Shown in pieces: positions 1 through 64,000 of a stretch of 64,000 nucleotides of DNA. The DNA comes from Methylopila sp. Yamaguchi (GTDB lineage Bacteria; Pseudomonadota; Alphaproteobacteria; Rhizobiales; Methylopilaceae): positions 124,001-188,000 of the forward strand of contig NZ_BAUX01000004.1 of assembly GCF_002897035.1 (NCBI RefSeq), read 5' to 3'. Numbering within the stretch: the first letter of the stretch is position 1; the number at the start of each line of letters is the position of its first letter. Below the pieces are notes generated by a model. That model was not told where the DNA came from and ran no database searches. It saw nothing but the letters and a program-made list of their open reading frames with translations. A program made the translations under genes and the position numbers.

Positions 1-979
1 CGGTGTCGGTGGTCCCGAACTTGGCCTCGTAGAAGCGGTCGGAAGCTCCGGACACGTTGACGATCAGCGAGCGCTTCAGCGCCTCGCCCACAAGCTGCGA
101 CGGGACGAAGGTCATGACGAGCTCGTTCCAGTGAAACAGCCCGTAGTCGAACGCCTGGTTGCGGGACGTGAGGTCGATCCGCATCACGGCGTTCTGGAAC
201 TCATAACCGCCGTCCGCGAGCAGGGTCTTGAAGTTGCCGATGAAGTCGATCGAAGCGATCTCGGCGATCCCTGGCGTCTCGCCCCGCCGGGTCATCTTGC
301 GGTAATCCTCGGTGCTGCCGAGCGCGGTCATGCCGAGCACGAGCGCCACCGCGACGGCGGCGCGGGGCAGGGCGCGCCGCCGCTGGAACCAGACGGCGAG
401 AGCGATCAGCAGGACGAACTCGAAGGCCTCGCCGCGTTTGCCCGTTACGTAGACGCGGTCGAGGTAGAGCGCCGAGTCCGCGAGCGCGATCGCGAGGGCC
501 GGCAGCGAAGGGCGGCGGGCGGCGCAGAGAACCGCGATCGCGAAGCCGTAGACCAGCATCTTGGAGAAGAACAGCAGCACCACCGGGAAGCCGCTGATCG
601 CGACCGACACCGTCTCCTCGGGCGGGAGCCGTCCGACCGCGACGTAAAACCCTGCGCCCGCCGCCGACAGCCCCGCGGCGGCGAGCAGCAGGCGGGTTTC
701 GTCGAGCGGAACGCTTTGGCGCAGGAGCGGGCGACGCGCCAGGCGCCATCCCAGCGGCGCCGCCCCGAGGCAGGCGACGGTGAACACCACGGCTGCTGCG
801 AACCCGCCGTCCGGCAGGAAGGGGCCGTCCACCAGTCCGGGCAGTTGCGGGAGCACGAAGGCGGTCGACATGGCGGCGGCGAGAAACGGAAACTCGTAGA
901 CGCCGCCGCGTCGGACCAAGCCGTCGACCAGCAGGCCGAGACAAAGAGCGGCCAGGATCGCCACTAGCATCCAGGTCAC
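1..979 (-). CDS. Wzy-like O-antigen/exopolysaccharide polymerase, C-terminus cut by window edge
   Basis: A polytopic inner-membrane protein that reads in from a GTG start at 979 (protein begins MTWMLVAILAALC) and runs off the left edge, so at least 326 residues are seen. Many hydrophobic helices alternate with Arg-rich loops, and a long non-hydrophobic loop follows the segment ALGSTEDYRKMTRR, as in oligosaccharide repeat-unit polymerases. The GTG overlaps the stop of the upstream YdcF-like gene (GTGA), so the two are translationally coupled in the leftward polysaccharide operon with Wzx and the initiating transferase. Wzy proteins share little sequence, so the call rests on topology and context. 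Another EpsG/PelG-like membrane protein is possible. Confidence 0.6.
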   Translation of the reverse strand, partial: MTWMLVAILAALCLGLLVDGLVRRGGVYEFPFLAAAMSTAFVLPQLPGLVDGPFLPDGGFAAAVVFTVACLGAAPLGWRLARRPLLRQSVPLDETRLLLAAAGLSAAGAGFYVAVGRLPPEETVSVAISGFPVVLLFFSKMLVYGFAIAVLCAARRPSLPALAIALADSALYLDRVYVTGKRGEAFEFVLLIALAVWFQRRRALPRAAVAVALVLGMTALGSTEDYRKMTRRGETPGIAEIASIDFIGNFKTLLADGGYEFQNAVMRIDLTSRNQAFDYGLFHWNELVMTFVPSQLVGEALKRSLIVNVSGASDRFYEAKFGTTDT

Positions 980-1557
980 GGCGCGCCCCCCCGGGGAGCG
1001 CTCCAGGCCACAATGCCGTAGCGCAGCGCATACCACGCGATCTTGGCGTATTCGGCCAGCACCGCCCCGGGCTCTCCGGTCCAGCCGAGCCGCCAGCGCG
1101 GCAGCTCGCGACGGACCGACGCCCCGGCGAAGACGATGGAGGGCGCGGTCGCGCGGAAACACGCCAGCGCGCGGCGCTGGTGATACCAGTGCGTGACGAG
1201 GATCGCCGACCGCGCGCCTGCCAGCAGCGGAGCCGCTTGCTTCGCGTTGCCGAGAGTCGAACGCGATGCGCATTCCGTCTCGACGGCGCCGGGCGGCGCG
1301 CCGCGGGCGATCAACATCTCCCGGATCGCTTCGCAATCGCCGGCCCCGGCCACGAGGATCCGTTGCGCGCCTCCGTCGGCGAAGAGGCGCGCGGCTCGTT
1401 CCGCGCGCGGCGGCCCGAAGCCTCCAAGCACCACGATGACGTCGGCGGGACCTGGGGCGTCCGGTGTTTGCAGCACATAGCCCGCGGCTGAGAGCGCGCC
1501 TGCGGCGCAAGCCGCCGCGGCGACCAGGGCGGTGGTCGCGCGTTCCGCCCAGATCAT
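976..1557 (-). CDS. YdcF/SanA-like DUF218 membrane-anchored protein
   Basis: 193 residues. One N-terminal membrane helix (about 8-28) is followed by a DUF218 fold: VIVVLGG at about 40-46, the acidic/STxxNA segment CASRSTLGNA at 96-105, and ILVTHWYHQRRA at 119-130, which matches the family's LVTsxyHmpRA motif. DUF218 proteins are linked to envelope and polysaccharide biology, but their reaction is not settled. The ATG at 1557 follows the GT2 gene stop by 80 nt. The same frame stays open upstream to 2340, but that part is antisense-like, Arg-rich and overlaps the GT2 gene, so it is excluded. Function in the polymer pathway is inferred only from operon position. Confidence 0.75.
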   Translation of the reverse strand: MIWAERATTALVAAAACAAGALSAAGYVLQTPDAPGPADVIVVLGGFGPPRAERAARLFADGGAQRILVAGAGDCEAIREMLIARGAPPGAVETECASRSTLGNAKQAAPLLAGARSAILVTHWYHQRRALACFRATAPSIVFAGASVRRELPRWRLGWTGEPGAVLAEYAKIAWYALRYGIVAWSAPRGGAP

Positions 1558-1637
1558 CGCGACGGCCCGGCCAGCACGGCCGTGAAAGCGGTCGGAGCGT
1601 GGAGCAAGGCCCTGGGGAGGGGGCGCCCCATCGTCCC

Positions 1638-2537
1638 TCAGCCTTCCCGGCCGGCGACGGGAAGAGGCGCGATCGGCGCGTCCCCGACGTTCCGCGCCTC
1701 GCCCGCGTTGCGGGCGTCGGCGACGAGCGTGCGACGGCGCAGGGCGATCTGCCAGTAGTAGAAGGCCCGGGCCATTGCGAAGTGGAAGCCCGCCGCGCCG
1801 TCTAGGACGCCGAGCTTGAACACATAGGAATGCAGGAAAGCCGCCAGCCAGCGGCAGGGCGTGACGCGGAAGGCGGTCTTGAGGGCACGCCGCGTCCAGC
1901 TCTCGTTCTCGGCAAGTTTGGCCAAAACGCCGCGTTCGGCGAGGCGCGCCTCCCAGTCGGCGTAGAGATCGTGGCGTCCGAAGTAGGCGGCGGCGGGCTT
2001 CCGGTCCCAGTGCAGCAGCGAGGAGCGCATGCGGCCGATCCGGCCGTCGATCAGCGGCTGGTAGTGGCCCTCGACCTCCCAGCCGCCGGGCACGTCGAGA
2101 TCGTCGGGATGGGGGAACCGGGTCTTCCGGCGATCGACCAGCATGATCTTGCAGTTGCGGTGGCCGAAGCGGAGCGCTTTGCCCAGGAACACGAAGCGCC
2201 CTTCGATGAAGTAGGCGGCGCAGGGCGGGCCCTTGGCGATCAGCGCCGCGATCTCGTCGACGAGCTCCGGAGAGACGATCTCGTCCGCGTCCAACATCAG
2301 GACCCAGTCGTTGCGGACGATCGGATGCTGGAGCGACCACTCCTTCTTCTTCGGGTACGCTCGGTTCCAGTTGAAAGGCACAACGGAGGCCCCGTAGCGC
2401 TCGGCGATCGCGACCGTCGCGTCAGAGCTCGCGCTGTCGGCGACGACGACCTGGTCGAAGCCGCGCAGGGCCTCGAGGCAGTAGGCGAGGTTCGCCGCTT
2501 CGTTGCGCGTCGGGATGACGACGGAGACGGGGATCAT
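1638..2537 (-). CDS. GT2 family glycosyltransferase
   Basis: 299 residues, GT-A fold, of the KdtX/WaaE-like GT2 branch. The N-terminal SVVIPTRNEAANLAYCLEAL is the nucleotide-sugar binding strand-helix, VVADSASSDAT at about 31-41 is the second signature, and LDADE at 82-86 is the metal-binding DxD. The C-terminal half has the aromatic HSYVFKLGVLDGAAGFHFA segment common in this group. The ATG at 2537 is preferred over an in-frame ATG at 2570 because GAAAGGG lies a normal distance upstream. It likely adds one sugar to the lipid-linked repeat unit at the cytoplasmic face. The substrate cannot be read from sequence. Confidence 0.85.
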   Translation of the reverse strand: MIPVSVVIPTRNEAANLAYCLEALRGFDQVVVADSASSDATVAIAERYGASVVPFNWNRAYPKKKEWSLQHPIVRNDWVLMLDADEIVSPELVDEIAALIAKGPPCAAYFIEGRFVFLGKALRFGHRNCKIMLVDRRKTRFPHPDDLDVPGGWEVEGHYQPLIDGRIGRMRSSLLHWDRKPAAAYFGRHDLYADWEARLAERGVLAKLAENESWTRRALKTAFRVTPCRWLAAFLHSYVFKLGVLDGAAGFHFAMARAFYYWQIALRRRTLVADARNAGEARNVGDAPIAPLPVAGREG

Positions 2538-2573
2538 TCCGATAGCCCTTTCGAGATGGGTCTGGCGCATGCG

Positions 2574-3677
2574 TCATGCGCCCTGCTGGTTCGCGGGGGT
2601 GCGGGAGGGCAGCGCCGCGTCGCCGCGCGCGGGCCTGACGAGCCAAGCCGGGAGGCGGCTGGGGGCGTAGGCGACGAACAGGGAGTGCGCGACGCCGACG
2701 GCCGCCAAGCCGGCCAGCAGCGCGGCGTCGTCGATCTGCGCGACGGCTCCGATGAAGCCGACGGCCCCAAGGATCAGCGACACGCCGACGATCAGCGCCG
2801 TCGCGCGGGCCGCCGGGACGCCGCCGTCGACCAGGATGTGGTGCAGATGGCGACGGTCCGCCGCCATCGGGCTTCGCCGCGCGACGATGCGGCGAACGAT
2901 GAGGCTGAGCGTCTCGACGATGGGCAGGGCGCAGGTCCATAGCAGCGCGGCGAACGGCGCGACACGGCCTTCCCCGCTGGCGAAGGTCGCCACGAAATAG
3001 GCGACGCCCGCGCCGAGCAGCAGGCTGCCGGCGTCGCCCATGAACACGGACGCCCGGGCGCGCCAGCGGTGGCGCAGGTTGAACACGAGGAAGCCGAGCA
3101 CCGAAAACAGCAGGGGCAGGAGCGGGATCGCGGCGGCCGTGCGCTCGAGCGCCATGGCGGTGATCGCCAGCCAGAACAGCGCGCCCGCGGCGACGCCGCC
3201 TGCGAGCCCGTCCAGCCCGTCGGCCATGTTGAACGCGTTGGCGAGCCCGACGACGAAGACCAGCGTGAAGGGGAGGGCGAACGCGCCAAGGACGAGCCCG
3301 GCGTCGGAGACGCCGCCAAGGCGCTCCACTAAGACGCCTGCGGGCGCGACCGCCAGCGCCGCCGCCCCGAACTGCATCAGAAGACGGGGCGCCGCCCGCA
3401 GGCTGAAGCGGTCGTCGGCCGCGCCGATGGCGACGAAGGCCGCGAAGCCCGCGAAGGCGTTCCACGGAACCCTGAGGTCCGGCGCCAGGGAGAGCGAGGC
3501 CACGACGAAGGCCGGGAACATCGCGAGGCCGCCGACCAGGGGCACTTGGCCCACGTGGCGCTTCCGTTCGTCCGGGCGGTCGACCAATCCGAGCGGGACC
3601 GCCGCCGCCCGCAGCGTCGCCACGAGCACGACCGTCAGGAGGAAGGCGTTCAGCAGTTGGGGAGCGTACGAGGTCAT
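2574..3677 (-). CDS. WecA/MraY-family undecaprenyl-phosphate sugar-1-phosphate transferase
   Basis: 367 residues, about ten membrane helices. Family hallmarks are all present: DRPDERKRH...PLVGG (33-50), AADDR (86-90), NAFNMADGLDGLAGG (147-161), VFMGDAGS (211-218) and the WecA-type ADRRHLHH (273-280). Enzymes with the HxHH motif transfer an N-acetylhexosamine-1-phosphate (GlcNAc-1-P in WecA) from a UDP-sugar to undecaprenyl phosphate. This is therefore the probable initiating enzyme of the repeat unit. It lies between the Wzx gene (196-bp gap) and the GT2 gene in the leftward operon. The sugar specificity is inferred by family and not proven. Confidence 0.9.
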   Translation of the reverse strand: MTSYAPQLLNAFLLTVVLVATLRAAAVPLGLVDRPDERKRHVGQVPLVGGLAMFPAFVVASLSLAPDLRVPWNAFAGFAAFVAIGAADDRFSLRAAPRLLMQFGAAALAVAPAGVLVERLGGVSDAGLVLGAFALPFTLVFVVGLANAFNMADGLDGLAGGVAAGALFWLAITAMALERTAAAIPLLPLLFSVLGFLVFNLRHRWRARASVFMGDAGSLLLGAGVAYFVATFASGEGRVAPFAALLWTCALPIVETLSLIVRRIVARRSPMAADRRHLHHILVDGGVPAARATALIVGVSLILGAVGFIGAVAQIDDAALLAGLAAVGVAHSLFVAYAPSRLPAWLVRPARGDAALPSRTPANQQGA

Positions 3678-3846
3678 GGAATCCCATCCCGTCGGTCCGG
3701 GGCGCGCAGTCGCGTCGCCTGTCGTCGGGCGGCGGACCGCCGTGGTCGCCCGAACGCTAGACGGCGCGCGAACGGCGCCGGGAGCTATGATTTCAGCCGA
3801 GCGGACCTCCGCCTTTGAGGCCGCGGAGAGGGGGAGAACCGCGAAG

Positions 3847-3875
3847 GAGGTAGGCGGGGAGAGCCCGGCTACCTC
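3847..3875 (-). terminator. Inverted repeat overlapping the wzx stop codon
   Basis: GAGGTAG (3847-3853) pairs with CTACCTC (3869-3875) around a 15-nt loop and touches the TGA of the flippase gene. No T-run follows on the minus strand, so it may be a weak or Rho-assisted attenuator within the 196-bp gap before the WecA-like gene. The rest of that gap (3678-3846) holds GC-rich sequence with no further open frame that I can support. Confidence 0.3.
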
Positions 3876-5466
3876 AAGCGTCGGTCACGAGCCGGCGCCC
3901 GAAGGCGCGCCGCGCTCGCCCGAGCGCCATGGCGCGGAGGTTGTGGTCGAGAACCAGCGTCCAGAAGCCGAGGAGGGCCACCAGACCGCCGACGCCGGCG
4001 CAGGCGAGCGCGCGCGGCAGGGGCCCGACATGCGCCGTCGAGGCGGCAGCCGCCGCCATCGAGGCCGCCGCCGCGAGGAACAACCCGAGGACGGGCGCGA
4101 GGACCTGCGCGACGTAGACCCGCCACGGGATGTCGAGCCGGCGGAGCGCCGTCGCGGGAATTTGCCAGCCTGTTGTCGCGAGCTGGGCGAGCAACGTCGC
4201 GAGCGCGACGCCAACGAGGCCAAGAGCGGGAGCGAGCACGAAGCTGAGCGCGACGTTAAGCGCGCCCGCCGCGAGGTAGATTGCGGCGTAGATCTCGTTC
4301 TCGGTGGCGCGCGAGAAACCGAACAGCAGGCTCTGCTGGGTGTAGACCAGCAGCATCGCGCAGAACGTGGCCATCAGCGGCAGACCGGCGTAGTGGCCCA
4401 CGCCGAGCCAGGCGGCGATGATGGCGTCGCCGGCGAACAGCAGCAGCGCGGTCGCGAGCGCCATCAATCCCATGCCGATACGCATGCTCTTCAACACGAG
4501 CGGCGCGACGCGGTCGCGCGCGGTCGTGCGCCAAAGCTGAGAGACGTAGATGTTCGCCGCGTCGCCGATCGCGATCGCGATCAGCGCGGCGTTGAAGGCG
4601 AGCGTGTAGGAGGCGAAGTACGCCGGAATGCTTTCGGGGTTGAGATAGCCGGCGATGAAGTACTGGTCGGTGCGCGTCAGCAGGATCGCGCCGATCTCGG
4701 TCAGAAAGTACTTCAGCGAGGGCGAGAGCAGCGTCTCCGCCTCGGCCCGGCTCCAGGTCCCGCTGTCGGCGCTCACCGCGGGCTCGTTGCGCCGGAGGTA
4801 GACGATCGCGGCGACGCGGAAGACGACGTTGCCGACGGCCCCGATGGCGGCGAGCGCAACGAGCCCGCCGCCCGCCCACACCATCGCGGTTTGAGCGAGG
4901 AGGGTGAGGCTCGTCATGCCGGTGGAGAGCAGCGCGATCGGCGCCACGTGGCCGAGGCCGGCGATGACCGAGGTCCAGAGGCCGTTCGACAGGGCGATCG
5001 ACTGGCTGACGCAGATGATCGTCCAGGCGATTTCAGCCTCGCGGCGGAGCGCCTCGTCGAGCGGGAGCGTCGCGATGAACAGCAGGCCGCCGCCCCAGGC
5101 GAGCAGACCGACGCTTGCGGCTATCCCCCGGTAGAGCACGCGTCCGGTCGCGATCAGACCGGCGAAGGCGTGCGCGTGCGCCGCGGTGAGCGGCTCCTCC
5201 GGCCCACCGGTCGCCTCGCCCCGTCGGAAGGCGAAGCGGCGGGTGAGCGTCGAGGTCAGCCCGAGATCGAGCATGAGCAGCATGACGCCGCTTTGGCTGA
5301 GCAGCAGCCACACGCCGAGCTCCGCCTTGGGTAAGTTCTTGAACAGCGCGGGCATCAGCACGAGGCCGAGCGCGATGGCCACCAGCCGCGACATCCACAT
5401 GGCCGAGACCGCAAGCGCGATGCGCCGGACGACCGTGGCGCGGCGACCCGGACCGGTCCCGCTCAA
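3874..5466 (-). CDS. Wzx-type polysaccharide flippase (MATE/MOP superfamily)
   Basis: 530 residues with about 12-14 predicted membrane helices. RIALAVSAMWMSRLVAIALG begins helix 1, LKYFLTEIGAILLTRTDQYF is the mid-protein repeat of the MOP fold, and a lysine/arginine-rich tail follows the last helix. Such proteins move the undecaprenyl-linked repeat unit across the inner membrane. A TTG start at 5466 overlaps the stop of the upstream gene (TTGA), which argues for coupling. The frame is open further upstream, but that part is antisense composition inside the neighbouring gene. An internal ATG 24 codons later is a weaker alternative. Confidence 0.85.
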   Translation of the reverse strand: MSGTGPGRRATVVRRIALAVSAMWMSRLVAIALGLVLMPALFKNLPKAELGVWLLLSQSGVMLLMLDLGLTSTLTRRFAFRRGEATGGPEEPLTAAHAHAFAGLIATGRVLYRGIAASVGLLAWGGGLLFIATLPLDEALRREAEIAWTIICVSQSIALSNGLWTSVIAGLGHVAPIALLSTGMTSLTLLAQTAMVWAGGGLVALAAIGAVGNVVFRVAAIVYLRRNEPAVSADSGTWSRAEAETLLSPSLKYFLTEIGAILLTRTDQYFIAGYLNPESIPAYFASYTLAFNAALIAIAIGDAANIYVSQLWRTTARDRVAPLVLKSMRIGMGLMALATALLLFAGDAIIAAWLGVGHYAGLPLMATFCAMLLVYTQQSLLFGFSRATENEIYAAIYLAAGALNVALSFVLAPALGLVGVALATLLAQLATTGWQIPATALRRLDIPWRVYVAQVLAPVLGLFLAAAASMAAAAASTAHVGPLPRALACAGVGGLVALLGFWTLVLDHNLRAMALGRARRAFGRRLVTDA

Positions 5467-6410
5467 GGAAACACCTCGAGCGCAAGTCTCCGGCAGAACG
5501 CCTTGAGCCGACCAGCCTCCGGCGCGGGCGGCGGTCTTCCGGCGTCGAGCGCCCCCCAGGCGCGGGGGCCGGCCGCCGGGGCCAGCCGGCGGGCGAACCG
5601 CAGCAGGTCGCCGCTCGCGGTCGAGTTGCCGCGCGCCCGTTCGGCGCAGGCCGCCCAATAGGCCTGCTGCGCCAGCCGGAGGTTCGCGAGCCGGGCGAGC
5701 GCCGCGGCGTCGGCCAATCGTCGCCCGTCCGTCCGAAAAAACGTGGCGAACGCCTCGCGTCGGGCGTCCAGGCTGCGCAGCAGGGCGCCCTCGTCGACAA
5801 AGCCGGCGGACGTTCGGACCGCGAGCGGCGCAGCACATTCTGCGATCGCTCCCCGAAGGCTGAGCCGCAGCCAGGCGCCCAGCCGCGCGCCATCGTCTCC
5901 GAGCCGCCCAAAGGGCGCGGCGCGCGGCGCGCGAATGACCACCGGCCCGTCACCAAGAGGCGCGCCCGCGGCTCCGCACATCCGGCGGATCGCGGAGAGG
6001 CCGTCGCCGACGCGCCAGGCGTCGATGGCGGGAGGCGCGGCCTCGTCCGCCTCGGCGCATCGGCTGAAGCCGGCGACGACATCGGGGCGTGACGCCATCA
6101 GAGCGAGCGCCGCGTCGACGGCGCCGGCGACGAGCCTGTGGCCCGCTGAAAGCGTGAGCAGGAACGGCGCCTGCGCCGCGGTCGCCCAGCGCCGTACCGC
6201 GGAGGCGTCGTCGTGGGGGAGGGCGACGACGTCCGGACGCGAGGCCGCGAGGTCGCGCGCAATCCGGTCGTTTTCCGGGCGGTCGCCGACGATCATTATG
6301 CGCAGCCCGCCGAGCCGTTGCGCCCGGACGCTCGCCGCGCAGCCCTCCACGTCCGCCATTCCTTGGCAGAGAATTGCAACATCGACTGGCGTCGGAATCA
6401 CGCCGCTCAT
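5463..6410 (-). CDS. GT2-like glycosyltransferase with degenerate DxD
   Basis: 315 residues, first gene of the leftward operon. ATG at 6410 has GGGGCG upstream. The N-terminus (VDVAILCQGMADVEGCAASV) and a GT-A-like alternation of strands resemble GT2, but where its paralogue at 9773 has SADD, this one has LSAGHRL, so the metal-binding acids are missing. Both proteins share the C-terminal helical signature LAxxRLAxxAYWxxxAxxxRG. It may therefore be an inactive paralogue, an accessory subunit, or an enzyme that uses different residues. Known family: GT2; the loss is seen in sequence; the role is inference. Confidence 0.65.
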   Translation of the reverse strand: MSGVIPTPVDVAILCQGMADVEGCAASVRAQRLGGLRIMIVGDRPENDRIARDLAASRPDVVALPHDDASAVRRWATAAQAPFLLTLSAGHRLVAGAVDAALALMASRPDVVAGFSRCAEADEAAPPAIDAWRVGDGLSAIRRMCGAAGAPLGDGPVVIRAPRAAPFGRLGDDGARLGAWLRLSLRGAIAECAAPLAVRTSAGFVDEGALLRSLDARREAFATFFRTDGRRLADAAALARLANLRLAQQAYWAACAERARGNSTASGDLLRFARRLAPAAGPRAWGALDAGRPPPAPEAGRLKAFCRRLALEVFP

Positions 6411-6751
6411 CGCATCGCCCCGGTTGAACCGAGGCGGATCTAGGCGGCCCGTCGGCGGCCCCCGCAACGGGGCCGATGGACGAAGCGCAGAAAGGAACCC
6501 TACGCCTTGCGGAGCCTCCAGTCCGGCGGCGACGTCGCGGGGCTACCTCCGCCCCTGGCCATTCGGAGGCTTGCGACCGCGGGCTACGGCTTTCGAAGCC
6601 ACACTACGTCTTTTGGGCGAGAGGCCGCGGAGCGCCTACCCCTCAAGCCAATCTTTGCGGGTACTTCGATCCGAAAAATACTTCGGAACGGGGCTCAATA
6701 ACTTCATATCCATCAACATCATGCGGCCGGGGGCGGCTGTGGGGGGCGACG
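6411..6751. promoter_or_regulatory. Divergent intergenic region of the polysaccharide locus
   Basis: 341 bp between two divergent operons must hold both promoters. A 7-bp stem CGGCCCC/GGGGCCG lies at 6456-6475. A less GC-rich stretch at 6655-6715 contains TACTTCGATCC (6662-6672) and a partial repeat TACTTCGGA (6679-6687). The first also occurs at 20142-20152. I do not see a convincing -35/-10 pair. Confidence 0.4.
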
Positions 6752-9634
6752 ATGCGGGCTGGTTCCGAAAGCAACCTCACGTCCAGAGCATTCATCGATT
6801 ATGAGGCCGCGCTGCGCATGGCGGCCGGCGCCGACGCGCTTCAGGCGGCGAGCAACAAGATCACGGTCGAGAACGCCAAGCTCGGGAACCCGCCCAGCGA
6901 ATGGATGATCGACGGGATCGGCGACGACAACATCGTCGGCTTCGCGACCGATATCAGCGTCAACCGCGGGCAGACGGTAAGCTTCAAGATCCGGACGAAC
7001 TCGCTCAACTACCGGATCGACATCTACCGTCTCGGCTACTACGGCGGAAATGGCGCGCGGAAGGTGACCGCCATCCAGCGCCAGCTCGCGACCGCGCAGA
7101 TCCAGCCGAACCCCGGCGGAGATCCGACCATCGGCCTCGTGGACTGCGGCAACTGGGCGGTGTCGGCCACCTGGACCGTGCCGTCCGCCGAGGTGACGGG
7201 GCTCTACATCGCCAAGCTCGTCCGGCAGGACGCCACGCCCGGCGTCAACCACATCCCCTTCGTCGTGCGCGACGACGGCGTGGCGAGCGACCTGTTGTTC
7301 CAGACCTCCGACACCACCTGGTGCGCCTACAACTCCTGGGGCGGATACAGCCTCTATGGCGGCGATCTGCCGGCCTTCCGCGCCTATAAGGTGAGCTACA
7401 ACCGGCCCTACAACACCCGCGGCTACGACTTCCAGAGCGGGCCGCAGGATTGGATTTTCGGCGTCGAATACCCGATGATCCGTTGGCTCGAGCGCAATGG
7501 CTATGACGTCTCCTACTCCACCGGCGTCGACAGCGACCGGCGCGGCGGCGAGATCCTGCTCCACAAGATCTTCCTGTCGGTCGGCCATGACGAGTACTGG
7601 TCCGGACCGCAGCGCGCCAATGTCGAGGCGGCGCGCGACGCCGGGGTGAACCTCGCCTTCTTCAGCGGCAACGAGTGCTATTGGAAGACCCGCTGGGAAT
7701 CGAGCGTGGCCGGCCCGGCGACGCCCTACCGTACGCTCGTCTGCTACAAAGAGAGCCGCGCCAACGCCAAGATCGACCCGTCGCCGACTTGGACGGGCAC
7801 ATGGCGGGACCCCCGGTTCTCGCCGCCCTCCGACGGCGGACGGCCGGAAAATGCGCTGACCGGCACGATCTTCCAGGTCGACAGCTATCGGCTCGACACG
7901 ATCAAGGTTCCCTACGAGCACTCCCGCTTCCGGTTCTGGCGCAACACCAGCTTCGCCGGCTTGCCGTCCGGGCAGACCGGGTCGCTGGTGAAGAACTACC
8001 TCGGTTATGAATGGGACGAGGACCGCGACAACGGCTTTCGGCCGGGCGGCCTGATCGACCTGTCGCAGACCGCACGCAACGTCACGACCTACCTGCGCGA
8101 CTACGGCTCGACCATCGGCGCGGCGACCGCCACCCACAGCCTGACGCTCTACCGCGCGCCGAACGGCGGGGGGCTCGTGTTCGGGGCGGGGACCGTCTAC
8201 TGGGCCTGGGGTCTCGACTCCAACCACGACAACGAAGCGACGCCCGTCGATCTCAACGTGCAGCAGGCGACGGTGAACCTGCTGGCCGACATGGGGGTCC
8301 AGCCCGCCACGCCGCAGGCTGACGTCGTCGTGACCCCTGCGTCCAGCGACGTAACGCCGCCCGTCTCGACGATCACGTCGCCGGCCGTCGGGGCGCGCGC
8401 GCGGGAAGGCCAGCGCGTCGTCGTGCGGGGCACGGCGTCCGACGTGGGCGGCGTGGTGGCGGGGGTCGAGGTGTCGATGGACAACGGCGTCACCTGGAAC
8501 AAGGCGAGCGGCCGCGCGTCCTGGACCTTCGCCTGGAACGCTCAGGCGCCGGGAAGCTACGTCATCCGCTCGCGGGCCACCGACGACAGTTGCAACACCG
8601 AGACGCCGTCGGCCGGCCGCACGCTTACGGTCCTCGCGCCGACGACGGAGAGTCTCTGGACCTACGCCGACGCGCCGACAAACCCTTTTGTCGAAGACAC
8701 GACCCCGGTCGAGCTCGGCTTGCGGTTCGTGCCGGCGGTGTCCGGGAAGGTCACGGGCGTCCGCTTCTACAAGGGAGATCTCAACGTCGGCGTCCACACG
8801 GCGCGGCTCTGGACGGCCGCCGGCGCGTCGCTCGGCTCGGCCACCTTCGCCAATGAAACCCTGCGCGGCTGGCAGCAGGTGCTGTTCGCCACGCCCATCG
8901 ATGTGACGGCTGGGACGCCTTACGTCGTCTCCTACCACACGGACGCGTTCTACTCGGCCGATCCCGGCTACTTCGGCGTCCCCCGGGTGCGAGGAAATCT
9001 GACGGCGCCAGCGAGCGCGCCCGCCGCCTTGAACGGCGTCTTCGCCTATGGACCTGCGGGAACGTTCCCCGACTCCTCCTTCGACGGGACCAACTATTGG
9101 GTCGACCTCACCTTCGCGGCGGGGCCGCCCGCGCCTCCGATCGACGGCGAGACGCTGTTTCCGGATACGGCGACGCCCGCGGTCGTCACGGAGAACGACA
9201 CGACGCCGGTCGAGCTCGGCGTGCGCTTCCGGGCGAGCGTCGCGGGCGCCATCACCGGCATCCGCTTCTACAAAGGGCCCAGCAACGTCGGCCCTCACGA
9301 AGGCCGGCTGTGGAGCGCGGCGGGCGCGCAACTCGCCATGGTCACCTTCACGTCGGAGACCGGGAGCGGTTGGCAGACGGTCCTGTTCGCGACCCCGATA
9401 ACGATCACGGCGGGAACGACTTACGTCGCGTCCTACCACACGGCCGGCTTCTACTCGGCCGACGCCAACTACTTCGCAACGGCGCGCGTCAGCGGCTCGC
9501 TGACGGCCCCGGCCGACGCCCCGGGCGCGGCGAACGGCGTCTACCAATACGGCCCGAGCGGAACCTTCCCGACCCAAACCTTCTCGAAGACAAATTACTG
9601 GGTCGACGTCGTCTTCAAGCCGACCACGGCGTGA
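6752..9634 (+). CDS. N,N-dimethylformamidase-beta-like protein with two C-terminal DUF4082-type repeats
   Basis: About 960 residues from the ATG at 6752, which has GGGGGGCGAC just upstream; the frame is open back to 6476 with atypical composition. Residues about 40-530 match the DMFase large-subunit-like fold, with SVGHDEYWS (about 275-283) and FFSGNECYWKTRW (about 303-315). An Ig-like segment (about 535-630) follows, then two tandem DUF4082-type beta domains (about 640-790 and 803-960), each with TPVELGxRF, GxRFYKG and VxSYHT. There is no Sec signal peptide, so export, if any, would be non-Sec. The gene sits in a polysaccharide locus, so a carbohydrate or cell-surface role is inferred. The amidohydrolase reaction is not established for this branch. 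Confidence 0.75.
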   Translation: MRAGSESNLTSRAFIDYEAALRMAAGADALQAASNKITVENAKLGNPPSEWMIDGIGDDNIVGFATDISVNRGQTVSFKIRTNSLNYRIDIYRLGYYGGNGARKVTAIQRQLATAQIQPNPGGDPTIGLVDCGNWAVSATWTVPSAEVTGLYIAKLVRQDATPGVNHIPFVVRDDGVASDLLFQTSDTTWCAYNSWGGYSLYGGDLPAFRAYKVSYNRPYNTRGYDFQSGPQDWIFGVEYPMIRWLERNGYDVSYSTGVDSDRRGGEILLHKIFLSVGHDEYWSGPQRANVEAARDAGVNLAFFSGNECYWKTRWESSVAGPATPYRTLVCYKESRANAKIDPSPTWTGTWRDPRFSPPSDGGRPENALTGTIFQVDSYRLDTIKVPYEHSRFRFWRNTSFAGLPSGQTGSLVKNYLGYEWDEDRDNGFRPGGLIDLSQTARNVTTYLRDYGSTIGAATATHSLTLYRAPNGGGLVFGAGTVYWAWGLDSNHDNEATPVDLNVQQATVNLLADMGVQPATPQADVVVTPASSDVTPPVSTITSPAVGARAREGQRVVVRGTASDVGGVVAGVEVSMDNGVTWNKASGRASWTFAWNAQAPGSYVIRSRATDDSCNTETPSAGRTLTVLAPTTESLWTYADAPTNPFVEDTTPVELGLRFVPAVSGKVTGVRFYKGDLNVGVHTARLWTAAGASLGSATFANETLRGWQQVLFATPIDVTAGTPYVVSYHTDAFYSADPGYFGVPRVRGNLTAPASAPAALNGVFAYGPAGTFPDSSFDGTNYWVDLTFAAGPPAPPIDGETLFPDTATPAVVTENDTTPVELGVRFRASVAGAITGIRFYKGPSNVGPHEGRLWSAAGAQLAMVTFTSETGSGWQTVLFATPITITAGTTYVASYHTAGFYSADANYFATARVSGSLTAPADAPGAANGVYQYGPSGTFPTQTFSKTNYWVDVVFKPTTA

Positions 9635-9772
9635 CGGGGGCGTGCGGACTACCGCTTTGGAGGCCCCGCCTCCGCCGAAGGGGCGCGTGGCGACAGCCGC
9701 GCGCCCGCGGCTAGCCTTCCTCGCGCCGGAACGCCCATCGCGGGCGGCCAGAGAGCGGGACACGTCAACGCC

Positions 9773-10798
9773 ATGGCCGTCGTCGACATCGCAATCCCTT
9801 GCTATCGCTACGGCCATTACCTCAAGGACTGCATCGAGAGCGTACAGGCGCAGTCGCTGCGCGACGTCCGCATGCTCATCATCGACGACGCCTCGCCGGA
9901 CGATTCCGCCGAAGCGGCGCGCGCGCTGGCCGCGGGCGATCCCCGCATCGAGGTGATCGTCCACGAACGGAACCGGGGCGCGCTCGCGACCTACGACGAG
10001 GGCATCGCCTGGGCGACCGCCCCCTACCTGCTCTTGCTGTCGGCGGACGACTTCCTCGCCCCGGGCGCGCTGGCGCGGGCGGCCGCCGTCATGGACGCCC
10101 ACCCCAAGGTGGCGCTCACCTACGGCAGGAGCGTCGACCTGCACGAGGACGATCCCGAGCCGACATTCTCGGACCCGGACGCGCCGCCCCAGTGGCGCGT
10201 GAGATCGGGCGAGGCGTTCATCCAAGAGCATTGCGAAAAGGTCAGAAACCTGGTCCCGACGCCGGCGGCGATCGTCCGCACCTCGGTTCAGAAGAGGGTC
10301 GGCGGCTACGACCGAAACTTGCCTCACGCCGGCGACATGGAGATGTGGATGCGGCTCGCGGCCTATGGCGACGTCGCTGATACGCCGTTGACGCAGGCGG
10401 TCTACCGCCTGCACGGCTCCAACATGTCGCGCGCCTACTACGCGCGGATTCTCGTCGACTACGAACAGCGCGCGCTCGCCTTCGACACGCTGTTCAAGCA
10501 TCACGGACCTCGCATCCCGAACGCCCGGCGGCACCATGCCCTGGCGCGGCGTCGGCTCGCGGAGGCCGCCTACTGGACGGGCGTCGCTCGATGCTGCCGG
10601 GGCGACATGGCGATCGGCCGCGACGTGCTCGGCTTCGGCTTCGCGCTCCGCCCGCGGATGCGCCTGCTGCCCCCCGTCGGCCAGCTGTTCCGACACGAAC
10701 GGCTGGACCGGAAGATCGCAAGCGTCATCAACGACGGCTTGCGCCGGCTGGCGCTGCGAGCGGGGCTCGTTCCGCAGCAGTCGGCGAAGGGGCCGTGA
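9773..10798 (+). CDS. GT2 family glycosyltransferase
   Basis: 341 residues. VVDIAIPCYRYGHYLKDCIE and MLIIDDASPDDS form the GT2 nucleotide-binding half. LLLSADDFLAPGAL at about 87-100 carries the DxD equivalent, and HAGDMEMWMRLAAYGDV is the acceptor-side ED motif region. The C-terminus has the LARRRLAEAAYW helix shared with the degenerate paralogue at 5463-6410. ATG at 9773 follows a 138-bp gap after the DUF4082 protein, and the next gene starts 7 nt after the stop. Sugar and linkage unknown. Confidence 0.85.
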   Translation: MAVVDIAIPCYRYGHYLKDCIESVQAQSLRDVRMLIIDDASPDDSAEAARALAAGDPRIEVIVHERNRGALATYDEGIAWATAPYLLLLSADDFLAPGALARAAAVMDAHPKVALTYGRSVDLHEDDPEPTFSDPDAPPQWRVRSGEAFIQEHCEKVRNLVPTPAAIVRTSVQKRVGGYDRNLPHAGDMEMWMRLAAYGDVADTPLTQAVYRLHGSNMSRAYYARILVDYEQRALAFDTLFKHHGPRIPNARRHHALARRRLAEAAYWTGVARCCRGDMAIGRDVLGFGFALRPRMRLLPPVGQLFRHERLDRKIASVINDGLRRLALRAGLVPQQSAKGP

Positions 10799-10805
10799 CC
10801 CGCCT

Positions 10806-11816
10806 ATGACGCCGGCGATCAATTTTGTCGTCGACAGGTCCTCGGCGCAGATGGCGCGCTTGCGGGCCGTCAGCTCGATGGGCGACTGCTTCGAGCGGAC
10901 GCCGGACCTCGCCGCCGGCATCTCGTCGCACGGCGATCTCTGCTGGTGCCTGCAGAGCTACCTGATCCTGGCGGAGCAAGGCCAGCTCACCGTGCGATGC
11001 TCCAACGTCCTGCGCCGGGACGCGATCAACGTCGTGCATTCGGCGCATCTCGCCCGCATCGGCGGCTCGGCCGACGCTTTCGTCGTCTGCGCGCGCGCGG
11101 ATTTCCCGGCTCGGCGCTGGGCGCATCATCATCTCGTACAAAACCGGCTGCAGGCGGGCGCCGGCGCGACCTACCTGCCCCTCTGGCCCCAACCTCGGCT
11201 GAAGAGGCGCAACCCTGAGCGCCGGGGCGTCGAGCGCGTCGCCTACGTCGGGCAGACCTTCAACGGCAACCTGGCCCTCAACGAGCGCGAATGGCGGCGG
11301 GCCTTCGAGGGCGTCGGCGTCGACTTCGTGGTTCCCCACGCCAGCGCCTGGAACGACGTGAGCGAGATCGACGTGCTGATCGGCGTCCGCAGCTTCGATC
11401 GCCGGACCTATCCCGGCAAGCCCCCCAGCAAGCTCGTCAACGCCTGGCTCGCCGAGGCGCCCTTCATCGGGGGCTTCGATTCCGCCTATGCGCAGGTCGG
11501 AACGCCGGGCATGGACTACATTCGCGTCGAAAGGCTGGAGGACGCGGTGGCCGCGGTCGACCGGCTGAGGCGACGGCCCCAGGACTACCGCCGCTTCGTC
11601 GCCAACGGCGTGGCCCGGGGGCGCGCTTTCACCCGCGAGCGGATCGCCGAGCTCTGGGTCGAGGCCCTCAGCGGCGAGATCGCCGAGCGCTACGATCAGT
11701 GGCTGCGGCGGGAGGAGTTCGAGCGCGCGCGGTTCCACGTGTTGCGCGGTATCGGACGCGTCGAGGTGCGGTCCCGCGCGGCGGCGCGCCGGATTCGCTC
11801 CGCGCTGGGAGCCTGA
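10806..11816 (+). CDS. Glycosyltransferase-like protein (GT-B/CgeB-like)
   Basis: 336 residues from ATG 10806, 7 nt after the GT2 stop; the frame is also open upstream inside the GT2 gene, but only as antisense-style sequence. It has alpha/beta character, with RVAYVGQTFNGNL opening a second Rossmann-like half and the C-terminal GVARGRAFTRERIAELWVEAL typical of GT-B enzymes that end in a domain-crossing helix. The conserved donor E-x7-E is not clear. It is probably a retaining glycosyltransferase of the same repeat-unit pathway. Family assignment is tentative. Confidence 0.6.
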   Translation: MTPAINFVVDRSSAQMARLRAVSSMGDCFERTPDLAAGISSHGDLCWCLQSYLILAEQGQLTVRCSNVLRRDAINVVHSAHLARIGGSADAFVVCARADFPARRWAHHHLVQNRLQAGAGATYLPLWPQPRLKRRNPERRGVERVAYVGQTFNGNLALNEREWRRAFEGVGVDFVVPHASAWNDVSEIDVLIGVRSFDRRTYPGKPPSKLVNAWLAEAPFIGGFDSAYAQVGTPGMDYIRVERLEDAVAAVDRLRRRPQDYRRFVANGVARGRAFTRERIAELWVEALSGEIAERYDQWLRREEFERARFHVLRGIGRVEVRSRAAARRIRSALGA

Positions 11817-11819
11817 CCA

Positions 11820-11834
11820 AGGGGCGGCGCCCCT
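11820..11834 (+). terminator. Short GC hairpin after the glycosyltransferase gene
   Basis: AGGGGC (11820-11825) pairs with GCCCCT (11829-11834) with a 3-nt loop, 3 nt after the stop codon. No T-tract follows, so at most it attenuates transcription toward galE. The remaining gap to 12041 has no supportable gene. Confidence 0.35.
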
Positions 11835-12041
11835 GTCCGAAAGGCGCAGAATGCAGATGGACGGCCGCCGGAAGGCGCGAGCTTCGGCGCAAAAGCGGGC
11901 GCCGCATCTACGCCGTTCGGCGACGAACGCCGGCCGCGCACGCCGAAGAGCGGAGGCGCGCGGGGAGGACACGCCGCTAGCGTGATCGGCGACGTCCGCG
12001 GCCTCGCGAGGAGGCCCACCGGCGCGGGCGCGGGAGCACCC

Positions 12042-13067
12042 ATGAAATCGTCAACCGTCCTCGTCACCGGCGGCGCCGGCTACATCGGCAGCCACATGAT
12101 CCTCGCGCTGCGCGACGCCGGACGCCCGGTCGTCGTGCTGGACGACCTGTCCACCGGGCTCGCCGAGGCCGTGCCGGCGGGCGTGCCCCTGGTGCGGGGA
12201 TGCGTCGGCGACGCCGACCTGGTGACGTCGATCGCCCGGACCTACCGCGTCAGCGCGATCGTGCACTTCGCGGGTTCGATCGTCGTTCCGGACTCGGTCG
12301 CCGACCCGCTGGCCTACTACCTCAACAACACCGTCCGCTCGCGGGAACTGATCGGCGCAGCAGTGGCGGCGGGCGTGCGGAACTTCGTGTTCTCCTCGAC
12401 CGCCGCCGTCTACGGCGAGGCCTCCTCGGAGCCGCTTGGGGAGGACGCGCCCCTGACCCCGGTCTCGCCCTACGGCGCTTCGAAGCTGATGACGGAACGC
12501 ATGCTCGCGGACGCCGGCGCGGCCTACGGCCTGCGCTACGCGGTGCTGCGTTACTTCAACGTCGCCGGCGCCGATCCTCTCGGCCGGGCCGGCCAGTCCG
12601 GCGCCCGGGCGACCCACCTGATCAAGCTCGCGGCGCAGGCGGCCGTCGGCCTTCGCTGGGGGCTCGATTGCTTCGGCGACGACTATCCGACGCGGGACGG
12701 CACCTGCGTGCGCGACTACGTCCACGTCTCGGACCTTGTTCAGGCCCACATGCTCGCGCTCCAACATCTCGATGAGGGCGGCGAAAACCTCGTGGCGAAC
12801 TGCGGCTATGGGCGCGGCGCGTCGGTCCGTGAGGTGATCGACGCGGTAAAGCGCGCGTCCGGCGTGGATTTCCCTGTGCGGCCCGCGGCGCGGCGGGCCG
12901 GCGATCCGGCGGCGCTGGTCGCCGACCCTTCGCGGATCCGCGAGATCCTCGGCTGGGTGGCCCAGCACGACGATCTCGACAGCATCGTCGCAAGCGCGCT
13001 CGCCTGGGAGCGCCGTCTTGGGGAGGCGCGAGAGCCGGCGTTCGCGGCCGCGATGGAGCATGCCTAG
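12042..13067 (+). CDS. galE: UDP-glucose 4-epimerase
   Basis: 341 residues, extended SDR. GGAGYIGSH (10-18) binds NAD, D34 ends strand 2, S120, Y144 and K148 (SPYGASK) form the catalytic triad, and GDDYPTRDGTCVRDYVHVSD at 212-231 is the GalE signature. It interconverts UDP-Glc and UDP-Gal (or the HexNAc pair), supplying activated galactose for the polymer. ATG at 12042 has GGGAG 6 nt upstream; an in-frame start at 11982 lacks this. Its last codons overlap the start of the beta-helix gene by 8 nt. Confidence 0.92.
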   Translation: MKSSTVLVTGGAGYIGSHMILALRDAGRPVVVLDDLSTGLAEAVPAGVPLVRGCVGDADLVTSIARTYRVSAIVHFAGSIVVPDSVADPLAYYLNNTVRSRELIGAAVAAGVRNFVFSSTAAVYGEASSEPLGEDAPLTPVSPYGASKLMTERMLADAGAAYGLRYAVLRYFNVAGADPLGRAGQSGARATHLIKLAAQAAVGLRWGLDCFGDDYPTRDGTCVRDYVHVSDLVQAHMLALQHLDEGGENLVANCGYGRGASVREVIDAVKRASGVDFPVRPAARRAGDPAALVADPSRIREILGWVAQHDDLDSIVASALAWERRLGEAREPAFAAAMEHA

Positions 13068-15459
13068 CCGCGCTCTGGGGAAACTCTGCGGCGCGGGCCT
13101 GGTCATGGGTCTCGCCTTCGCCGCGGTGGTCGCAGCCCTTCAGGTCGTGGGGGAGGGAACCGGGCAGGCCGCCGTCGCGCCTCGCCCGCCTCCGCTGCTT
13201 CCGCCGGGCGCCGACCCCTACAATCCGCCATTCGCGCTTGAGGGCGGGAGCGGCCCTGCGATCGGCGACGGCCTGCGGACCGCCGGCCCCGGCGAGACGG
13301 TGACGCTTGCCGGATCCGACTTCGCCGCCGGCACGGTTTTCGAGGTCTTCAGCCAGGCGAGGGGTCGGGCCGGCGCCGTCGTCCGCCTCGCGCCCGACTA
13401 TGTGGGGCCGGCGGCGGCGACGCTCGCGCTGCCATCCTCGCTCCCGGTCGGAGCGATGCACCTGCTGCGCGCGCGTTCCGCGAAGGGCTATGGGCCGGCC
13501 TTCGCGATCAACCGCACGGAGACCTGGTGGCTTGGTCCCGACGCCGCGGCGGCCGGCGAGCGGTTCGCCGTGTACGGCCGCAACCTCTCCGATCCCGACG
13601 GCTCGCGCGCGGCGATTTACCTGAAGACCGCCGCCAACGACGGTCGGTTCTTGCCAATTGTGACCGCCAATCCCTACCGCGTCGAGGTTCGGACGCCGGC
13701 GCTGCCGCCCGGCTCCTATGAGGTCTGGGCGCACAATGGCCGCGGCGGCCGGCTGGGCTGGAGCGGCCCTCTGACGTTGAAGATCCGAGCCGCGCCGGTC
13801 TGGTCAAAACACGCGCGGACCGTGGTCGATGTGGCGGACTTCGGAGCCCGCGGCGACGGCGCCAGCGACGACGGCGCCGCGATCGAGGCGGCGCTCGATG
13901 CTGCGGAGCGGGCGGCGCCGAGCACCTTGCGGTTCGGGCGGGGCGTTTACCTCTCGCGGCGAAGCTTCCGCGCGCCCTCCGGCGTCCGCTGGCTCGGCGT
14001 GGGGCGAGACGCGACCGCGCTCAGGCTTGCGGCGCGGCTCGACGCCCAGGGCTTCCTCTATGCGGGCGGCGATGTTCGCGACGTCGCGTTCGAGGCCCTC
14101 ACGATCGACGCTGATCGGCGGGTGTCGGCGCAGGATCGCGCGCTGATCGCGCTCGGCGGCGCGCGGATCCGCATCGCCGACTCCCGTCTCAACTCCTGGG
14201 GCGGCGAGACGTTGCGGATCACCGCCCGCGCCCTCGTGATCGACCGCAACGAGATCACCGGCGCCGGCAGCTTCCTTGGGGTGAGCGAGCAGGTCTTCGC
14301 GACCGGCAACGTCTTCCGCATGACCAGCGACGCCGAGGCCGCGGTCACCAGCTGGGGCGGGCGAGGGCTCGCGCTCATCGGCAACCTGCTCGTCAACGCC
14401 GATCCTTCGCGCGCCGACGGGTCGGGCATCGGCCGCCTGTTCGTGGCCCAGGGCCACTTCGGCAGCGTCCGCGACGCCTACTTCAGCGGCAACGAGACGC
14501 GCAACGCCGCGCCGCGCGACTGCGCGGCGGTCGATTGCAACAAGGGCGAACAGATCATCTTCGAGTTCGGCGGCGTGGCCCTTCTCGGCCGCGCCTCCGC
14601 GCTGTCGCCGACCACGGTGACGATCCCCCGACTTTCGCCCGCGCCCGGAGCGACCCGCGGCGACGTGGTGATCGCGGCCGGCCGCGGGGCGGGGCAGCGG
14701 CGCCGCGTTCTGTCGATCGAGGGCCACGTGGTGACCTTCGACCGTCCTTGGACGGTGCAGCCCGACCGGACGAGCAGCCAGTTTTACGTCACTCCCGTGG
14801 CCGAGCGGGCTGTGGTCTACCGCAACCGGTTTCAGGGCCGGAAGACCTACGCAGCGCATGACTCGAACTCGACCGCCGTGCTCGTCTGGGGCCTGTGCTT
14901 CGACATGGTCGTCGCCGACAACGACATCTCGCGCATGCGCCATGGCGTCATGGCGGCCGCGACTTCGGGGACGCCGCAGGACAGCGTGTCCGCCCCGTTC
15001 TTCACGCTGGTGGAAGGCAACCGCATCCGCGCGGTCAACAACGGGATCTACACCGGGCTGACCTTCGGCTACGACAGCCACCCCGATGTGCTCGGCGGCG
15101 TTGGAAACGTGTTCCGGCGGAATGACATCCGCGACGTCGCCCACATCGGTCTGGCGACGGACCTGTGGGACAGCCGCGGCGGCGACGTCATCGCGCCGGT
15201 GTTCGAGCGTAACCGCGTCCTAGGCGCGCCTTACGGCATGGTGACGGGCCTCAAGCTCATCTGGGCGGGGCGTCTGTTCCGCAGCGTTCCGTCGGGGAGA
15301 GGCCGGTTGCTCGGCGCCGGCCTGCGCGGCAACGTCTTCGTGCGCGGCCCGCTGCTGAGCCCTGGATCCATCGGCTACTGGGCCGGCCGCGGCGTCCTTT
15401 GGAGCACCCGGGGCGACCGCTGGAGCGGCTTCCGGGCGGGCAACGGCCCGGCGCCCTAG
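13060..15459 (+). CDS. Secreted right-handed beta-helix protein (pectate-lyase-3 type)
   Basis: 799 residues. An N-terminal signal peptide (about 1-33, GLVMGLAFAAVVAALQVV core) is followed by Ig/IPT-like beta domains (about 65-250). Then DFGARGDGASDDGAAIEAAL (about 262-281) is the classic start of pectate_lyase_3 helices, and Asn/Gly-rich parallel-beta-helix rungs (for example VIDRNEITGAG, RNDIRDVAHIG) run to about 740. ATG overlaps the end of galE (ATGCCTAG). Such proteins cut, bind or shape exported polysaccharide. The catalytic residues cannot be fixed by eye, so lyase, hydrolase or epimerase are all open. Confidence 0.75.
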   Translation: MPSRALGKLCGAGLVMGLAFAAVVAALQVVGEGTGQAAVAPRPPPLLPPGADPYNPPFALEGGSGPAIGDGLRTAGPGETVTLAGSDFAAGTVFEVFSQARGRAGAVVRLAPDYVGPAAATLALPSSLPVGAMHLLRARSAKGYGPAFAINRTETWWLGPDAAAAGERFAVYGRNLSDPDGSRAAIYLKTAANDGRFLPIVTANPYRVEVRTPALPPGSYEVWAHNGRGGRLGWSGPLTLKIRAAPVWSKHARTVVDVADFGARGDGASDDGAAIEAALDAAERAAPSTLRFGRGVYLSRRSFRAPSGVRWLGVGRDATALRLAARLDAQGFLYAGGDVRDVAFEALTIDADRRVSAQDRALIALGGARIRIADSRLNSWGGETLRITARALVIDRNEITGAGSFLGVSEQVFATGNVFRMTSDAEAAVTSWGGRGLALIGNLLVNADPSRADGSGIGRLFVAQGHFGSVRDAYFSGNETRNAAPRDCAAVDCNKGEQIIFEFGGVALLGRASALSPTTVTIPRLSPAPGATRGDVVIAAGRGAGQRRRVLSIEGHVVTFDRPWTVQPDRTSSQFYVTPVAERAVVYRNRFQGRKTYAAHDSNSTAVLVWGLCFDMVVADNDISRMRHGVMAAATSGTPQDSVSAPFFTLVEGNRIRAVNNGIYTGLTFGYDSHPDVLGGVGNVFRRNDIRDVAHIGLATDLWDSRGGDVIAPVFERNRVLGAPYGMVTGLKLIWAGRLFRSVPSGRGRLLGAGLRGNVFVRGPLLSPGSIGYWAGRGVLWSTRGDRWSGFRAGNGPAP

Positions 15460-15646
15460 GCGGCCGACGGGGCGCGGCGGCGCAAGGGGGCTCCCCGAAC
15501 GGCGTAGGCGCCCCGTTCAAACCCGAAGAACCCTCCTCCGAAGGAGCGATGCGCAACCGCCGCTTCATCCGCACGGTCCGGTTGGCGCGTCGGGGCCTGA
15601 GCTGTCCCCTGATCCCCGCCGCGTGGGTCGCGGTTGGGGAACGCGC
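15460..15646 (+). promoter_or_regulatory. Intergenic region with GC hairpins before the GT4 block
   Basis: 187 bp between the beta-helix and first GT4 gene. It has a CTCCTCCGAAGGAG dyad near 15533-15546 and further GC-rich self-complementary stretches. No gene or clear promoter motif is visible. It may separate the upstream unit from the GT4 block. Confidence 0.3.
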
Positions 15647-16918
15647 ATGAAAGTCATCATTCTTAATCGCTTCTTCGCCCCGGACCAGTCGGCGACCAGC
15701 CGGATGGCCGCCAGTCTGGCCTTTGGCCTTGCGGCGGAAGGGTTCGAGGTGGAGGCGCTCGCGAGCGACGCCTGGCACGACGACGCAACGCGGCGGTTGC
15801 CTGCTATGGAGACCGTCGAAGGCGTGCGGGTGTTCCGGGTCGGCGGCGCGCGGTTCGGCCGAGCGACGCTGCTCGGCCGCGCGCTGGACTACGCGACCTT
15901 CCACATCGCCGCGGCGGCCAAGCTGGCCGCGCGGGCGCGGCGGGGAGACGTCTGCGTGGTCTGCACCGATCCGCCGCTGATGTCGGTCTCGGCCTGGCCG
16001 GCGATCGCCGCGAAGCGGGCGGTGCTGGTGAACTGGTCGAACGATCTGTTCCCCGAGGCGGCGTTCGACGCCGGCGTGCTCCCCCCGACCGGTCTGACCG
16101 GGCGCGTGGCGCTGGCCCTTAGAAACCTCACGCTCCGCCGCGCCCGGGTCACCGTGGCCCCGATCGAACGCATGGCGGCGCGGCTCCGCGCCCAAGGTGG
16201 GAGCAAAGCCAGGGTCGCCGTCGTCCCCCATTGGTCGGACGGGCAGGCGATCGCGCCGCTGCCGCGCGAGGCCTCGCGCCTCCGCGAGGAGTGGGGGCTC
16301 TCCGGAAAATTCGTGGTCGGCTATTCCGGCAATCTCGGCCGCGCCCATGATTTCCGGACCGTGCTCGACGCGGCGTCGCGGCTTCGCCATCGCGATGACG
16401 TCGCCTTCCTCTTTGTCGGCGGCGGGCACCAACGGGCGTGGGTCGAGGAGGAGGCCCGCCGCCGAGGCCTCGCGTCCGTGACCTTCAGGCCGCTCCAGCC
16501 GCTCATTCGGCTGTCGGAGTCGCTCGCGTCGGCCGACGTCCATCTTGTCACCCTGTTGCCCGAGTTCGAGCTTTCTGTGGTCCCGAGCAAGTTCTACGGG
16601 ATCGCCGCCGCCGGACGGCCGACGCTGTTCGTGGGCGACGTCGACGGCGAAGTGGCGGGCCTGCTCCGACGCCACCGCTGCGGCGCTTCGGTTCCAGTTG
16701 GGGCTTCCGAGGCTCTCGCCGCGCACATCGAGCGCCTCGCCGACAGCCCGCAGCTCACCGCCCGTCTTGGCGTCGCAGCCCGCCGCATGTTCGACGAACG
16801 CTTCTCGCGACGCCGAGGCCTAGCGGCTTGGCGGACGGTCATCGAATCCTGCGCAATCCGTCCGGCGTCCGGCGCGCCCAGCGTCTTCGGGGCTGATCCG
16901 GCGAGGACGGCGCGATGA
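15647..16918 (+). CDS. GT4 family glycosyltransferase (WbuB-like)
   Basis: 423 residues, GT-B fold. NRFFAPDQSATSRMAASLAFGL (about 6-27) is the N-terminal acceptor-domain start typical of WbuB/WcaI-like enzymes, VVGYSGNLGRAHDF opens the donor domain, and FELSVVPSKFYGIAAAGRP (about 304-322) is the E-x7-E-equivalent donor loop. ATG at 15647 follows GGGGA. It overlaps the next gene by ATGA. It presumably transfers a hexose or fucose to the lipid-linked intermediate; specificity unknown. Confidence 0.85.
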   Translation: MKVIILNRFFAPDQSATSRMAASLAFGLAAEGFEVEALASDAWHDDATRRLPAMETVEGVRVFRVGGARFGRATLLGRALDYATFHIAAAAKLAARARRGDVCVVCTDPPLMSVSAWPAIAAKRAVLVNWSNDLFPEAAFDAGVLPPTGLTGRVALALRNLTLRRARVTVAPIERMAARLRAQGGSKARVAVVPHWSDGQAIAPLPREASRLREEWGLSGKFVVGYSGNLGRAHDFRTVLDAASRLRHRDDVAFLFVGGGHQRAWVEEEARRRGLASVTFRPLQPLIRLSESLASADVHLVTLLPEFELSVVPSKFYGIAAAGRPTLFVGDVDGEVAGLLRRHRCGASVPVGASEALAAHIERLADSPQLTARLGVAARRMFDERFSRRRGLAAWRTVIESCAIRPASGAPSVFGADPARTAR

Positions 16919-18177
16919 AGTTGATCGTCAGCCAACTCGGCGCGCGGATGCATTACGCCGTGCCGCGCATGCTGCACGCGCAGGGCCGGCTGCAGCGCTT
17001 CTACACCGACATCTGCGCCACCAAAGGCTGGCCGAAGCTGCTGCGCGCCGTCCCTGGCGGGGTGATGCCGACGGCCCTGCGGCGGCTCACCGGCCGCGTG
17101 CCCTTCGCTGTGCCGGAATCCGCGGTCGTCACCTTCCCGAGCGTCGGCGTCGGCTTCGGCATGCGCCGGGCGCGGGCGAAGACGCCGACCGAGCGGACCG
17201 AGGCGCATCTTTGGGCTGGCCGCGAGCTGTCGCGGCGCCTTGTGAGCCACGTCCAGAGTCACGGCGTGGGGGAAGCGGGCGGCGTCTACGGCTTCAGCGG
17301 CGAATGCCTCGAGGTTCTCGTCGCGATGCGGGCGCGGGGCCTGAAGACGGTCGTCGAGCAGATCGTCGCCCCAAAGCTGATCCTGGACCGCCTCGTGCTC
17401 GAGGAGGAGGAGCGGTTCCCGGGATGGAGCGCCGTCTCGGCTTTCGATGGCCTGTCCGAGGACTACGCCGCGCGCGAGCGGCAGGAGTGGGCGTCGGCCG
17501 ACATGGTCGTCTGCGGCTCCGCTTTCGTGCGTGACGGTCTCATCGCAAGCGGGGTCGATCCGGCGCGCTGCGTGGTGGTGCCCTACGGCGTCGACATGCA
17601 CGAGGGCGGCGCGCCGCGCCGCAGAGCGGCTGGGCCGCTGCGCGTGCTGACGGTGGGCGGGGTCGGCCTCAGGAAAGGCGCGCCTTACGTGTTCGAGGCC
17701 GCCCGGCGCCTCGGGGCCCTCGCGGAGTTCCGGATGGTGGGCGCCTGCGACGTCGTGGGCCCGGCGCTGGCCGCGCTCGCCGACGCCGTCAGCCTGACGG
17801 GGGCCGTCCCGCGGACCGAGATCGCCGCGCACTACGCTTGGGCGGACGTCTTCCTGCTGCCCTCGATCTGCGAGGGATCGGCGACCGTCATCTACGAGGC
17901 GCTCGCGGCGGGCCTGCCGGTCGTCACCACGCCGAACGCCGGCAGCGTCGTGCGCGACGGGGTGGACGGCTACGTGGTGCCGATCCGCGACGTGGACGCC
18001 ATTGAAGCCGCGCTGACGGCCTTCGCCGCCGACGCCGAGCTCTACGAGCGGTTCTCGCAGAACGCCTGCCGCCGAGCCCGGGAATTCGATCTTCCGGCCT
18101 ATGGTCGGCGGCTGGCGGAGGCGATCGACGGCGCGCCTGCCGCCGACCTCTCCCTTCCCCTCGCTGCGGCGGTGTAG
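16915..18177 (+). CDS. GT4 family glycosyltransferase
   Basis: 420 residues, GT-B. VLTVGGVGLRKGAPYVFEAA is the donor-domain loop with the catalytic-site Arg-Lys, and ICEGSATVIYEALAAGLPVV contains the GT4 E-x7-E motif. The N-terminal domain MKLIVSQLGARMHYAVPRML and the FYTDIC segment belong to a GT4 subgroup seen in rhizobial surface-polysaccharide loci. Start overlaps the upstream stop by 4 nt (ATGA), and the next gene begins 6 nt after its stop. Donor and acceptor are not predictable. Confidence 0.85.
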   Translation: MKLIVSQLGARMHYAVPRMLHAQGRLQRFYTDICATKGWPKLLRAVPGGVMPTALRRLTGRVPFAVPESAVVTFPSVGVGFGMRRARAKTPTERTEAHLWAGRELSRRLVSHVQSHGVGEAGGVYGFSGECLEVLVAMRARGLKTVVEQIVAPKLILDRLVLEEEERFPGWSAVSAFDGLSEDYAARERQEWASADMVVCGSAFVRDGLIASGVDPARCVVVPYGVDMHEGGAPRRRAAGPLRVLTVGGVGLRKGAPYVFEAARRLGALAEFRMVGACDVVGPALAALADAVSLTGAVPRTEIAAHYAWADVFLLPSICEGSATVIYEALAAGLPVVTTPNAGSVVRDGVDGYVVPIRDVDAIEAALTAFAADAELYERFSQNACRRAREFDLPAYGRRLAEAIDGAPAADLSLPLAAAV

Positions 18178-18183
18178 GGCGCC

Positions 18184-19470
18184 ATGAACCTCCACATCGA
18201 CCCTTCGACGCTGGCCGATCCGATCCCTGCGGCCGCTCAGCCGATCCGGGTCGGCATGCTCGTCGGAGCGGTCGGAAACGGCGGCGGCGGCGTGCCGGCG
18301 AGCCTGCGCGCGCTCTGCGCCGCGCTCCACCGCCCGCCGGACGTGTCGGTCCAGGTGTTCGCCGCCGACCGATCGGCCGTGGCCTTTGATCTCGAGGCGT
18401 GGAAGCCCGCGCAGCTGCGCCTGTTCGATGTGGTGGGACCAAGGTCGTTCGGCTTCGGGCCGCGTCTTGGACCTGCGCTCGTCGCGGCCGACCTCGACGT
18501 GCTGCACGTGCATGGTCTGTGGATGTACGGTTCCGTCGCCGCGAGCCGGTGGGCGTCCAGAACCGGCCGTCCCTATGTGGTCAGCCCTCACGGGATGCTC
18601 GACCCTTGGGCGCTCGCCAACAGCCGCTGGAAGAAGGCGGCGGCGCTGTTCGCCTACGAGGCCCGCCACCTCCGCGGGGCAGCTTGGCTGCATGCGCTCT
18701 GCGCCTCCGAACGCGAGGCGATCCGCGCCTTCGGCCTGCGCAATCTGGTGTGCACCGTGGCGAACGGCGCGCATGCGCCGGCGGTCGAAAGCTACGCGCC
18801 GCGCCGGGCCGCGGCGCGCGCGTCAGGACGGCGGACGTTGCTCTACCTCGGCCGCCTCACGCCGAAAAAGGGGCTCGCGATCCTGCTCGCCGCCTGGGCC
18901 GCCGCGAAACACGCGCCGGAGGCGTGGGCGTGGGACCTTGTGGTGGCGGGCTCCGGAACGCCGGCCTACGAAGCGGGGCTTGTCGACCTCGTCAGCGCGC
19001 TCGGGATCGGCGCGTCCGTGCGTTTGGTGGGGCATCTCGACGGCGAGGCGAAAGCCGCGGCCTTCGCGAGGGCCGACGCCTTCGTGCTGCCGTCCGTCAG
19101 CGAAGGGCAGCCGCTCGCGGTGCTGGAGGCGTGGGGCTACGGCCTGCCCGCCCTGATCACCAGCCAATGCAACCTGCCCGAAGGTTTCGCGGCGGGCGCC
19201 GCCATGCCGATCGACTGTGCGGTCGACGACCTCGCGGCAGGATTGCGCGCGCTGTTCGAGCTCTCGGACGAGGCGCGCGACGCCATGGGCGCGCGGGGCC
19301 GCGCGCTGGTCGAGACGACGTTCTGCTGGGGCCGAAGCGCTCGGGACCTCGAGCGGATCTACCGGCAGGCCATCAGCCGGACCGCCCTGCGTCGAGGCCT
19401 CGAGAGGCGATCCGACGGAGACGAACCGTGCGCAGGCCGCGGGCGCGGCGCAGGGAGGACCACGCCATGA
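18184..19470 (+). CDS. GT4 family glycosyltransferase
   Basis: 428 residues, GT-B. Glycine-rich NGGGGVPASL near residue 33 binds the acceptor or phosphate, HVHGLWMYGSVAA and VVSPHGMLDPWAL are hallmarks of GT4 enzymes acting on lipid-linked sugars, LLYLGRLTPKKGL starts the donor domain, and VSEGQPLAVLEAWGYGLPAL carries E-x7-E. The last about 25 residues are low-complexity and Arg-rich, and overlap the next gene start (ATGA). Third GT4 in the block. Confidence 0.85.
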   Translation: MNLHIDPSTLADPIPAAAQPIRVGMLVGAVGNGGGGVPASLRALCAALHRPPDVSVQVFAADRSAVAFDLEAWKPAQLRLFDVVGPRSFGFGPRLGPALVAADLDVLHVHGLWMYGSVAASRWASRTGRPYVVSPHGMLDPWALANSRWKKAAALFAYEARHLRGAAWLHALCASEREAIRAFGLRNLVCTVANGAHAPAVESYAPRRAAARASGRRTLLYLGRLTPKKGLAILLAAWAAAKHAPEAWAWDLVVAGSGTPAYEAGLVDLVSALGIGASVRLVGHLDGEAKAAAFARADAFVLPSVSEGQPLAVLEAWGYGLPALITSQCNLPEGFAAGAAMPIDCAVDDLAAGLRALFELSDEARDAMGARGRALVETTFCWGRSARDLERIYRQAISRTALRRGLERRSDGDEPCAGRGRGAGRTTP

Positions 19471-20114
19471 AGCTGCCGATTCTCACCCCCGTCGACCGGG
19501 TGGACTTCATCGAACGCTACGCGCGCGGCAAACACGTGCTGCACGTGGGCTGCGCCGACATGCCCTTCACGCAGGACCGGCTGACGCGCGGGGAGCTTCT
19601 GCACCCGCGTCTGCACGCCTGCGCCCGCGAGCTGGCGGGCGTCGACCTTTCGGAGGAGGGGATCGCGATGCTGCGCGCCGCGGGCTACGAGAACCTCTAT
19701 GTCGCCGACTGCGAGAAGCCGCTCTCCGCCTGCACGCCCGGCCAGTACGAGGTGGTCGTCGCCGGCGAGACGCTCGAGCACGTGGCGAACGCCGGCGACT
19801 TCCTGACGTCGTTGCGCAGCGTCTGCCGGCCGGACGGGCGCATCCTCATCACCACCCCCAACCACGCTTCGATAAAGCTCGCCGCCCGCCTTTTCGGCCG
19901 GAACGAGATCGTGCACCCCGAGCACGTCGCCTATTACTCGGTCTCCACTCTCAGCCGGCTGCTGTCGATGGTCGGTCTCGAGCCGATGGACTGGAGGGTG
20001 TACTGGGCGGAGAAGTCGCCCCAGTCCCGCATGGCGAACGCCGCTCTTCGACGGATCTCCCGGCTTCAATACTTCGCGGATGGGTTGTGCGTCGCCTGCC
20101 GTCCTGCGGCGTGA
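19467..20114 (+). CDS. Class I SAM-dependent methyltransferase
   Basis: 215 residues. HVLHVGCADMPFT (about 23-35) is motif I, VDLSEEGIAML is motif II, VVAGETLEHVANAGDFL is the motif III/post region, and ILITTPNHASIK follows. It resembles methyltransferases of polysaccharide loci that O-methylate a sugar or cap the chain. ATG at 19467 overlaps the GT4 stop (ATGA) and GGGAGG lies 8 nt upstream. The frame is open upstream within the GT4 gene but without coding character. Target hydroxyl unknown. Confidence 0.82.
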   Translation: MKLPILTPVDRVDFIERYARGKHVLHVGCADMPFTQDRLTRGELLHPRLHACARELAGVDLSEEGIAMLRAAGYENLYVADCEKPLSACTPGQYEVVVAGETLEHVANAGDFLTSLRSVCRPDGRILITTPNHASIKLAARLFGRNEIVHPEHVAYYSVSTLSRLLSMVGLEPMDWRVYWAEKSPQSRMANAALRRISRLQYFADGLCVACRPAA

Positions 20115-20584
20115 GCCGCCGCGGCGCCGCGCCCGCCGATATACTTCGATCCCCCATGCCTGTTGCTTGAAAGCGCTGTCGCCCGGCGGAGATGGGCGAC
20201 GGCGGGCCCGGCCCGCTGCGGCTTTTGCTGCTTAAAAGGGGCAATCCTTCCGCAGCCTCGGGGTCTATGCCATTCAGGGGAGCGAGCAATACGGCATGTC
20301 AAAATTGCTTAGATAACCGGGGGTGGTGCGCCGCCCGGTCGCTGCAATTATGAAGGGTTTCTCTTAACCCAGATTAATTGTAAGCGATTTTCATTGGTTA
20401 GTATCGGACACCTAAGCCGTTTGGCGAATACTGGATGGTCAGTTTGGGTGCGGACATCCTGAGTTGAAATCACCGGATGGGAGCTCGAGGTATCGTTAAG
20501 AGATCAGTTTTCAGATGATTTTTTTCGATTCCGTCTCGGATCTTGGTCCGTGTAATCAAATAGTCAGAACATGGGGAAGCTGTT
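20115..20584 (+). promoter_or_regulatory. Regulatory gap between methyltransferase and LuxR gene
   Basis: 470 bp. The first part has a 7-bp stem GTCGCCC/GGGCGAC (20178-20200), a terminator candidate without a clean T-run, and TACTTCGATCC at 20142-20152, repeated upstream of the 6752 gene. The part from about 20300 to 20580 is strikingly AT-rich for this genome, as promoters of the LuxR gene would be. TTGTAA near 20379 with TATCGG 18 nt downstream is a weak sigma-70 candidate. Confidence 0.4.
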
Positions 20585-21313
20585 ATGACGTTTGACGGAT
20601 ATGTAATGGGCGATGCGATTGTCAGCGACACTAGCATCGCCAATCGGTGGGATAGCATCGTCGTCATCGAGTTGCGCAACATCGTGCTCGAGTGCGTGGC
20701 GAGCTGTCTGCAGGCGCGATGGCCGAGCGGCCGGATCGCGGCTTTCGCCAGCGTGATCGACTGGATGGCGTCGCTCTCGGACGACGACGACGGCGAGGTC
20801 CTCATCATGCTCGGCATCGGCGGGCGCCGCGCCTCCGACGACGTGGTGATGAACGCAATGGCGCAACTCCGGGAGGCGGCTCCTGGATGTCGGATCGTCC
20901 TGATGGGCGACGAGGAGGACGCCCCCCAGATCCTGGAGGCGCTGGACCTCGGGGCTTGCGGCTACGTTCCGACCAGCGTCAGCCTCAGCGTCGCGGTCGA
21001 AGCGATGAAGCTGGTCGCGGTCGGCGGGACCTACATTCCCGCAAGCAGCCTCACGTCCTCGCGCAAGCTGATCTGCGAAGCGTCGCACGCGAACCCGCTG
21101 GCCATGGCCGGACGCTTTACGGCGCGGCAAGCCGCCGTGGTGGACGCGCTCCGGCAGGGCAAGGCGAACAAGATCATCGCCTACGAGCTGAACATGCGGG
21201 AGAGCACCGTGAAGGTCCACGTCCGTAACATCATGCGGAAGCTGAAGGCCAAGAACCGGACGGAGGTCGCCTTCATGACCAGCGCCCAGCATCAGCCGTC
21301 CGCGCCCTGCTGA
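20585..21313 (+). CDS. LuxR/NarL-type transcription regulator with atypical receiver-like domain
   Basis: 242 residues. The C-terminal HTH (178-231: FTARQAAVVDALRQGKANK then STVKVHVRNIMRKL) is a clear GerE/LuxR domain. Residues about 24-155 follow receiver topology (GACGYVPTSVSLSVAVEAMK resembles the alpha4-beta5 end) but lack the phospho-acceptor Asp (LIMLGIGG instead) and the conserved Lys (VPTS). It therefore probably works without phosphorylation. GGGGAAG lies 8 nt before ATG 20585. It sits 32 bp upstream of the GumC-like gene, so it likely controls export-gene expression; that is inference. Confidence 0.85.
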   Translation: MTFDGYVMGDAIVSDTSIANRWDSIVVIELRNIVLECVASCLQARWPSGRIAAFASVIDWMASLSDDDDGEVLIMLGIGGRRASDDVVMNAMAQLREAAPGCRIVLMGDEEDAPQILEALDLGACGYVPTSVSLSVAVEAMKLVAVGGTYIPASSLTSSRKLICEASHANPLAMAGRFTARQAAVVDALRQGKANKIIAYELNMRESTVKVHVRNIMRKLKAKNRTEVAFMTSAQHQPSAPC

Positions 21314-21345
21314 TCGCGGAGCGACTGGGAGGGGGAGCGGGGGTC

Positions 21346-23481
21346 ATGATCGTCGCGGAACAGGCTGCGGGCGAACCTCGCTCGTCGCTGCCCGACGTGG
21401 CGCGCCGTCGGCGCGTCGCGCTCCTCCTCCCGGTCGTTCTCGGTCTCGTCTGCGCCGTCGGGGCCTACCTCGCGCTGCCCGCGCGCTACGTCGCGGAAGC
21501 GGTGGTGGCGCTCGACGCCCGCAAGGTTCAGGTCTTAAGCGTCGACGCGGTCGTGTCGCGTCTGCCTCAGGAGAATGCGGTGCTCCGCACCGAACTCGAC
21601 CTGATCGCCTCGCGGTCGATGGCCGCGGAGGTGGCGAAGCGTCTCAATCTCAAGTCCGTGCCTCCCTCGCCGGCCGCGCCGAACTGGTGGGATCGGCTGT
21701 TCGGCGGAGGGCCCGAGCCGTCCGTCGAAGAGCTACGCTCCGATCCGGCTGTCGACCGGCTGATGCAGGGCCTGCGCGTCAACAATGACGGCCGGTCCTT
21801 CACGATCTTCATATCGATGCAGTCCTCGGACCCGGTTTTCGCCGCCAAGGCGGCCAACGCCTACGCCGAGGCCTACCTCGATCACCAGATCGCGGTGCAG
21901 ACCGCGGCGACGCGGCGGGCGAGCGCCTGGCTGGGGGAAAAGCTCGAGGATCTCCGCAACCGGCTGACGGAGTCGGAGACCGCCGCGCAGTCCTTTCGGC
22001 GGACCAAGCGGCTTGAAGAGATCAACGGTCTTACCGCGGACGGACAACGGCTCGCGGCGCTGAGCGCGGAGTTCGCCGGGGCCCGTTCGCAACGAGCCGG
22101 AGCCGAGGCGAGACTTGAGGCGGTCCGCCTGGTGGTCCGGGACAGCCCGGACGCCTTAGCGTTCAGCGAAGCGCTCGGCTCCGCCACGGTGCAGTCGCTC
22201 AGGACTCGAGAGACCGAGCTGGTCCGGCAGGTGGCGGACATCGAACAGAGCGGGGCGCTGAAGAGCGGGGAGCTCCCCGCGCGGCGCCGACAGCTCGTCT
22301 CGGTCCGCGCCGAGATCGACGCTGAGATCGGCCGCGTGGTGGCGAGCCTCGCGAACGAGGTCGAGGTCGCGCGCGGCAAGGAGCGGGCGCTGGCGAACGA
22401 GGTGGCCGAGCTTGAGCGCGCGGCGGGCGAGGTGGGGCAGAACCGCGTCGTCCTGGGCCAGCTGGAACGTGAGGCCGCCGCCAACCGCTCGATCTACGAG
22501 AGCTTCCTCAACCGCTACAAGCAGACCATCGAGCAGGAGGGGCTTGCGACCTCGGACGCCAGCCTGCTGTCGCGGGCCCAGCCGCCTCAAGCTCCCACCA
22601 CCCCGAAGCTCCTGCCGCTGCTGGCCCTCGGCCTCGTGAGCGGCTGCGCGGCGGGCGTGGGCTGCGCGTTGCTGCGGGAACGGCTCGACGGCGCGGTACG
22701 GTCGACGGAAGAGCTCGAGCGGGTGGCCGGAGCGCCGCTGCTCGGCGCGGCGGCCGGAGCCCGCGGCTCGGGGCTTGCCGCGGCGATCGCGCGGATCGGC
22801 GCGGCGCTGCGGCTCGATCAGCCGCAAGCGGGCCGCAAGGTGGTGCTCGCGACCTCGGCCGACGCCAACGTCGCCGGACGCGCGGCTTTCTGCGTCGCCG
22901 TCGCCCGCAGCCTCGCCGACGAGGGGCTGTCGGTCGCTGTCCTCGATGCGGAGCCGGGCGGCCAGAGCGTCGCGCGCGCGTTCGCCACGCGCGCCAGCCC
23001 GCCCGGACCGCCGCTCGTAGGGTCGGCGCAGGATGTGTCTGGCGTTCGCCTGTCGGCGGACGCTTGCAGCGCGGCCCGTTTCGGGGCGTTGGACGAGGTC
23101 CGTGTCCGCGGACAGGCCTCCGCGCTCGACCTCGCTGGCCGCATCCGCGTTCTGCGAGAGCGGTTCGACGTCGTGCTCGTCGACGCCCCTCCGCTCTGCC
23201 AGGCGCGGGCGGCGTTGCAGGTCGGCGCTCTGGCCGACGCCGTTATCCTCGTCGAGACGGTGGGCGTGACCTCCCGCGAGGCGGTGTCCGATGCCGTCCG
23301 TCTGTTCGCGCTCCGCAACATCCCCATCGCCGGTTGCGTCGCGCTTGGCGCCAAGGGGGCGGCCGCGCCGAGCCCGGCGCCGGTCATCGCCCCGGCACGG
23401 CCTTCCGCGGCTCCGGAGAGCGTGGATTTCGGCTCGGCGGCGTCGGCGCAGCCGCGCATGCTCAAGACGACGGGAGCTTGA
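21346..23481 (+). CDS. Wzz/GumC-type polysaccharide co-polymerase with degenerate BY-kinase domain
   Basis: 711 residues. Membrane helix 1 (about 26-46), periplasmic Wzz domain, long coiled coil (about 190-400), helix 2 (about 424-446: LLALGLVSGCAAGVGCALL), then a cytoplasmic P-loop ATPase-like domain (about 495-665). In this domain Walker A, normally GxxGxGKS/T, reads ATSADANVAGRAAF with no GK[ST], while Walker B FDVVLVDAPP (about 607-616) persists. No tyrosine cluster ends the protein. It should still control chain length and link polymerisation to export, but autophosphorylation looks unlikely. The next gene starts 2 nt after its stop. Confidence 0.85.
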   Translation: MIVAEQAAGEPRSSLPDVARRRRVALLLPVVLGLVCAVGAYLALPARYVAEAVVALDARKVQVLSVDAVVSRLPQENAVLRTELDLIASRSMAAEVAKRLNLKSVPPSPAAPNWWDRLFGGGPEPSVEELRSDPAVDRLMQGLRVNNDGRSFTIFISMQSSDPVFAAKAANAYAEAYLDHQIAVQTAATRRASAWLGEKLEDLRNRLTESETAAQSFRRTKRLEEINGLTADGQRLAALSAEFAGARSQRAGAEARLEAVRLVVRDSPDALAFSEALGSATVQSLRTRETELVRQVADIEQSGALKSGELPARRRQLVSVRAEIDAEIGRVVASLANEVEVARGKERALANEVAELERAAGEVGQNRVVLGQLEREAAANRSIYESFLNRYKQTIEQEGLATSDASLLSRAQPPQAPTTPKLLPLLALGLVSGCAAGVGCALLRERLDGAVRSTEELERVAGAPLLGAAAGARGSGLAAAIARIGAALRLDQPQAGRKVVLATSADANVAGRAAFCVAVARSLADEGLSVAVLDAEPGGQSVARAFATRASPPGPPLVGSAQDVSGVRLSADACSAARFGALDEVRVRGQASALDLAGRIRVLRERFDVVLVDAPPLCQARAALQVGALADAVILVETVGVTSREAVSDAVRLFALRNIPIAGCVALGAKGAAAPSPAPVIAPARPSAAPESVDFGSAASAQPRMLKTTGA

Positions 23482-23483
23482 CC

Positions 23484-24764
23484 GTGAGCCTCCCTCGTAC
23501 GGCCCCAGGAGGGTGGCTCGTCCTGACCGCCGCCGTGCTCGCGGCGATCGCGCTATTCCAACCGACGGGCGCCGGCGCCGCCGACCGACCGGTGGGGTAC
23601 CGACTCGGCGCCGGCGATCTGCTGCAGATCACCGTGGTAGGCGAGGCCGACCTGACCGGGAAGTTCAGAGTTGGGCCGGACGGCGCGATCAGCTACCCGC
23701 TCGTCGGCAGCCTCGCCGCCGCCGATCGCACCGTCGCCGACCTCGCGCAGGACCTCGCCGCCCGCCTCGCCGAACGAGCGCCGACGCGCAGCCCGCCGCT
23801 GGTCGAAGTCGCCGAGTACGCGCCGGTGTTCGCCGCGGGCGACTTCGAGCGGCCGGGGCAATACGCGTTTCGGCCGGGCATGGTGGCGCTGGAACTTGTC
23901 GCGGTCGCCGGCGGCCTGCGGAGGCCGCGCCTCGCGACGGATTCACTGATGCTGCAGGTGATCGCGGCGGAGCAGGAGGTCGCCGACCAGCGGCTCGCCC
24001 GCGTCGCCGCCCGTGTCCACCGCGCCCGGATTGCGGCGGAGATCGCCCGGGGGCCCTTCGCTCCCGACGCGGCGACGCTCGGCGATCCCTTCGTGCCGGC
24101 CGCCGACCTGACTGCGATCATCGACAACGAGAAGGCGCTGTTCGAGGTTCGGAAGACCGTGCTCGCAGGCCAACAGGCGGCGCTTCGCAGCCAGGGGGCG
24201 AATTTTGATCAGGAGATAGCCGCCCTGAGGCGCAGCATCGCCCTCCACGAGGATGAGATCGGCCTGCTCCAGCAGGAGGTGAACACTGCCCAAGGACTCG
24301 TGGAGAAGGGGCTCGCGCCGCTGCCGCGGCTGCTGGCGTCCAAACGCCAGCTGTCCGCGACCCGGCGGGACGCGCTTGACCTCGACTCGTACCTCGCCCG
24401 CGCGCGACAGAACAAGCTGCAGATCGAGCAGAAGATTCAGGAGTTGAGCGATCAGCAGGCGAAGGACAACGCAGGCGCGCTGCTCGACCTCGACCTTAAC
24501 CTCGCGCGCATCGAGCGGAAGCTTCGCGCGGCGACGGCTGCGCTGACCGAGACCGGCTCACGTCTCGCCGTCGGTCCCGCGCAGATCCCGGAGCCGTCCT
24601 TCCGCATCGCCCGGGTCGTCGGCGAGGCCCATGTCGATCTGCCGGCGGACGAATTCACGCGACTCGAGCCCCGCGACATTCTGCGGGTCGACCGCCCGGA
24701 GCCTACGCCAGCGCCTGCGCGGGAAAGCCGTGCGCCGCCTGCCGGCGCCATAGCGGGTAGATAG
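23484..24764 (+). CDS. ExoF/Wza-type polysaccharide export protein
   Basis: 426 residues, close to rhizobial ExoF length. Signal peptide about 1-33 (TAAVLAAIALFQPTGAGA), poly_export domain YRLGAGDLLQITVVGE...GAISYPLVG (about 39-75), SLBB-like segment FERPGQYAFRPGM (about 120-132), and a long coiled coil (about 160-375). GTG at 23484 has CGGGAG 7 nt upstream and follows the GumC-like stop by 2 nt; a frame open upstream is not used. It forms or primes the periplasmic/outer-membrane export channel. Its 3' end overlaps the convergent fcl gene by 62 bp. Confidence 0.82.
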   Translation: MSLPRTAPGGWLVLTAAVLAAIALFQPTGAGAADRPVGYRLGAGDLLQITVVGEADLTGKFRVGPDGAISYPLVGSLAAADRTVADLAQDLAARLAERAPTRSPPLVEVAEYAPVFAAGDFERPGQYAFRPGMVALELVAVAGGLRRPRLATDSLMLQVIAAEQEVADQRLARVAARVHRARIAAEIARGPFAPDAATLGDPFVPAADLTAIIDNEKALFEVRKTVLAGQQAALRSQGANFDQEIAALRRSIALHEDEIGLLQQEVNTAQGLVEKGLAPLPRLLASKRQLSATRRDALDLDSYLARARQNKLQIEQKIQELSDQQAKDNAGALLDLDLNLARIERKLRAATAALTETGSRLAVGPAQIPEPSFRIARVVGEAHVDLPADEFTRLEPRDILRVDRPEPTPAPARESRAPPAGAIAGR

Positions 24765-25692
24765 CCGCGATCCCCTCGGCCAGGGTCATGCGAGGTCGCC
24801 AGCCGAGCGCGCGGATGCGGTCGGCGGCGAGCAGTTTGCGCGGCGCGCCGTCCGGCTTCGAGCGGTCGAAGATGAATGCGCCGCGGTAGCCCACGACGCT
24901 CGCGATCGTCTCCGCGAGCTGGCGGATGCTGACCTCTTCGCCGGAGCCGATGTTGATGGGGGCCGCTTCGTCATAGCGCTGGAGCACGAGGACGCAGGCT
25001 TCAGCGAGATCGTCGACGTGCAGGAACTCCCGCAATGGCGCGCCCGAGCCCCAGATCGTGACGGCCGCGTCGCCCGCCTCCTTCGCGGCGTGGATGCGCC
25101 GCATCAGTGCGGGCAGCACGTGCGAGCTTGCGGGGTCGAAGTTGTCGCCCGGGCCGTAGAGATTCGTCGGCATCGCGGTGACGAAGCGCCGTCCGTGCTC
25201 GAGGTTGAGGCTGCGGGCGAGCATGAGCGCGGCGATCTTCGCGATCGCATAGGCTTCGTTGGTCGGTTCCAGCGGACCGGCGAGCAACTGTTCCTCATGC
25301 ACCGGCTGCTCGGCCAGCCGCGGGTAGATGCAACTCGAGCCGAGGAACAGCAGCTTCTCGACGCCGGCCGCCGCGGCCGCTGAAATCAGGTTCGCGCCGA
25401 TCATGAGGTTATCGTAGAGGAACTCGTAGGGTTCGCGGGCGTTCGCCGCGATCCCGCCGACGCGGGCCGCGGCGACGATCACGCCGTCGGGCCGCCAGCG
25501 AGCCATCCAGCGTTCCACGTCCGCTTGGCGGCGCAGGTCCAGCTCGGCGCGATCGATCGTCAGCAGTTCGCAGCCTTCGCGCGCGAGCCTGCGCATCAAC
25601 GCCGAGCCGACCATGCCGCGGTGGCCGGCGACGAAAATCCGTTTGCCCTCAAGCTCGAACGAGGGCGACGGGGTGGGGAGCGCGTCAGCCAT
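24703..25692 (-). CDS. fcl: GDP-L-fucose synthase
   Basis: 329 residues, [17 protein letters not shown] (about 19-32) is the GxxGxxG NADPH site. [20 protein letters not shown] with YAIAKIA supplies the Ser-Tyr-Lys triad and the Cys used for epimerisation. [14 protein letters not shown] and [12 protein letters not shown] are family signatures. It converts GDP-4-keto-6-deoxymannose to GDP-L-fucose. ATG at 25692 overlaps the gmd stop by 8 nt, so the two are one leftward operon. Tail-to-tail overlap with the export gene is unusual. Confidence 0.92.
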
Positions 25693-26755
25693 AGCGGTCG
25701 TTCCGCCTGGCTTCCGTCAGGACGGCCTCGAGGTCGGAGCTGACCATCTCGCCGACGAGGGCGGCGAAGCCCGTCGTCGGTTTCCAGCCGAGCTTCAGCC
25801 GGGCCTTGGTCGGGTCGCCAAGCAGGATGTCCACCTCGGTCGGACGGAAGTAACGCGGGTCGATCGCGATCAGCCGCTCGCCGGTGCGCGCGTCGCGGCC
25901 CATCTCATCCAGCCCCGAGCCGCTCCATTCAATCTCGCGGTCGACGTAGCCGAAGGCCGCCTCCACGAACTCCCGCACCGTGTGGGTCTCGCCGGTGGCG
26001 AGCACGTAATCCTCGGGCTCGTCCTGCTGCAGGATCCGCCACATGCCCTCGACGTAGTCCCGCGCGTGGCCCCAGTCGCGCTTGGCGTCGAGGTTTCCGA
26101 GATACACCATCGGCTGGAGACCCTGCTCGATCGCCGCAACGGCCCGCGTGATCTTCCGAGTGACGAAGGTCTCGCCGCGGATCGGGCTCTCGTGGTTGAA
26201 CAGGATGCCGTTGGAGGCATGGACGCCGTAAGCCTCGCGGTAATTCACCGTAATCCAGTAGGCGTAGAGCTTCGCCGCGGCGTAGGGGCTGCGCGGAGCG
26301 AACGGCGTCCGCTCGTCCTGCGGCACGGTGGCGGCCTGACCGAAGAGTTCGGAGGTAGACGCCTGGTAGAAGCGGCAGGACTTGGTCAGCCCCAGAATCC
26401 GCAGCGCTTCGAGCACGCGCAGCGTGCCGAGCCCGTCCACGTTCGCGGTGTACTCCGGCGTCTCGAAGCTGACCTGGACGTGGCTCTGCGCGGCAAGGTT
26501 GTAGATTTCGTCCGGCTGGACCTCCTGGACGATGCGGATGAGGTTCGTCGCGTCCGTCATGTCGCCGTGATGCAGCGTGAAGCGAACGTCCTCCTCGTGC
26601 CGGTCTTGGTAGAGATGGTCGATTCGTCCCGTGTTGAAGGACGAAGACCGGCGCTTCAAACCGTGGACGAGGTAGCCCTTGGAAAGCAGCAGCTCCGCGA
26701 GATAGGCGCCGTCCTGTCCGGTCGCGCCAAGGATCAACGCCGTCTTTCGCGCCAT
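25685..26755 (-). CDS. gmd: GDP-mannose 4,6-dehydratase
   Basis: 356 residues. [19 protein letters not shown] (about 6-24) binds [29 protein letters not shown] and [12 protein letters not shown] give the catalytic Thr/Glu/Tyr/Lys, and [20 protein letters not shown] is diagnostic. First step of GDP-fucose synthesis. ATG at 26755 matches the family N-terminus; the frame is open to 27073 but that extension is not Gmd-like. It is the last chromosomal gene before the tRNA fragment, so the integration point lies in its upstream region. Confidence 0.95.
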
Positions 26756-27082
26756 GGAAGAGGTCCTGTCCGTCGCTGCCGCACGCAAGAGATCGCCTGT
26801 CTTCCGAGGCGGTCCGCGAGAGTGTCGGCAAGCCGGGGGAGAGGCGAAAGCCGCCCATCCGAGACCTGGGACGCGCCGCGCATCCGTCGATCGCGCGTCC
26901 CACGCCTCCGGCGCGGTCCGGCGAAGGCGTCCGAAAGCCTCCGGCAGGATGCGAAAGAGGTAAGGTCGAGGCGGAGGCGCCTGGCGCGGCGGCGGCGAAG
27001 GCCGGAACCTGGCGCCCGACGGCGGCGTGGGCTTGAAGCGGCGCGCCAGCGGGAGATCGTCCATCGCCAACACGCTAAGGCG
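26756..27082 (-). promoter_or_regulatory. Upstream region of gmd-fcl
   Basis: 327 bp, GC-rich, no gene I can support. It must contain the leftward promoter of gmd-fcl unless that is shared with a gene displaced by the integration at 27083. No consensus promoter stands out. Confidence 0.3.
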
Positions 27083-27127
27083 TGGCGACCCCGGCTGGAT
27101 TCGAACCAGCGACCATCAGCTTAGAAG
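27083..27127 (-). other. Attachment site: 3' half of tRNA-Arg(UCU)
   Basis: Read on the minus strand from 27127 to 27083 this is anticodon loop CTTCTAA, a GCTGA stem strand, variable loop, T-arm GCTGG-TTCGAAT-CCAGC, acceptor strand CGGGGTC, G73 and CCA, a clean tRNA-Arg(UCU) 3' half. The upstream part fails: no D-stem forms, the anticodon stem 5' strand has two mismatches and the acceptor one. This is the pattern left by tRNA 3'-end integration. The element then extends rightward, and the restored full tRNA should lie at its other end, outside the window. Confidence 0.7.
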
Positions 27128-27151
27128 TCAGAGCTAAGGCACTGACCACCG

Positions 27152-27174
27152 GGCCGCCCGTTCCTCGGGCGGCC
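27152..27174. repeat. Strong 9-bp inverted repeat beside the att fragment
   Basis: GGCCGCCCG (27152-27160) and CGGGCGGCC (27166-27174) with a TTCCT loop. No T-run follows on either strand, so it is not an obvious terminator. It lies just inside the element and could be a protein binding or structural site. Confidence 0.5.
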
Positions 27175-27268
27175 TGTATTCGTCTCGTCCATACTCGCGG
27201 TGTAGAAGCCGGCTCGCGCCGACATCCATCAGGACCAAAGCAGCCGAGATGGTGATCCTAGCAGAGGA

Positions 27269-27397
27269 TCACTCCTTCGGGGTAGGCCCGTTGCTTCTGA
27301 GGAGGGAGAGGACAAGCAGCGTCAGGAACGCGGCGTAGCTCCACGGATCGTCGACCGCAGAGGCGAGGGGGAAAAAGTCGAGAGCGAGCTTAGCCAT
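27269..27397 (-). CDS. Small single-helix membrane protein
   Basis: 42 residues from ATG 27397, with GGAG 9 nt upstream; the frame continues open to 27505 with an alternative ATG. One hydrophobic helix (WSYAAFLTLLVLSLL) is followed by a short polar tail. It lies downstream of the decayed endolysin on the same strand, so a lysis-linked (holin-like) role is conceivable but unproven. Confidence 0.35.
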   Translation of the reverse strand: MAKLALDFFPLASAVDDPWSYAAFLTLLVLSLLRSNGPTPKE

Positions 27398-27630
27398 GAT
27401 GCCGATCTCCAGCTGCCGCGCGAAGCGGGCAAAGCTTTTGGAGATCGTCCTGCTCGGCTCTGAGAGCCCGCCGAGCTTGGGGTCATCACACCGCCGGATG
27501 ATCAATGATGCGGTTTACGTCCGCCAACGGGGCGCCACCCCAAAATATGGCCTTAGATAACGACCACGATCGCCGATTGGGCCTTCGGGCGGGTGTCGTG
27601 TCCGAGATATGTGGTTGCGGGACGCCAGCT

Positions 27631-28267
27631 TCAAGCAGAGGCGGCCTGGCGCAAACTCCCCGAGCCGCCGCGCATCTTCCGGACGTTCAGCGAGTTGCCG
27701 AACAGGTCGAGGCCGAGCTCGCGGAGCTTGGTCTCGCCGAGCGTCGCGTGTCTGTGCTCGAGCGCTCGCTTTGCGCTGGCGGCGACCTTCCTGCGAAGTG
27801 TCATCGTCTTGGCGATGACCCTGGTTTCCCACGCTAGGCGCATGGAGCACAGCAGATCGAGGTTGGTCTGGCTGTAGCCGAAGGCGCCATGGCACGCCGG
27901 CCTGCGTCGGCCAGATGGTTGCTTTTGCCGGCGGCATCGCGGCCGGCGCGACCTCGCTTCCTTGGGCACCGGGATGGCGGTCTCTCGCTGCGCGTTCCGC
28001 CAGTACTTCCAGGCGTAGCGTGTTCGGTCCGCCGAGGCAGTCGACTGTGCTGCACTTCGGATAGAGGTCGAGATCCTGAAAGATCGCCTGTTCGGCGGCG
28101 ATGCGCCACCGTCCGGCCCTCCAGCCCGCGACGGCCGCGGCCCCGCGGCGCTGCAGGACCGGCGCGTGGCTCGCGATTTGGGTCGCGGGCCCGACGTCGC
28201 CGTCGATCGTGCCGGCGTACGGGCGCGCAGTCGCAATCGCTCGTTGAAGTGAGCGGTCGTCGATCAT
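27631..28267 (-). pseudogene. Decayed M15-family phage endolysin
   Basis: The 5' frame (from ATG 28267) encodes a peptidoglycan-binding-like start with IDGDVGPATQ, IAAEQAIFQDLDLYPK and IWPTQAGVP. The match then moves to a second frame that reads GAFGYSQTNLDLLCSMRLAW, LRELGLDLFGNSLNVRKMRG and stops soon after. Together these match the N-terminal three quarters of M15-type phage peptidoglycan hydrolases. At least one frameshift, probably more, has occurred, and the conserved WSMHSWG-D catalytic block that should follow is missing. It is a non-functional lysis remnant in the left arm of the element. Confidence 0.65.
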
Positions 28268-28284
28268 GTCTAGTCTCTGGATAC

Positions 28285-28306
28285 AAAAAAGCCGCCTTGC
28301 GGCGGC
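28285..28306 (-). terminator. Rho-independent terminator (minus strand)
   Basis: On the minus strand GCCGCC-GCAA-GGCGGC is followed by TTTTTT (28290-28285). It ends leftward transcription just upstream of the endolysin remnant and insulates the low-GC gene to its right. Confidence 0.8.
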
Positions 28307-28437
28307 CGCGTTTCAAAGGCTGCGAAAGTGTGGAAATGTCACCTGAACTGAATCAAGCTCAGAGCGCCAGATCTTCCGAGAAGGAGAGCTCTCAGCTCAA
28401 TTCGTGCGTCTTCCAGCGGTATTATCGGATTATAAAA

Positions 28438-29307
28438 ATGAAAAGTGACGATCTTCCGAGATTCAAGCGGATCACGAAAAAACAGAGTACTCCAAAAAGC
28501 TGCGTTTACTGCAATGGGCCCGGGCGATTGACGGCTGAGCACATTTTTGGAAGGTGGCTTAACTCGTTTATCAAAGAGCCGTTCACGCGTACAAACCACA
28601 TGACGTCCCACGCTAATTTTGATCGTGAAACACAGACTAACGCCCCTACGATGCGCAAGGGCAAACTGGACAGACCGGGAGGAGCATTATCTCACCAAAT
28701 AAAAATAGCTTGTAGGGAATGCAACTCGGGATGGATGAGTACTTTGCAGAATAACGCGAGCGCTGTGCTAAAAGAGTTACTTGAAGGTAACTGGTCTGGT
28801 TTGGACGGCGCGGCGACAGATATTCTGGCAACCTGGAGCGGGATGGTTTCCATGTCGTACCAATATGCAGTGCCAGGACTTATATCGATCCCTCAAGTCG
28901 AACGATCGTTCATCCGGCAGCACAGACGACTTTCTGACAAGTGGCAGGTTTATATTGGCCGATGCGAGCCAACATTCCCTTCGGGAACCATCGTTTGTCG
29001 ATGCCTTCACACATCAACCGGGGAAATACTGCCGGAGAGGGTTGATCCAAATCTGTCCGTGACAACATTTACTGTTCGAAATGTTGTATTTTTAGTTTTT
29101 CAAGGTCCCTTGAACGCCCATGTTAGACCTGATGAATTCGCAAGCCACGCAGGACTAATACAAATATGGCCAAGAGTAGCCCATGGCGACTATACATCTC
29201 CTGTTCTAACCGGTGATAACGTTGTCTATGCAGCGAATTTGTATCATCGGATAGTGGGTTTAGATCCAAGAGCACATAATGGAATGCTAGTCACTCCAGA
29301 AAGCTAA
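28438..29307 (+). CDS. HNH-like zinc-binding protein, low-GC insertion
   Basis: 289 residues from ATG 28438 (an in-frame ATG at 28336 gives a 34-residue longer form; neither has a strong Shine-Dalgarno). CVYCNGPGRLTAEHIFGRWL near the N-terminus and CRECNSGWMSTLQN about 70 residues later form a CxxC...EH...CxxCN arrangement seen in HNH-type nucleases. The C-terminal 180 residues are beta-rich and unrecognised. GC content is far below the flanks, so this is a recent arrival. HNH-plus-unknown proteins in such spots are often anti-phage; that is inference. Confidence 0.65.
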   Translation: MKSDDLPRFKRITKKQSTPKSCVYCNGPGRLTAEHIFGRWLNSFIKEPFTRTNHMTSHANFDRETQTNAPTMRKGKLDRPGGALSHQIKIACRECNSGWMSTLQNNASAVLKELLEGNWSGLDGAATDILATWSGMVSMSYQYAVPGLISIPQVERSFIRQHRRLSDKWQVYIGRCEPTFPSGTIVCRCLHTSTGEILPERVDPNLSVTTFTVRNVVFLVFQGPLNAHVRPDEFASHAGLIQIWPRVAHGDYTSPVLTGDNVVYAANLYHRIVGLDPRAHNGMLVTPES

Positions 29308-29440
29308 GTGTTTCGTTAGAGCGACCGATGACGACGGAGACTCATGAGCGACATGAGCCCAGCTTTTCGTCCGGCAGCCTGACGGGAGCCGCAGCGCTGT
29401 CGATCTGGTCGCTTCAGGCGGCTATTCGATCGACGACCGC

Positions 29441-29596
29441 ATGTCCGCGGCCGGCGACGTCTTCCGGGAGAGGCGTAAGACCGGCCTGTGCGGCGACCTC
29501 GTGAGCGTGGAGTTTGCGATCAACGGCGCGTCGGTATCCCCGGAGGATCACCAGGCGGCCTTCGCGGCAGTTGAGGCGGGCCGAGCCCGCCACTAG
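29441..29596 (+). CDS. Short open frame, possible gene fragment
   Basis: 51 residues from ATG 29441, high-GC coding-like (GDLVSVEFAINGASVSPEDH). The frame has no start upstream before a stop near 29350, although coding character seems to extend upstream (SAVDLVASGGYSIDD). It looks like the 3' end of a gene whose 5' part was lost beside the low-GC insertion. No family recognised. Confidence 0.25.
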   Translation: MSAAGDVFRERRKTGLCGDLVSVEFAINGASVSPEDHQAAFAAVEAGRARH

Positions 29597-29603
29597 ATCG
29601 CGT

Positions 29604-29798
29604 TCAGCCGCCGACCGCGTCTTCGGGCCACTTCTGGTACGACCGCACGTGGCCGAGCGCGTCGGGCCGGGCCTGAACCGCGGTGACGTCGAGTGTGGCG
29701 AAAGTGATGCCGGCCTTGATCGCCTGCGCGCTCGCTACGGCCTCCGCCGTGCCGGTGTTCATCCGAGTGATCGAGATGCGCGAGGACGCATGCGCCAT
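29604..29798 (-). CDS. Small hypothetical protein
   Basis: 64 residues, starts MAHASSRISITRMNTG, with balanced composition unlike the Arg-rich shadow frames. It is 51 bp downstream of the excisionase-like gene on the same strand and could be co-transcribed. No domain recognised. Confidence 0.4.
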   Translation of the reverse strand: MAHASSRISITRMNTGTAEAVASAQAIKAGITFATLDVTAVQARPDALGHVRSYQKWPEDAVGG

Positions 29799-29849
29799 AT
29801 GCGTGACGATGCCGGCGCCCCGACAAATGCCCGGCCTAACGGACAGGCG

Positions 29850-30203
29850 TCAGGTCTGCCGCTTGGCCTTAAGGTTGCCTCGCAGCTCACGGACTGTCGC
29901 CTCCAACGCGACCTGACTCGGTGTCTTTCCCAAGTCGTTTACCCTGTCAGGCGTGTGCGAGACGCGTGCGCTTCCGGAGGTCGGCTCGGGCGATTTTGCC
30001 GGGACGCGACATCGCTCACGCATTTCCTTGATCGCGCGGAGAGTGGTGTAGTAGCGCCCATTCACGAAATCGATCTCAAGAAGCTCGCGGGCCGCCAGCC
30101 GGCGGAGCCCACCTGCCTTCATGCTGCCGTCCGGGTAGGCCACGGTCGCAGCCACGCTCAGCTTCAGGAGAGCGTCGTCGGCGTAGGTCTCAAGATCCTC
30201 CAT
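29850..30203 (-). CDS. Excisionase-like small DNA-binding protein
   Basis: 117 residues from ATG 30203, preceded by CGGAGGAG, a near-perfect ribosome site that settles the start. The core LKLSVAATVAYPDGSMKAGG then LRRLAARELLEIDFVNGRYYTTLRAIKEM resembles a group of rhizobial prophage proteins commonly called excisionase: a helix-turn-helix-like segment plus a recognition strand. The tail is polar. Position near the att fragment fits a recombination directionality factor, but no integrase is adjacent. Recognition is from general pattern, not alignment. Confidence 0.5.
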   Translation of the reverse strand: MEDLETYADDALLKLSVAATVAYPDGSMKAGGLRRLAARELLEIDFVNGRYYTTLRAIKEMRERCRVPAKSPEPTSGSARVSHTPDRVNDLGKTPSQVALEATVRELRGNLKAKRQT

Positions 30204-30436
30204 CGCTCCTCCGAGGCCCGTCGATCCGCAGTGGCATCTGCTTTTAGCGCAGGCGGCGCGGTGACGTTCACGCCGAAGAAGTAGCGGAACTTCATGGCCG
30301 AGATAAAGGATATCGCGGGCAAGCGATGGCCGACCGCTGTCTGGGCTGATCAAGCTCGAGGTCGTGCTCGCATGGCCTTAGCCAAAGTCGGCGATGGCGA
30401 AGAAGCGCGACGCCGGGGGCGAAGTGAAAGACCTCG

Positions 30437-30582
30437 CGGCCCGACGGCGACAACCTCCGCAAGCTCGTCGGCGACGCCCTGAACGGGCTCGTGTGGAGCG
30501 ACGACGCGATATCGTCAGCGGCCACGACTGGAAGCTCTACGAAGACACGGCGGAAACCCGCGTTCGCGTAAGGGCTCTTTGA
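30437..30582 (+). pseudogene. RusA Holliday-junction resolvase fragment
   Basis: RPDGDNLRKLVGDALNGLVW with SDDA reads in one frame up to about 30513. The continuation IVSGHDWKLYEDTAETRVRV to the stop at 30582 is in a second frame. Together they match the RusA C-terminal core (PDxDNLxKxxxDALNG...DDxQV...K...E.RVEV), including the catalytic Asp residues. The N-terminal half is not found upstream. It is a truncated, frameshifted remnant of the phage recombination module, and the next gene ends 6 nt away on the other strand. Confidence 0.6.
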
Positions 30583-30587
30583 GGAAA

Positions 30588-31283
30588 TCAACCATGCTTG
30601 GACGCGCGATCGATCCAACTACGAACAACATCCGCAAAAGTTTCATTTCCGGTATTGATCAAAGAAACTTTTATGAACAGTCTTTGTGCCCCGGAACAGT
30701 GTTGCTCTGCATGATCAACAATATGCGTGAACGAAATCTGCATAAGATTGATGAAGTGTTGGGCATCCGCGGGCAGAGGGTTCCATTCTGTGATGCTTCG
30801 GCGCAAATCATGGAAGGTGTCAACCTGTTCGCTCGCAGAAATAATGTAGCGGTCGAGAGAAGCGACGGACCTTCGTTCGCTGGGTGGAAGCAGCTCTGCT
30901 TGTCGGAGAATTGCTTCGCTATCATAGCGGGCAAAAGCCCCTTGAAGCGAGTGACCGATGACCGAGTGAAGCCCCACGGACGGTTCTCGTTCGAGAAGGC
31001 CAAACCCTTCCCACGCTGCAGCAAGCGGCGCGAGAAAGTTCACCAAAAGATCTCGGATGGCGTGACGAGCCAGTCGCTCGGGCCTTGTGGCGCTGAACCA
31101 CGCCAATGCACCTGCTGCAATCGTAGCCGCGGCACCGATCAAAGCGCCCAAGAAGCCTCCCCACTGTTCCATCCACTTCCCAGGGTCGGGCGTGGTGATC
31201 AGCGCATGAACAGTCATTCCGAGGGCAGCGCCCAGAGTGACGCAGCACACGGCCAAGATGGTCAGATTGCGGTCTATGTTCAT
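30588..31283 (-). CDS. Membrane protein of unknown function
   Basis: 231 residues from ATG 31283 with GGCGGG upstream. Two N-terminal helices (LTILAVCCVTLGAALGMTV and WGGFLGALIGAAATIAAGAL) are followed by about 170 residues of helical cytoplasmic domain, no family recognised. GC is well below the prophage average. It is wedged antisense between the RusA and primase remnants. The plan (two helices plus soluble helical domain) is the same as the gene at 31581-32318. Candidate superinfection-exclusion or other moron; inference only. Confidence 0.6.
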   Translation of the reverse strand: MNIDRNLTILAVCCVTLGAALGMTVHALITTPDPGKWMEQWGGFLGALIGAAATIAAGALAWFSATRPERLARHAIRDLLVNFLAPLAAAWEGFGLLEREPSVGLHSVIGHSLQGAFARYDSEAILRQAELLPPSERRSVASLDRYIISASEQVDTFHDLRRSITEWNPLPADAQHFINLMQISFTHIVDHAEQHCSGAQRLFIKVSLINTGNETFADVVRSWIDRASKHG

Positions 31284-31330
31284 CCCGCCAACATGAGCAC
31301 GAGTCTCGACGCCGCGCACATAGGTGGTCC

Positions 31331-31480
31331 GTGACCGCGCTCGACGACGCCTTCCCCGCATGGAAGGCGCGGGCCCACGAGGTGCCGCTGCACGGCGCCG
31401 CGGTCGATTACGGCGCCAACCTGAAACGCGCGGCGCAACAACACGTCGGACCGTGCCCGGCCTTATTCAGGCTGGCGTGA
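31331..31480 (+). pseudogene. Truncated CHC2-type DNA primase N-terminus
   Basis: 49 codons from GTG 31331: MTALDDAFPAWKARAHEVPL ... LKRAAQQHVGPCPA, which matches the start of phage-type primases up to the first Cys of the CHC2 zinc finger, then diverges (LFRLA) and stops. The zinc finger and toprim domain are absent. This marks the replication module as lost. Confidence 0.5.
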
Positions 31481-31580
31481 GTTCCGTCGTCGCTGCCTGC
31501 CCTGGCCGAGCTGATTACCTCGACGTATTGCTCTCTCTGTGTAGGTTTGATTATAAGTGAGGCGTTGGATGGGAACACCT

Positions 31581-32318
31581 CTAATTTAGAATTTGCTTAA
31601 CTGGTTCGCCACGAACCACATGTCGGAGGTGGTCGCGTCGACTTTGCAAATCGCGCATCAGGCGTGCGCACTCATTTGTCCAGATGACAGTTCTTATGAG
31701 AAGGTATTGAAGCGACGCGAAAACCTGGGAGGTGAAATATTCTACCTGCTTCGGGTCTTGAGTTTGATCGGGTTTTCGGGCTTCAAATTCAATGGCAACC
31801 CTTAAGGCTGCGTCAGTCAGGGCGGAGACCCGTTCCATTTCCTCCAGTGCATCGAACAAGAAGCCTCCGACCTCCTTCTCAATTGCGGCATCGTCAACTT
31901 TTGCTGTGACTTGGCGTACGTAGCTCAGGGTCGTTTCGTAGAGAGCCTTTCGTTCCTCCCGCGATTTGGTGGGGGTGCGAGAGAGTGCAGAAAGTCGATA
32001 TGCGACCTGCCTGCTATACTGAAATTCGTTTTTTAGGTCGGTCAATTCCGAGGAGACGCTGCTCAAAGCGTTCTCCGCACTTTGCCGCAAAATTTCCGCG
32101 TTTTGCTGGCGAAGCTCTGTAAGCTGGTCTTTTACTGGCCCCAAGGCGATGAAAGCTGCGACCAGTGCAGCTCCGCCGCCCGCGAGGGTGGCGAGCGCGC
32201 CGAGGCCGGCGTCCGCATGGCGGCCATTAGCAAAAATGTTGCCAACAGATATGGCCGCAACGATCACAGTCGAAACGGTGACAGCCGGCACCAATGCCCA
32301 AAAGATAAATGCTTCCAT
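31581..32318 (-). CDS. Membrane protein with coiled coil, unknown function
   Basis: 245 residues from ATG 32318. Two helices (FIFWALVPAVTVSTVIVAAI and LGALATLAGGGAALVAAFIA) precede a coiled coil (LTELRQQNAEILRQSAENAL) and a helical C-terminal domain. Lower GC than neighbours, on the strand opposite to the phage genes, and sitting where the rest of the primase gene should be. Its architecture parallels the 30588 gene. No enzyme motif is visible. A role in host-phage conflict is possible but unproven. Confidence 0.6.
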   Translation of the reverse strand: MEAFIFWALVPAVTVSTVIVAAISVGNIFANGRHADAGLGALATLAGGGAALVAAFIALGPVKDQLTELRQQNAEILRQSAENALSSVSSELTDLKNEFQYSRQVAYRLSALSRTPTKSREERKALYETTLSYVRQVTAKVDDAAIEKEVGGFLFDALEEMERVSALTDAALRVAIEFEARKPDQTQDPKQVEYFTSQVFASLQYLLIRTVIWTNECARLMRDLQSRRDHLRHVVRGEPVKQILN

Positions 32319-32539
32319 AAAGTGCTTCGGGCTCCCGCGTCAGAGATAAAAGTTTTGCGCAGAGACTTGCTGTATTGCAATGGAATCGCTTCTTTAAAAG
32401 TTGATGAGGTCAGCGGATGAGTGGCCCGTCGGCTCTCACCCACCTCCCGGCCGAGAAGGCGGTGCTTGGCGCCGCGGCGAGGCCTACGTAGAGCGCGAGT
32501 TCGTCCGGCTCCATCATGCGGTTCAAGGAGCCATGACGG

Positions 32540-32950
32540 TTGGCCCGGATCGATGTCCTTTGCGATCAGCTCGGCATCAGCATCGTGAAGCGGTCGCGCC
32601 GGTGCCGGCCGAGGGAGACTCGCGCGCGCCGCGCGCTGACCAAGCTGGCGGAGAGCCAGGGCGACGGCCACGTTGTCTTCGTGCTCCGGACGATCGTCCA
32701 GAGCGCCAACAACAAGGCCTCGCTCTGGAGCGAGACGATCCTCGCTGTGTCCGACGTGGTCCGGCTGCGGCCCGATCTCTCGGACAGGGGCGGGGCCTTC
32801 ATGGAGGCCTTCGACCGCATCTCGCTCGAAGAGGTGAGGGCGAGGGCGCGCCGGATGGGCATCGGCCCGAAACGCCAAGTCATGCGCGTGTTGATCACCG
32901 ACCGGCTGGAATCCGAGCTGGATCCGCCTGCACAAAGGAGGCTGCTTTGA
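32540..32950 (+). CDS. Phage hypothetical protein, first gene of a TTG-start operon
   Basis: 136 residues. TTG at 32540 is the only possible start after an in-frame TGA at 32534, and AAGGAG lies 9 nt upstream. IDVLCDQLGISIVKRSRRCR then a basic helix suggests nucleic-acid contact, and the C-terminus is helical (ISLEEVRARARRMGIGPKRQ). Family unknown to me beyond similarity to rhizobial prophage proteins of the early region. Overlaps the next gene by 4 nt (TTGA). Confidence 0.6.
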   Translation: MARIDVLCDQLGISIVKRSRRCRPRETRARRALTKLAESQGDGHVVFVLRTIVQSANNKASLWSETILAVSDVVRLRPDLSDRGGAFMEAFDRISLEEVRARARRMGIGPKRQVMRVLITDRLESELDPPAQRRLL

Positions 32951-33591
32951 CGGATTGGACGCCCGAAATCGTCTTCGCCCGCCTCGTCGAGGCCGGCGAC
33001 ATCGAATGGCGCATGCCCGCCGCTCGCCTGGGCCCCAGCGCCTCGCCGGGCTTCTGGCCGGGCTATACCCACACCTACGGCGACATGGTCGAATGGGGCA
33101 CGAAGCGGCTCGCCGAAGAGCGCGAGATGAGGAGCAAGCGCCTGCCGCCGAGCGCCGCCGAGATCACCCGGTGGGAGGAGGTCATCTTCGACTGGCACAA
33201 GAGCCGGATGCCCGAAGGCGACCGCACGCTCCTCCGGGGCTACGTTCAATCGGTCCTCAGGGGACGGTCGTTCTCGAAGTGGTGCGACAAGAGGGGGCTG
33301 AACCGGAGGACGGCATATCGCCGAATTGCGAAAGCACTTGAACGACTTGCTGCTAACCTCTGTAGGAGCAACGTTTTCCTGCGCATGCCCGATCTCGACA
33401 GGGTGTCACAACTTACGCCGGGCCGTGGTATCTCACCGATAGGCTCGGACGAACCGCGTTCCCACGGGGGCTGGCGGTCACCGGGGACGGAGCTCACGGA
33501 CAACCCCGAAGCACGGGACCTCGATTGGGCCCGCGAACAGAATGAGCGCCGCCGCAGGAAGCTCCTGAACGCGGAGCGCGAGGTTGCCTGA
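32947..33591 (+). CDS. DUF6362-like helix-turn-helix phage protein
   Basis: 214 residues from TTG 32947, with AAAGGAGG 6 nt upstream. WTPEIVFARLVEAGDIEWRM...YGDMVEWGTKRLAEE and PPSAAEITRWEEVIFDW follow the DUF6362 pattern of prophage early proteins. RSFSKWCDKRGLNRRTAYRR is a probable DNA-binding HTH. The last about 70 residues are longer and more polar than usual. It is likely a transcription or DNA-metabolism regulator. Overlaps both neighbours. Confidence 0.65.
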   Translation: MTDWTPEIVFARLVEAGDIEWRMPAARLGPSASPGFWPGYTHTYGDMVEWGTKRLAEEREMRSKRLPPSAAEITRWEEVIFDWHKSRMPEGDRTLLRGYVQSVLRGRSFSKWCDKRGLNRRTAYRRIAKALERLAANLCRSNVFLRMPDLDRVSQLTPGRGISPIGSDEPRSHGGWRSPGTELTDNPEARDLDWAREQNERRRRKLLNAEREVA

Positions 33592-34036
33592 CCGCATCAC
33601 GAAGGCAGGGCGTGCAGTGACGCCTCGCGGGGTAGGCAAGGCCTGTCGTGAGATCGGCTACTGCGCGGTCTACATCATCGGCTTCGATGATGCGCCGGAG
33701 CCGGTGAAGATAGGCATCGCGGCCGACGTTGGCGCCAGGTTCGATGCGCTGCAGGTCGGGAACTGGCGCAAGATGAAGCTCCATGCGGTCATCTGGACTG
33801 CTGGGCGGCCTCTCGCGCTTCGCGTCGAGCAGAAGACCCACGACCTGCTGGAGCGCGCAGGCAAGCGTGTGGCTGGGGAATGGTTTTCAGTGCCGCCTGA
33901 GTGGGCGGCGAAGGCGATCGCCACGGCGGCCGCCAGCCTCGACATCCGGACGTTCTCGGATGCCGAAATGAGGAAGCGCGCCGGCCACCGGGTCGCGCGC
34001 AACGAGGCGCGAGACTGGGCCGCTTTCCCCAGGTAG
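33584..34036 (+). CDS. GIY-YIG (T5orf172/Mug113-type) protein
   Basis: 150 residues. AVYIIGFDDAPEPVKIGIA, then RFDALQVGNWRKM, E-x3-H in VEQKTHDLLER and GEWFSVPPEWA are the ordered GIY-YIG motifs of the T5orf172 branch. TTG at 33584 overlaps the upstream stop by 8 nt, with GGAG about 8 nt before; an in-frame GTG at 33617 is the alternative. These small nucleases act on phage or host DNA, or are domesticated. The tRNA gene lies 76 bp downstream. Confidence 0.75.
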   Translation: MPDRITKAGRAVTPRGVGKACREIGYCAVYIIGFDDAPEPVKIGIAADVGARFDALQVGNWRKMKLHAVIWTAGRPLALRVEQKTHDLLERAGKRVAGEWFSVPPEWAAKAIATAAASLDIRTFSDAEMRKRAGHRVARNEARDWAAFPR

Positions 34037-34112
34037 CGCCTCACAAATCGATATGTTGGAGCGTTCTGCGGCGGCGGCCTGAAGGCCTCGCCGGAGCCTC
34101 CGCGATCGGTGG

Positions 34113-34189
34113 TGCAGAGTAGAGCAGCCCGGTAGCTCGTTAGGTTCATACCCTGAAGGTCGCGGGTTCAAATCCCGCCTCTGCTTCCA
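34113..34189 (+). tRNA. Initiator-like tRNA-Met(CAU), element-borne
   Basis: A full cloverleaf: acceptor TGCAGAG (34113-34119) with CTCTGCT (34179-34185), D-arm GAGC/GCTC, anticodon stem TTAGG/CCTGA with loop TTCATAC (CAU at 34147-34149), T-arm GCGGG/CCCGC, encoded CCA (34187-34189). Position 1 (U) and 72 (U) do not pair, and 11-24 is A-U. Both are initiator hallmarks. The D-loop AGCCCGGTA is that of alphaproteobacterial tRNA-fMet. The anticodon stem has two G-C pairs plus A29-U41, and base 73 is U rather than A. The acceptor differs from the usual CGCGGGG form, so it is not simply the host gene. Confidence 0.85.
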
Positions 34190-34198
34190 AATTTCGAT

Positions 34199-34323
34199 CC
34201 CGTGCGAACGGGCGTGACGATGCGAACCCGACATGGAAAGGGCTGCGGCCCGACATCGGGTAGCGGAGCGCCCTTGTAGGCTCGGTCTCCGGGCGGACGG
34301 AGACAGGCAGTCGGGGCCGCAGC
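34199..34323 (+). ncRNA. Structured RNA candidate downstream of the tRNA
   Basis: Three nested or adjacent helices: CCCGT-GCGA-ACGGG (34199-34212, GNRA loop), a long closing stem GCTGCGGCCCGAC (34242-34254) with GTCGGGGCCGCAGC (34310-34323, one bulge), and inside it GTCTCCG (34285-34291) with CGGAGAC (34298-34304). The region has no open frame. It is too elaborate for a terminator and has no T-run. Strand is unproven. Confidence 0.4.
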
Positions 34324-34368
34324 GCCGGCTGCCACTATCAACCGCTCAGGGCTATTTCGAGCGGCAGC

Positions 34369-34713
34369 TTAGGCCCCCTTCGACTTCTTAAGGCCGGCCG
34401 CGATGTTGGCGCGCAGTTTGGCGCCGCGCGACGGAGAGTTCGGGGATGGAGGGGGTTCGCCGACGCCCCGCAGCATGTTGCAGAAGTCCATCGCCGCCGC
34501 GCGGATGCTGGGCGGGGCGATCATCGGATCGCCGCGCTCCACAGCAAGGTCCAGAGCGACGCGCTCGATCGCGACGCGGTGAAGGTCGCGGAACTCGCTG
34601 ACGCCGTTCTCGATGTCCTGGTAGGCACGGAGGCTGAGCCCGACGAGGCTCGCCATCCCCAATTGCGTGAGGTTGGCCCGGTCGCGCAGTGCGCGGAGGT
34701 CGTCGGCGGTCAT
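34369..34713 (-). CDS. XRE-family transcription regulator
   Basis: 114 residues. LRALRDRANLTQLGMASLVGLSLRAYQDIENG (about 6-37) is an HTH_3 domain; the rest is helical with a basic tail. ATG 34713 has GGAG 8 nt upstream. It is transcribed leftward from the strong promoter at 34897-34925 through a leader peptide, away from the late genes. It is a candidate prophage repressor or Cro analogue. No toxin partner is visible next to it. Confidence 0.8.
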   Translation of the reverse strand: MTADDLRALRDRANLTQLGMASLVGLSLRAYQDIENGVSEFRDLHRVAIERVALDLAVERGDPMIAPPSIRAAAMDFCNMLRGVGEPPPSPNSPSRGAKLRANIAAGLKKSKGA

Positions 34714-34788
34714 TGAAGCGGCTCCAGTTCGGAGTTATCTTCCTGAGCGACCCGGAGAGTGCGCTAACACCCCCCGGGCCTTCGGTGG

Positions 34789-34851
34789 TTAGAACCAGAA
34801 GATCAGGGTGATCTTCAGTTCCTTCCACCTAAGTTCGAAGATGAACGGCAT
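34789..34851 (-). CDS. 20-residue hydrophobic leader peptide
   Basis: ATG 34851 with GAGGAG 6 nt upstream, 21 codons including TAA, starts MPFIFELRW and ends TLIFWF. It is the first frame of the leftward transcript, and a bulged TAAC-CACC/GGTGTTA hairpin lies between its stop and the XRE start. Either a leader controlling the regulator or a tiny membrane-active peptide. Confidence 0.5.
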   Translation of the reverse strand: MPFIFELRWKELKITLIFWF

Positions 34852-34855
34852 CTTC
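34798..34855. repeat. Two 19-bp dyads GAAGAT-N7-ATCTTC
   Basis: 34798-34816 (GAAGATCAGGGTGATCTTC) and 34837-34855 (GAAGATGAACGGCATCTTC) share both half-sites and are 39 bp apart. They lie inside the leader peptide frame, so they may be operators for the XRE protein, or hairpins in its mRNA. Confidence 0.6.
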
Positions 34856-34896
34856 GGCTCCTCAGGTGACGTCAGGCGTGATTGCCTGACCCGTTC

Positions 34897-34925
34897 TTTA
34901 TACGCAGAAACCGCGTTTAGGTCAA
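34897..34925 (-). promoter_or_regulatory. Sigma-70 promoter for leader peptide and XRE gene
   Basis: On the minus strand TTGACC (34925-34920), 17-nt spacer, TATAAA (34902-34897). Near-consensus in a GC-rich genome. Transcription should begin about 34890, giving a leader of about 40 nt before the peptide. Confidence 0.8.
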
Positions 34926-34943
34926 CACCTAGGCGCGGTTTTT
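34908..34943 (+). terminator. Dyad with T-tract overlapping the -35 box
   Basis: AAACCGCG...AGGT-CAAC-ACCT...CGCGGTTTTT. Read rightward it is a terminator-like hairpin. Its centre AGGTCAACACCT also covers the -35 of the leftward promoter, so it may instead be an operator. Confidence 0.55.
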
Positions 34944-34996
34944 GCGTTTCACTTCGGGCCCTGAACGCAGCTTTTTCACATCTGAGGCGCGCGCGC

Positions 34997-35173
34997 ATGG
35001 GCATGGTCGAGCTGATCGTGGCCCTGTGCCTTCAGGCCGAGCCCGGCGCCTGCCGCATTACCCGCACCCGCGGCATGGGCTCGCTCACCACCTGCGCCGC
35101 CATGGACGCAGACGGCGGGGAGCGGCCGCGCGGCTGGTACGTGGCGCGCTGGACGTGCCGGTGGCGGGGCTAG
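34997..35173 (+). CDS. Small Cys-containing protein of prophage type
   Basis: 58 residues from ATG 34997 (second ATG two codons later). It starts MGMVELIVALCLQAEPGACR, with a short hydrophobic N-terminus, four Cys and a Trp/Arg-rich end. The pattern resembles small rhizobial secreted or prophage proteins, but I do not know a function. Its stop overlaps the convergent gene at 35170 by 4 nt. Confidence 0.5.
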   Translation: MGMVELIVALCLQAEPGACRITRTRGMGSLTTCAAMDADGGERPRGWYVARWTCRWRG

Positions 35174-35553
35174 AAGTCCGCCGCCTTGAAGGAAGCTTCC
35201 GTGCTCGAACCATCCGAGAACTTCTCGGAGATGGTCAGGCTCCGCCGGTCCTGTGAGAGACGATAGGTCAGCGTCTCGTCGTCGGGGTGGGTTCTCCACC
35301 GCCCCTTGTCGGACGCCCAGATGACTTGGTTCCCCTCAAGGCGGCACCGGTAGGACCAAAGGGTGCCATCGTCCCGGACGTAGCTCAGGTAGTAGATGCC
35401 GCTCTCCTGAGTGTCTGTCCGGATAATCCGGGGGTCGCGACCCATCACCTTCGCGATCGTCGCCTTACAGATCTCCGGCACGCCGATGTCCTTGGCGAAG
35501 GCCGATGAGCCGCTCAAGACGGCGAGCAGAACGGAAAGGGCGACTCGGCGCAC
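35170..35553 (-). CDS. Secreted hypothetical protein
   Basis: 127 residues. GTG 35553 lies 9 nt after AGGAG, while the in-frame ATG at 35562 abuts it, so GTG is chosen. A signal peptide RRVALSVLLAVLSGSSAFA precedes a compact beta-rich domain with two Cys (PEICKATI, YRCRLEG) likely to form a disulfide. Opposite in strand to the late genes, so an independently expressed accessory gene. Confidence 0.6.
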   Translation of the reverse strand: MRRVALSVLLAVLSGSSAFAKDIGVPEICKATIAKVMGRDPRIIRTDTQESGIYYLSYVRDDGTLWSYRCRLEGNQVIWASDKGRWRTHPDDETLTYRLSQDRRSLTISEKFSDGSSTEASFKAADF

Positions 35554-35645
35554 GGGAGACATCTCCTGCTCAATGGGGCGACGGAGAGCGTGAACTGAGG
35601 CGGCTCAACTGTCGAGCCTAGTGGCTTTGCAGACGGAGGTGTGCG

Positions 35646-35975
35646 GTGGCGCTGAAGACGATCGCGCCCCGCCTCCGCACCATCGACACCCGCACCTGCA
35701 AGCCGCCGCCAAAGCGCGCTGACGCCGAGCTTCTGACGCCTGAGCACCGAGCCTGGGCTCAGGAGGTGAAGCGCCGCGCAGGCTACCGCTGCGAGTGGGT
35801 GGAGAACGGCGTGCGCTGCGACCGGGCCTCACCGGCTCACCGGCTCTTCGCCGACCACATAGACGAGCGCCGGGATGGCGGAGCCGCCCTCGACCCGAAG
35901 AACGGGCGCTGCCTCTGCGGGTCGCACCATGGGCTGAAGACGGCGAGCGAGAGGGCGAAGAGGATGACGTCGTGA
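35646..35975 (+). CDS. Phage HNH endonuclease
   Basis: 109 residues from GTG 35646. CEWVENGVRCDRASPAHRLF, ADHIDERRDGG, DPKNGRCLCGSHHGLKT give the HNH order: first Cys pair, DH, N, then CxxxHH. HNH proteins next to terminase genes are required for cos cleavage and DNA packaging in several HK97-like phages; here it lies 0.7 kb before TerS with the candidate cos region between. Overlaps the next gene by GTGA. Confidence 0.85.
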   Translation: MALKTIAPRLRTIDTRTCKPPPKRADAELLTPEHRAWAQEVKRRAGYRCEWVENGVRCDRASPAHRLFADHIDERRDGGAALDPKNGRCLCGSHHGLKTASERAKRMTS

Positions 35976-36310
35976 CCAAGAACGAACTCATCGGTCTGGC
36001 GGAGCGGGAAGCTGATCGCCTCACGGACGAGAACGACCATGGCGCATCGACCATCATGCGGGAGCTGATCGCCCGGCTGCGCACCACCGACGAGCTCGTG
36101 CTCGCTCAGGTCCAGCGCCTCCGCTTGGAGGAGGGCGACACGGTTGTCCTGACGGTGCCGCATGAAATGACCAGTGAGGAGTTCGGGGCGATCGGCCGGA
36201 CCCTCGAAGCATCCCCGCTTCGGCTTCAGGAGCGCAACATCGCCGTGATCATGTTGGACCGGGGCGCGAAGCTGGACGTGGTGCTGAACACTGAGCGAGC
36301 CACGTCGTGA
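35972..36310 (+). CDS. Phage hypothetical protein
   Basis: 112 residues from GTG 35972 (GTGA overlap with the HNH stop). N-terminal helix MTKNELIGLAEREADRLTDE and a C-terminal alpha/beta part (DTVVLTVPHEMTSEEFGAIG, IAVIMLDRGAKLDVVL) are seen; no family recognised. Coupled to both neighbours. Confidence 0.6.
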   Translation: MTKNELIGLAEREADRLTDENDHGASTIMRELIARLRTTDELVLAQVQRLRLEEGDTVVLTVPHEMTSEEFGAIGRTLEASPLRLQERNIAVIMLDRGAKLDVVLNTERATS

Positions 36311-36537
36311 CCAAGGGCACCGGCTACATCGACATGACGCCCGAGGTGTTGCCCCACGTCCTCGCCTTGCTGCCCCGCACCTACGAGGTGGTCGGCTCCG
36401 ACAAGGCGGCAGACAAGGGCTTCATCCGCCTCATCCTCGCGTCGGATCAGATCGAAGGGGACGGGCGCCAGCTGACCATGCAGGTCACCGACGACCACGG
36501 CGTCCGCACCGCGAAGGTCCAGCGCCTCGGCTCGTGA
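36307..36537 (+). CDS. Phage hypothetical protein
   Basis: 76 residues from GTG 36307, again a GTGA overlap. YIDMTPEVLPHVLALLPRTY and a beta-hairpin-like C-terminus. No family recognised. It is the last gene before the candidate cos region. Confidence 0.55.
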   Translation: MTKGTGYIDMTPEVLPHVLALLPRTYEVVGSDKAADKGFIRLILASDQIEGDGRQLTMQVTDDHGVRTAKVQRLGS

Positions 36538-36703
36538 TGCCCGCCACCGGCCGCCTCTGAGCCTCGTAAGGGGTAGGGGGGTCAAAAGTTCGGGGCCTAG
36601 GGGCCGCGCACCGCATCGGGTCGCATTCGCACAATTTTTCTGGCCGCCTCCGAAAAACGGGGCGGTTTCCTGAACCTGCTGGAAAATCGGAGTTCGTCAG
36701 CTC
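36538..36703 (+). other. Candidate cos/packaging initiation region
   Basis: 166 bp without a gene between the HNH module and TerS. A run GGGGTAGGGGGGTC is followed by AAAAGTTCGGGG and the dyad GGGGCCTAGGGGCC, then AATTTTT. G-rich runs upstream of TerS next to an HNH gene are typical of cos phages. The nick site itself cannot be placed. Confidence 0.4.
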
Positions 36704-37159
36704 ATGGCTGCACGTCGAGGGAGGCCCGCGTTCAAGCCGACTTTGGCGCTTCGGCGCACGGTCGAGCAGTTGGTTTCGGTCGGCGAGAGCCACGAATCCG
36801 TCGCCAGAGCGGTCGGATGCAGCCGCGAGACGCTCGAGAAGCACTTCGTGGACGAGCTCGCCACGGGCGCATCGCGCAAGCGGCGGGAGGTCGTGGACCT
36901 CCTCTACAAGTCGGCGCGCGCCGGGAACGTCTCGGCGATCAAGAAGCTCGAGGAGATGACTGGAGCCGCCAGCGCGGCGGAGGGGGTGCGTTCGCGAGGC
37001 TGGGGCGGCGACGCCAGCGGACCCGCGGTCACCGAACCGGCGGCCGAGGCCCGCCCTGAGAAGCTGGGCAAGAAGGAGGAGCAGCAGCGCGCTGCTGAGC
37101 AGGTCGGCGGCAAGTACGCGGTGCCGTCCGCTCCGAAACTTGTGGTCGTCAACGAGTGA
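36704..37159 (+). CDS. Terminase small subunit
   Basis: 151 residues. GRPAFKPTLALRRTVEQLVS and SVARAVGCSRETLEKHFVDE form an N-terminal HTH that binds the packaging site. The middle helix (REVVDLLYKSARAGNVSAIK) resembles TerS oligomerisation segments, and the C-terminus is disordered and charged. ATG 36704. Its stop overlaps the TerL start (GTGA). Confidence 0.8.
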   Translation: MAARRGRPAFKPTLALRRTVEQLVSVGESHESVARAVGCSRETLEKHFVDELATGASRKRREVVDLLYKSARAGNVSAIKKLEEMTGAASAAEGVRSRGWGGDASGPAVTEPAAEARPEKLGKKEEQQRAAEQVGGKYAVPSAPKLVVVNE

Positions 37160-38868
37160 CGGTTCCGGTCTGGTCGACCGCCTGCGTCGACTGGGCCGAG
37201 CGGATCGTCTCGCGCCGGTCGCTCATCCCATTTGGGCCGCTCTTCCCCGATGAGGCGGAGGCGGCGCTCGCAGTCTTCAAGTCGCTGCGGGTCGTCGACC
37301 TGCCTGGGCAGCCGACCTTCGGGGAGGCTTGCGAGGAATGGGTCTTCGACTTTGTCCGCGCAATCTTCGGCGCCTACGACGCGGAGAGCGCCGAGCGCCT
37401 GATCAGCGAGTTCTTCCTGCTCATCAGCAAGAAGAACGGCAAATCGACGATCGCCGCGGGCATCATGCTCACGGCGCTGATCCGGAACTGGCGGCATTCC
37501 GCCGAACTGCTGATCCTGGCGCCGACGATCGAGATCGCGAAGAACAGCTATGAGCCGGCGGCCGCGATGGTCCGGGCCGACGACGAGCTGAAGACGCTCC
37601 TCCACGTCCAGGACAACTTCCGGCAGATCACCCACCGCATCACGCGGGCGGTGCTGAAGGTGGTGGCGGCGGACACCGACACTGTCGGCGGCAAGAAGGC
37701 CGCCTTCGTGCTGATCGACGAGCTCTGGATCTTCGGCAAGCGCGTGCACGCGAGCGCGATGCTGCAGGAGGCGACGGGCGGCCTAGCCTCCCGGCCCGAA
37801 GGCTTCATCATCTACCTGTCGACGCAGTCGGACGATCCGCCGGCAGGGGTCTTCAAGGAGCGGCTGGACTATTTCCGCGATGTCCGCGACGGCACGGTCG
37901 AGGACGCCAAGAGCCTGCCGGTGCTCTACGAGTTCCCGGAGGAGATGGTCGCTCAGAAGGCCTATCTCGATCCGGCGTGGTGGTTCGTCACCAATCCGAA
38001 CCTCGGCCGGTCAGTCCGCAAGAGCTTCCTCGAGGACGAGCTTCGCAAGGCGCGGCGCGGCGCGGGAAATGCGCTGCAGACGTTCCTCGCGAAGCACCTG
38101 AACATCCAGATCGGCTCGAACCTGCGGGCCAACCGATGGCCAGGCGCCGAGTTCTGGGATCGCCGCGCCGACGACCTGACATTCGAAACGCTGCTGGACC
38201 ACTGCGACGTCATCACCATCGGCCTCGACGGCGGCGGCCTGGACGACCTCTTCGGCTTCTGCGCGCTGGGGCGGGAACGCCTGCAGGGAGAGGAAACCGA
38301 CCCGCTAAAGCAGCGGTGGCTCGCGTGGTCGCACGCATGGTGCCACCGCAGCGTGCTGCAGCGCCGGCAGTCGATCGCAAGTCGGCTTCTCGACTTCGAG
38401 AAGGCCGGCGAGCTCACGATCGTTGACGACGAGCTCGACGACATCGAGCAGATCGTCAGCCTGATCGAGCGCGTGAAAGACGCGGGGCTGATCGCGAACG
38501 TCGGCGTCGACCCGGCCGGGCTGGGCGACATGATCTCCGCGCTCGGCACGATCGGCGTGACCCAGGAGAACGAGCTGCTGCAGGGCATCCCGCAAGGGTA
38601 TGGCCTCATGAACGCGATCAAGACCGCGGAGCGGAAGCTGGTCCGAGGGACGCTCGTGCATGCGGGCTCCGGCCTCATGCGATGGGCCGTCGGCAACCTG
38701 AAGATCGAGCCGACGGCCACCGCCATCCGCGCGACGAAGCAGAACGCAGGCGACGATAAGATCGACCCGGTCATGGCGCTCTTCGACGCCATCGTGCCGA
38801 TGTCGCTGAACCCCCAGCCGGCCAAGACGCGGTCCGTCTACGAGAGGCGCGGCCTCAGGATGTTGTGA
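37156..38868 (+). CDS. Terminase large subunit
   Basis: 570 residues, HK97-type TerL. Walker A KKNGKST (about 92-98), Walker B FVLIDELW (about 185-192), coupling motif LSTQSDDP, then the RNase-H-like nuclease with IGLDGGGLDD (about 355-364) and GVDPAGLGDM (about 453-462) supplying metal-binding acids. It packages DNA into the prohead and cuts it. GTG start overlaps the TerS stop. Full length, no sign of decay. Confidence 0.95.
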   Translation: MTVPVWSTACVDWAERIVSRRSLIPFGPLFPDEAEAALAVFKSLRVVDLPGQPTFGEACEEWVFDFVRAIFGAYDAESAERLISEFFLLISKKNGKSTIAAGIMLTALIRNWRHSAELLILAPTIEIAKNSYEPAAAMVRADDELKTLLHVQDNFRQITHRITRAVLKVVAADTDTVGGKKAAFVLIDELWIFGKRVHASAMLQEATGGLASRPEGFIIYLSTQSDDPPAGVFKERLDYFRDVRDGTVEDAKSLPVLYEFPEEMVAQKAYLDPAWWFVTNPNLGRSVRKSFLEDELRKARRGAGNALQTFLAKHLNIQIGSNLRANRWPGAEFWDRRADDLTFETLLDHCDVITIGLDGGGLDDLFGFCALGRERLQGEETDPLKQRWLAWSHAWCHRSVLQRRQSIASRLLDFEKAGELTIVDDELDDIEQIVSLIERVKDAGLIANVGVDPAGLGDMISALGTIGVTQENELLQGIPQGYGLMNAIKTAERKLVRGTLVHAGSGLMRWAVGNLKIEPTATAIRATKQNAGDDKIDPVMALFDAIVPMSLNPQPAKTRSVYERRGLRML

Positions 38869-38881
38869 GGACGAGCCGAGC

Positions 38882-40141
38882 ATGGGGATCATGGACCTCT
38901 TCCGCGGGCGGGCCGCCGCGAAGCCCGCAGAGGAGGGCCGCCGCGCCGGGCCCCGCGCGGACGTTGGGCAGTTCATCTCGCTCGACGACGAGCGGCTCCG
39001 GGAGTTCCTCTGCCTCGGCACGATGACGCCGTCGGGCGTGAGCGTGACGACCGAGAAGGCGATGAAGGTGCCGGCGGTGCACCGGTCGGTGAGCCTGATC
39101 TCGCAGACCGTCGGCATGCTGCCGCTGCACCTGATCGACAACGGCACGAAGGAGAAGGCGAAGGACCACCCGCTTTTCCCGTTGCTGCACCGCGAGCCGA
39201 ACAACTTCCAGTCGGCGTTCGACTTCCGGACGCTGCTGCAGCACTGGGCGCTGACGGAGGGCGACGGTTACGCCCTGGTGGTGCGGCGCCCCAACGATCC
39301 GCGGACGATCCTGCGGATGATCCCGCTGAACCCGGCGCACGTGAAGCCGAAGCAGAACGACGATTGGTCGGTCGGCTACCGCTACACGCCGAGTGACCGC
39401 GGCGCCCGGGACTTCGATGCGAGCGAGATCCTGCACATCCGCGGGATGACCCGAGACGGTATCCGCGGCATCTCGCTGGTGAAGCAGGCGGCCGACGCGA
39501 TCGCGCTTGCGATCTCTGCTGACCTTGCGATCGGGCGGCTGTTTAAGAACGGCACGTTCTCGAACATCTACCTCTCGGCTCCCGAGACGATGAGCGACGA
39601 GGCGTTTGAGCGTCTCCGCAACGATTTCGACACCTGGTACAGCGGAGCCGACAACGCGGGTCGGACGCCCCTGTTCGAGGATGGGGTCGAGCCGAAGTCG
39701 ATCGGGGCGAACGCCAAGGATTCGCAGTCGAACGAGACGCGGGCTCGTCAGGTCGAGGAGATCGCCCGCATCTTCGGTGTGCCGCGGCCGCTGCTGATGA
39801 TCGACGAGACGAGCTGGGGCTCTGGCATCGACGTCCTGGGCCAGTTCTTCGTCCGCTACGGGCTGAACCCGTGGTTCGAGGCCTGGCAGCAGGCGATCAG
39901 CCGCACGCTGCTCGTCGGCGACGACAAGGAGCAGTTCGCAGCGAAGTTCAACCCGGGCGCACTCCTGCGCGGCTCGATGCAGCAGCAGGGCGAGTTCTTC
40001 GCGAAGGCGCTCGGCGCCGGCGGGCATCAGCCCTGGATGCACTGGGACGAGGTCCGAGACGCCCTCGACCTCCCGGTCCGGGAGAAGCCGCAGAACACGA
40101 TGATGGGCCACAACGGCGGGCCCGCCCTCAACGACAACTAG
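38882..40141 (+). CDS. HK97-family portal protein
   Basis: 419 residues. SVSLISQTVGMLPLHLID, DHPLFPLLHREPN, LEGDGYALVVRR-like segment (TEGDGYALVVRRP), MIPLNPAHVKP, EILHIRGMTRDGIRGIS and VEEIARIFGVPRPLL follow the HK97 gp3 order. It forms the dodecameric vertex channel. ATG 38882 is 13 nt after TerL, and the protease gene follows by 9 nt. Confidence 0.95.
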   Translation: MGIMDLFRGRAAAKPAEEGRRAGPRADVGQFISLDDERLREFLCLGTMTPSGVSVTTEKAMKVPAVHRSVSLISQTVGMLPLHLIDNGTKEKAKDHPLFPLLHREPNNFQSAFDFRTLLQHWALTEGDGYALVVRRPNDPRTILRMIPLNPAHVKPKQNDDWSVGYRYTPSDRGARDFDASEILHIRGMTRDGIRGISLVKQAADAIALAISADLAIGRLFKNGTFSNIYLSAPETMSDEAFERLRNDFDTWYSGADNAGRTPLFEDGVEPKSIGANAKDSQSNETRARQVEEIARIFGVPRPLLMIDETSWGSGIDVLGQFFVRYGLNPWFEAWQQAISRTLLVGDDKEQFAAKFNPGALLRGSMQQQGEFFAKALGAGGHQPWMHWDEVRDALDLPVREKPQNTMMGHNGGPALNDN

Positions 40142-40150
40142 GAGGCCGGC

Positions 40151-41197
40151 ATGGCTGAGGAAGATCGCGACCCCGGCCGCAAGGCCGAGGGCGAACGGAC
40201 GCGGCCGCCCGCGATTCAGCCTGACGCGGCTGCGGCGGAGACGCCCAAGGCCGTCGAGCGCGCGGAGGAGACCCGCAAGCGCGGCGTCGCGCGCCGCCCG
40301 CGCAGCGTGATCGGGAAGGTGATGGCGCGCGAGCGCCCGGGCGCGCTTCCTGAACCGGCGCGCCGAGACGTGGCCGCCCTGACGCCCCAGACGGTCCTCG
40401 ACAAATGGACCGCGGAGGCCGCCGGCATCCATGCGGTGGAGCGGAACGACAACGTCATCACCCTCTTCGGGATGATCGGCGAGGACTTCTGGTCGGGCGA
40501 GGGGATCTCGGCGCGCAAGGTGTCGGCGCAGCTTCGCGCGATCGGCGACCGCGACGTCGAGGTGCAGATCAACTCGCCCGGCGGCGACATGTTCGAGGGC
40601 ATCGCGATCTACAACGTACTCCGCGAGCATCCCCAGAAGATCACCGTGAAGGTGATGGGCATGGCCGCGTCTGCGGCGTCCATCATCGCGATGGCCGGCG
40701 ACACGATCCAGATCGGCGCCGCGTCGTTCCTGATGATCCACAACTGCTGGGTCGTGGCGATCGGGAACCGGCACGACATGGAGGAGACCTCCGCCTTCCT
40801 GGAGCCCTTCGACAGCGCGATGGCCGCCGTCTACGCGGCGCGGACCGGCAAGGAGGCCGCCGCCGTCGCCAAGTGGATGGACGACGAGACCTACATGTCG
40901 GGCTCGGTCGCGATCGAGCGCGGCTTCGCCGACGAGCTGCTGCCGTCGGAGAAGATGACGAAGGATGACAAGACCAAGGAGCAGGCGAAGCAGGTCAACG
41001 ATCTGCGCGCCATGGAGCTCCAGCTTGTCCACGCGGGTCTGACGCGCACCGAAGCGCGCGACCGCATCAACCGGATCAAGGGCACGCCAGGCGCTGCCCC
41101 TGAAGACGACACGCCGGGCGCTGTCGACGACCTGAGCCTGATCGGCGATCTCGCCGGTCTCCGAGACCTTCTACGCTCTCAAGGAGCACATCAATGA
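40151..41197 (+). CDS. ClpP-like prohead maturation protease
   Basis: 348 residues. A disordered charged N-terminus (about 1-85) is followed by a ClpP/SppA domain: INSPGGDMFEGIAIYNVL, catalytic Ser in GMAASAAS (about 170-177) and His in MIHNCW (about 196-201). The C-terminal about 80 residues are charged and may serve as scaffold. It processes capsid N-termini in the prohead. ATGA overlap with the capsid gene. Confidence 0.92.
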   Translation: MAEEDRDPGRKAEGERTRPPAIQPDAAAAETPKAVERAEETRKRGVARRPRSVIGKVMARERPGALPEPARRDVAALTPQTVLDKWTAEAAGIHAVERNDNVITLFGMIGEDFWSGEGISARKVSAQLRAIGDRDVEVQINSPGGDMFEGIAIYNVLREHPQKITVKVMGMAASAASIIAMAGDTIQIGAASFLMIHNCWVVAIGNRHDMEETSAFLEPFDSAMAAVYAARTGKEAAAVAKWMDDETYMSGSVAIERGFADELLPSEKMTKDDKTKEQAKQVNDLRAMELQLVHAGLTRTEARDRINRIKGTPGAAPEDDTPGAVDDLSLIGDLAGLRDLLRSQGAHQ

Positions 41198-42657
41198 AGA
41201 CCCTCCTGGTCGCGGCGCTCGGCGTCGCGCTCCTGGCGACGTGCTTCGCCGTCATGGCGCCCGACGTCGCCCACGCCGCTCGCGAAGTGGCTGTCTACAG
41301 CGCCATGCTGGTGCTGCCCGCTTCCTCCCTCACCGTGCCGCGCGCCGTCGTCGGCCCGGTCCGCGCCGACATCAGCGGGCGGCTTGCCCGTCTGCCGAAA
41401 CTGGGCTCGACCCCTGATCTACTCGGCTCGGCCCGCCCGGTTCCGCGGGCGATCGTCGCCGCGCGGGTGCGGGCGGACGCCACCGACCCGAAGAAGGTCG
41501 TCGCCGAGCTGCTCTCCGCGTTCGAGGACTTCAAGACCTCCAACGACGAGAAGCTCAAGGCGAAGGTCGACGATGTCGTCATGACCGAGAAGGTCGACCG
41601 CATCAACGAGGCCGTCGGCAAGCTCCAGGCGGCGTGCGACGAGCTCGCGATCAAGCTGGCGGCCGAGAAGGCCGGCCCCGGCAAGCTGGTGGGCGACATC
41701 GAGCCGACGTCGCCCGAGGCGCTCGCGGCCTTCAAGGCACACATGCGCCGCGGCGAGGTCAGCGCGGCGCTCACCAAGAGCGCGGACACCGAGGGCGGCT
41801 ACTTCGCGCCGGTCGAGTGGGATCGCACCGTCACAGACAAGCTCAAGCAGATCTCCAAGATCCGCGAGAACGCTCGGGTGATCTCGATCTCGGTCGCCGG
41901 CTTCAAGAAGCTGTTCAACGACCGCGCCGTCGGCTCCGGCTGGGTGGGGGAGACGGCCTCGCGTCCCGCCACCACGACGCCGGCGATCGGGTCGCTGGAC
42001 TTCACCCCGGGCGAGCTCTACGCGAACCCCGCGATCTCCATGCAGCTGCTGCAGGACGCGGCCCTCGACCTCGAGCAGTGGCTCGCGGCTGAGGTCGAGG
42101 TGGAGTTCTCCCGCCAGGAAGGCATCGCCTTCCTCTCGGGCGACGGCACCAACAAGCCCCACGGCCTCCTGACCTACGTGACCGGCGCCGCGAATGCCGC
42201 TCGTCACCCGTGGGGCGCGATCCCCGTGGTCCCCACCGGCGCGGCCGCCGCGCTGACCGGCGACGGCTTCATTGACCTGATGTACTCGCTCCCGTCCGAG
42301 TTCGCGGCGGGCGCGAAGCTGTACATCAATCGGCTTTCCCTCGGCGCCGCGCGCAAGCTGAAGGACGGGCAGGGGAACTACCTCTGGCAGCCCGCCTACG
42401 TCGCTGGCGAGCCGCAGACCATCAACGGCTCCCCGGTCGTCGAGGTCCCCGGCATGCCGGCGGTCGCCGCGGGCAACATCGCCGCCCTCTACGGGGATAT
42501 GGAGAAGACCTACCTGGTCATCGACCGGATCGGCATCAACGTTCTCCGCGACCCCTACACCAACAAGCCCTTCGTCCACTTCTACACGACGAAGCGCGTC
42601 GGCGGCGGCGTCTACAACCCCGAGCCCATGCGGGCCCTCAAGGTCGCGGCGTCCTAA
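41194..42657 (+). CDS. HK97-fold major capsid protein with signal-peptide-like N-terminus
   Basis: 487 residues. Residues about 190-487 are the HK97 fold (EGGYFAPVEWDRTVTDKLKQ, SAVGSGWVGE-like VGSGWVGETA, FLSGDGTNKPHGLL, PVVEVPGMPAVAAGNIAALY). Residues about 100-180 are the usual coiled delta domain. Unusual: the first about 27 residues (KTLLVAALGVALLATCFAVM then DVAHA) look like a Sec signal peptide, followed by about 70 extra residues. The ATG overlaps the protease stop (ATGA), with AAGGAG upstream, so this start is well supported. Confidence 0.92.
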   Translation: MKTLLVAALGVALLATCFAVMAPDVAHAAREVAVYSAMLVLPASSLTVPRAVVGPVRADISGRLARLPKLGSTPDLLGSARPVPRAIVAARVRADATDPKKVVAELLSAFEDFKTSNDEKLKAKVDDVVMTEKVDRINEAVGKLQAACDELAIKLAAEKAGPGKLVGDIEPTSPEALAAFKAHMRRGEVSAALTKSADTEGGYFAPVEWDRTVTDKLKQISKIRENARVISISVAGFKKLFNDRAVGSGWVGETASRPATTTPAIGSLDFTPGELYANPAISMQLLQDAALDLEQWLAAEVEVEFSRQEGIAFLSGDGTNKPHGLLTYVTGAANAARHPWGAIPVVPTGAAAALTGDGFIDLMYSLPSEFAAGAKLYINRLSLGAARKLKDGQGNYLWQPAYVAGEPQTINGSPVVEVPGMPAVAAGNIAALYGDMEKTYLVIDRIGINVLRDPYTNKPFVHFYTTKRVGGGVYNPEPMRALKVAAS

Positions 42658-42722
42658 GCGCCGCGCCACTGCGGCGGGTCGACCGGCCCGTCGCGCCTTC
42701 CTCAAGCTGACGGAGGCCGCTG

Positions 42723-43019
42723 ATGGCCACGACCAAGACCACGGCAGGCGACAAGCCCGCCGAAGAGGCCGGCGCCGCGCCGGCGAACATCCCCGCCGCT
42801 ACCGAGTTCTCGACCTCGGGCGCGCCGGTCCAGGTGACCGACTTCGACCCGTCGCATCCGGCCGTGGACGACAACCCGCGGAAGGACACGACGCTCGACC
42901 AGAACCGGATCGACTTCAACGACCCGGGCCTGAGCGAGAGCGAAGCCGTCGCGAAGAACCTGCGCGAGCAGGGCGTCTCTGTCGCCGAGCCGGACGCGAA
43001 GTCCGGCGACTCCAAGTAA
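42723..43019 (+). CDS. Small acidic head-region protein
   Basis: 98 residues, Ala/Asp-rich and mostly disordered, with no hydrophobic core at either end. FDPSHPAVDDNPRKDTTLDQ is the most regular part. It occupies the slot of a head-decoration or accessory protein between capsid and connector genes. Family not recognised. Confidence 0.65.
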   Translation: MATTKTTAGDKPAEEAGAAPANIPAATEFSTSGAPVQVTDFDPSHPAVDDNPRKDTTLDQNRIDFNDPGLSESEAVAKNLREQGVSVAEPDAKSGDSK

Positions 43020-43031
43020 GGCGGGCATCGG

Positions 43032-43649
43032 ATGCTGACCGTCGTCGAATCTGCCACGTCGCGGAGGCTGACGACGGTCGAGCATGTCCGGATGGATCTG
43101 GGCCTTGGGTCGCAGACGCCGTCGGATGCCCAAGTCGAGCGGTTCATCGACCAGGCGAGCGCGGCCGCTGAGCGGTTCTGTCGGCGGACCTTCGCCCGCG
43201 AGACGGTGCTGCAAACCATCCGCGCCTGCGATCTCAACCGAGCCCTGCTGCTGGAGCGGGGCCCCGTAAGCTCCGTCGAGACGGTGACTTGGAACGGCTC
43301 GGCGATCTCCTCCGCGGATTATGAGACCGACCGGGGATTCCTGTGGCGCCTGAGCGCCGCATCAGGCCGCCGGATGTTCTGGGGCGGCTCCGTCCTCGCT
43401 GTCCGCTACGTCGCGGGCTACGTGCTGCCCGGCGAGACCGGCGCCGACCTTCCAGCCGATGTCGAGCGCGCTGTGATCCAACTCGTCGGCGCTGCGCTGT
43501 CTACGCAGGGCCGCGACCCGCTCGTCAAGAGCGAGGACGTGGACGGCGTCGGAGAGATCACGTTCTGGGTGCCGGGGGCTCGGAGCCAACTCGCCTCTCC
43601 CGAGGCTGAGACGCTTCTCCGGCCCTACCGGCTCGCGCGGGTGCGCTGA
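43032..43649 (+). CDS. Head-tail connector (gp6/gp15-like adaptor)
   Basis: 205 residues. LTTVEHVRMDLGLGSQTPSD, FIDQASAAAERFCRRTFARE and the C-terminal LPADVERAVIQLVGAALSTQ match the phage_connect adaptor family. It docks on the portal. One-nt overlap with the next gene (TGATG). Confidence 0.85.
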   Translation: MLTVVESATSRRLTTVEHVRMDLGLGSQTPSDAQVERFIDQASAAAERFCRRTFARETVLQTIRACDLNRALLLERGPVSSVETVTWNGSAISSADYETDRGFLWRLSAASGRRMFWGGSVLAVRYVAGYVLPGETGADLPADVERAVIQLVGAALSTQGRDPLVKSEDVDGVGEITFWVPGARSQLASPEAETLLRPYRLARVR

Positions 43650-43993
43650 TGACGCCTGAGCAGGCCAAGGCCGCCTATCGTCGCCAGATCGGCCGCAACG
43701 GAGGCCCCGTCACGCTCCGACGCGGGCTGTCGGGCGGCGGCGGCCCGGAGGTCACGTTCAAGGCGCGGGTCACCGGCTACGAGCCTCAGGAGCTCACCGG
43801 CAACGTCCAGCAGGGCGACAGCAAGGTGATTTTCATGGCGGACGACCTCGGCGACTTCCCGATGCCGATCAAGTCCGGCTCGACCGACGCCATCTTGCAG
43901 GGCGCCCGCAAGATGACGGTGCAGGCGGTGGACGATCAGACGCGACGGGTCGCCGGCGTGCTGATCGCGTACGAGCTGCGGGTGAGAGGCTGA
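43649..43993 (+). CDS. Head closure/stopper-like protein
   Basis: 114 residues. Beta-rich C-terminal two thirds (EVTFKARVTGYEPQELTGNV, SKVIFMADDLGDFPMPIKSG) resemble gp16/SPP1-like stoppers. Position directly after the adaptor supports this. TGATG overlap on both sides. Confidence 0.75.
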   Translation: MTPEQAKAAYRRQIGRNGGPVTLRRGLSGGGGPEVTFKARVTGYEPQELTGNVQQGDSKVIFMADDLGDFPMPIKSGSTDAILQGARKMTVQAVDDQTRRVAGVLIAYELRVRG

Positions 43994-44658
43994 TGTCGCT
44001 GCGGACGAAGGTCGATCCGATCGACCTCGACATCCGCGCCATCGTCGATGAGGAGCTATCGCCGGCCGCGCAGAGCCGGCAGTTGGCGAGCTTTGCGCGC
44101 GCACAGCTCGCGGAGGCGCAGGAGGTCAACCGCCAAGCGCTGGGCCGGGTCCCGCCGCACGCGACGTTCGTGGACGGGCGTCCGGGCGGGTCGATCGACG
44201 CGGTGCGCCCAGACGGCACCGTCGTCTTCGCCTTCGAGATGCTCGACGACGTGTTCGTCTACATCGCCGAGCAGCTCGTGAACCACGCTCCGGTGCTGAC
44301 TGGCGAATACCGGGAGTCGTTCCACCTGCTGGCGGGCGGCGTCGAGGTGCCGGCCGGCGCGCAGTACCCGGCCGCGAGCGAATACGTGTTCCTGCCGGGC
44401 GTGCCGTACGCGCGGAAGATCGAACGGGGCCTGTCCGATCAGGCGCCGGACGGGGTGTTCCAGGTCGTCGCCGAGCTCGCACAGCGCCGGTTCGGCAACC
44501 TGGCGAAGGTGCGCTTCACCTATCGCTCCACGCTGCTCGACTACGTCGCGCTCGGAGGTCGGAAGGGCGGCAAGTCGGCGTCGGCGGCGAAGCGGTCGGC
44601 TCACACGATCGAACGCGAGACGCGGCTGCCCGCGATCGTCGTCACCGGGCGGGACTGA
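43993..44658 (+). CDS. Neck/tail completion protein (HK97 gp10-like)
   Basis: 221 residues. FVYIAEQLVNHAPVLTGEYR, YPAASEYVFLPGVPYARKIE and an Arg/Lys-rich C-terminal end follow the HK97_gp10 pattern, with an N-terminal extension of about 80 residues that includes IVDEELSPAAQSRQLASF. Structural, head-tail interface. Confidence 0.75.
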   Translation: MSLRTKVDPIDLDIRAIVDEELSPAAQSRQLASFARAQLAEAQEVNRQALGRVPPHATFVDGRPGGSIDAVRPDGTVVFAFEMLDDVFVYIAEQLVNHAPVLTGEYRESFHLLAGGVEVPAGAQYPAASEYVFLPGVPYARKIERGLSDQAPDGVFQVVAELAQRRFGNLAKVRFTYRSTLLDYVALGGRKGGKSASAAKRSAHTIERETRLPAIVVTGRD

Positions 44659-44660
44659 TC

Positions 44661-45062
44661 ATGGCTCATCCGGACGTCATCGCCGCGGTCACCGCGCGGC
44701 TTGAGAGCAATTGGAACAAGTCGGCGATCCTAGACGCGAACGTCGAGGGCGACGCGCCTGAGAGCGGATCTCCTTACCTGCGGCTGCAGTTCCCAGCCTC
44801 CGACAAGGGGCGGCCGATCGTGAACCGCCGTCTCTACCGGGAGGAGGGAGGCATCCGCGTCGTAATCGCGGTCGAGATCGGCGAGGGCCTCGCGAAGGCG
44901 TCAGCCTGGGCCGAGGAGATCGCCACCCTGTTTCGGGACCGGAAGTTCTCCGGCGTCCGGACCTTCGTCCCCGGCGACACCTACGTCGGCGACGCGAACG
45001 ACGACGGCAACTACTTCGTGACCGCCCTCGTCATCCCGTACGCGTTCACGTTCACCGGCTGA
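44661..45062 (+). CDS. Tail terminator-like protein
   Basis: 133 residues. AHPDVIAAVTARLESNW, YLRLQFPASDKGRPIVNRRL and GIRVVIAVEIGEGLAKASAW fit the DUF4128/gpU-like tail terminator fold. Placed between gp10-like and tube genes as expected. ATG 44661, 2 nt after the preceding stop. Confidence 0.75.
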   Translation: MAHPDVIAAVTARLESNWNKSAILDANVEGDAPESGSPYLRLQFPASDKGRPIVNRRLYREEGGIRVVIAVEIGEGLAKASAWAEEIATLFRDRKFSGVRTFVPGDTYVGDANDDGNYFVTALVIPYAFTFTG

Positions 45063-45073
45063 CGGAGGATCCG

Positions 45074-45298
45074 ATGCCGAAGTACACCAACACGACCAAA
45101 GGCAGCCTGGACTTCGCGACCGGCGGCACCCCGACCGATCCGACGTTCACCAGCTTCAAGCCGGGCGAGACCAAGGACGTCAACCTGAACGTCGAGGATC
45201 CGTCCGTGAAGGGCGCCCTCGCAGCCGAAGCCCTCGTCCCCGCCGACGCCGCCGCGACCAAGCGCGCCGCGAAGGCCGCCGCCCTTTCCGCATCCTGA
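45074..45298 (+). CDS. Small tail-region protein
   Basis: 74 residues with GGAGGATCC upstream of the ATG (GGAGG 4 nt away). A beta-strand-like N-terminal half (TFTSFKPGETKDVNLNV) is followed by an Ala-rich helix. Unknown function; its place before the tube gene is syntenic with small accessory proteins. Confidence 0.65.
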   Translation: MPKYTNTTKGSLDFATGGTPTDPTFTSFKPGETKDVNLNVEDPSVKGALAAEALVPADAAATKRAAKAAALSAS

Positions 45299-45399
45299 CG
45301 GCGCGCAGCAGCGCTCGTCAGTTCCGCCAAACGGCCCTTAGGCAAGGCCGCCCGCCAGCGTCGTGAGACGTCAGCCGTCCCTTAGAAGGAGCCCCTCTC

Positions 45400-45885
45400 A
45401 TGGGCGACATCATCACTGCGACCGACGCCCGCATCTACATCGGGCCCGTCGTCCTCCCGTCTGTCGACACGACCTCCGAGTTCGCCGCCCTCACCTATGC
45501 CGAGATCGACATGGTCGAGGACCTGGGCGAGTTCGGCGACGAGGCGAACATCGTCTCGGGCACCACGCTGAAGGACGGTCGTGTCCGGAAAGCGAAGGGC
45601 GCCAACGACGCGGGCACCTTGGCCCTGCGCTGCTTCCACGACCCGCTCGACGCGGGCCAGGCGGCGCTGATCGCGGCCTCCAAGACCAAGAAGAACTATG
45701 CCTTCAAGATCGTCCTGCCGGACGCCCCGGACACCGGGTACTCGTCCACGACGATCTACTTCCGGGCGCTCGTGGCGTCCCGCCGATTGAACGTCGGCCA
45801 GAACGACAACCTCATCCGCCGCAACTACAGCCTCGCGATCAACTCGGATCTTGCGGAAGCGCTGGCGGCTCTCCTCACCCCGTAA
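45400..45885 (+). CDS. Major tail tube protein
   Basis: 161 residues. ATDARIYIGPVVLPSVDTTS, EDLGEFGDEANIVSGTTLKD and RLNVGQNDNLIRRNYSLAIN match the lambda gpV/TP901-like tube family. AAGGAG lies 9 nt before the ATG. It polymerises around the tape measure to make a long flexible tail. Confidence 0.85.
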   Translation: MGDIITATDARIYIGPVVLPSVDTTSEFAALTYAEIDMVEDLGEFGDEANIVSGTTLKDGRVRKAKGANDAGTLALRCFHDPLDAGQAALIAASKTKKNYAFKIVLPDAPDTGYSSTTIYFRALVASRRLNVGQNDNLIRRNYSLAINSDLAEALAALLTP

Positions 45886-45944
45886 TCTGCGCGGCGCCGC
45901 CTATGGCGGGCCGCTCTCACGCGACCTGAAAGGCGCTACTCCCA

Positions 45945-46379
45945 ATGAAGCTGTCCGCCATCAAGATCGACGCCGCGAAGCTCGAAGAGGGCGCCTGGGT
46001 CGGGGACATCCCCGAGCTCGAAGGTGTCCGCTTCAAGGTCCGCGGCATTGGGAACACCGACTACCGCCGGCTGCAGAACAAGCTGATCCTGGCCGTCCCG
46101 CGGAAGAACCGCCGCAACGGCCTGAGCGTCGAGGATCAGACGCGCATCGAGAGCCGGTGCATCATCGACACCATCCTGCTCGACTGGGACGGCATCGAGG
46201 GCGACGACGGCAACCCGCTGGCGTTCAGCAAGGAAGCCGCGACCGACCTCATCGCGGACCCGGACTTCGTGGCCCTGCGCGGGGGCATCCTCTACGCGGC
46301 GTCGATCGTGGCCGAAGAGAACGGCGACGACGAAGAGGCTGTGGAGGGAAACTCCGAGACTGCCTCCGCTGGCACCTGA
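45945..46379 (+). CDS. Tail assembly chaperone, short (G-like) product
   Basis: 144 residues ending in an acidic stretch (NGDDEEAVEGNSETASAG). The N-terminal part LSAIKIDAAKLEEGAWVGDI and NTDYRRLQNKLILAVPRKNR is typical of long-tail phage chaperones. This is the product of normal termination at 46379; a slippery site lies 27 nt before the stop. Confidence 0.82.
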   Translation: MKLSAIKIDAAKLEEGAWVGDIPELEGVRFKVRGIGNTDYRRLQNKLILAVPRKNRRNGLSVEDQTRIESRCIIDTILLDWDGIEGDDGNPLAFSKEAATDLIADPDFVALRGGILYAASIVAEENGDDEEAVEGNSETASAGT

Positions 46380-46774
46380 AGTGGTCCGGCGAAGGCAAGG
46401 CCATCGCGAAACTTGAGAAGAAGGGCCGGCCGCTCCCGGCCGACTACCTCAACAAGCCCGATCTGTGGCCGGAAAGCGCGTTCTTCTTCGACGCGTTCTT
46501 CCGGCTGAGCCCGAGCCGCTCGATCGGGATGGGGGAGGGCCGCATTCCGTTCGAGGCGATCGACCGGTTTGCCATCCGCAGCGGCATCGCGACGACCCAC
46601 GAGTTCGACCGGTTCGAGCGCATGATCCGGGCGATGGACGACGAGTTCCTCGAGCGGCGGAAGCCGAAGGGCAAGGACGACATCGGCGGCGCAGTGTCGA
46701 TCAAGGACGGGGCGGCGATCCGCGACCTACTGACCAAAATCGCGGAGAAGATGGAGGGCCCCGCCGATTCCTAA
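45945..46774 (+). CDS. Tail assembly chaperone, -1 frameshift (GT-like) product
   Basis: Decoding GGGAAAC at 46346-46352 with a -1 slip joins the first 136 codons to LRDCLRWHLKWSGEGKAIAK...LLTKIAEKMEGPADS, about 276 residues in all. The downstream frame has good coding character, carries no start of its own near the junction and ends just before the moron gene. In lambda and relatives the short and long forms occur in a fixed ratio and load the tape measure protein. Confidence 0.82.
46346..46352 (+). promoter_or_regulatory. -1 programmed frameshift slippery heptamer
   Basis: G GGA AAC in the zero frame, exactly X XXY YYZ. After slippage GGG AAA is re-paired and the next codon is CTC at 46352. 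GC-rich sequence follows and could form a stimulatory structure. Confidence 0.85.
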
Positions 46775-46819
46775 AATGGTCGCAGCAACGCCTTTCATTT
46801 TCTTGGCGTTTGGTAGCGG

Positions 46820-47146
46820 CTAGAAAGTACGGTATCGCGGATCCTTAAGATCAGGCCGGGGAACGATGTAACCGTTCTGAGGCTCGGGGTGAGTGGCTTG
46901 CGAAGGCGTGTAATCTTCGGGGGACACCAGAGCCATGCGGACATCGTTCGCACTGATTTCGATCGACTGCAGCTGCCCAGAGATCTTGGATAGCCACCCT
47001 AGTATTGCGCTGATGCCGATAGTTAGAGTGGAGAGTCCCATAGAAACTATCGCGATTCCTTCATGAATTGCGCCCTGCGCAGTTAGCAAAATCAGGGCCC
47101 CTGCTACCCATCCTAGGATTCCGACGATCATTAAAAACACGCTCAA
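46820..47146 (-). CDS. Membrane-protein moron in the tail operon
   Basis: 108 residues, TTG start at 47146 seven nt after AAGGGGG. Three hydrophobic helices (VFLMIVGILGWVAGALILLT, GIAIVSMGLSTLTIGI, ISAILGWLSKI region) and a polar Pro-rich tail. It is AT-richer than its neighbours and points against the late transcript between the chaperone and tape measure genes. Likely expressed from the lysogen; superinfection exclusion is a reasonable guess, not evidence. Confidence 0.7.
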   Translation of the reverse strand: MSVFLMIVGILGWVAGALILLTAQGAIHEGIAIVSMGLSTLTIGISAILGWLSKISGQLQSIEISANDVRMALVSPEDYTPSQATHPEPQNGYIVPRPDLKDPRYRTF

Positions 47147-47379
47147 GTCGCATCCCCCTTATGATCAGAAAAATACGTCATATCGTGTAAAATATAGTGC
47201 TGTCGACTGATGCACGAAACTAAAATTGAATAATGTTGCTCTAATCAATTCAGTGGGCCGGTGCTGAAGCGGCGGCAAAATTTAGAGCTATGACCTGAAC
47301 ATCGATGCGCCCGCGAGCAGGTGGTGGCGATGGCCGCCATGCTGCGTGAGGCGTCAAGATTCCACAACCGGATAGCACC
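47147..47379 (-). promoter_or_regulatory. AT-rich promoter region of the moron
   Basis: 233 bp, markedly AT-rich from 47150 to 47250. On the minus strand TATATTTTACACG near 47185-47197 offers a -10-like TATATT; the -35 is weak. The right half (47260-47379) returns to phage GC and leads to the tape measure gene. Confidence 0.4.
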
Positions 47380-50300
47380 ATGTCGATGTCCCTCACGGCC
47401 ATCCGCGAGTTGACCGTGCGTGGGCGCTCGGTCGGTCTGGACAAGCTCCGGGCAGACATGGATGCCGTCAAGTCGGCACACTTGGGACTCGCAAAGGCGG
47501 CTGATCAGTCGGGGGCGGCGACCGACGTCTCGACCCGTAAGCAGGAGGCTTCGCAGCGCGCGTGGGCGAGCTCCCAGGCTCGCGTTGATGGCGTCGCAAA
47601 AGCTTACCTGCGCTTCGAACAGGACCTGAACCGCACAATCAAGGCGATGGACGTTGGCGCTGTGAGCGCGGACGCCGCAGCAAAGAACATTGAGCGGATG
47701 CAGCGCGCGCTGGAAACGGCCGGCGCCGCGACCAACTCTCCGCTGGATCAGGCGCATGTACAGGTCCACGCCTCCCTTAATCGCGAACTCGGCCTGATCC
47801 TCAACACCACGAAGGCGGCGTCCGACTCGGGAGCCGCCTTTGAGCGCGAACTTGTGCGGATGGAGACCGCCGCATCCCAGTTGCGATCCGAACTAAACCC
47901 TCTCGCGGCTGCTCAGGCCAAGCTGACCGCCGAGATTGCCGATTACCGCACCATGGCGAGCATGGGCGTCATCACGACCGACGAGCTGGCGGCAGCTGCG
48001 GGGCGCGCCCGGCAAAAGTTCGACGAGATGGCTGCGGGGGTGCAGAAGGCCCCGACGGTTCAGTCGCGCATCGACAACATGGTGGGCGTCCGGTCCGATT
48101 TCGGTGGCGCGCAGCGCGGGGAAGACGTCCAGGCTTACGGCACGCAGCTCGACCAGCTGCGCGCGCGCTTTTCCCCTTTGTTCGCAGCGCAGGAGCGGTA
48201 TCGAAGCGATCTCGACGAGATAAATCGCGCCCATCGGGTCGGCGCCATTTCCGACGGCGAGAGGGCCGCCGCACTCGCGCGGACCAAGAGCGCGTTCGCG
48301 GAACAGATCGGCGTCCTCAATGGGACGACGGCAGCGGCCCGTCAGGCGGGGGCTGCATTGGCCGAAACCGCGCGGGAGGCGCAGCGAGCGGCTTCCGCCC
48401 AGGCGTCCTATCGATCTGGAGGTTGGGATCGCCTCGGGGCGATGGGCGGACAAAACCTCGCCAACATCGAAGCTTCCCGGCGCATCTCGAGCATGGGCAA
48501 GACGGCGACCGACGCGTCCAAAGGTGTCGGGCTGCTCGGGCATCAGTGGCAGAACCTGTCGTTCCAAGTGAACGACGGCGTGACGATGCTGATGTCGGGG
48601 TCGAGCATCCTGCAGGTCATCGCGACACAGTCCGGGCAGACCTTCCAGATCCTGCAGTCCGCCCCCGGCGGGGCGATGAAGGCGCTGAAGGAGGTGGCTG
48701 CATCGGTGTGGGCGATGGTGACCCCGCTGACTGTCTCCGGCGCCGCGGCGGTCGCGTTCGGCGTCTACGCGGCCTATGCGTTCGATCGAGCGAGCACCTC
48801 CGCCAAGCAGCTTGAGCAGTCGCTTCAGGGGCTCGGGCGCCTGACCGGAACGACGGTCGCGGAAGCTGAGGCCGCCGCCCAGCGGGCGGCCGCGGCAGGG
48901 AACGTCTCGGTACGCGTCGCTCGCGAGCGCGTCGCCGCTCTCATGGCGACCGGCAACGTTGGCCCGCAGCTTGCAGAGCAGCTGTCCGGGGACATCGTTG
49001 AAGCCTTCGCGGCGGTTTCCCACCAGGATGTCGCGGCGGCAGGGGAAGAGATCACGCGGGCGTTCGCCAACTCGGCGAAGGGCGCGCAGGAGCTGAACGA
49101 GAAGCTCGCCTTCCTCGACGATCGGTCTCTCCAGACCATTCAGCGGCTGGACCGCATGGGCGATCGGACGGGCGCCGCCGCGGAGATGTTCCGTCAGTTC
49201 TCTTCCGCGATGGCGGAGCCGACCAACAAACTGCGCGAGCAGAGCACGGTGTGGGACACCGTCAAGAAGAACATCGATGACGCGACGGACGCCTATGGCA
49301 GGTGGCTGGCAGGGATTGCTCAGCAGCCGTCCGAAGCGGATGACCGCCGGATGATCGACGCCGCGCGGGGGAGGATGCAGTACCGCCGCGACAACCCGAT
49401 CATGGGTTGGTTCAGCGGCGGCGCCGGCGGCAATGATCTGGATCAGCAGACGATCCGCGACGCCGAGGAGCGCATCCGGAAGCGCCAGGCCGATCTCGAG
49501 AAGAACCTTCAGGACGCGGCCAATCAGAAGGCGATTGAGGCCGGCGGGATCGCACGGGGGATAGTTAGCGGGCCCTCCGACTACCAGGACCTTCTGGAAA
49601 AGCAGGCCAAGCTGGCGGCCTCCATCAGTGATCCGGCCATCGCGCGCGGCGCGGCCGACCTGAACGTCAACAGGGAGGCTCTGGCCCGCGTCACCGCCGC
49701 GATCGAAAGCTATCTGCCGCCCGCCGAGAAGGCGCGGCGGCTTCGGGAGCTGGACCTCGCCGCCATCAACGCGCGCACGCCCGCTCAGCGCGCGGAGATC
49801 GAGGCTGCGCGTGCTCGTGTCCAGGTCGCTGGAGATCTCGAGCGCGCGTTCGACGGCGAGGCCGAGGCGCGGGCCGCGGCCGCCCGGGTGATGGAAGACG
49901 CGGCGAAGGCCGATCGAGACTACGCGGCAGGGCAGAACGAGGCGTCGCGCCAGCGCTTGGCCGCCGCGGAGCTTGAGGCCGAGTCGATCGGGCAATCCGC
50001 TCAGGAGAATGACCGCCTCCGCACGGTGATGGAATTGACCAACGAGGCGCGGCAGCGCGCGTTCGAGCTGACGGGCGACTACAACCGCGTCTCCGCCGAG
50101 ACGACCGAGAGCATCCGCCGCGAGGCCGACGAGCTCGCGCGGCTCGCGCAGGTCCGGCGGCAGGCGAACCTCGCGCAGAGCATCAGCGACGACCGTCGCC
50201 GCCTGTTCATGACGGACGGCGACGCCAACATCGATCGCCAGCTGACGGATGCCGGGCTGCTGCACAACGGCGCGCCGACGGAAGCCGGCCGGCAGGCGAT

Positions 50301-52050
50301 CGAGATCGACGGCGTGCGGGTCGCGGCCGCGGACTACTTTCGCCAGCAGCTCGAGATCAACGACGCGCTGCGCGAGATGAAGGAGGTCGGCAAGGACGCT
50401 TGGTCCACGCTCGGCGACAGCCTCCGTTCGGGCGAGGGGATCGGCAAATCCTTCGCGGCCGCTGGTCGCCGGCTGCTCGACGACGCGTCGAAGAAGGCTT
50501 GGGACAACCTCTACGACCAAGCCTTCTCGATGGTCGGTGACAGCCTAGGCCTGAAGGGGGTGTTCGGCGGGAAGCGAGACGGCTCCTCCGCCGCCTCGGC
50601 GCTGTTCGTCACTACCGTCGGCGCAACCGCGCCAGGTGTCGGCGGCCTCCTCGGCCTCGGCGCCGGCGGCGATGTCACGAAGGCCCCGCTCGCGGCGATC
50701 ACCGGCGCCGCGACGAACGACAACGGCGTCAACGCGCGGGTGGCGCAGGCCTTCGACGCCGGCGGTTGGCTGAAATACGCGAACCAGAGCGCGACCCGGA
50801 ACCAGCCGCTCGACCCGAAGCTCGTAAACGCCTTCTCCTTCCTGCCCCAGAAGGGCATCCAGATGGAGGTCTTCTCCGGCGGACAAGCGGGCATTGGCTC
50901 AGGCGGGCCGCGGGTCGGCTCGACGCGCCACGACCACGGCAACGCCGCGGACGTGTTCTTCTCGCAGAACGGCCGGCGGTTGGACTGGAACAACCCGGCG
51001 GACGTGCCGGTCTACCAGGACATCGTGCGGCAGGCGCGCGCGAACGGCGTGACCGGCTTCGGCGCCGGCCCCGGCTACATGCAGCCGGGCAGCATGCACG
51101 TCGGCTTTGGCTCGCCCGGCGTCTGGGGCGCGGGCGGCCGCGGGGCGAACGCTCCGGGCTGGTTGCGCGAGGCCTACAGCACGCCGGCGCAGGCGACGCT
51201 CACCGCCGGCGGCGCGGCGATGCCCGGCGCGGCTGCTGCGAACGACAACCTCGCCACTCTGGCGCAGACCGCCGGCACAGCGAACGACGGGCTCGGGACG
51301 CTCGGCAACAGCTTCACCCAGTTCGCAAACACGACCATCAGCCCGGAGGGCGTCGCCGCCGACGCGTCGAAGCTCGGCGCCTCGACCAACCTGCTCGCCA
51401 CGTCCGCCGAGGGCGCGGCGAACACGTTCAGCACTGGATTCACTGGCGCGCTCGGCTCGATCGTCCAGGGGGCCGGCCAGATCGGGCAGGGCTTCCTCGG
51501 GATGTTCGGCTCGGTGCTCAACACGATCCTCGGCGGCATCGGGTCCGCCGGCGGCGGGGGAGGTGGCGGCATCGGTGGGATTCTCGGCGTGGTCGGTTCG
51601 ATCTTCGGCTTCGACGAGGGCGGCTACACCGGCCACGGCGGGAAGCATGAGCCGGCTGGCGTCGTCCACCGCGGCGAATACGTCTTCGACGCGGCCAGCA
51701 CGAGCCGGATCGGTGTCGGGGCGCTGGAGGCGTTGCGGAACGGCATGCCGGGCTTCGCGGACGGCGGCTACGTTGGGAACGACAACTACGACCTCGCGAA
51801 CGACAACGGGTGGAGCGTCCTCGGCTCCGTTCCGTCCGCTCCGCCTCCGCCCGCGCCGTCCTATGGCGGCTCGGAGACGGTCGTGCGGCTCGAACTCGAT
51901 AACAAGCTGCTGCAGGCGAAGATGGTCCAGACGGCGAAGCCAGTCGCGAAGAGCGAGAGCGCCCGGGCCGGGGCGAAGGCGGTCCAGGTCTCGAACCAGT
52001 CCTACCCCTCGACGCAGGCCTTCTACCGCAAGCACGGGCACACGAACTGA
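47380..52050 (+). CDS. Tail tape measure protein with embedded M15-like peptidase
   Basis: 1556 residues, which predicts a tail of roughly 230 nm if about 1.5 angstrom per residue holds. Long helical, Ala/Arg/Gln-rich stretches, a hydrophobic segment near residues 440-470, and a Gly-rich C-terminal end. At about 1180-1240 [20 protein letters not shown] and [12 protein letters not shown] give HxxxxAxD...H, the metal-binding set of M15/LAS peptidases that open peptidoglycan during DNA entry. The C-terminus has the [20 protein letters not shown] motif common to tape measures. ATG 47380. Confidence 0.92.
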
Positions 52051-52790
52051 TGGCCGGCCGCGACGTCTATCCGATCGACCTGTTCGAGTGCGGGAAGATG
52101 CAGTGCGACGTTGTCGGCGGGTCGATCGAGGGGCTCCGATCGCTCGCGAACGACACGCCGGACCGCTTCGGCGTGGGCCGCGGCGGGCTGTGGAAGTTGA
52201 CCTACGCCGACATCTGGCTGGAGACGGAGCAGGAGTACCGCGCATGGCGGGCGCTGCGGGCCCGCCAACGCAACGGCTCCGGCGTCATGGTCGTGCCGGT
52301 GCTCCGTCGCCTGTGGTTCGCCCAGGCGCTTGGCGTGCCGGCCGATCAGATCCCGCACAGCGACGGCACGTTCTTCAGCGACGGCGCAGGCTACGCCGGA
52401 CAGACCATCGGCGCGTCGCTGACCGCGGCGGCCGCCCACGGCGCGACCGAAATTCAGGTGCGGATCCTGGGGGCGCAGCCGCTGCAAGGCGCCGAACCCT
52501 TCACGATCGTCCATCCGGTCGCCGAAGCGCGGCTTTACGAGGTCGCCGGGGTTAACGCGATGGCTGACGTCGTCGTGAGCGGGCAGGTCGTCGGCTATGA
52601 CTACACGATCGAGATCAACCCGCCGCTGCGCGAGCCCACCGCAGCCGGGACAGAGCTCGATTTCGACAACCCACGCTGCCTCATGCGCCTCGCTGACCCG
52701 AACGGCATGAGCTACGAGGAGGACATCGTCTCCTTCTCGTCCGTGACCTTCCTCGAGGAGCTGCGCGTCCTCTCGGGCGCGACGGTATGA
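52050..52790 (+). CDS. Minor tail protein (gpM-like distal tail)
   Basis: 246 residues. The first part WKLTYADIWLETEQEYRAWR-like (KLTYADIWLETEQEYRAW) and the C-terminal NPRCLMRLADPNGMSYEEDI are seen in distal-tail proteins after the tape measure in siphophages. Overlaps the tape measure stop (TGATG) and the next gene (ATGA). Confidence 0.65.
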   Translation: MAGRDVYPIDLFECGKMQCDVVGGSIEGLRSLANDTPDRFGVGRGGLWKLTYADIWLETEQEYRAWRALRARQRNGSGVMVVPVLRRLWFAQALGVPADQIPHSDGTFFSDGAGYAGQTIGASLTAAAAHGATEIQVRILGAQPLQGAEPFTIVHPVAEARLYEVAGVNAMADVVVSGQVVGYDYTIEINPPLREPTAAGTELDFDNPRCLMRLADPNGMSYEEDIVSFSSVTFLEELRVLSGATV

Positions 52791-53416
52791 GCGCGCTGCC
52801 CCCGCCGGAGCCGGCTCCGATCGAGGCGTATGCGAACGTGAGCGGCTTCGATGTGGTGGCGAGGATCGTCTGGACCGACGGCTCGATCAGCCGGCTGACG
52901 TCCGCGAACATCGGGGTCTATCTGCCGGCCGACGGCGTCGAGGATGTGGACGGCGCCTACTACACCTGCTTCCCCGGCCTCGGGCCGATCCCGGCGCTCA
53001 AGCAGACCATCAACGGGGTCTCCGACGAGGTCTCGTTCACCCTGCCAGGCGTGCCGAGCGACATCGCCGAGATGTTCGACGTCGAGGCCGATCTCGCCGA
53101 GGGCGCCGAGGTGTTCATCGGCCGTGTCACCTACGACCACAAGCTCCAGATGATCGGCGGCGCGACCTGGATCTGGAACGGCGAGGCCGGCGAGTTCGGC
53201 GCGCGCGACAGCGGCGGATCGATGGAGGACGGCGAGCTGAGCAGCGGGAGCCAGACGCTGTCCCTGAAGGTCGGCTCTCAGCAGATCACCCGGTCGAGCT
53301 CGCAGTTGTACTCGTGGAGCGACGCTCAGCACCGGCAGCTGCACCCGACGGACGCCTTCTTCTCGGAAATCGGCGGGCTCGAGCAGGGCAGCGTCAAGGT
53401 CTTCCCGAAGTTCTAG
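52787..53416 (+). CDS. Minor tail protein (gpL-like position)
   Basis: 209 residues, beta-rich, starts with a Pro-rich linker. EVFIGRVTYDHKLQMIGGAT and LKVGSQQITRSSSQLYSWSD resemble baseplate/tip proteins of rhizobial phages. Function by synteny only: the L/gp13 slot between M-like and K-like genes. The next ATG directly follows its TAG. Confidence 0.6.
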   Translation: MSALPPPEPAPIEAYANVSGFDVVARIVWTDGSISRLTSANIGVYLPADGVEDVDGAYYTCFPGLGPIPALKQTINGVSDEVSFTLPGVPSDIAEMFDVEADLAEGAEVFIGRVTYDHKLQMIGGATWIWNGEAGEFGARDSGGSMEDGELSSGSQTLSLKVGSQQITRSSSQLYSWSDAQHRQLHPTDAFFSEIGGLEQGSVKVFPKF

Positions 53417-53854
53417 ATGCCCATGCCGATCACCGAAGAACGCCTCGACGAGTATCTCGACGAGGTGAGCGAGGACGTGCGCTTTTGGCAGGACAGCCAC
53501 TGCCTGCTGTTCCTCGCGCGCTGGGTCGCCGTGGTCCGCCCGGACTTCGCGCTTGAACCGCTACTGGGCCGCGTCTCCGGCCCCGTGTCCGCCTATCGCT
53601 TCCTTCAGCGAGAGGGCGGGGTAGACGCCTATGTGAGCTCGGAGGCGGCGCGAGCCGGCCTCGCTCTGACGACTGCGGCCGCAGCGCGCCTCGGCGCCAT
53701 CGGTCTGGTGCGCGTGCCGCGCGCCAAGGGCGGTGACCTGACCTTTGGCTGCATTCGAACCGCCTCGCGCTGGTCCATCCGGACCCGCGAAGGCCTCGTT
53801 GAACTCGACGCCTCGCGCATCCGCGTGCAGCCGCATCTCGTGTGGGACGTCTGA
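53417..53854 (+). CDS. DUF6950-like tail tip protein
   Basis: 145 residues. A Cys in FWQDSHCLLFLARWVAVVRP occupies the N-terminal helix as in NlpC/P60-like folds, SAYRFLQREGGVDAYV follows, and IGLVRVPRAKGGDLTFGCIR sits where the His region would be. DUF6950 proteins occupy the gpK slot. Peptidoglycan hydrolase activity is doubtful, because a clear catalytic His is not seen. Confidence 0.65.
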   Translation: MPMPITEERLDEYLDEVSEDVRFWQDSHCLLFLARWVAVVRPDFALEPLLGRVSGPVSAYRFLQREGGVDAYVSSEAARAGLALTTAAAARLGAIGLVRVPRAKGGDLTFGCIRTASRWSIRTREGLVELDASRIRVQPHLVWDV

Positions 53855-53857
53855 CAG

Positions 53858-56524
53858 ATGCCCCAGGCGATTGGAGCGGCCGTCCTCGCGACGATCGGCG
53901 TGTCATCGGCGACCGCCGGCGCCGCGTTCCTCGGCACGACGTTGGCCGGCTTCGTCGGCTCGACCATCCTCTCGGGCGTCCTTCTAGGCGCGCAGCTGCT
54001 GCTCGCCGAGAAGCCGAAAGTGCCGGAGCCCGCCGACGGCAAGCAGTCGATGAAGCAGGCGCTGCCGCCTGCGATCTACGGCTACGGGCGCGACCGCAAC
54101 GGCGGCGCCTATGCGGCCTACAAGAGCAAGGGGGCGAAGTCCTACGACGTCATCGCTTTCCACCAGGGCGAGATCGACGGCTACGAGACCTTCTACCTGC
54201 ACGACGACATCGTGACCTTCGACGCCGGGCAGGTCGACGGCCCGGTGAACTACGGGAAGGGCCGCTACCGCGGCTATATCCCGCCCGATCTCATCGTTCA
54301 GATCTTCTGGCGCAGGGGTCTCCGGACCGAGACGCCGTACAGCCAGATGGTCTCGGCGCTGCCGAACGCTTGGACGCCCGACCATCGTGGCGACACCATC
54401 GCCTCGGCGCTTCTGCTGACGGACACCCCGTCCGAGAAGCAGTACACGAAGCGCCTGCCGTTCGGCCTCCCGCGGCTCAGCGTCGTCGCTCGCTGGCAGC
54501 GCTGCTGGGATCCGCGCGATCCGACCCAGATCGAGACGGACCCGACGACGTGGAAGTGGACGCGCAACCCGTTCGTCTGCTTGCTCAACTTCTACTGCCA
54601 CTGCCCCGCCGGCTATGGCCGCCCCGTGGGCCGGGTCTACGCGCCGGTCGCCGCCTACTGGCGCGCGGCGATGGACAAGTGCGACGAGGAGGTGCTGCGC
54701 GGCGACGGGACGGTTGAGCCCCGCTACACGATCGGCGGCCACTTCGACACGAAGACCGCCCGCAGCGGCGTGGTCGGCGCGATGCTGCGCTCGTGCGACG
54801 GGTGGCTCGCGGAGCGCGGCGACGGCGCGATCGTCGTCTACGCCGGCTGGTACTATGAGCCCGCGGTGGTCATCGAAGACCTCCACATCTACGACATCGA
54901 CATCCGGCGCGGCCGGATGGCCGACGAGCGCATCACGCAGCTCAACGTCCAGATCAACTCGCCGGACCACAACTACGGCAAGGTCGCGGCGGACCCTTGG
55001 GTCAACCAAGCGGAGATCGACGCCGGCGCGCAGCCGGTCGCGCGCGACGTCGAGGCGGAGTGGTGCCAGTCCTGGACGCAGGGACGGCGGCTCGCCCAGA
55101 TCGAGTTCGACAAGGCGCGCTGCAAGATCCGCGGGACGATGGTCTTGCGCCCCTATGGCGAGAACCTGCGCGGCCGACGATTCTTCATGCTGAACTACGG
55201 GCGCCGCGCGTCGACCCGGATGGTGCCGTGCGAGATCACCGATTTCCACGACGAGATGTTCACGAACGGCTCGTATCGGGTGGAGTTCCAGAGCGTGGAT
55301 CCGGCGCGCTACGACTGGGACACGAGCAAGGAAGGCCGGCGCCCGGCGATCCCGGACAACAGCGACGACGCGGATGACCTTCCGAAGCCGCCGCAGCCGA
55401 CGGTCGCGGTTATACGCGAGACCATCGGCGGGACGTTGGTCGCCAAGATCAGCGCGACCTCTCCTCCCGTCGAGGGATGGCCGAACCTCTCGCTGACCGG
55501 CCGCTTCCGCAAGGTTGGGGCGAGCACTTGGCGGAATATGACCGCGCCCGACGACGCCGTACTGCAGGTCCTGAGCGATGCGGTCGAGGACGGCAACTAC
55601 GAAGTCCAGACCGCTTACGTTGGCGGTGGCGGCGACGACGGAGATTGGTCTCCCACCGCTACCATCACGATCATCTCAGACAACGTTGCGCCCGGCACGC
55701 CGGAGAACCTGAAGGTCAGTTCGCTCTCGGGCTCGACGGTCGAGATCTCGCAGCGCGGCAAGACGAACGACACGCACACTCGGTTCTTGCGCCTCCGTGG
55801 CGGCGTGCCCGGCACCCCCGTCGCGAACATGCCGACCTTGGACGTTCAGGCGGGCCTTGCGGGCGACGTGCGCACGTTCGCGGAGACGCTGACGCCGCAG
55901 GTGAAGCACTACTACGGCGACGCCCTGAACGGTTCGGGCATCGCCTCTGTCGCTCCGGCTGGTCCGCTAGTGGTGACCATCCCGGGCCAGACCTTCAGCG
56001 ACGCGTTCGCCTACTCCGACGGTGCGCTGACGACGGTCGCTCCTGCGAACTGGACCCGGATCGGCGGCACGGCCGGATCGGCTCAGGTCGTGAGCGGCAA
56101 GGTTCAGGCGGCGATCTCCGGAACCACGCTTTACGCGGCGCCCGACACCTTCGCGCCGAACATGTGGGTGTCCGCGGAATGGCTTGCGGCGGCCGCCTCC
56201 ACCAACGGCATCGTCGCGATCGTCGTCGACAGCTCGAATTACATCTGGGCGCGCTACCGCGGCACGATGTGGGAGCTGATGAAGCGGGTCGCCGGCGGAT
56301 CGAACGTCACGATCGCCAGTCAGTCAGCGGCGATTCCGGCGGTTGGATCCGAGGTCCGACTTGAGAAGGCGGGCGCCGCGCTCACCCTGAAAGTTGCGGG
56401 AGCGACGATCGTCACCGGCTCGCTTGGGAGCGATCTGCTTGCCGCCTCGCGGCCTGGGTTCGTCATCACCACGGCCGTCGCCGGGGACTTCCTGGACAAC
56501 TTCAAGGCGGGGATCTCGTCATGA
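53858..56524 (+). CDS. Host-specificity/tip attachment protein (gpJ-like)
   Basis: 888 residues. An Ala/Gly-rich hydrophobic N-terminus (about 1-50) is followed by the J-like core with QALPPAIYGYGRDRNGGAYA, YETFYLHDDIVTFDAG and MVPCEITDFHDEMFTNGSYR, then fibronectin-like segments from about 500 (WRNMTAPDDAVLQVLSDA) and a C-terminal beta-sandwich. It forms the tail tip and binds the receptor. Overlaps the next gene by ATGA. Confidence 0.85.
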   Translation: MPQAIGAAVLATIGVSSATAGAAFLGTTLAGFVGSTILSGVLLGAQLLLAEKPKVPEPADGKQSMKQALPPAIYGYGRDRNGGAYAAYKSKGAKSYDVIAFHQGEIDGYETFYLHDDIVTFDAGQVDGPVNYGKGRYRGYIPPDLIVQIFWRRGLRTETPYSQMVSALPNAWTPDHRGDTIASALLLTDTPSEKQYTKRLPFGLPRLSVVARWQRCWDPRDPTQIETDPTTWKWTRNPFVCLLNFYCHCPAGYGRPVGRVYAPVAAYWRAAMDKCDEEVLRGDGTVEPRYTIGGHFDTKTARSGVVGAMLRSCDGWLAERGDGAIVVYAGWYYEPAVVIEDLHIYDIDIRRGRMADERITQLNVQINSPDHNYGKVAADPWVNQAEIDAGAQPVARDVEAEWCQSWTQGRRLAQIEFDKARCKIRGTMVLRPYGENLRGRRFFMLNYGRRASTRMVPCEITDFHDEMFTNGSYRVEFQSVDPARYDWDTSKEGRRPAIPDNSDDADDLPKPPQPTVAVIRETIGGTLVAKISATSPPVEGWPNLSLTGRFRKVGASTWRNMTAPDDAVLQVLSDAVEDGNYEVQTAYVGGGGDDGDWSPTATITIISDNVAPGTPENLKVSSLSGSTVEISQRGKTNDTHTRFLRLRGGVPGTPVANMPTLDVQAGLAGDVRTFAETLTPQVKHYYGDALNGSGIASVAPAGPLVVTIPGQTFSDAFAYSDGALTTVAPANWTRIGGTAGSAQVVSGKVQAAISGTTLYAAPDTFAPNMWVSAEWLAAAASTNGIVAIVVDSSNYIWARYRGTMWELMKRVAGGSNVTIASQSAAIPAVGSEVRLEKAGAALTLKVAGATIVTGSLGSDLLAASRPGFVITTAVAGDFLDNFKAGISS

Positions 56525-56934
56525 TGGGGGAGGTGCGCGACTGGACGGACGGGGTCGACGAGGTCCAGAAGGCCACGCAGTCCGTCGGTAGCGCGGTCGC
56601 GGGGACTGCGGCCATGGCGGCCGACGCCAAAGCTGAGGCTAAGGCTGCTGCGAGCGCCACGCCGAGGATCGATTACGGCGTCTCCTCCGTCACGTTCAAC
56701 ACGGTCGTCAGCGTGTCCTTGGCAGCGCGCTCGCTGAACGTCGCAGTCCCCGCGGCCAAGGTCGCCGACCGCGTGCTGCTCTGGCCGGAGGGTGCGGTGC
56801 CCGCCGGTTACGTCATCATCTCCACCGCGCGTGTCACCACCGCGGGCCAGGTGCCCGTGCAGATCCTGTTCCCAGCGATCGTCGCCATCTCGAGCGTCAC
56901 GCTGTCGTTCCGGATGATCGCCTTCCGCGACTGA
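56521..56934 (+). CDS. Small tail-tip accessory protein
   Basis: 137 residues. An Ala-rich helical N-terminal half (about 15-50) leads to a beta-rich domain (SVTFNTVVSVSLAARSLNVA; VLLWPEGAVPAGYVIISTAR). It resembles fibre-head adaptors by position, between J-like and fibre genes. No family recognised. Followed by a strong terminator. Confidence 0.65.
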   Translation: MMGEVRDWTDGVDEVQKATQSVGSAVAGTAAMAADAKAEAKAAASATPRIDYGVSSVTFNTVVSVSLAARSLNVAVPAAKVADRVLLWPEGAVPAGYVIISTARVTTAGQVPVQILFPAIVAISSVTLSFRMIAFRD

Positions 56935-56958
56935 ACTAACCCCCATTCCGACCTGACC

Positions 56959-56988
56959 AAGCCGCCCGGCACGCCGTGGCGGCTTTTT
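56959..56988 (+). terminator. Rho-independent terminator
   Basis: AAGCCGCC (56959-56966) pairs with GGCGGCTT (56978-56985), followed by TTT and GCG. It separates the tail-tip genes from the fibre gene, so the fibre block may have read-through control or its own promoter. Confidence 0.75.
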
Positions 56989-57004
56989 GCGTGGAGCCCG
57001 CCTC

Positions 57005-60000
57005 ATGGCGTCGATCATCGACAGCTTCCAGCTGACGTTTCGGGACTTTGAGACCCCGAACCTGCCTTCGTCCGGGCCGCGGAAGGTGTGGAAGGCCGAC
57101 GCTCGCGCGCTCGGCGGCGTAATCGAGCAGGCCGTCAATCTGATCGCGAACGGCGTCGTCATCGGGAGTGCCACGCTCTATGCGACCAAGGCCGCGATGG
57201 ACGCGGACTACGCGACGGGCGCGGTGGGTCGGCTCGCGCTCGTCTACGCCGACAGCACGGCGGCGAACAACAAGATCTGGGTGAAGGGCGCATCGGCCTG
57301 GGTCGATGCCGGCATGACGCTCGCGGCTTCCGCCGTGGCGCAGCTCGCGGACTTCTCCGCCCGCATCGCGGCGCTTGAGGCCATCGCCGGCCTGTTTCCC
57401 TACGCTGTCGCAGATGCGGCAGGCACCGTCGATGCGCTGATCCTCAACCCGACGCCAGCACTGCCGTCGCTGAAGGTCGGGTCGTTCGTCTACTTCAGGG
57501 TCAACGGCCCGAACACCGGCGCTGTCACGATCAACGTGTCCGGCCTCGGCGTGAAGGACCTTCGCGGCATGACGGGCGGAAGCCTCGTCGCCAACGACCT
57601 GCAGGCAGGGCGGGTCTACGCCGCCCGGTACACCGGCACGCGATGGGACCTCGTCACCGGCGCACTTGGCGCCTATAGCGCCGCTTCGGTTGGTCTTTCT
57701 CAGCCCAGGCGGATCACGCTCGATCCTGCAGCCACTGGCGACCTGATCATCGGGACGACCTCTGGGCCGGCAATCACGCCGACGGATCTCCTCTCGAACA
57801 ACGGCCTGCTGATCTATGTGCCGGCGGCGGTGAACACCGGGGCGGTGCTCGCGCGGATCAACGGCGACACGACGGACCGTCCGGTCCGCGACATGAACAA
57901 CGGCAGTCTGGTCGCCGGCGATTTCCAGGTCGGCAAACTGTACCTGTTCGTGGCGGACGGCGGGGCGCGCTGGCGCTGCTTGAACCCCGGAGCCGGCGTC
58001 GTCCGCGCAAGCGATATCCCAGCCGCCGTCGCCGCCGCCGTCGCCGCGCTACTCGGTGGCGCCTCCACGTCCGGCGACACGCTGAAGAAGCTTGAGGACC
58101 GGATCGCGTCCGAGGTCGTGACGCGCGGCCTGAACGACTCCGGGCTGCAGGGACAGATCACGCCGCTTGCGAACAAGCTCGCGGGCATCGCTACCGCCGC
58201 CACCGCGAACTCCACTGACGCACAGCTGCGGGACCGCGGCACGCACACGGGCGTCCAGGAGATCTCGACGGTATCCGGACTACAGGGCGCGCTAGACGGC
58301 AAGGCCGCTGCTGCTCACAGCCACGGGGCGGCGACTACGAATGCTGCGGGTTTCATGGCTTCGGCGGACAAGGCCAAGCTGGACGCCGTCGAGGCCGGCG
58401 CCGACGTCACCGACGCCCAGAACGTCGCGGCTGCGATCGCAAATTCCCCTCCCAAGACCTCGCCGGCCGACAGCGACATCCTCGCGCTGCTCGACGCCGC
58501 CACCGGCTTCGTTATGGGCAGGATTTCGTGGGCGAGCCTGCGGGCGCGGATCGGCGAAGCGTTTGACACCCGGACGAACCTCCTCGCCGGGTCGGTCAAG
58601 GCGAACCCGGCCGCCGGCGACCGCTTCCCGATCCTCGACAGCCAGAACTCGAGCGCGATCGGCTACTTCACGTGGACGGGCTTGCTGGCCGCGATCCAGA
58701 GTGGCCTCAACTTGGTCTTCCAGGGCCGCAAAACGGTTCTCGACCAGACCACGGCCGCCTTTACGACCGAGAAGGACACCTTGTACTCCGCCGCTGCGGG
58801 GAACGCCACCGCAGCGCTCGCGGCCATCACACCGCTGAGTGACATGAAGGGGAGAGCCTTCGCCCGTCCCGGCGACGCGCCTGCGCTGTTCTCGAACCAG
58901 ACGGCCGGCAAGGCTGTTGCACTCCCGCCGCCGGCATTCGGCGTGAAGGAGACGACGACCGCGCTCGGGTCCTACTGGCGGATCCGGCCGGAGGACATCG
59001 ACGATCAGACCGGCTGGCGGGACCTCGTCCAGGCGACCGACTTCGAGATCGAGGACGGGCGCACCTACCTCGTCTCCACCCGCTACGTCCGGCTCGCCAA
59101 TCCCTCGACCGCGCAGCCGGTGAAGCTCCGCTGGTTCAACCTGAATGGCAACGGCAATGCGATCAGCGACGTCGATCTGAAGACCGACCCGAACCCTGTG
59201 ACCAGTCAGGGCCCGCGCTCGCTGTTTGCGTTCATCGGCAAGGACGGCGCGCCCATTCCAACGGGGATGACGGCGCTCGACTACACGATCGCGCCGACCG
59301 CGGTTTACGGCCGCGCCGGGACCCGCATCATCTCGAACGGCCAGTCGACCGGCGTCATCTCGCTGTTCGTGAAGGACGTCACCGACGACATCACCGGCGG
59401 TCTGGACATCACCTCGTTGATCGCGCGGGTGACCGCCGTCGAGGCCTTGGCGGGCGTCGTGCCGTTCGCCGTCGTGGATGGCAGCGGAACGGCGGACACG
59501 CTCGTCATCAACCCGACGCCGGCTCTCGCTTCTCTCAGGGTCGGCGCGCTCATCTACTTCCGGGTCCTGGCCGCGAACACCGCGTCGCCGACGCTCAACG
59601 TCTCGAACCTCGGCGCGAAGGATCTGCGGGGCCAGGGCGACACCGCGCTCACGGCCGACGATCTGCAGCCCGGACGCGTCTACAGCGCCCGTTATTCCGG
59701 GTCGCGGTGGGTGCTGATGTCCGGCGCGACCGGGCTCTACACCGCCCGCGAGCCCTCAATCGCGCAGACTCGCCGCCTTGCGCTCGCGGCGAACACCGAG
59801 GCCAACGTCATCATCGGCACGACGTCTGGCCTCCCGATCAGTGACACAGACCTGCGCAACAACAACGCCCGGCTGATCTACGTCCCGACGATCGAAAACA
59901 CCGGCCCGGTCGTCGCCCGTATCAACGGAGACACCTTTGATCGGTCGGTGACCGACATGAACGGCGCCGCGCTCCGCGCCGGCGATTTTCAGGTCGGTAA

Positions 60001-61861
60001 GCGCTACGAACTGATCGCGGACGGCCCGCGCTACTGCTGCCTGAACCCCGGCGCCGGCACTCCGCGTCAGGCGGACATCCTCAGCAACGCGGCACTCCTC
60101 GACGCGCTGTTCCGGAATCGCATCCTCGCGCGCCCCGCCGAAGAGCCGCACACTTGGACCTACCAGCCGACGATCGCTCCGGCGACTGCCGGCAAGGTAC
60201 TCGACGGCGGCCCGAACTTCGTGATCGCGCCGACCGTGCGGGGCAGGGGTCTCGCGATCACCGGCGCCAACGGCGCTGGGCCCATCGGGCTCGACTACAT
60301 CGTCCCGGGCCGCGTCTACCGCGTCCGCATGGGCGTGATCCGCCTCGTTGACGACGTAGCGTTCAACCGCGCGAACCTTCGCGTGCGGGCCTTCGACAAA
60401 GACCTCGTCGGCATCAGCACCCTGCAGCTCGGCGAGACGCACATCATCAGCGTCGCGGACGGCTTCCAGGAGTACGCGACCACGATCTCGACCGACGCGA
60501 CCAAGGCTGAGGTCGCGCTGCCCGCGGGCACGGTCGCTGTCCGACGCTACGCCGCGAACGGCCAGGGCGTCACGAACGGCGTGCTCGCGGTCCTCTACGT
60601 CGCGGTCGACGACATCACGGACGGCGGCTTCGCCTCCGCCACGCCCGTCGCCGACCCCGCCAATCTCGACTTCTTCACGCGCGACGCCGGCGGAGCCCCC
60701 CGCACGCTGTCCTCAGCCGACCTCGAAGCATGGATCAAGCAAATGGCTGCTGGCCCTGACCTTTACCCCCACGACATCGTCAAGGAGACGATCGGGACCA
60801 CGGGGAGGGTCATCATCCCCAGCGCCCCCGAGGTCTACAGCGTCTTCATCCAGAATCTGTCCGAGGACTCTGACGCCGAGATCGGCATCGTTGACGGCGA
60901 CAAGTCGATCGCCGCGATGTCGGACGCGAAGTGGAGGATCGGCCGGCTCGGCTACATCGAGGCGGAGAGCCCGAACGACTTCGTGCCGGGCGCCTTCAGC
61001 ATCATCTCCAACAAGGATGGCGCGCGGTTCTCCTGCCACTTCACGACGACGACGCCGGACAACCCGATCTTTACGGCCGGCGCGGCGCAGGCGGCGGAAG
61101 AGCACCTCGCCCGCTACTCCGGCAGCATGACGACGGCGCAGCAGACCGCGATCCGCAACCGCTTCCGGACGCTCTGGCTCCTTGGCATCATCCAGAAGGC
61201 GCGGGCGGCCGGCGCCACACTGCTCACGGCGCGCGCCCCGAACCTCACCGACAGCCTCCTCGACTGGGCGCGCCCCGGCGCCATCGCGAGCGCGTTCGGC
61301 TCCCCGACGCATGTGCCGTGGTCGAACTGGGCCTTCGACGGGACCGACGACTACATCGAGACCAATGTCGGCTTCTCGGCCGGCGTCACCCCCGGCGACC
61401 ACACGGGCTATGTCGAGATCGGGCCGGAGACCCACACCTCCGCGCAGATCGCGGCCGGGTCGCAGCGCCTGCGGTTCTCCCTGAACCACCTTAACGGCAC
61501 CCGCATGCGCATCACCGACTTCTCCGCCAACATGGCCGGGTCGGGGCAAGCCTACGCGGACATCTACTACAACCCCGAGCACACGGCGGGCGGCGGCGGC
61601 CACGTCTTCGCCAGTCGCAACGACGCGATCAACACGATCGCGACTCACAAGAAAGCCGACTTCGTCGTCTCGTCGCCTCTCGATTACACCGACGCCTACA
61701 CCTTCAAGCTCGGCGCCGGCTCCTCGACCAACAACGCGGCCGTGTCGTTCTGGCCGGGCCCGGTCTACGGCGGCGGTCTTCTGCCCTTCCTCACCAAGAC
61801 GCAGCGCGACGGCCTCGTGGACGCCGACGCCGCCTTCGTCGCAGCGCTTGCGGGGGCCTGA
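57005..61861 (+). CDS. Large tail fibre protein with internal duplication
   Basis: 1618 residues from ATG 57005. The N-terminal SIIDSFQLTFRDFETPNLPS and KVWKADARALGGVIEQAVNL form the virion-attachment part. Two copies of a roughly 208-residue beta module lie at about 130-338 and 818-1025 (both with NPTPAL.SL.VG, LNPGAG). A shaft with DKAKLDAVEAGADVTDAQNV (a fibre-trimerisation signature) lies between them. The C-terminal about 250 residues contain NWAFDGTDDYIETNVGF, a lectin-like receptor-binding candidate. Only 3 nt separate it from the FAD protein gene. Confidence 0.85.
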   Translation: MASIIDSFQLTFRDFETPNLPSSGPRKVWKADARALGGVIEQAVNLIANGVVIGSATLYATKAAMDADYATGAVGRLALVYADSTAANNKIWVKGASAWVDAGMTLAASAVAQLADFSARIAALEAIAGLFPYAVADAAGTVDALILNPTPALPSLKVGSFVYFRVNGPNTGAVTINVSGLGVKDLRGMTGGSLVANDLQAGRVYAARYTGTRWDLVTGALGAYSAASVGLSQPRRITLDPAATGDLIIGTTSGPAITPTDLLSNNGLLIYVPAAVNTGAVLARINGDTTDRPVRDMNNGSLVAGDFQVGKLYLFVADGGARWRCLNPGAGVVRASDIPAAVAAAVAALLGGASTSGDTLKKLEDRIASEVVTRGLNDSGLQGQITPLANKLAGIATAATANSTDAQLRDRGTHTGVQEISTVSGLQGALDGKAAAAHSHGAATTNAAGFMASADKAKLDAVEAGADVTDAQNVAAAIANSPPKTSPADSDILALLDAATGFVMGRISWASLRARIGEAFDTRTNLLAGSVKANPAAGDRFPILDSQNSSAIGYFTWTGLLAAIQSGLNLVFQGRKTVLDQTTAAFTTEKDTLYSAAAGNATAALAAITPLSDMKGRAFARPGDAPALFSNQTAGKAVALPPPAFGVKETTTALGSYWRIRPEDIDDQTGWRDLVQATDFEIEDGRTYLVSTRYVRLANPSTAQPVKLRWFNLNGNGNAISDVDLKTDPNPVTSQGPRSLFAFIGKDGAPIPTGMTALDYTIAPTAVYGRAGTRIISNGQSTGVISLFVKDVTDDITGGLDITSLIARVTAVEALAGVVPFAVVDGSGTADTLVINPTPALASLRVGALIYFRVLAANTASPTLNVSNLGAKDLRGQGDTALTADDLQPGRVYSARYSGSRWVLMSGATGLYTAREPSIAQTRRLALAANTEANVIIGTTSGLPISDTDLRNNNARLIYVPTIENTGPVVARINGDTFDRSVTDMNGAALRAGDFQVGKRYELIADGPRYCCLNPGAGTPRQADILSNAALLDALFRNRILARPAEEPHTWTYQPTIAPATAGKVLDGGPNFVIAPTVRGRGLAITGANGAGPIGLDYIVPGRVYRVRMGVIRLVDDVAFNRANLRVRAFDKDLVGISTLQLGETHIISVADGFQEYATTISTDATKAEVALPAGTVAVRRYAANGQGVTNGVLAVLYVAVDDITDGGFASATPVADPANLDFFTRDAGGAPRTLSSADLEAWIKQMAAGPDLYPHDIVKETIGTTGRVIIPSAPEVYSVFIQNLSEDSDAEIGIVDGDKSIAAMSDAKWRIGRLGYIEAESPNDFVPGAFSIISNKDGARFSCHFTTTTPDNPIFTAGAAQAAEEHLARYSGSMTTAQQTAIRNRFRTLWLLGIIQKARAAGATLLTARAPNLTDSLLDWARPGAIASAFGSPTHVPWSNWAFDGTDDYIETNVGFSAGVTPGDHTGYVEIGPETHTSAQIAAGSQRLRFSLNHLNGTRMRITDFSANMAGSGQAYADIYYNPEHTAGGGGHVFASRNDAINTIATHKKADFVVSSPLDYTDAYTFKLGAGSSTNNAAVSFWPGPVYGGGLLPFLTKTQRDGLVDADAAFVAALAGA
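57394..60080 (+). repeat. Intragenic duplication in the fibre gene (copies 57394-58018 and 59458-60080)
   Basis: Each copy encodes VDG/ADA-G-T-x-D-x-L-x-INPTPAL, a KDLRG turn, DLQAGRVYAARYTG or DLQPGRVYSARYSG, an INGDT turn and a CLNPGAG end. The copies have diverged, so the duplication is not recent. Confidence 0.8.
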
Positions 61862-61864
61862 TCC

Positions 61865-63445
61865 ATGGCGACCATCACAGTCGACGCCTTCATCTGCGGC
61901 GGACAGATCGCGGGCCTCATCGCCGGCCGCACGATCGCGGAGAAGGGCTACGAGGTCTACGTCCAGGAGTGGACGAACGAACTCGGCGGCATGTGCGTCG
62001 CCGGCGTGCTTCAGGTGGACTACTCCGGCCGACCGCCAGCGGGGCGCGCCAACAAGTTCTGGCTCGACGTGAAGGATTACGCCGAGAGCCAGGGCGCCGT
62101 CTGGGACGGGACGAACGCGCCCGCGGGCCTGCACCCCGCGAACGGCCTGCCGCGGAACGTCTCTCCGCTCTGGGTGCTCCACGTCATCAACACGACGCTG
62201 ATCAACCATCCGAACATCACGGTCGTGAAGTCGGTTGACATCACGGGCGTCGACAAGGACCCGGTGACGAAGCGGGTCAAGAGCGTCAGCCTGAGCAACG
62301 GCGACACCGTCCTCTGCAAGCAGTGGACGGACTACTCCTACGAGAGCTGGCTTGCATCGCATGACGACGTCGGCATTCCCCATGAGTACGGCCGCATCGA
62401 CCGTCTGCAGTGGGACGAGGAGAACTCGGGCAACGCCGTCTTCGCGGTCACGGACAACCTGAAGGTGGACTTCCCGATTCGCCTCCCGAACGGCAACCTC
62501 AACCGCTCGCGCACCCATCGCCCGAGCCTGCCGGACGGCTACGGCTCGCTCACGACCATGGGCTTCAACTGGCGCTTCATGATGTCGACCAAGGCGAACC
62601 GCCGCCCTTGGTCGACGCTTGAGGCGCCGCTCCTCGCCCTGGGCTGGCGGATGGAGAACTACACCGACTTCATCAGCGAGCTGTTGCAGCGGAACGCGAC
62701 GAACATCGGGCACATCGCGTCGAGCCATCCGTGCGACACGCGCCCCGAAGACGACTCTCTCCACACGACCAACCCGACGAACATGAACGAGATCCTGCTG
62801 GCGCGGAAATACCCGCTGCTGCGGACGCCGAACCAAGCCCGCTGGTTCAAGGATCAGATGTTCCTCGCGACCGCGGGCAAGATCTTCGCGGCCTACTCAA
62901 GCCCGCTGACCAGCGCCCAGCTCAAAACGAACCTCAACAAGTACGCGCTGCCGGGGGAGGTCTATCAGACGAACTACTGGCGCGTCCCCGGCTGGCCGCC
63001 GCAGCCCTACATCCGGTCCTGCCGTCGTGCCCGCGGCATCTACACCGCGACGTGGAACAATTTTCAGAGGATCCCGCCGGACCCGACTTGCCACGCCGGC
63101 TACAACGCCGACAGCCACCAGCACTTCTGGTACTGGGACCCGGAGACGGCGATCTCTTGGAAGGAAGGCGGCCCGGAGCCCCACCAGACCAGCACGTGGC
63201 TCGTTCCGTGGCGGTTCTTCAAGCCGCACAAGCAGCACTGCGTGAACGGTCTGCTCGGCTGGAACGGCGCCGAGAGCTACATCATGTCGACGGATCTCCG
63301 GATCGAGACGATCAAGATGATGCAGGGCGAGGTCGCCGGTATCGCCATCGCACTCGCCCTCGATCTCGGCATCGACGTGGTCGACGTCTCCCACGCCGCT
63401 CTCAAGCCGCGCCTTCAGGCCGCCGGCTTCAACATGTCGCTCTGA
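61865..63445 (+). CDS. FAD-dependent oxidoreductase-like protein downstream of the tail fibre
   Basis: 526 residues, complete. The N-terminus DAFICGGQIAGLIAGRTIAE (8-27) with Glu35 in VYVQEW and ELGGMCVAG (39-47) is the FAD_oxidored-type dinucleotide site, though the central Gly of GxGxxG is Gln14. The C-terminal MMQGEVAGIAIALALDLGID is the family's second FAD contact. A middle region of about 350 residues is Trp/His/Cys-rich (HQHFWYWDPETAISW). ATG 61865 is 3 nt after the fibre stop and 10 nt before the next gene, so it is part of the late operon. A bacterial-type redox enzyme in a fibre cassette is very unusual. Confidence 0.75.
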   Translation: MATITVDAFICGGQIAGLIAGRTIAEKGYEVYVQEWTNELGGMCVAGVLQVDYSGRPPAGRANKFWLDVKDYAESQGAVWDGTNAPAGLHPANGLPRNVSPLWVLHVINTTLINHPNITVVKSVDITGVDKDPVTKRVKSVSLSNGDTVLCKQWTDYSYESWLASHDDVGIPHEYGRIDRLQWDEENSGNAVFAVTDNLKVDFPIRLPNGNLNRSRTHRPSLPDGYGSLTTMGFNWRFMMSTKANRRPWSTLEAPLLALGWRMENYTDFISELLQRNATNIGHIASSHPCDTRPEDDSLHTTNPTNMNEILLARKYPLLRTPNQARWFKDQMFLATAGKIFAAYSSPLTSAQLKTNLNKYALPGEVYQTNYWRVPGWPPQPYIRSCRRARGIYTATWNNFQRIPPDPTCHAGYNADSHQHFWYWDPETAISWKEGGPEPHQTSTWLVPWRFFKPHKQHCVNGLLGWNGAESYIMSTDLRIETIKMMQGEVAGIAIALALDLGIDVVDVSHAALKPRLQAAGFNMSL

Positions 63446-63455
63446 GGAGGCCCGG

Positions 63456-64000
63456 ATGAAAGTCTTCAACCCCGGCCTCGGCGGCTCTGGCGGCGGCTCT
63501 TCCTCGGACATCTCGCGCGAGGAACTGGAGGCGGCGGCGAACGGCCAGGCCTTCCTCCATGACGGCGTCTTCGTCAGCCACATCCCGCGCGGCGTCTATC
63601 CGATCTTTATCACGAACCCGTCCGGCAAGCAGGGCGCGCCACGCTACGTGTCGGCGCCCGCGACGCAAATGGGGCCGATCTGGTTCCCAGACGCGGACTA
63701 CGCGCCCCAGCGGGTCAACGGCAACGCGGCCGGGGATCAGTGGATCCGCATGTCGCCGTATCGACGCTACGTCGTGACCGACATCGACATCGTGAACGTG
63801 GTCGGCACGCCTGGGGCGCTGACGTTTGGCGTCTACTCGAACACCGGCGGCGCAGGCGGTGGCGGCATTGAGGTGCTGCCGACGACGACGACGCTTTCCG
63901 GCATGACATCGGACCTACGCAGCCGGAAGACGTTCGCCAACCTCAATGGCGGTTTGGGCATCGATCTTGAGGCGGACCACCTCTACCTCAACGTGGTCAC
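63456..64000 (+). CDS. Late-region protein, C-terminus beyond window
   Basis: At least 181 residues from ATG 63456, with GAGGAGG upstream. Gly/Ser-rich N-terminus (GLGGSGGGSSSD), then a beta-rich domain (AFLHDGVFVSHIPRGVYPIF; RRYVVTDIDIVNVVGTPGAL). It looks like a virion structural protein, perhaps a fibre accessory or receptor-binding head. Unrecognised, runs off the edge. Confidence 0.6.
   Translation, partial: MKVFNPGLGGSGGGSSSDISREELEAAANGQAFLHDGVFVSHIPRGVYPIFITNPSGKQGAPRYVSAPATQMGPIWFPDADYAPQRVNGNAAGDQWIRMSPYRRYVVTDIDIVNVVGTPGALTFGVYSNTGGAGGGGIEVLPTTTTLSGMTSDLRSRKTFANLNGGLGIDLEADHLYLNVV

Follow-up and report, generated by a model that had tools for sequence, protein, structure and literature searches.

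The enzymes commonly known from phage fibres are hydrolases, lyases and esterases, and the virion-associated depolymerases are typically hydrolases and lyases. Tail fibres bearing SGNH esterases are described, in the accessible part of the source, for Klebsiella prophages and for E. coli phage G7C (PMC13123978), and the accessible text of a review on depolymerases never uses the words oxidoreductase, oxidase, flavin or FAD (PMC5380687). An FAD-dependent oxidoreductase is listed for two T4-like Rhizobiaceae phages in the accessible part of another report (PMC10783043). In GenBank, FAD dependent oxidoreductase is the annotation given to two of the three genes from Rhizobium phages considered below, so the presence of FAD domains in phages is already on record. 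A literature search by titles and abstract openings, with most subscription papers outside its reach, listed no study of flavoproteins carried on fibres; nor did the literature so searched bring up the fibre link reported here, the recurrence, or the relation between split and fused forms.

The window is the whole analysed stretch of 64,000 nucleotides of Methylopila sp. Yamaguchi. It contains an HK97-type siphoprophage, identified by PHROG matches to terminase, portal, protease, capsid, major tail, chaperone and tape-measure proteins together with a J-like tail protein. The same element is present in IMG/VR as contig 2791354909_000001 (39,141 bases), and its span, positioned by arithmetic from the FAD gene within that contig, covers 27889..64000 and continues beyond the window, as far as about 67029. 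Its genes on the plus strand include the terminase large subunit (37156..38868; PHROG 9, E 1.3e-120), the portal, head maturation protease and major head protein (38882..42657; PHROGs), the tail tape measure protein (47380..52050; PHROGs) and the J-like central tail fibre/tail tip protein (53858..56524; PHROGs 5616 and 31). A 137-aa gene (56521..56934, plus strand) occupies the interval between the J-like protein and the tail fibre. A tRNA-Met (CAT) gene lies at 34113-34189, within the IMG/VR prophage span, and just beyond the right end of the prophage a gene encodes 469 aa containing RTX calcium-binding repeats (L018:5302-6711, which would correspond to window positions 67301-68710).

The tail-fibre gene (57005..61861, plus strand) encodes 1618 aa from the ATG at 57005, or 1624 aa from a TTG at 56987, and matches the tail protein family PHROG 4900 in two stretches (E 2.3e-11). 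A 37-nt repeat, its copies 2061 nt apart, is present in the same gene (57961-60058); this repeat and the two PHROG 4900 stretches may reflect a duplicated module, which could account for the length of the fibre relative to its shorter counterpart in the second prophage described below.

The gene under study (61865..63445, plus strand) is a complete ORF with an ATG start, coding for 526 aa. The fibre ORF ends with TGA at 61861, three nucleotides (TCC) follow, and the ATG stands at 61865; the junction (61859..61864, plus strand) thus leaves the two ORFs in one frame, a stop and one codon apart. On the other side, ten nucleotides separate the end of the FAD ORF from the next late ORF (63456..64000 within the window, plus strand; 204 aa, extending past the window end), which has no Pfam match for its in-window part and no PHROG match. 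The first-pass annotation, which put the gene 3 nt behind a 1618-aa fibre gene and 10 nt ahead of another late gene, agrees with these coordinates. By eye, no strong ribosome-binding site was seen before the FAD gene, in contrast to the AGGAGG preceding 63456.

Searched against Pfam, the 526-aa protein has a sole match, to FAD_oxidored (PF12831), with E 2.9e-26. Residues 8-517 align to positions 2-416 of the 416-position profile, i.e. to the whole profile; with 93.2 bits against a curated cut-off of 27 bits and near-full coverage, this match is not due to chance. The earlier description as a complete FAD_oxidored-type protein is thereby confirmed, and the profile search and structure prediction proposed along with it returned the family match and an FAD/NAD-binding fold. 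NCBIfam gave no match near its curated cut-off (best E 0.0024), PHROGs none at E<=0.001, and neither the FAD protein nor the fibre contains a beta-helix, hydrolase or lyase domain at E<=0.001 in Pfam and PHROGs. The AlphaFold2 model, computed from 16 window and IMG/VR sequences, is graded fair to good (pLDDT 77.5, pTM 0.85). Foldseek retrieved 905 PDB chains at E<=1e-3, of which the best 50 are FAD/NAD-binding folds (flavocytochrome c3, HI0933-type, MnmG, Thi4 and others), flavoproteins as well as Thi4-type thiazole synthases among them. The model resembles two-dinucleotide-fold flavoproteins (GR2/fumarate-reductase-like), a predicted similarity to be read together with the short alignments of 38 of these 50 chains (just 166-262 columns) and with low query-normalised TM-scores of 0.18-0.32. 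Against viral models there were 18 matches at E<=1e-3, none of them named as fibre, and sequence searches of the PDB mostly reached the first 40-140 residues.

Next, we looked for the gene in related hosts. A search of 18 family genomes gave a homologue at E<=1e-10 in two, the genome of the window and a second one of the same genus (G013), where it again lies in a prophage. There, an 872-aa fibre is followed after 3 nt by an FAD protein 52% identical to that of the window and then by a homologue of the next late gene (55-56% identical); the 137-aa gene also has a counterpart in the same place (34% identity). An IMG/VR contig (2541046934_000006, L019) has gene sizes equal to those of the G013 prophage and was therefore counted as the same prophage. 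The fibre C-terminus (294 aa in the window, 60977..61858, plus strand), the FAD protein and the next gene, 45%, 52% and 56% identical between the two prophages, are more strongly conserved than the J-like protein (27%); the terminases share 68%. Since composition is biased and divergence high between the two prophages, dN/dS was left aside. The fibre C-terminal domain occurs in two of 13 genomes of the genus, the same two that carry the FAD gene, which in both prophages holds a conserved position in the tail module. In the G013 prophage, a GSCFA protein (PF08885), which we take to be an SGNH-like hydrolase, is encoded two genes after the FAD gene (L014:8303-9505) and represents a second candidate glycan-acting enzyme in the cassette.

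The junctions are also alike: TGA ACC ATG in G013 and TGA TCC ATG in the window, both of 3 nt and in frame. Given the shared frame, readthrough of the TGA might possibly yield a minor fibre-FAD fusion; we regard this as possible rather than probable, since in-frame spacing arises in one case out of three by chance and could stem from one ancestor.

PF12831 proteins are common enough in these bacteria to raise the question of a recently acquired host gene without phage function: a search of the host genome yields 28 matches at E<=1e-3, partial in many cases, and 19 of 101 genomes of the order have one at 1e-60. Such a chance capture is hardly credible in view of the 52% identical copy in the same place in the second prophage. 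Moreover, the third-position GC of the FAD gene (0.91) stands beside values of 0.86-0.89 in four neighbours, and the protein is 15-24% identical to 26 cellular PF12831 copies. The same trio in the second prophage rules out a host gene caught at a scar. Homologues residing mainly outside phage loci, with this copy at a recombination scar, were not seen either, the nearest homologue found being the prophage one.

The cellular proteins of the same subfamily (five of which are 21-24% identical to the window protein) appear to be exported. Seven such genes were inspected, by pattern or by eye rather than with a signal predictor: five have a twin-arginine start (L003, L057 and L070 by pattern, a pair in G013 by eye) and the other two (L053 and L069) a Sec-like stretch by eye. 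Among 14 other PF12831 loci, the twin-arginine pattern was met in two (L002 and L049), both times upstream of the likely start. These apparent signals make it probable that the subfamily works outside the cytoplasm. No signal peptide was seen by eye on the 526-aa protein; a signal-less phage protein could reach the outside on the virion. The host also contains a decayed twin-arginine PF12831 gene, in two pieces with a stop between them (L070, G000:C15:76312-77234), related to the intact tandem pair of G013 (L017).

As a query, the window protein found no match in 50,697 phage records, nor in the plasmids or genome contigs searched, sets that may omit the window's own genome. A profile search with at most three candidates scored per genome gave hits in two of 397 genomes of the order at 1e-60 and in one of 385 genomes of the class at 1e-25. 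A cellular relative from G013, used as query, found five phage records: two unannotated faecal phage scaffolds, matched partially, and Rhizobium phages RHph_Y55, RHph_N3_19 and RHph_I72. The latter three encode proteins of about 850 aa in which PF12831 makes up the C-terminal part (E 4e-44 to 1.3e-59), with FAD domains 19-22% identical to the window protein. Profile scans of IMG/VR added 17 contigs, then one and then three more, making 21 beyond the window's and G013's own.

The survey of homologues against phage fibres that had been proposed at the outset could thus be made over 24 phage records, and it revealed a recurrent architecture. In 14 of them (11 IMG/VR contigs and the three Rhizobium phages), a domain of about 280 aa precedes the FAD domain in the same chain. 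The IMG/VR members are L024-L031, L085, L089 and L090, some with a further N-terminal stretch; L029 was placed here, its sequence unopened, by a match length and identity equal to those of L027 and L028, and the contig of L028 was examined under the label L083. In three more records (L036, L037 and L039) the FAD domain follows long N-termini that look fibre-like by eye, of which that of L039 alone matches a PHROG tail fibre (E 2.6e-5). L040 is an FAD protein with a 101-aa extension, L038 fits no architecture class clearly, and L077, with a Tat-like signal at its start, is probably cellular. The remaining four contigs (L032-L035), three of about 93 kb and one of 62 kb, encode FAD proteins with a C-terminal extension, which in L033, the one scanned, is Golvesin_C; a terminase gene lies just upstream in L032.

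A PHROG scan of neighbours, chosen by hand and mostly long, found virion, packaging or ejection genes near 13 of 18 IMG/VR loci (L024, L025, L026, L027, L030, L031, L032, L035, L036, L039, L040, L085 and L090), the support being weak for L030, whose best tail match has E 1.2e-9. At the other five (L033, L034, L037, L038 and L089) the scanned neighbours included no virion gene. In the Rhizobium phages, the fused gene adjoins terminase, portal or head(-morphogenesis) genes and not fibres, which we counted against the fibre reading.

Some of these loci bring up a cargo (moron) enzyme active inside the lysogen or the infected cell, for instance altering the host's own surface, for which the place in a late operon would be incidental. 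The cellular relatives are host enzymes, the FAD proteins of L032-L035 lack a fused fibre part, and a gene for a GtrB-like glycosyltransferase, of O-antigen type, lies about 2 kb before the fused FAD protein of L089 (L089:1941-2936). We nevertheless consider this improbable: the cellular subfamily appears exported whereas the window protein shows no signal peptide, the gene shows no strong ribosome-binding site and, in two prophages, follows the fibre gene after 3 nt, and in other phages the FAD domain is fused to fibre-like parts.

The relation between the fused domain and the fibre of the window was approached with hhalign, comparing the domain of nine phage proteins (the three Rhizobium phages, L024-L027, L030 and L031) with the C-terminal 300 aa or so of the window and G013 fibres. 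The two align colinearly over 228 columns with a score of 40.3 and a probability of 65.8. Among 300 column shuffles the highest score was 22.3; reversing the query gave 16.5, and six pairs of other genes from these prophages gave 12.8-20.0; eight upstream chunks of the fibre gave 11.6-17.5, and a chunk overlapping the domain 31.0. With the three Rhizobium sequences only, the score was 30.3 and the probability 14.0. Other methods did not recover the pair: among the hmmsearch matches listed for the fused domain, down to 0.3 bits, the real fibres were absent, while the best shuffle reached 9.1 bits; with the fibre C-terminus as query, tblastn gave no hit among phage records, and a scan of IMG/VR returned the prophages of the window and of G013 and no others. 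Profile-profile comparison, in which alone it is visible, thus links the fibre C-terminus to the domain fused before FAD elsewhere, as a putative relative. L085, L089 and L090 were assigned the same domain by eye only. The structure model of the fibre C-terminus is poor (pLDDT 46.5, pTM 0.51) and Foldseek found nothing for it at E<=0.001, so that we claim no fold for it; it may be jelly-roll or LamG-like.

In L024, about 14 residues separate the domain from FAD, and it is at this place that the stop and start codons of the window fall. The two-gene pair matches the single-chain proteins of other phages, which suggests that the flavoprotein sits at the fibre end. Because the fused order, domain then FAD, equals the gene order, fibre C-terminus then FAD, this is most simply read as contact between the two window proteins. 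We judge association of the FAD protein with the virion to be likely, with good confidence. Expression together with virion proteins and a fibre association, both proposed in the first-pass annotation, gain support from the synteny in the second prophage and from the fused counterparts.

Genes for fibre-assembly chaperones of the Tfa kind often follow fibre genes, and the position directly after the fibre, with possible translational coupling, would suit one. Tfa proteins are unlike a 526-aa flavin fold, and in other phages the FAD domain is part of a longer chain; PHROGs gave no match at E<=0.001, to a fibre-assembly family or to any other. A chaperone role is very improbable.

The reading that we prefer, and hold to be about evenly balanced between true and false, is that of a virion-associated flavoprotein at the distal end of the tail fibre, probably modifying a surface molecule. 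We infer the following course, from presence in the virion through FAD binding and docking to substrate and chemistry. The FAD gene would be translated together with the fibre gene; the product would fold in the cytoplasm and, if still FAD-binding, load FAD there. It would then dock on the fibre C-terminal domain, a putative relative of the domain covalently fused to its counterparts in other phages, and be carried by the tail outside the host. During adsorption it would bind a surface molecule, with a glycan as the likeliest candidate, and probably oxidise or otherwise change it. That it acts on a surface glycan, taken by itself, is plausible, though slightly short of an even chance.

Whether such an enzyme could be active was considered with an alignment of 24 sequences, six cellular and 18 from phages (window, G013 and 16 others). 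The motifs of the window protein are G12-G-Q14-I-A-G17, E35, L40-G-G-M43 and A491-G-I-A494. The cofactor site had been described as mostly kept, with Gln replacing the central Gly of the dinucleotide motif. Glu35, LGGM and AGIA are present, as are G12 and G17. The reading of the motif needs correction: the motif reads G-x-T-x-x-G in all six cellular relatives, and Thr is found in 14 of the 16 other phage copies, so that the change here is Thr-to-Gln, confined among the 24 sequences to the window and G013 copies. The supposed Gly-to-Gln change is largely a subfamily trait, and as a sign of decay by itself it is ruled out. Twenty-one positions, a set defined with the window copy included, show the same residue in every one of the 24 sequences; they include Y159, E160, R177, E185, R237, Y382, R384, R388, Y413, D416, N461, R479 and E481. 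We predict that the window protein likely binds FAD, with fairly good confidence.

The main rival arises from the same alignment, since the window copy is the most diverged of the 18: a non-catalytic fibre tip or receptor-binding module, in which the fold is reused with or without FAD as structural cofactor. The six cellular sequences share 76 invariant positions, of which the window copy keeps 43, the fewest of all phage copies, and G013's phage copy 47. Asp162, Asp228 and Asp346 are lost in this pair, each being retained by 14 to 16 of the 16 remaining phage copies. The pair stands on a long stem of 2.3 changes per site in the tree; its union with the other phage copies is unsupported (41/36), and a single phage clade is hence not supported. 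The fusion evidence for virion location serves a passive tip equally well. We still find it unlikely, as charged and aromatic invariants (Y159, E160, R177, E185, R237, R384, R388, D416, R479 and E481) are kept together with E35 and GGM, and the 16 remaining phage copies each retain 50-66 of the 76 positions. The core of the window protein is kept, yet the protein seems specialised or partly degraded.

Should the preferred reading of a fibre-end flavoprotein hold, some phages may deliver a redox enzyme onto the host surface, and redox chemistry would be added to the ways by which phages cross or recognise bacterial surfaces. The fold recurs in phages whose FAD domains are as low as 19-20% identical to that of the window. 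A wider reading, which we offer tentatively and as somewhat less probable than not, is that phages have repeatedly equipped their fibres with a flavoenzyme of the exported type, made in one chain or split into two proteins that join at the fibre end; these redox virion enzymes would use oxygen to oxidise glycans on the host surface and might release peroxide where the phage adsorbs. The activity would be directly testable by flavin absorbance and oxygen use, and a function would be suggested for the 'hypothetical' or 'FAD dependent oxidoreductase' proteins of three sequenced Rhizobium phages.

Compared with known proteins, the window protein shares with the cellular PF12831 subfamily the full-length profile match and the 21 residues invariant in 24 sequences; it differs in lacking a visible export signal, in Gln for the motif Thr, in the loss of several Asp residues and in its place in a phage late operon. 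The proteins of about 850 aa of the Rhizobium phages likewise have a PF12831 domain encoded among virion and packaging genes, preceded by a probable relative of the window fibre C-terminus, but they are one fused chain beside terminase, portal or head genes where the window has two genes. With virion-associated depolymerases, as treated in the accessible part of PMC5380687, the locus has in common its place in a fibre gene cassette. The closest concept is that of the SGNH-esterase fibres in the accessible part of PMC13123978, where a non-depolymerising enzyme domain on the fibre alters host glycans; their chemistry is that of hydrolases, whereas the window has a predicted redox fold encoded by a separate gene.
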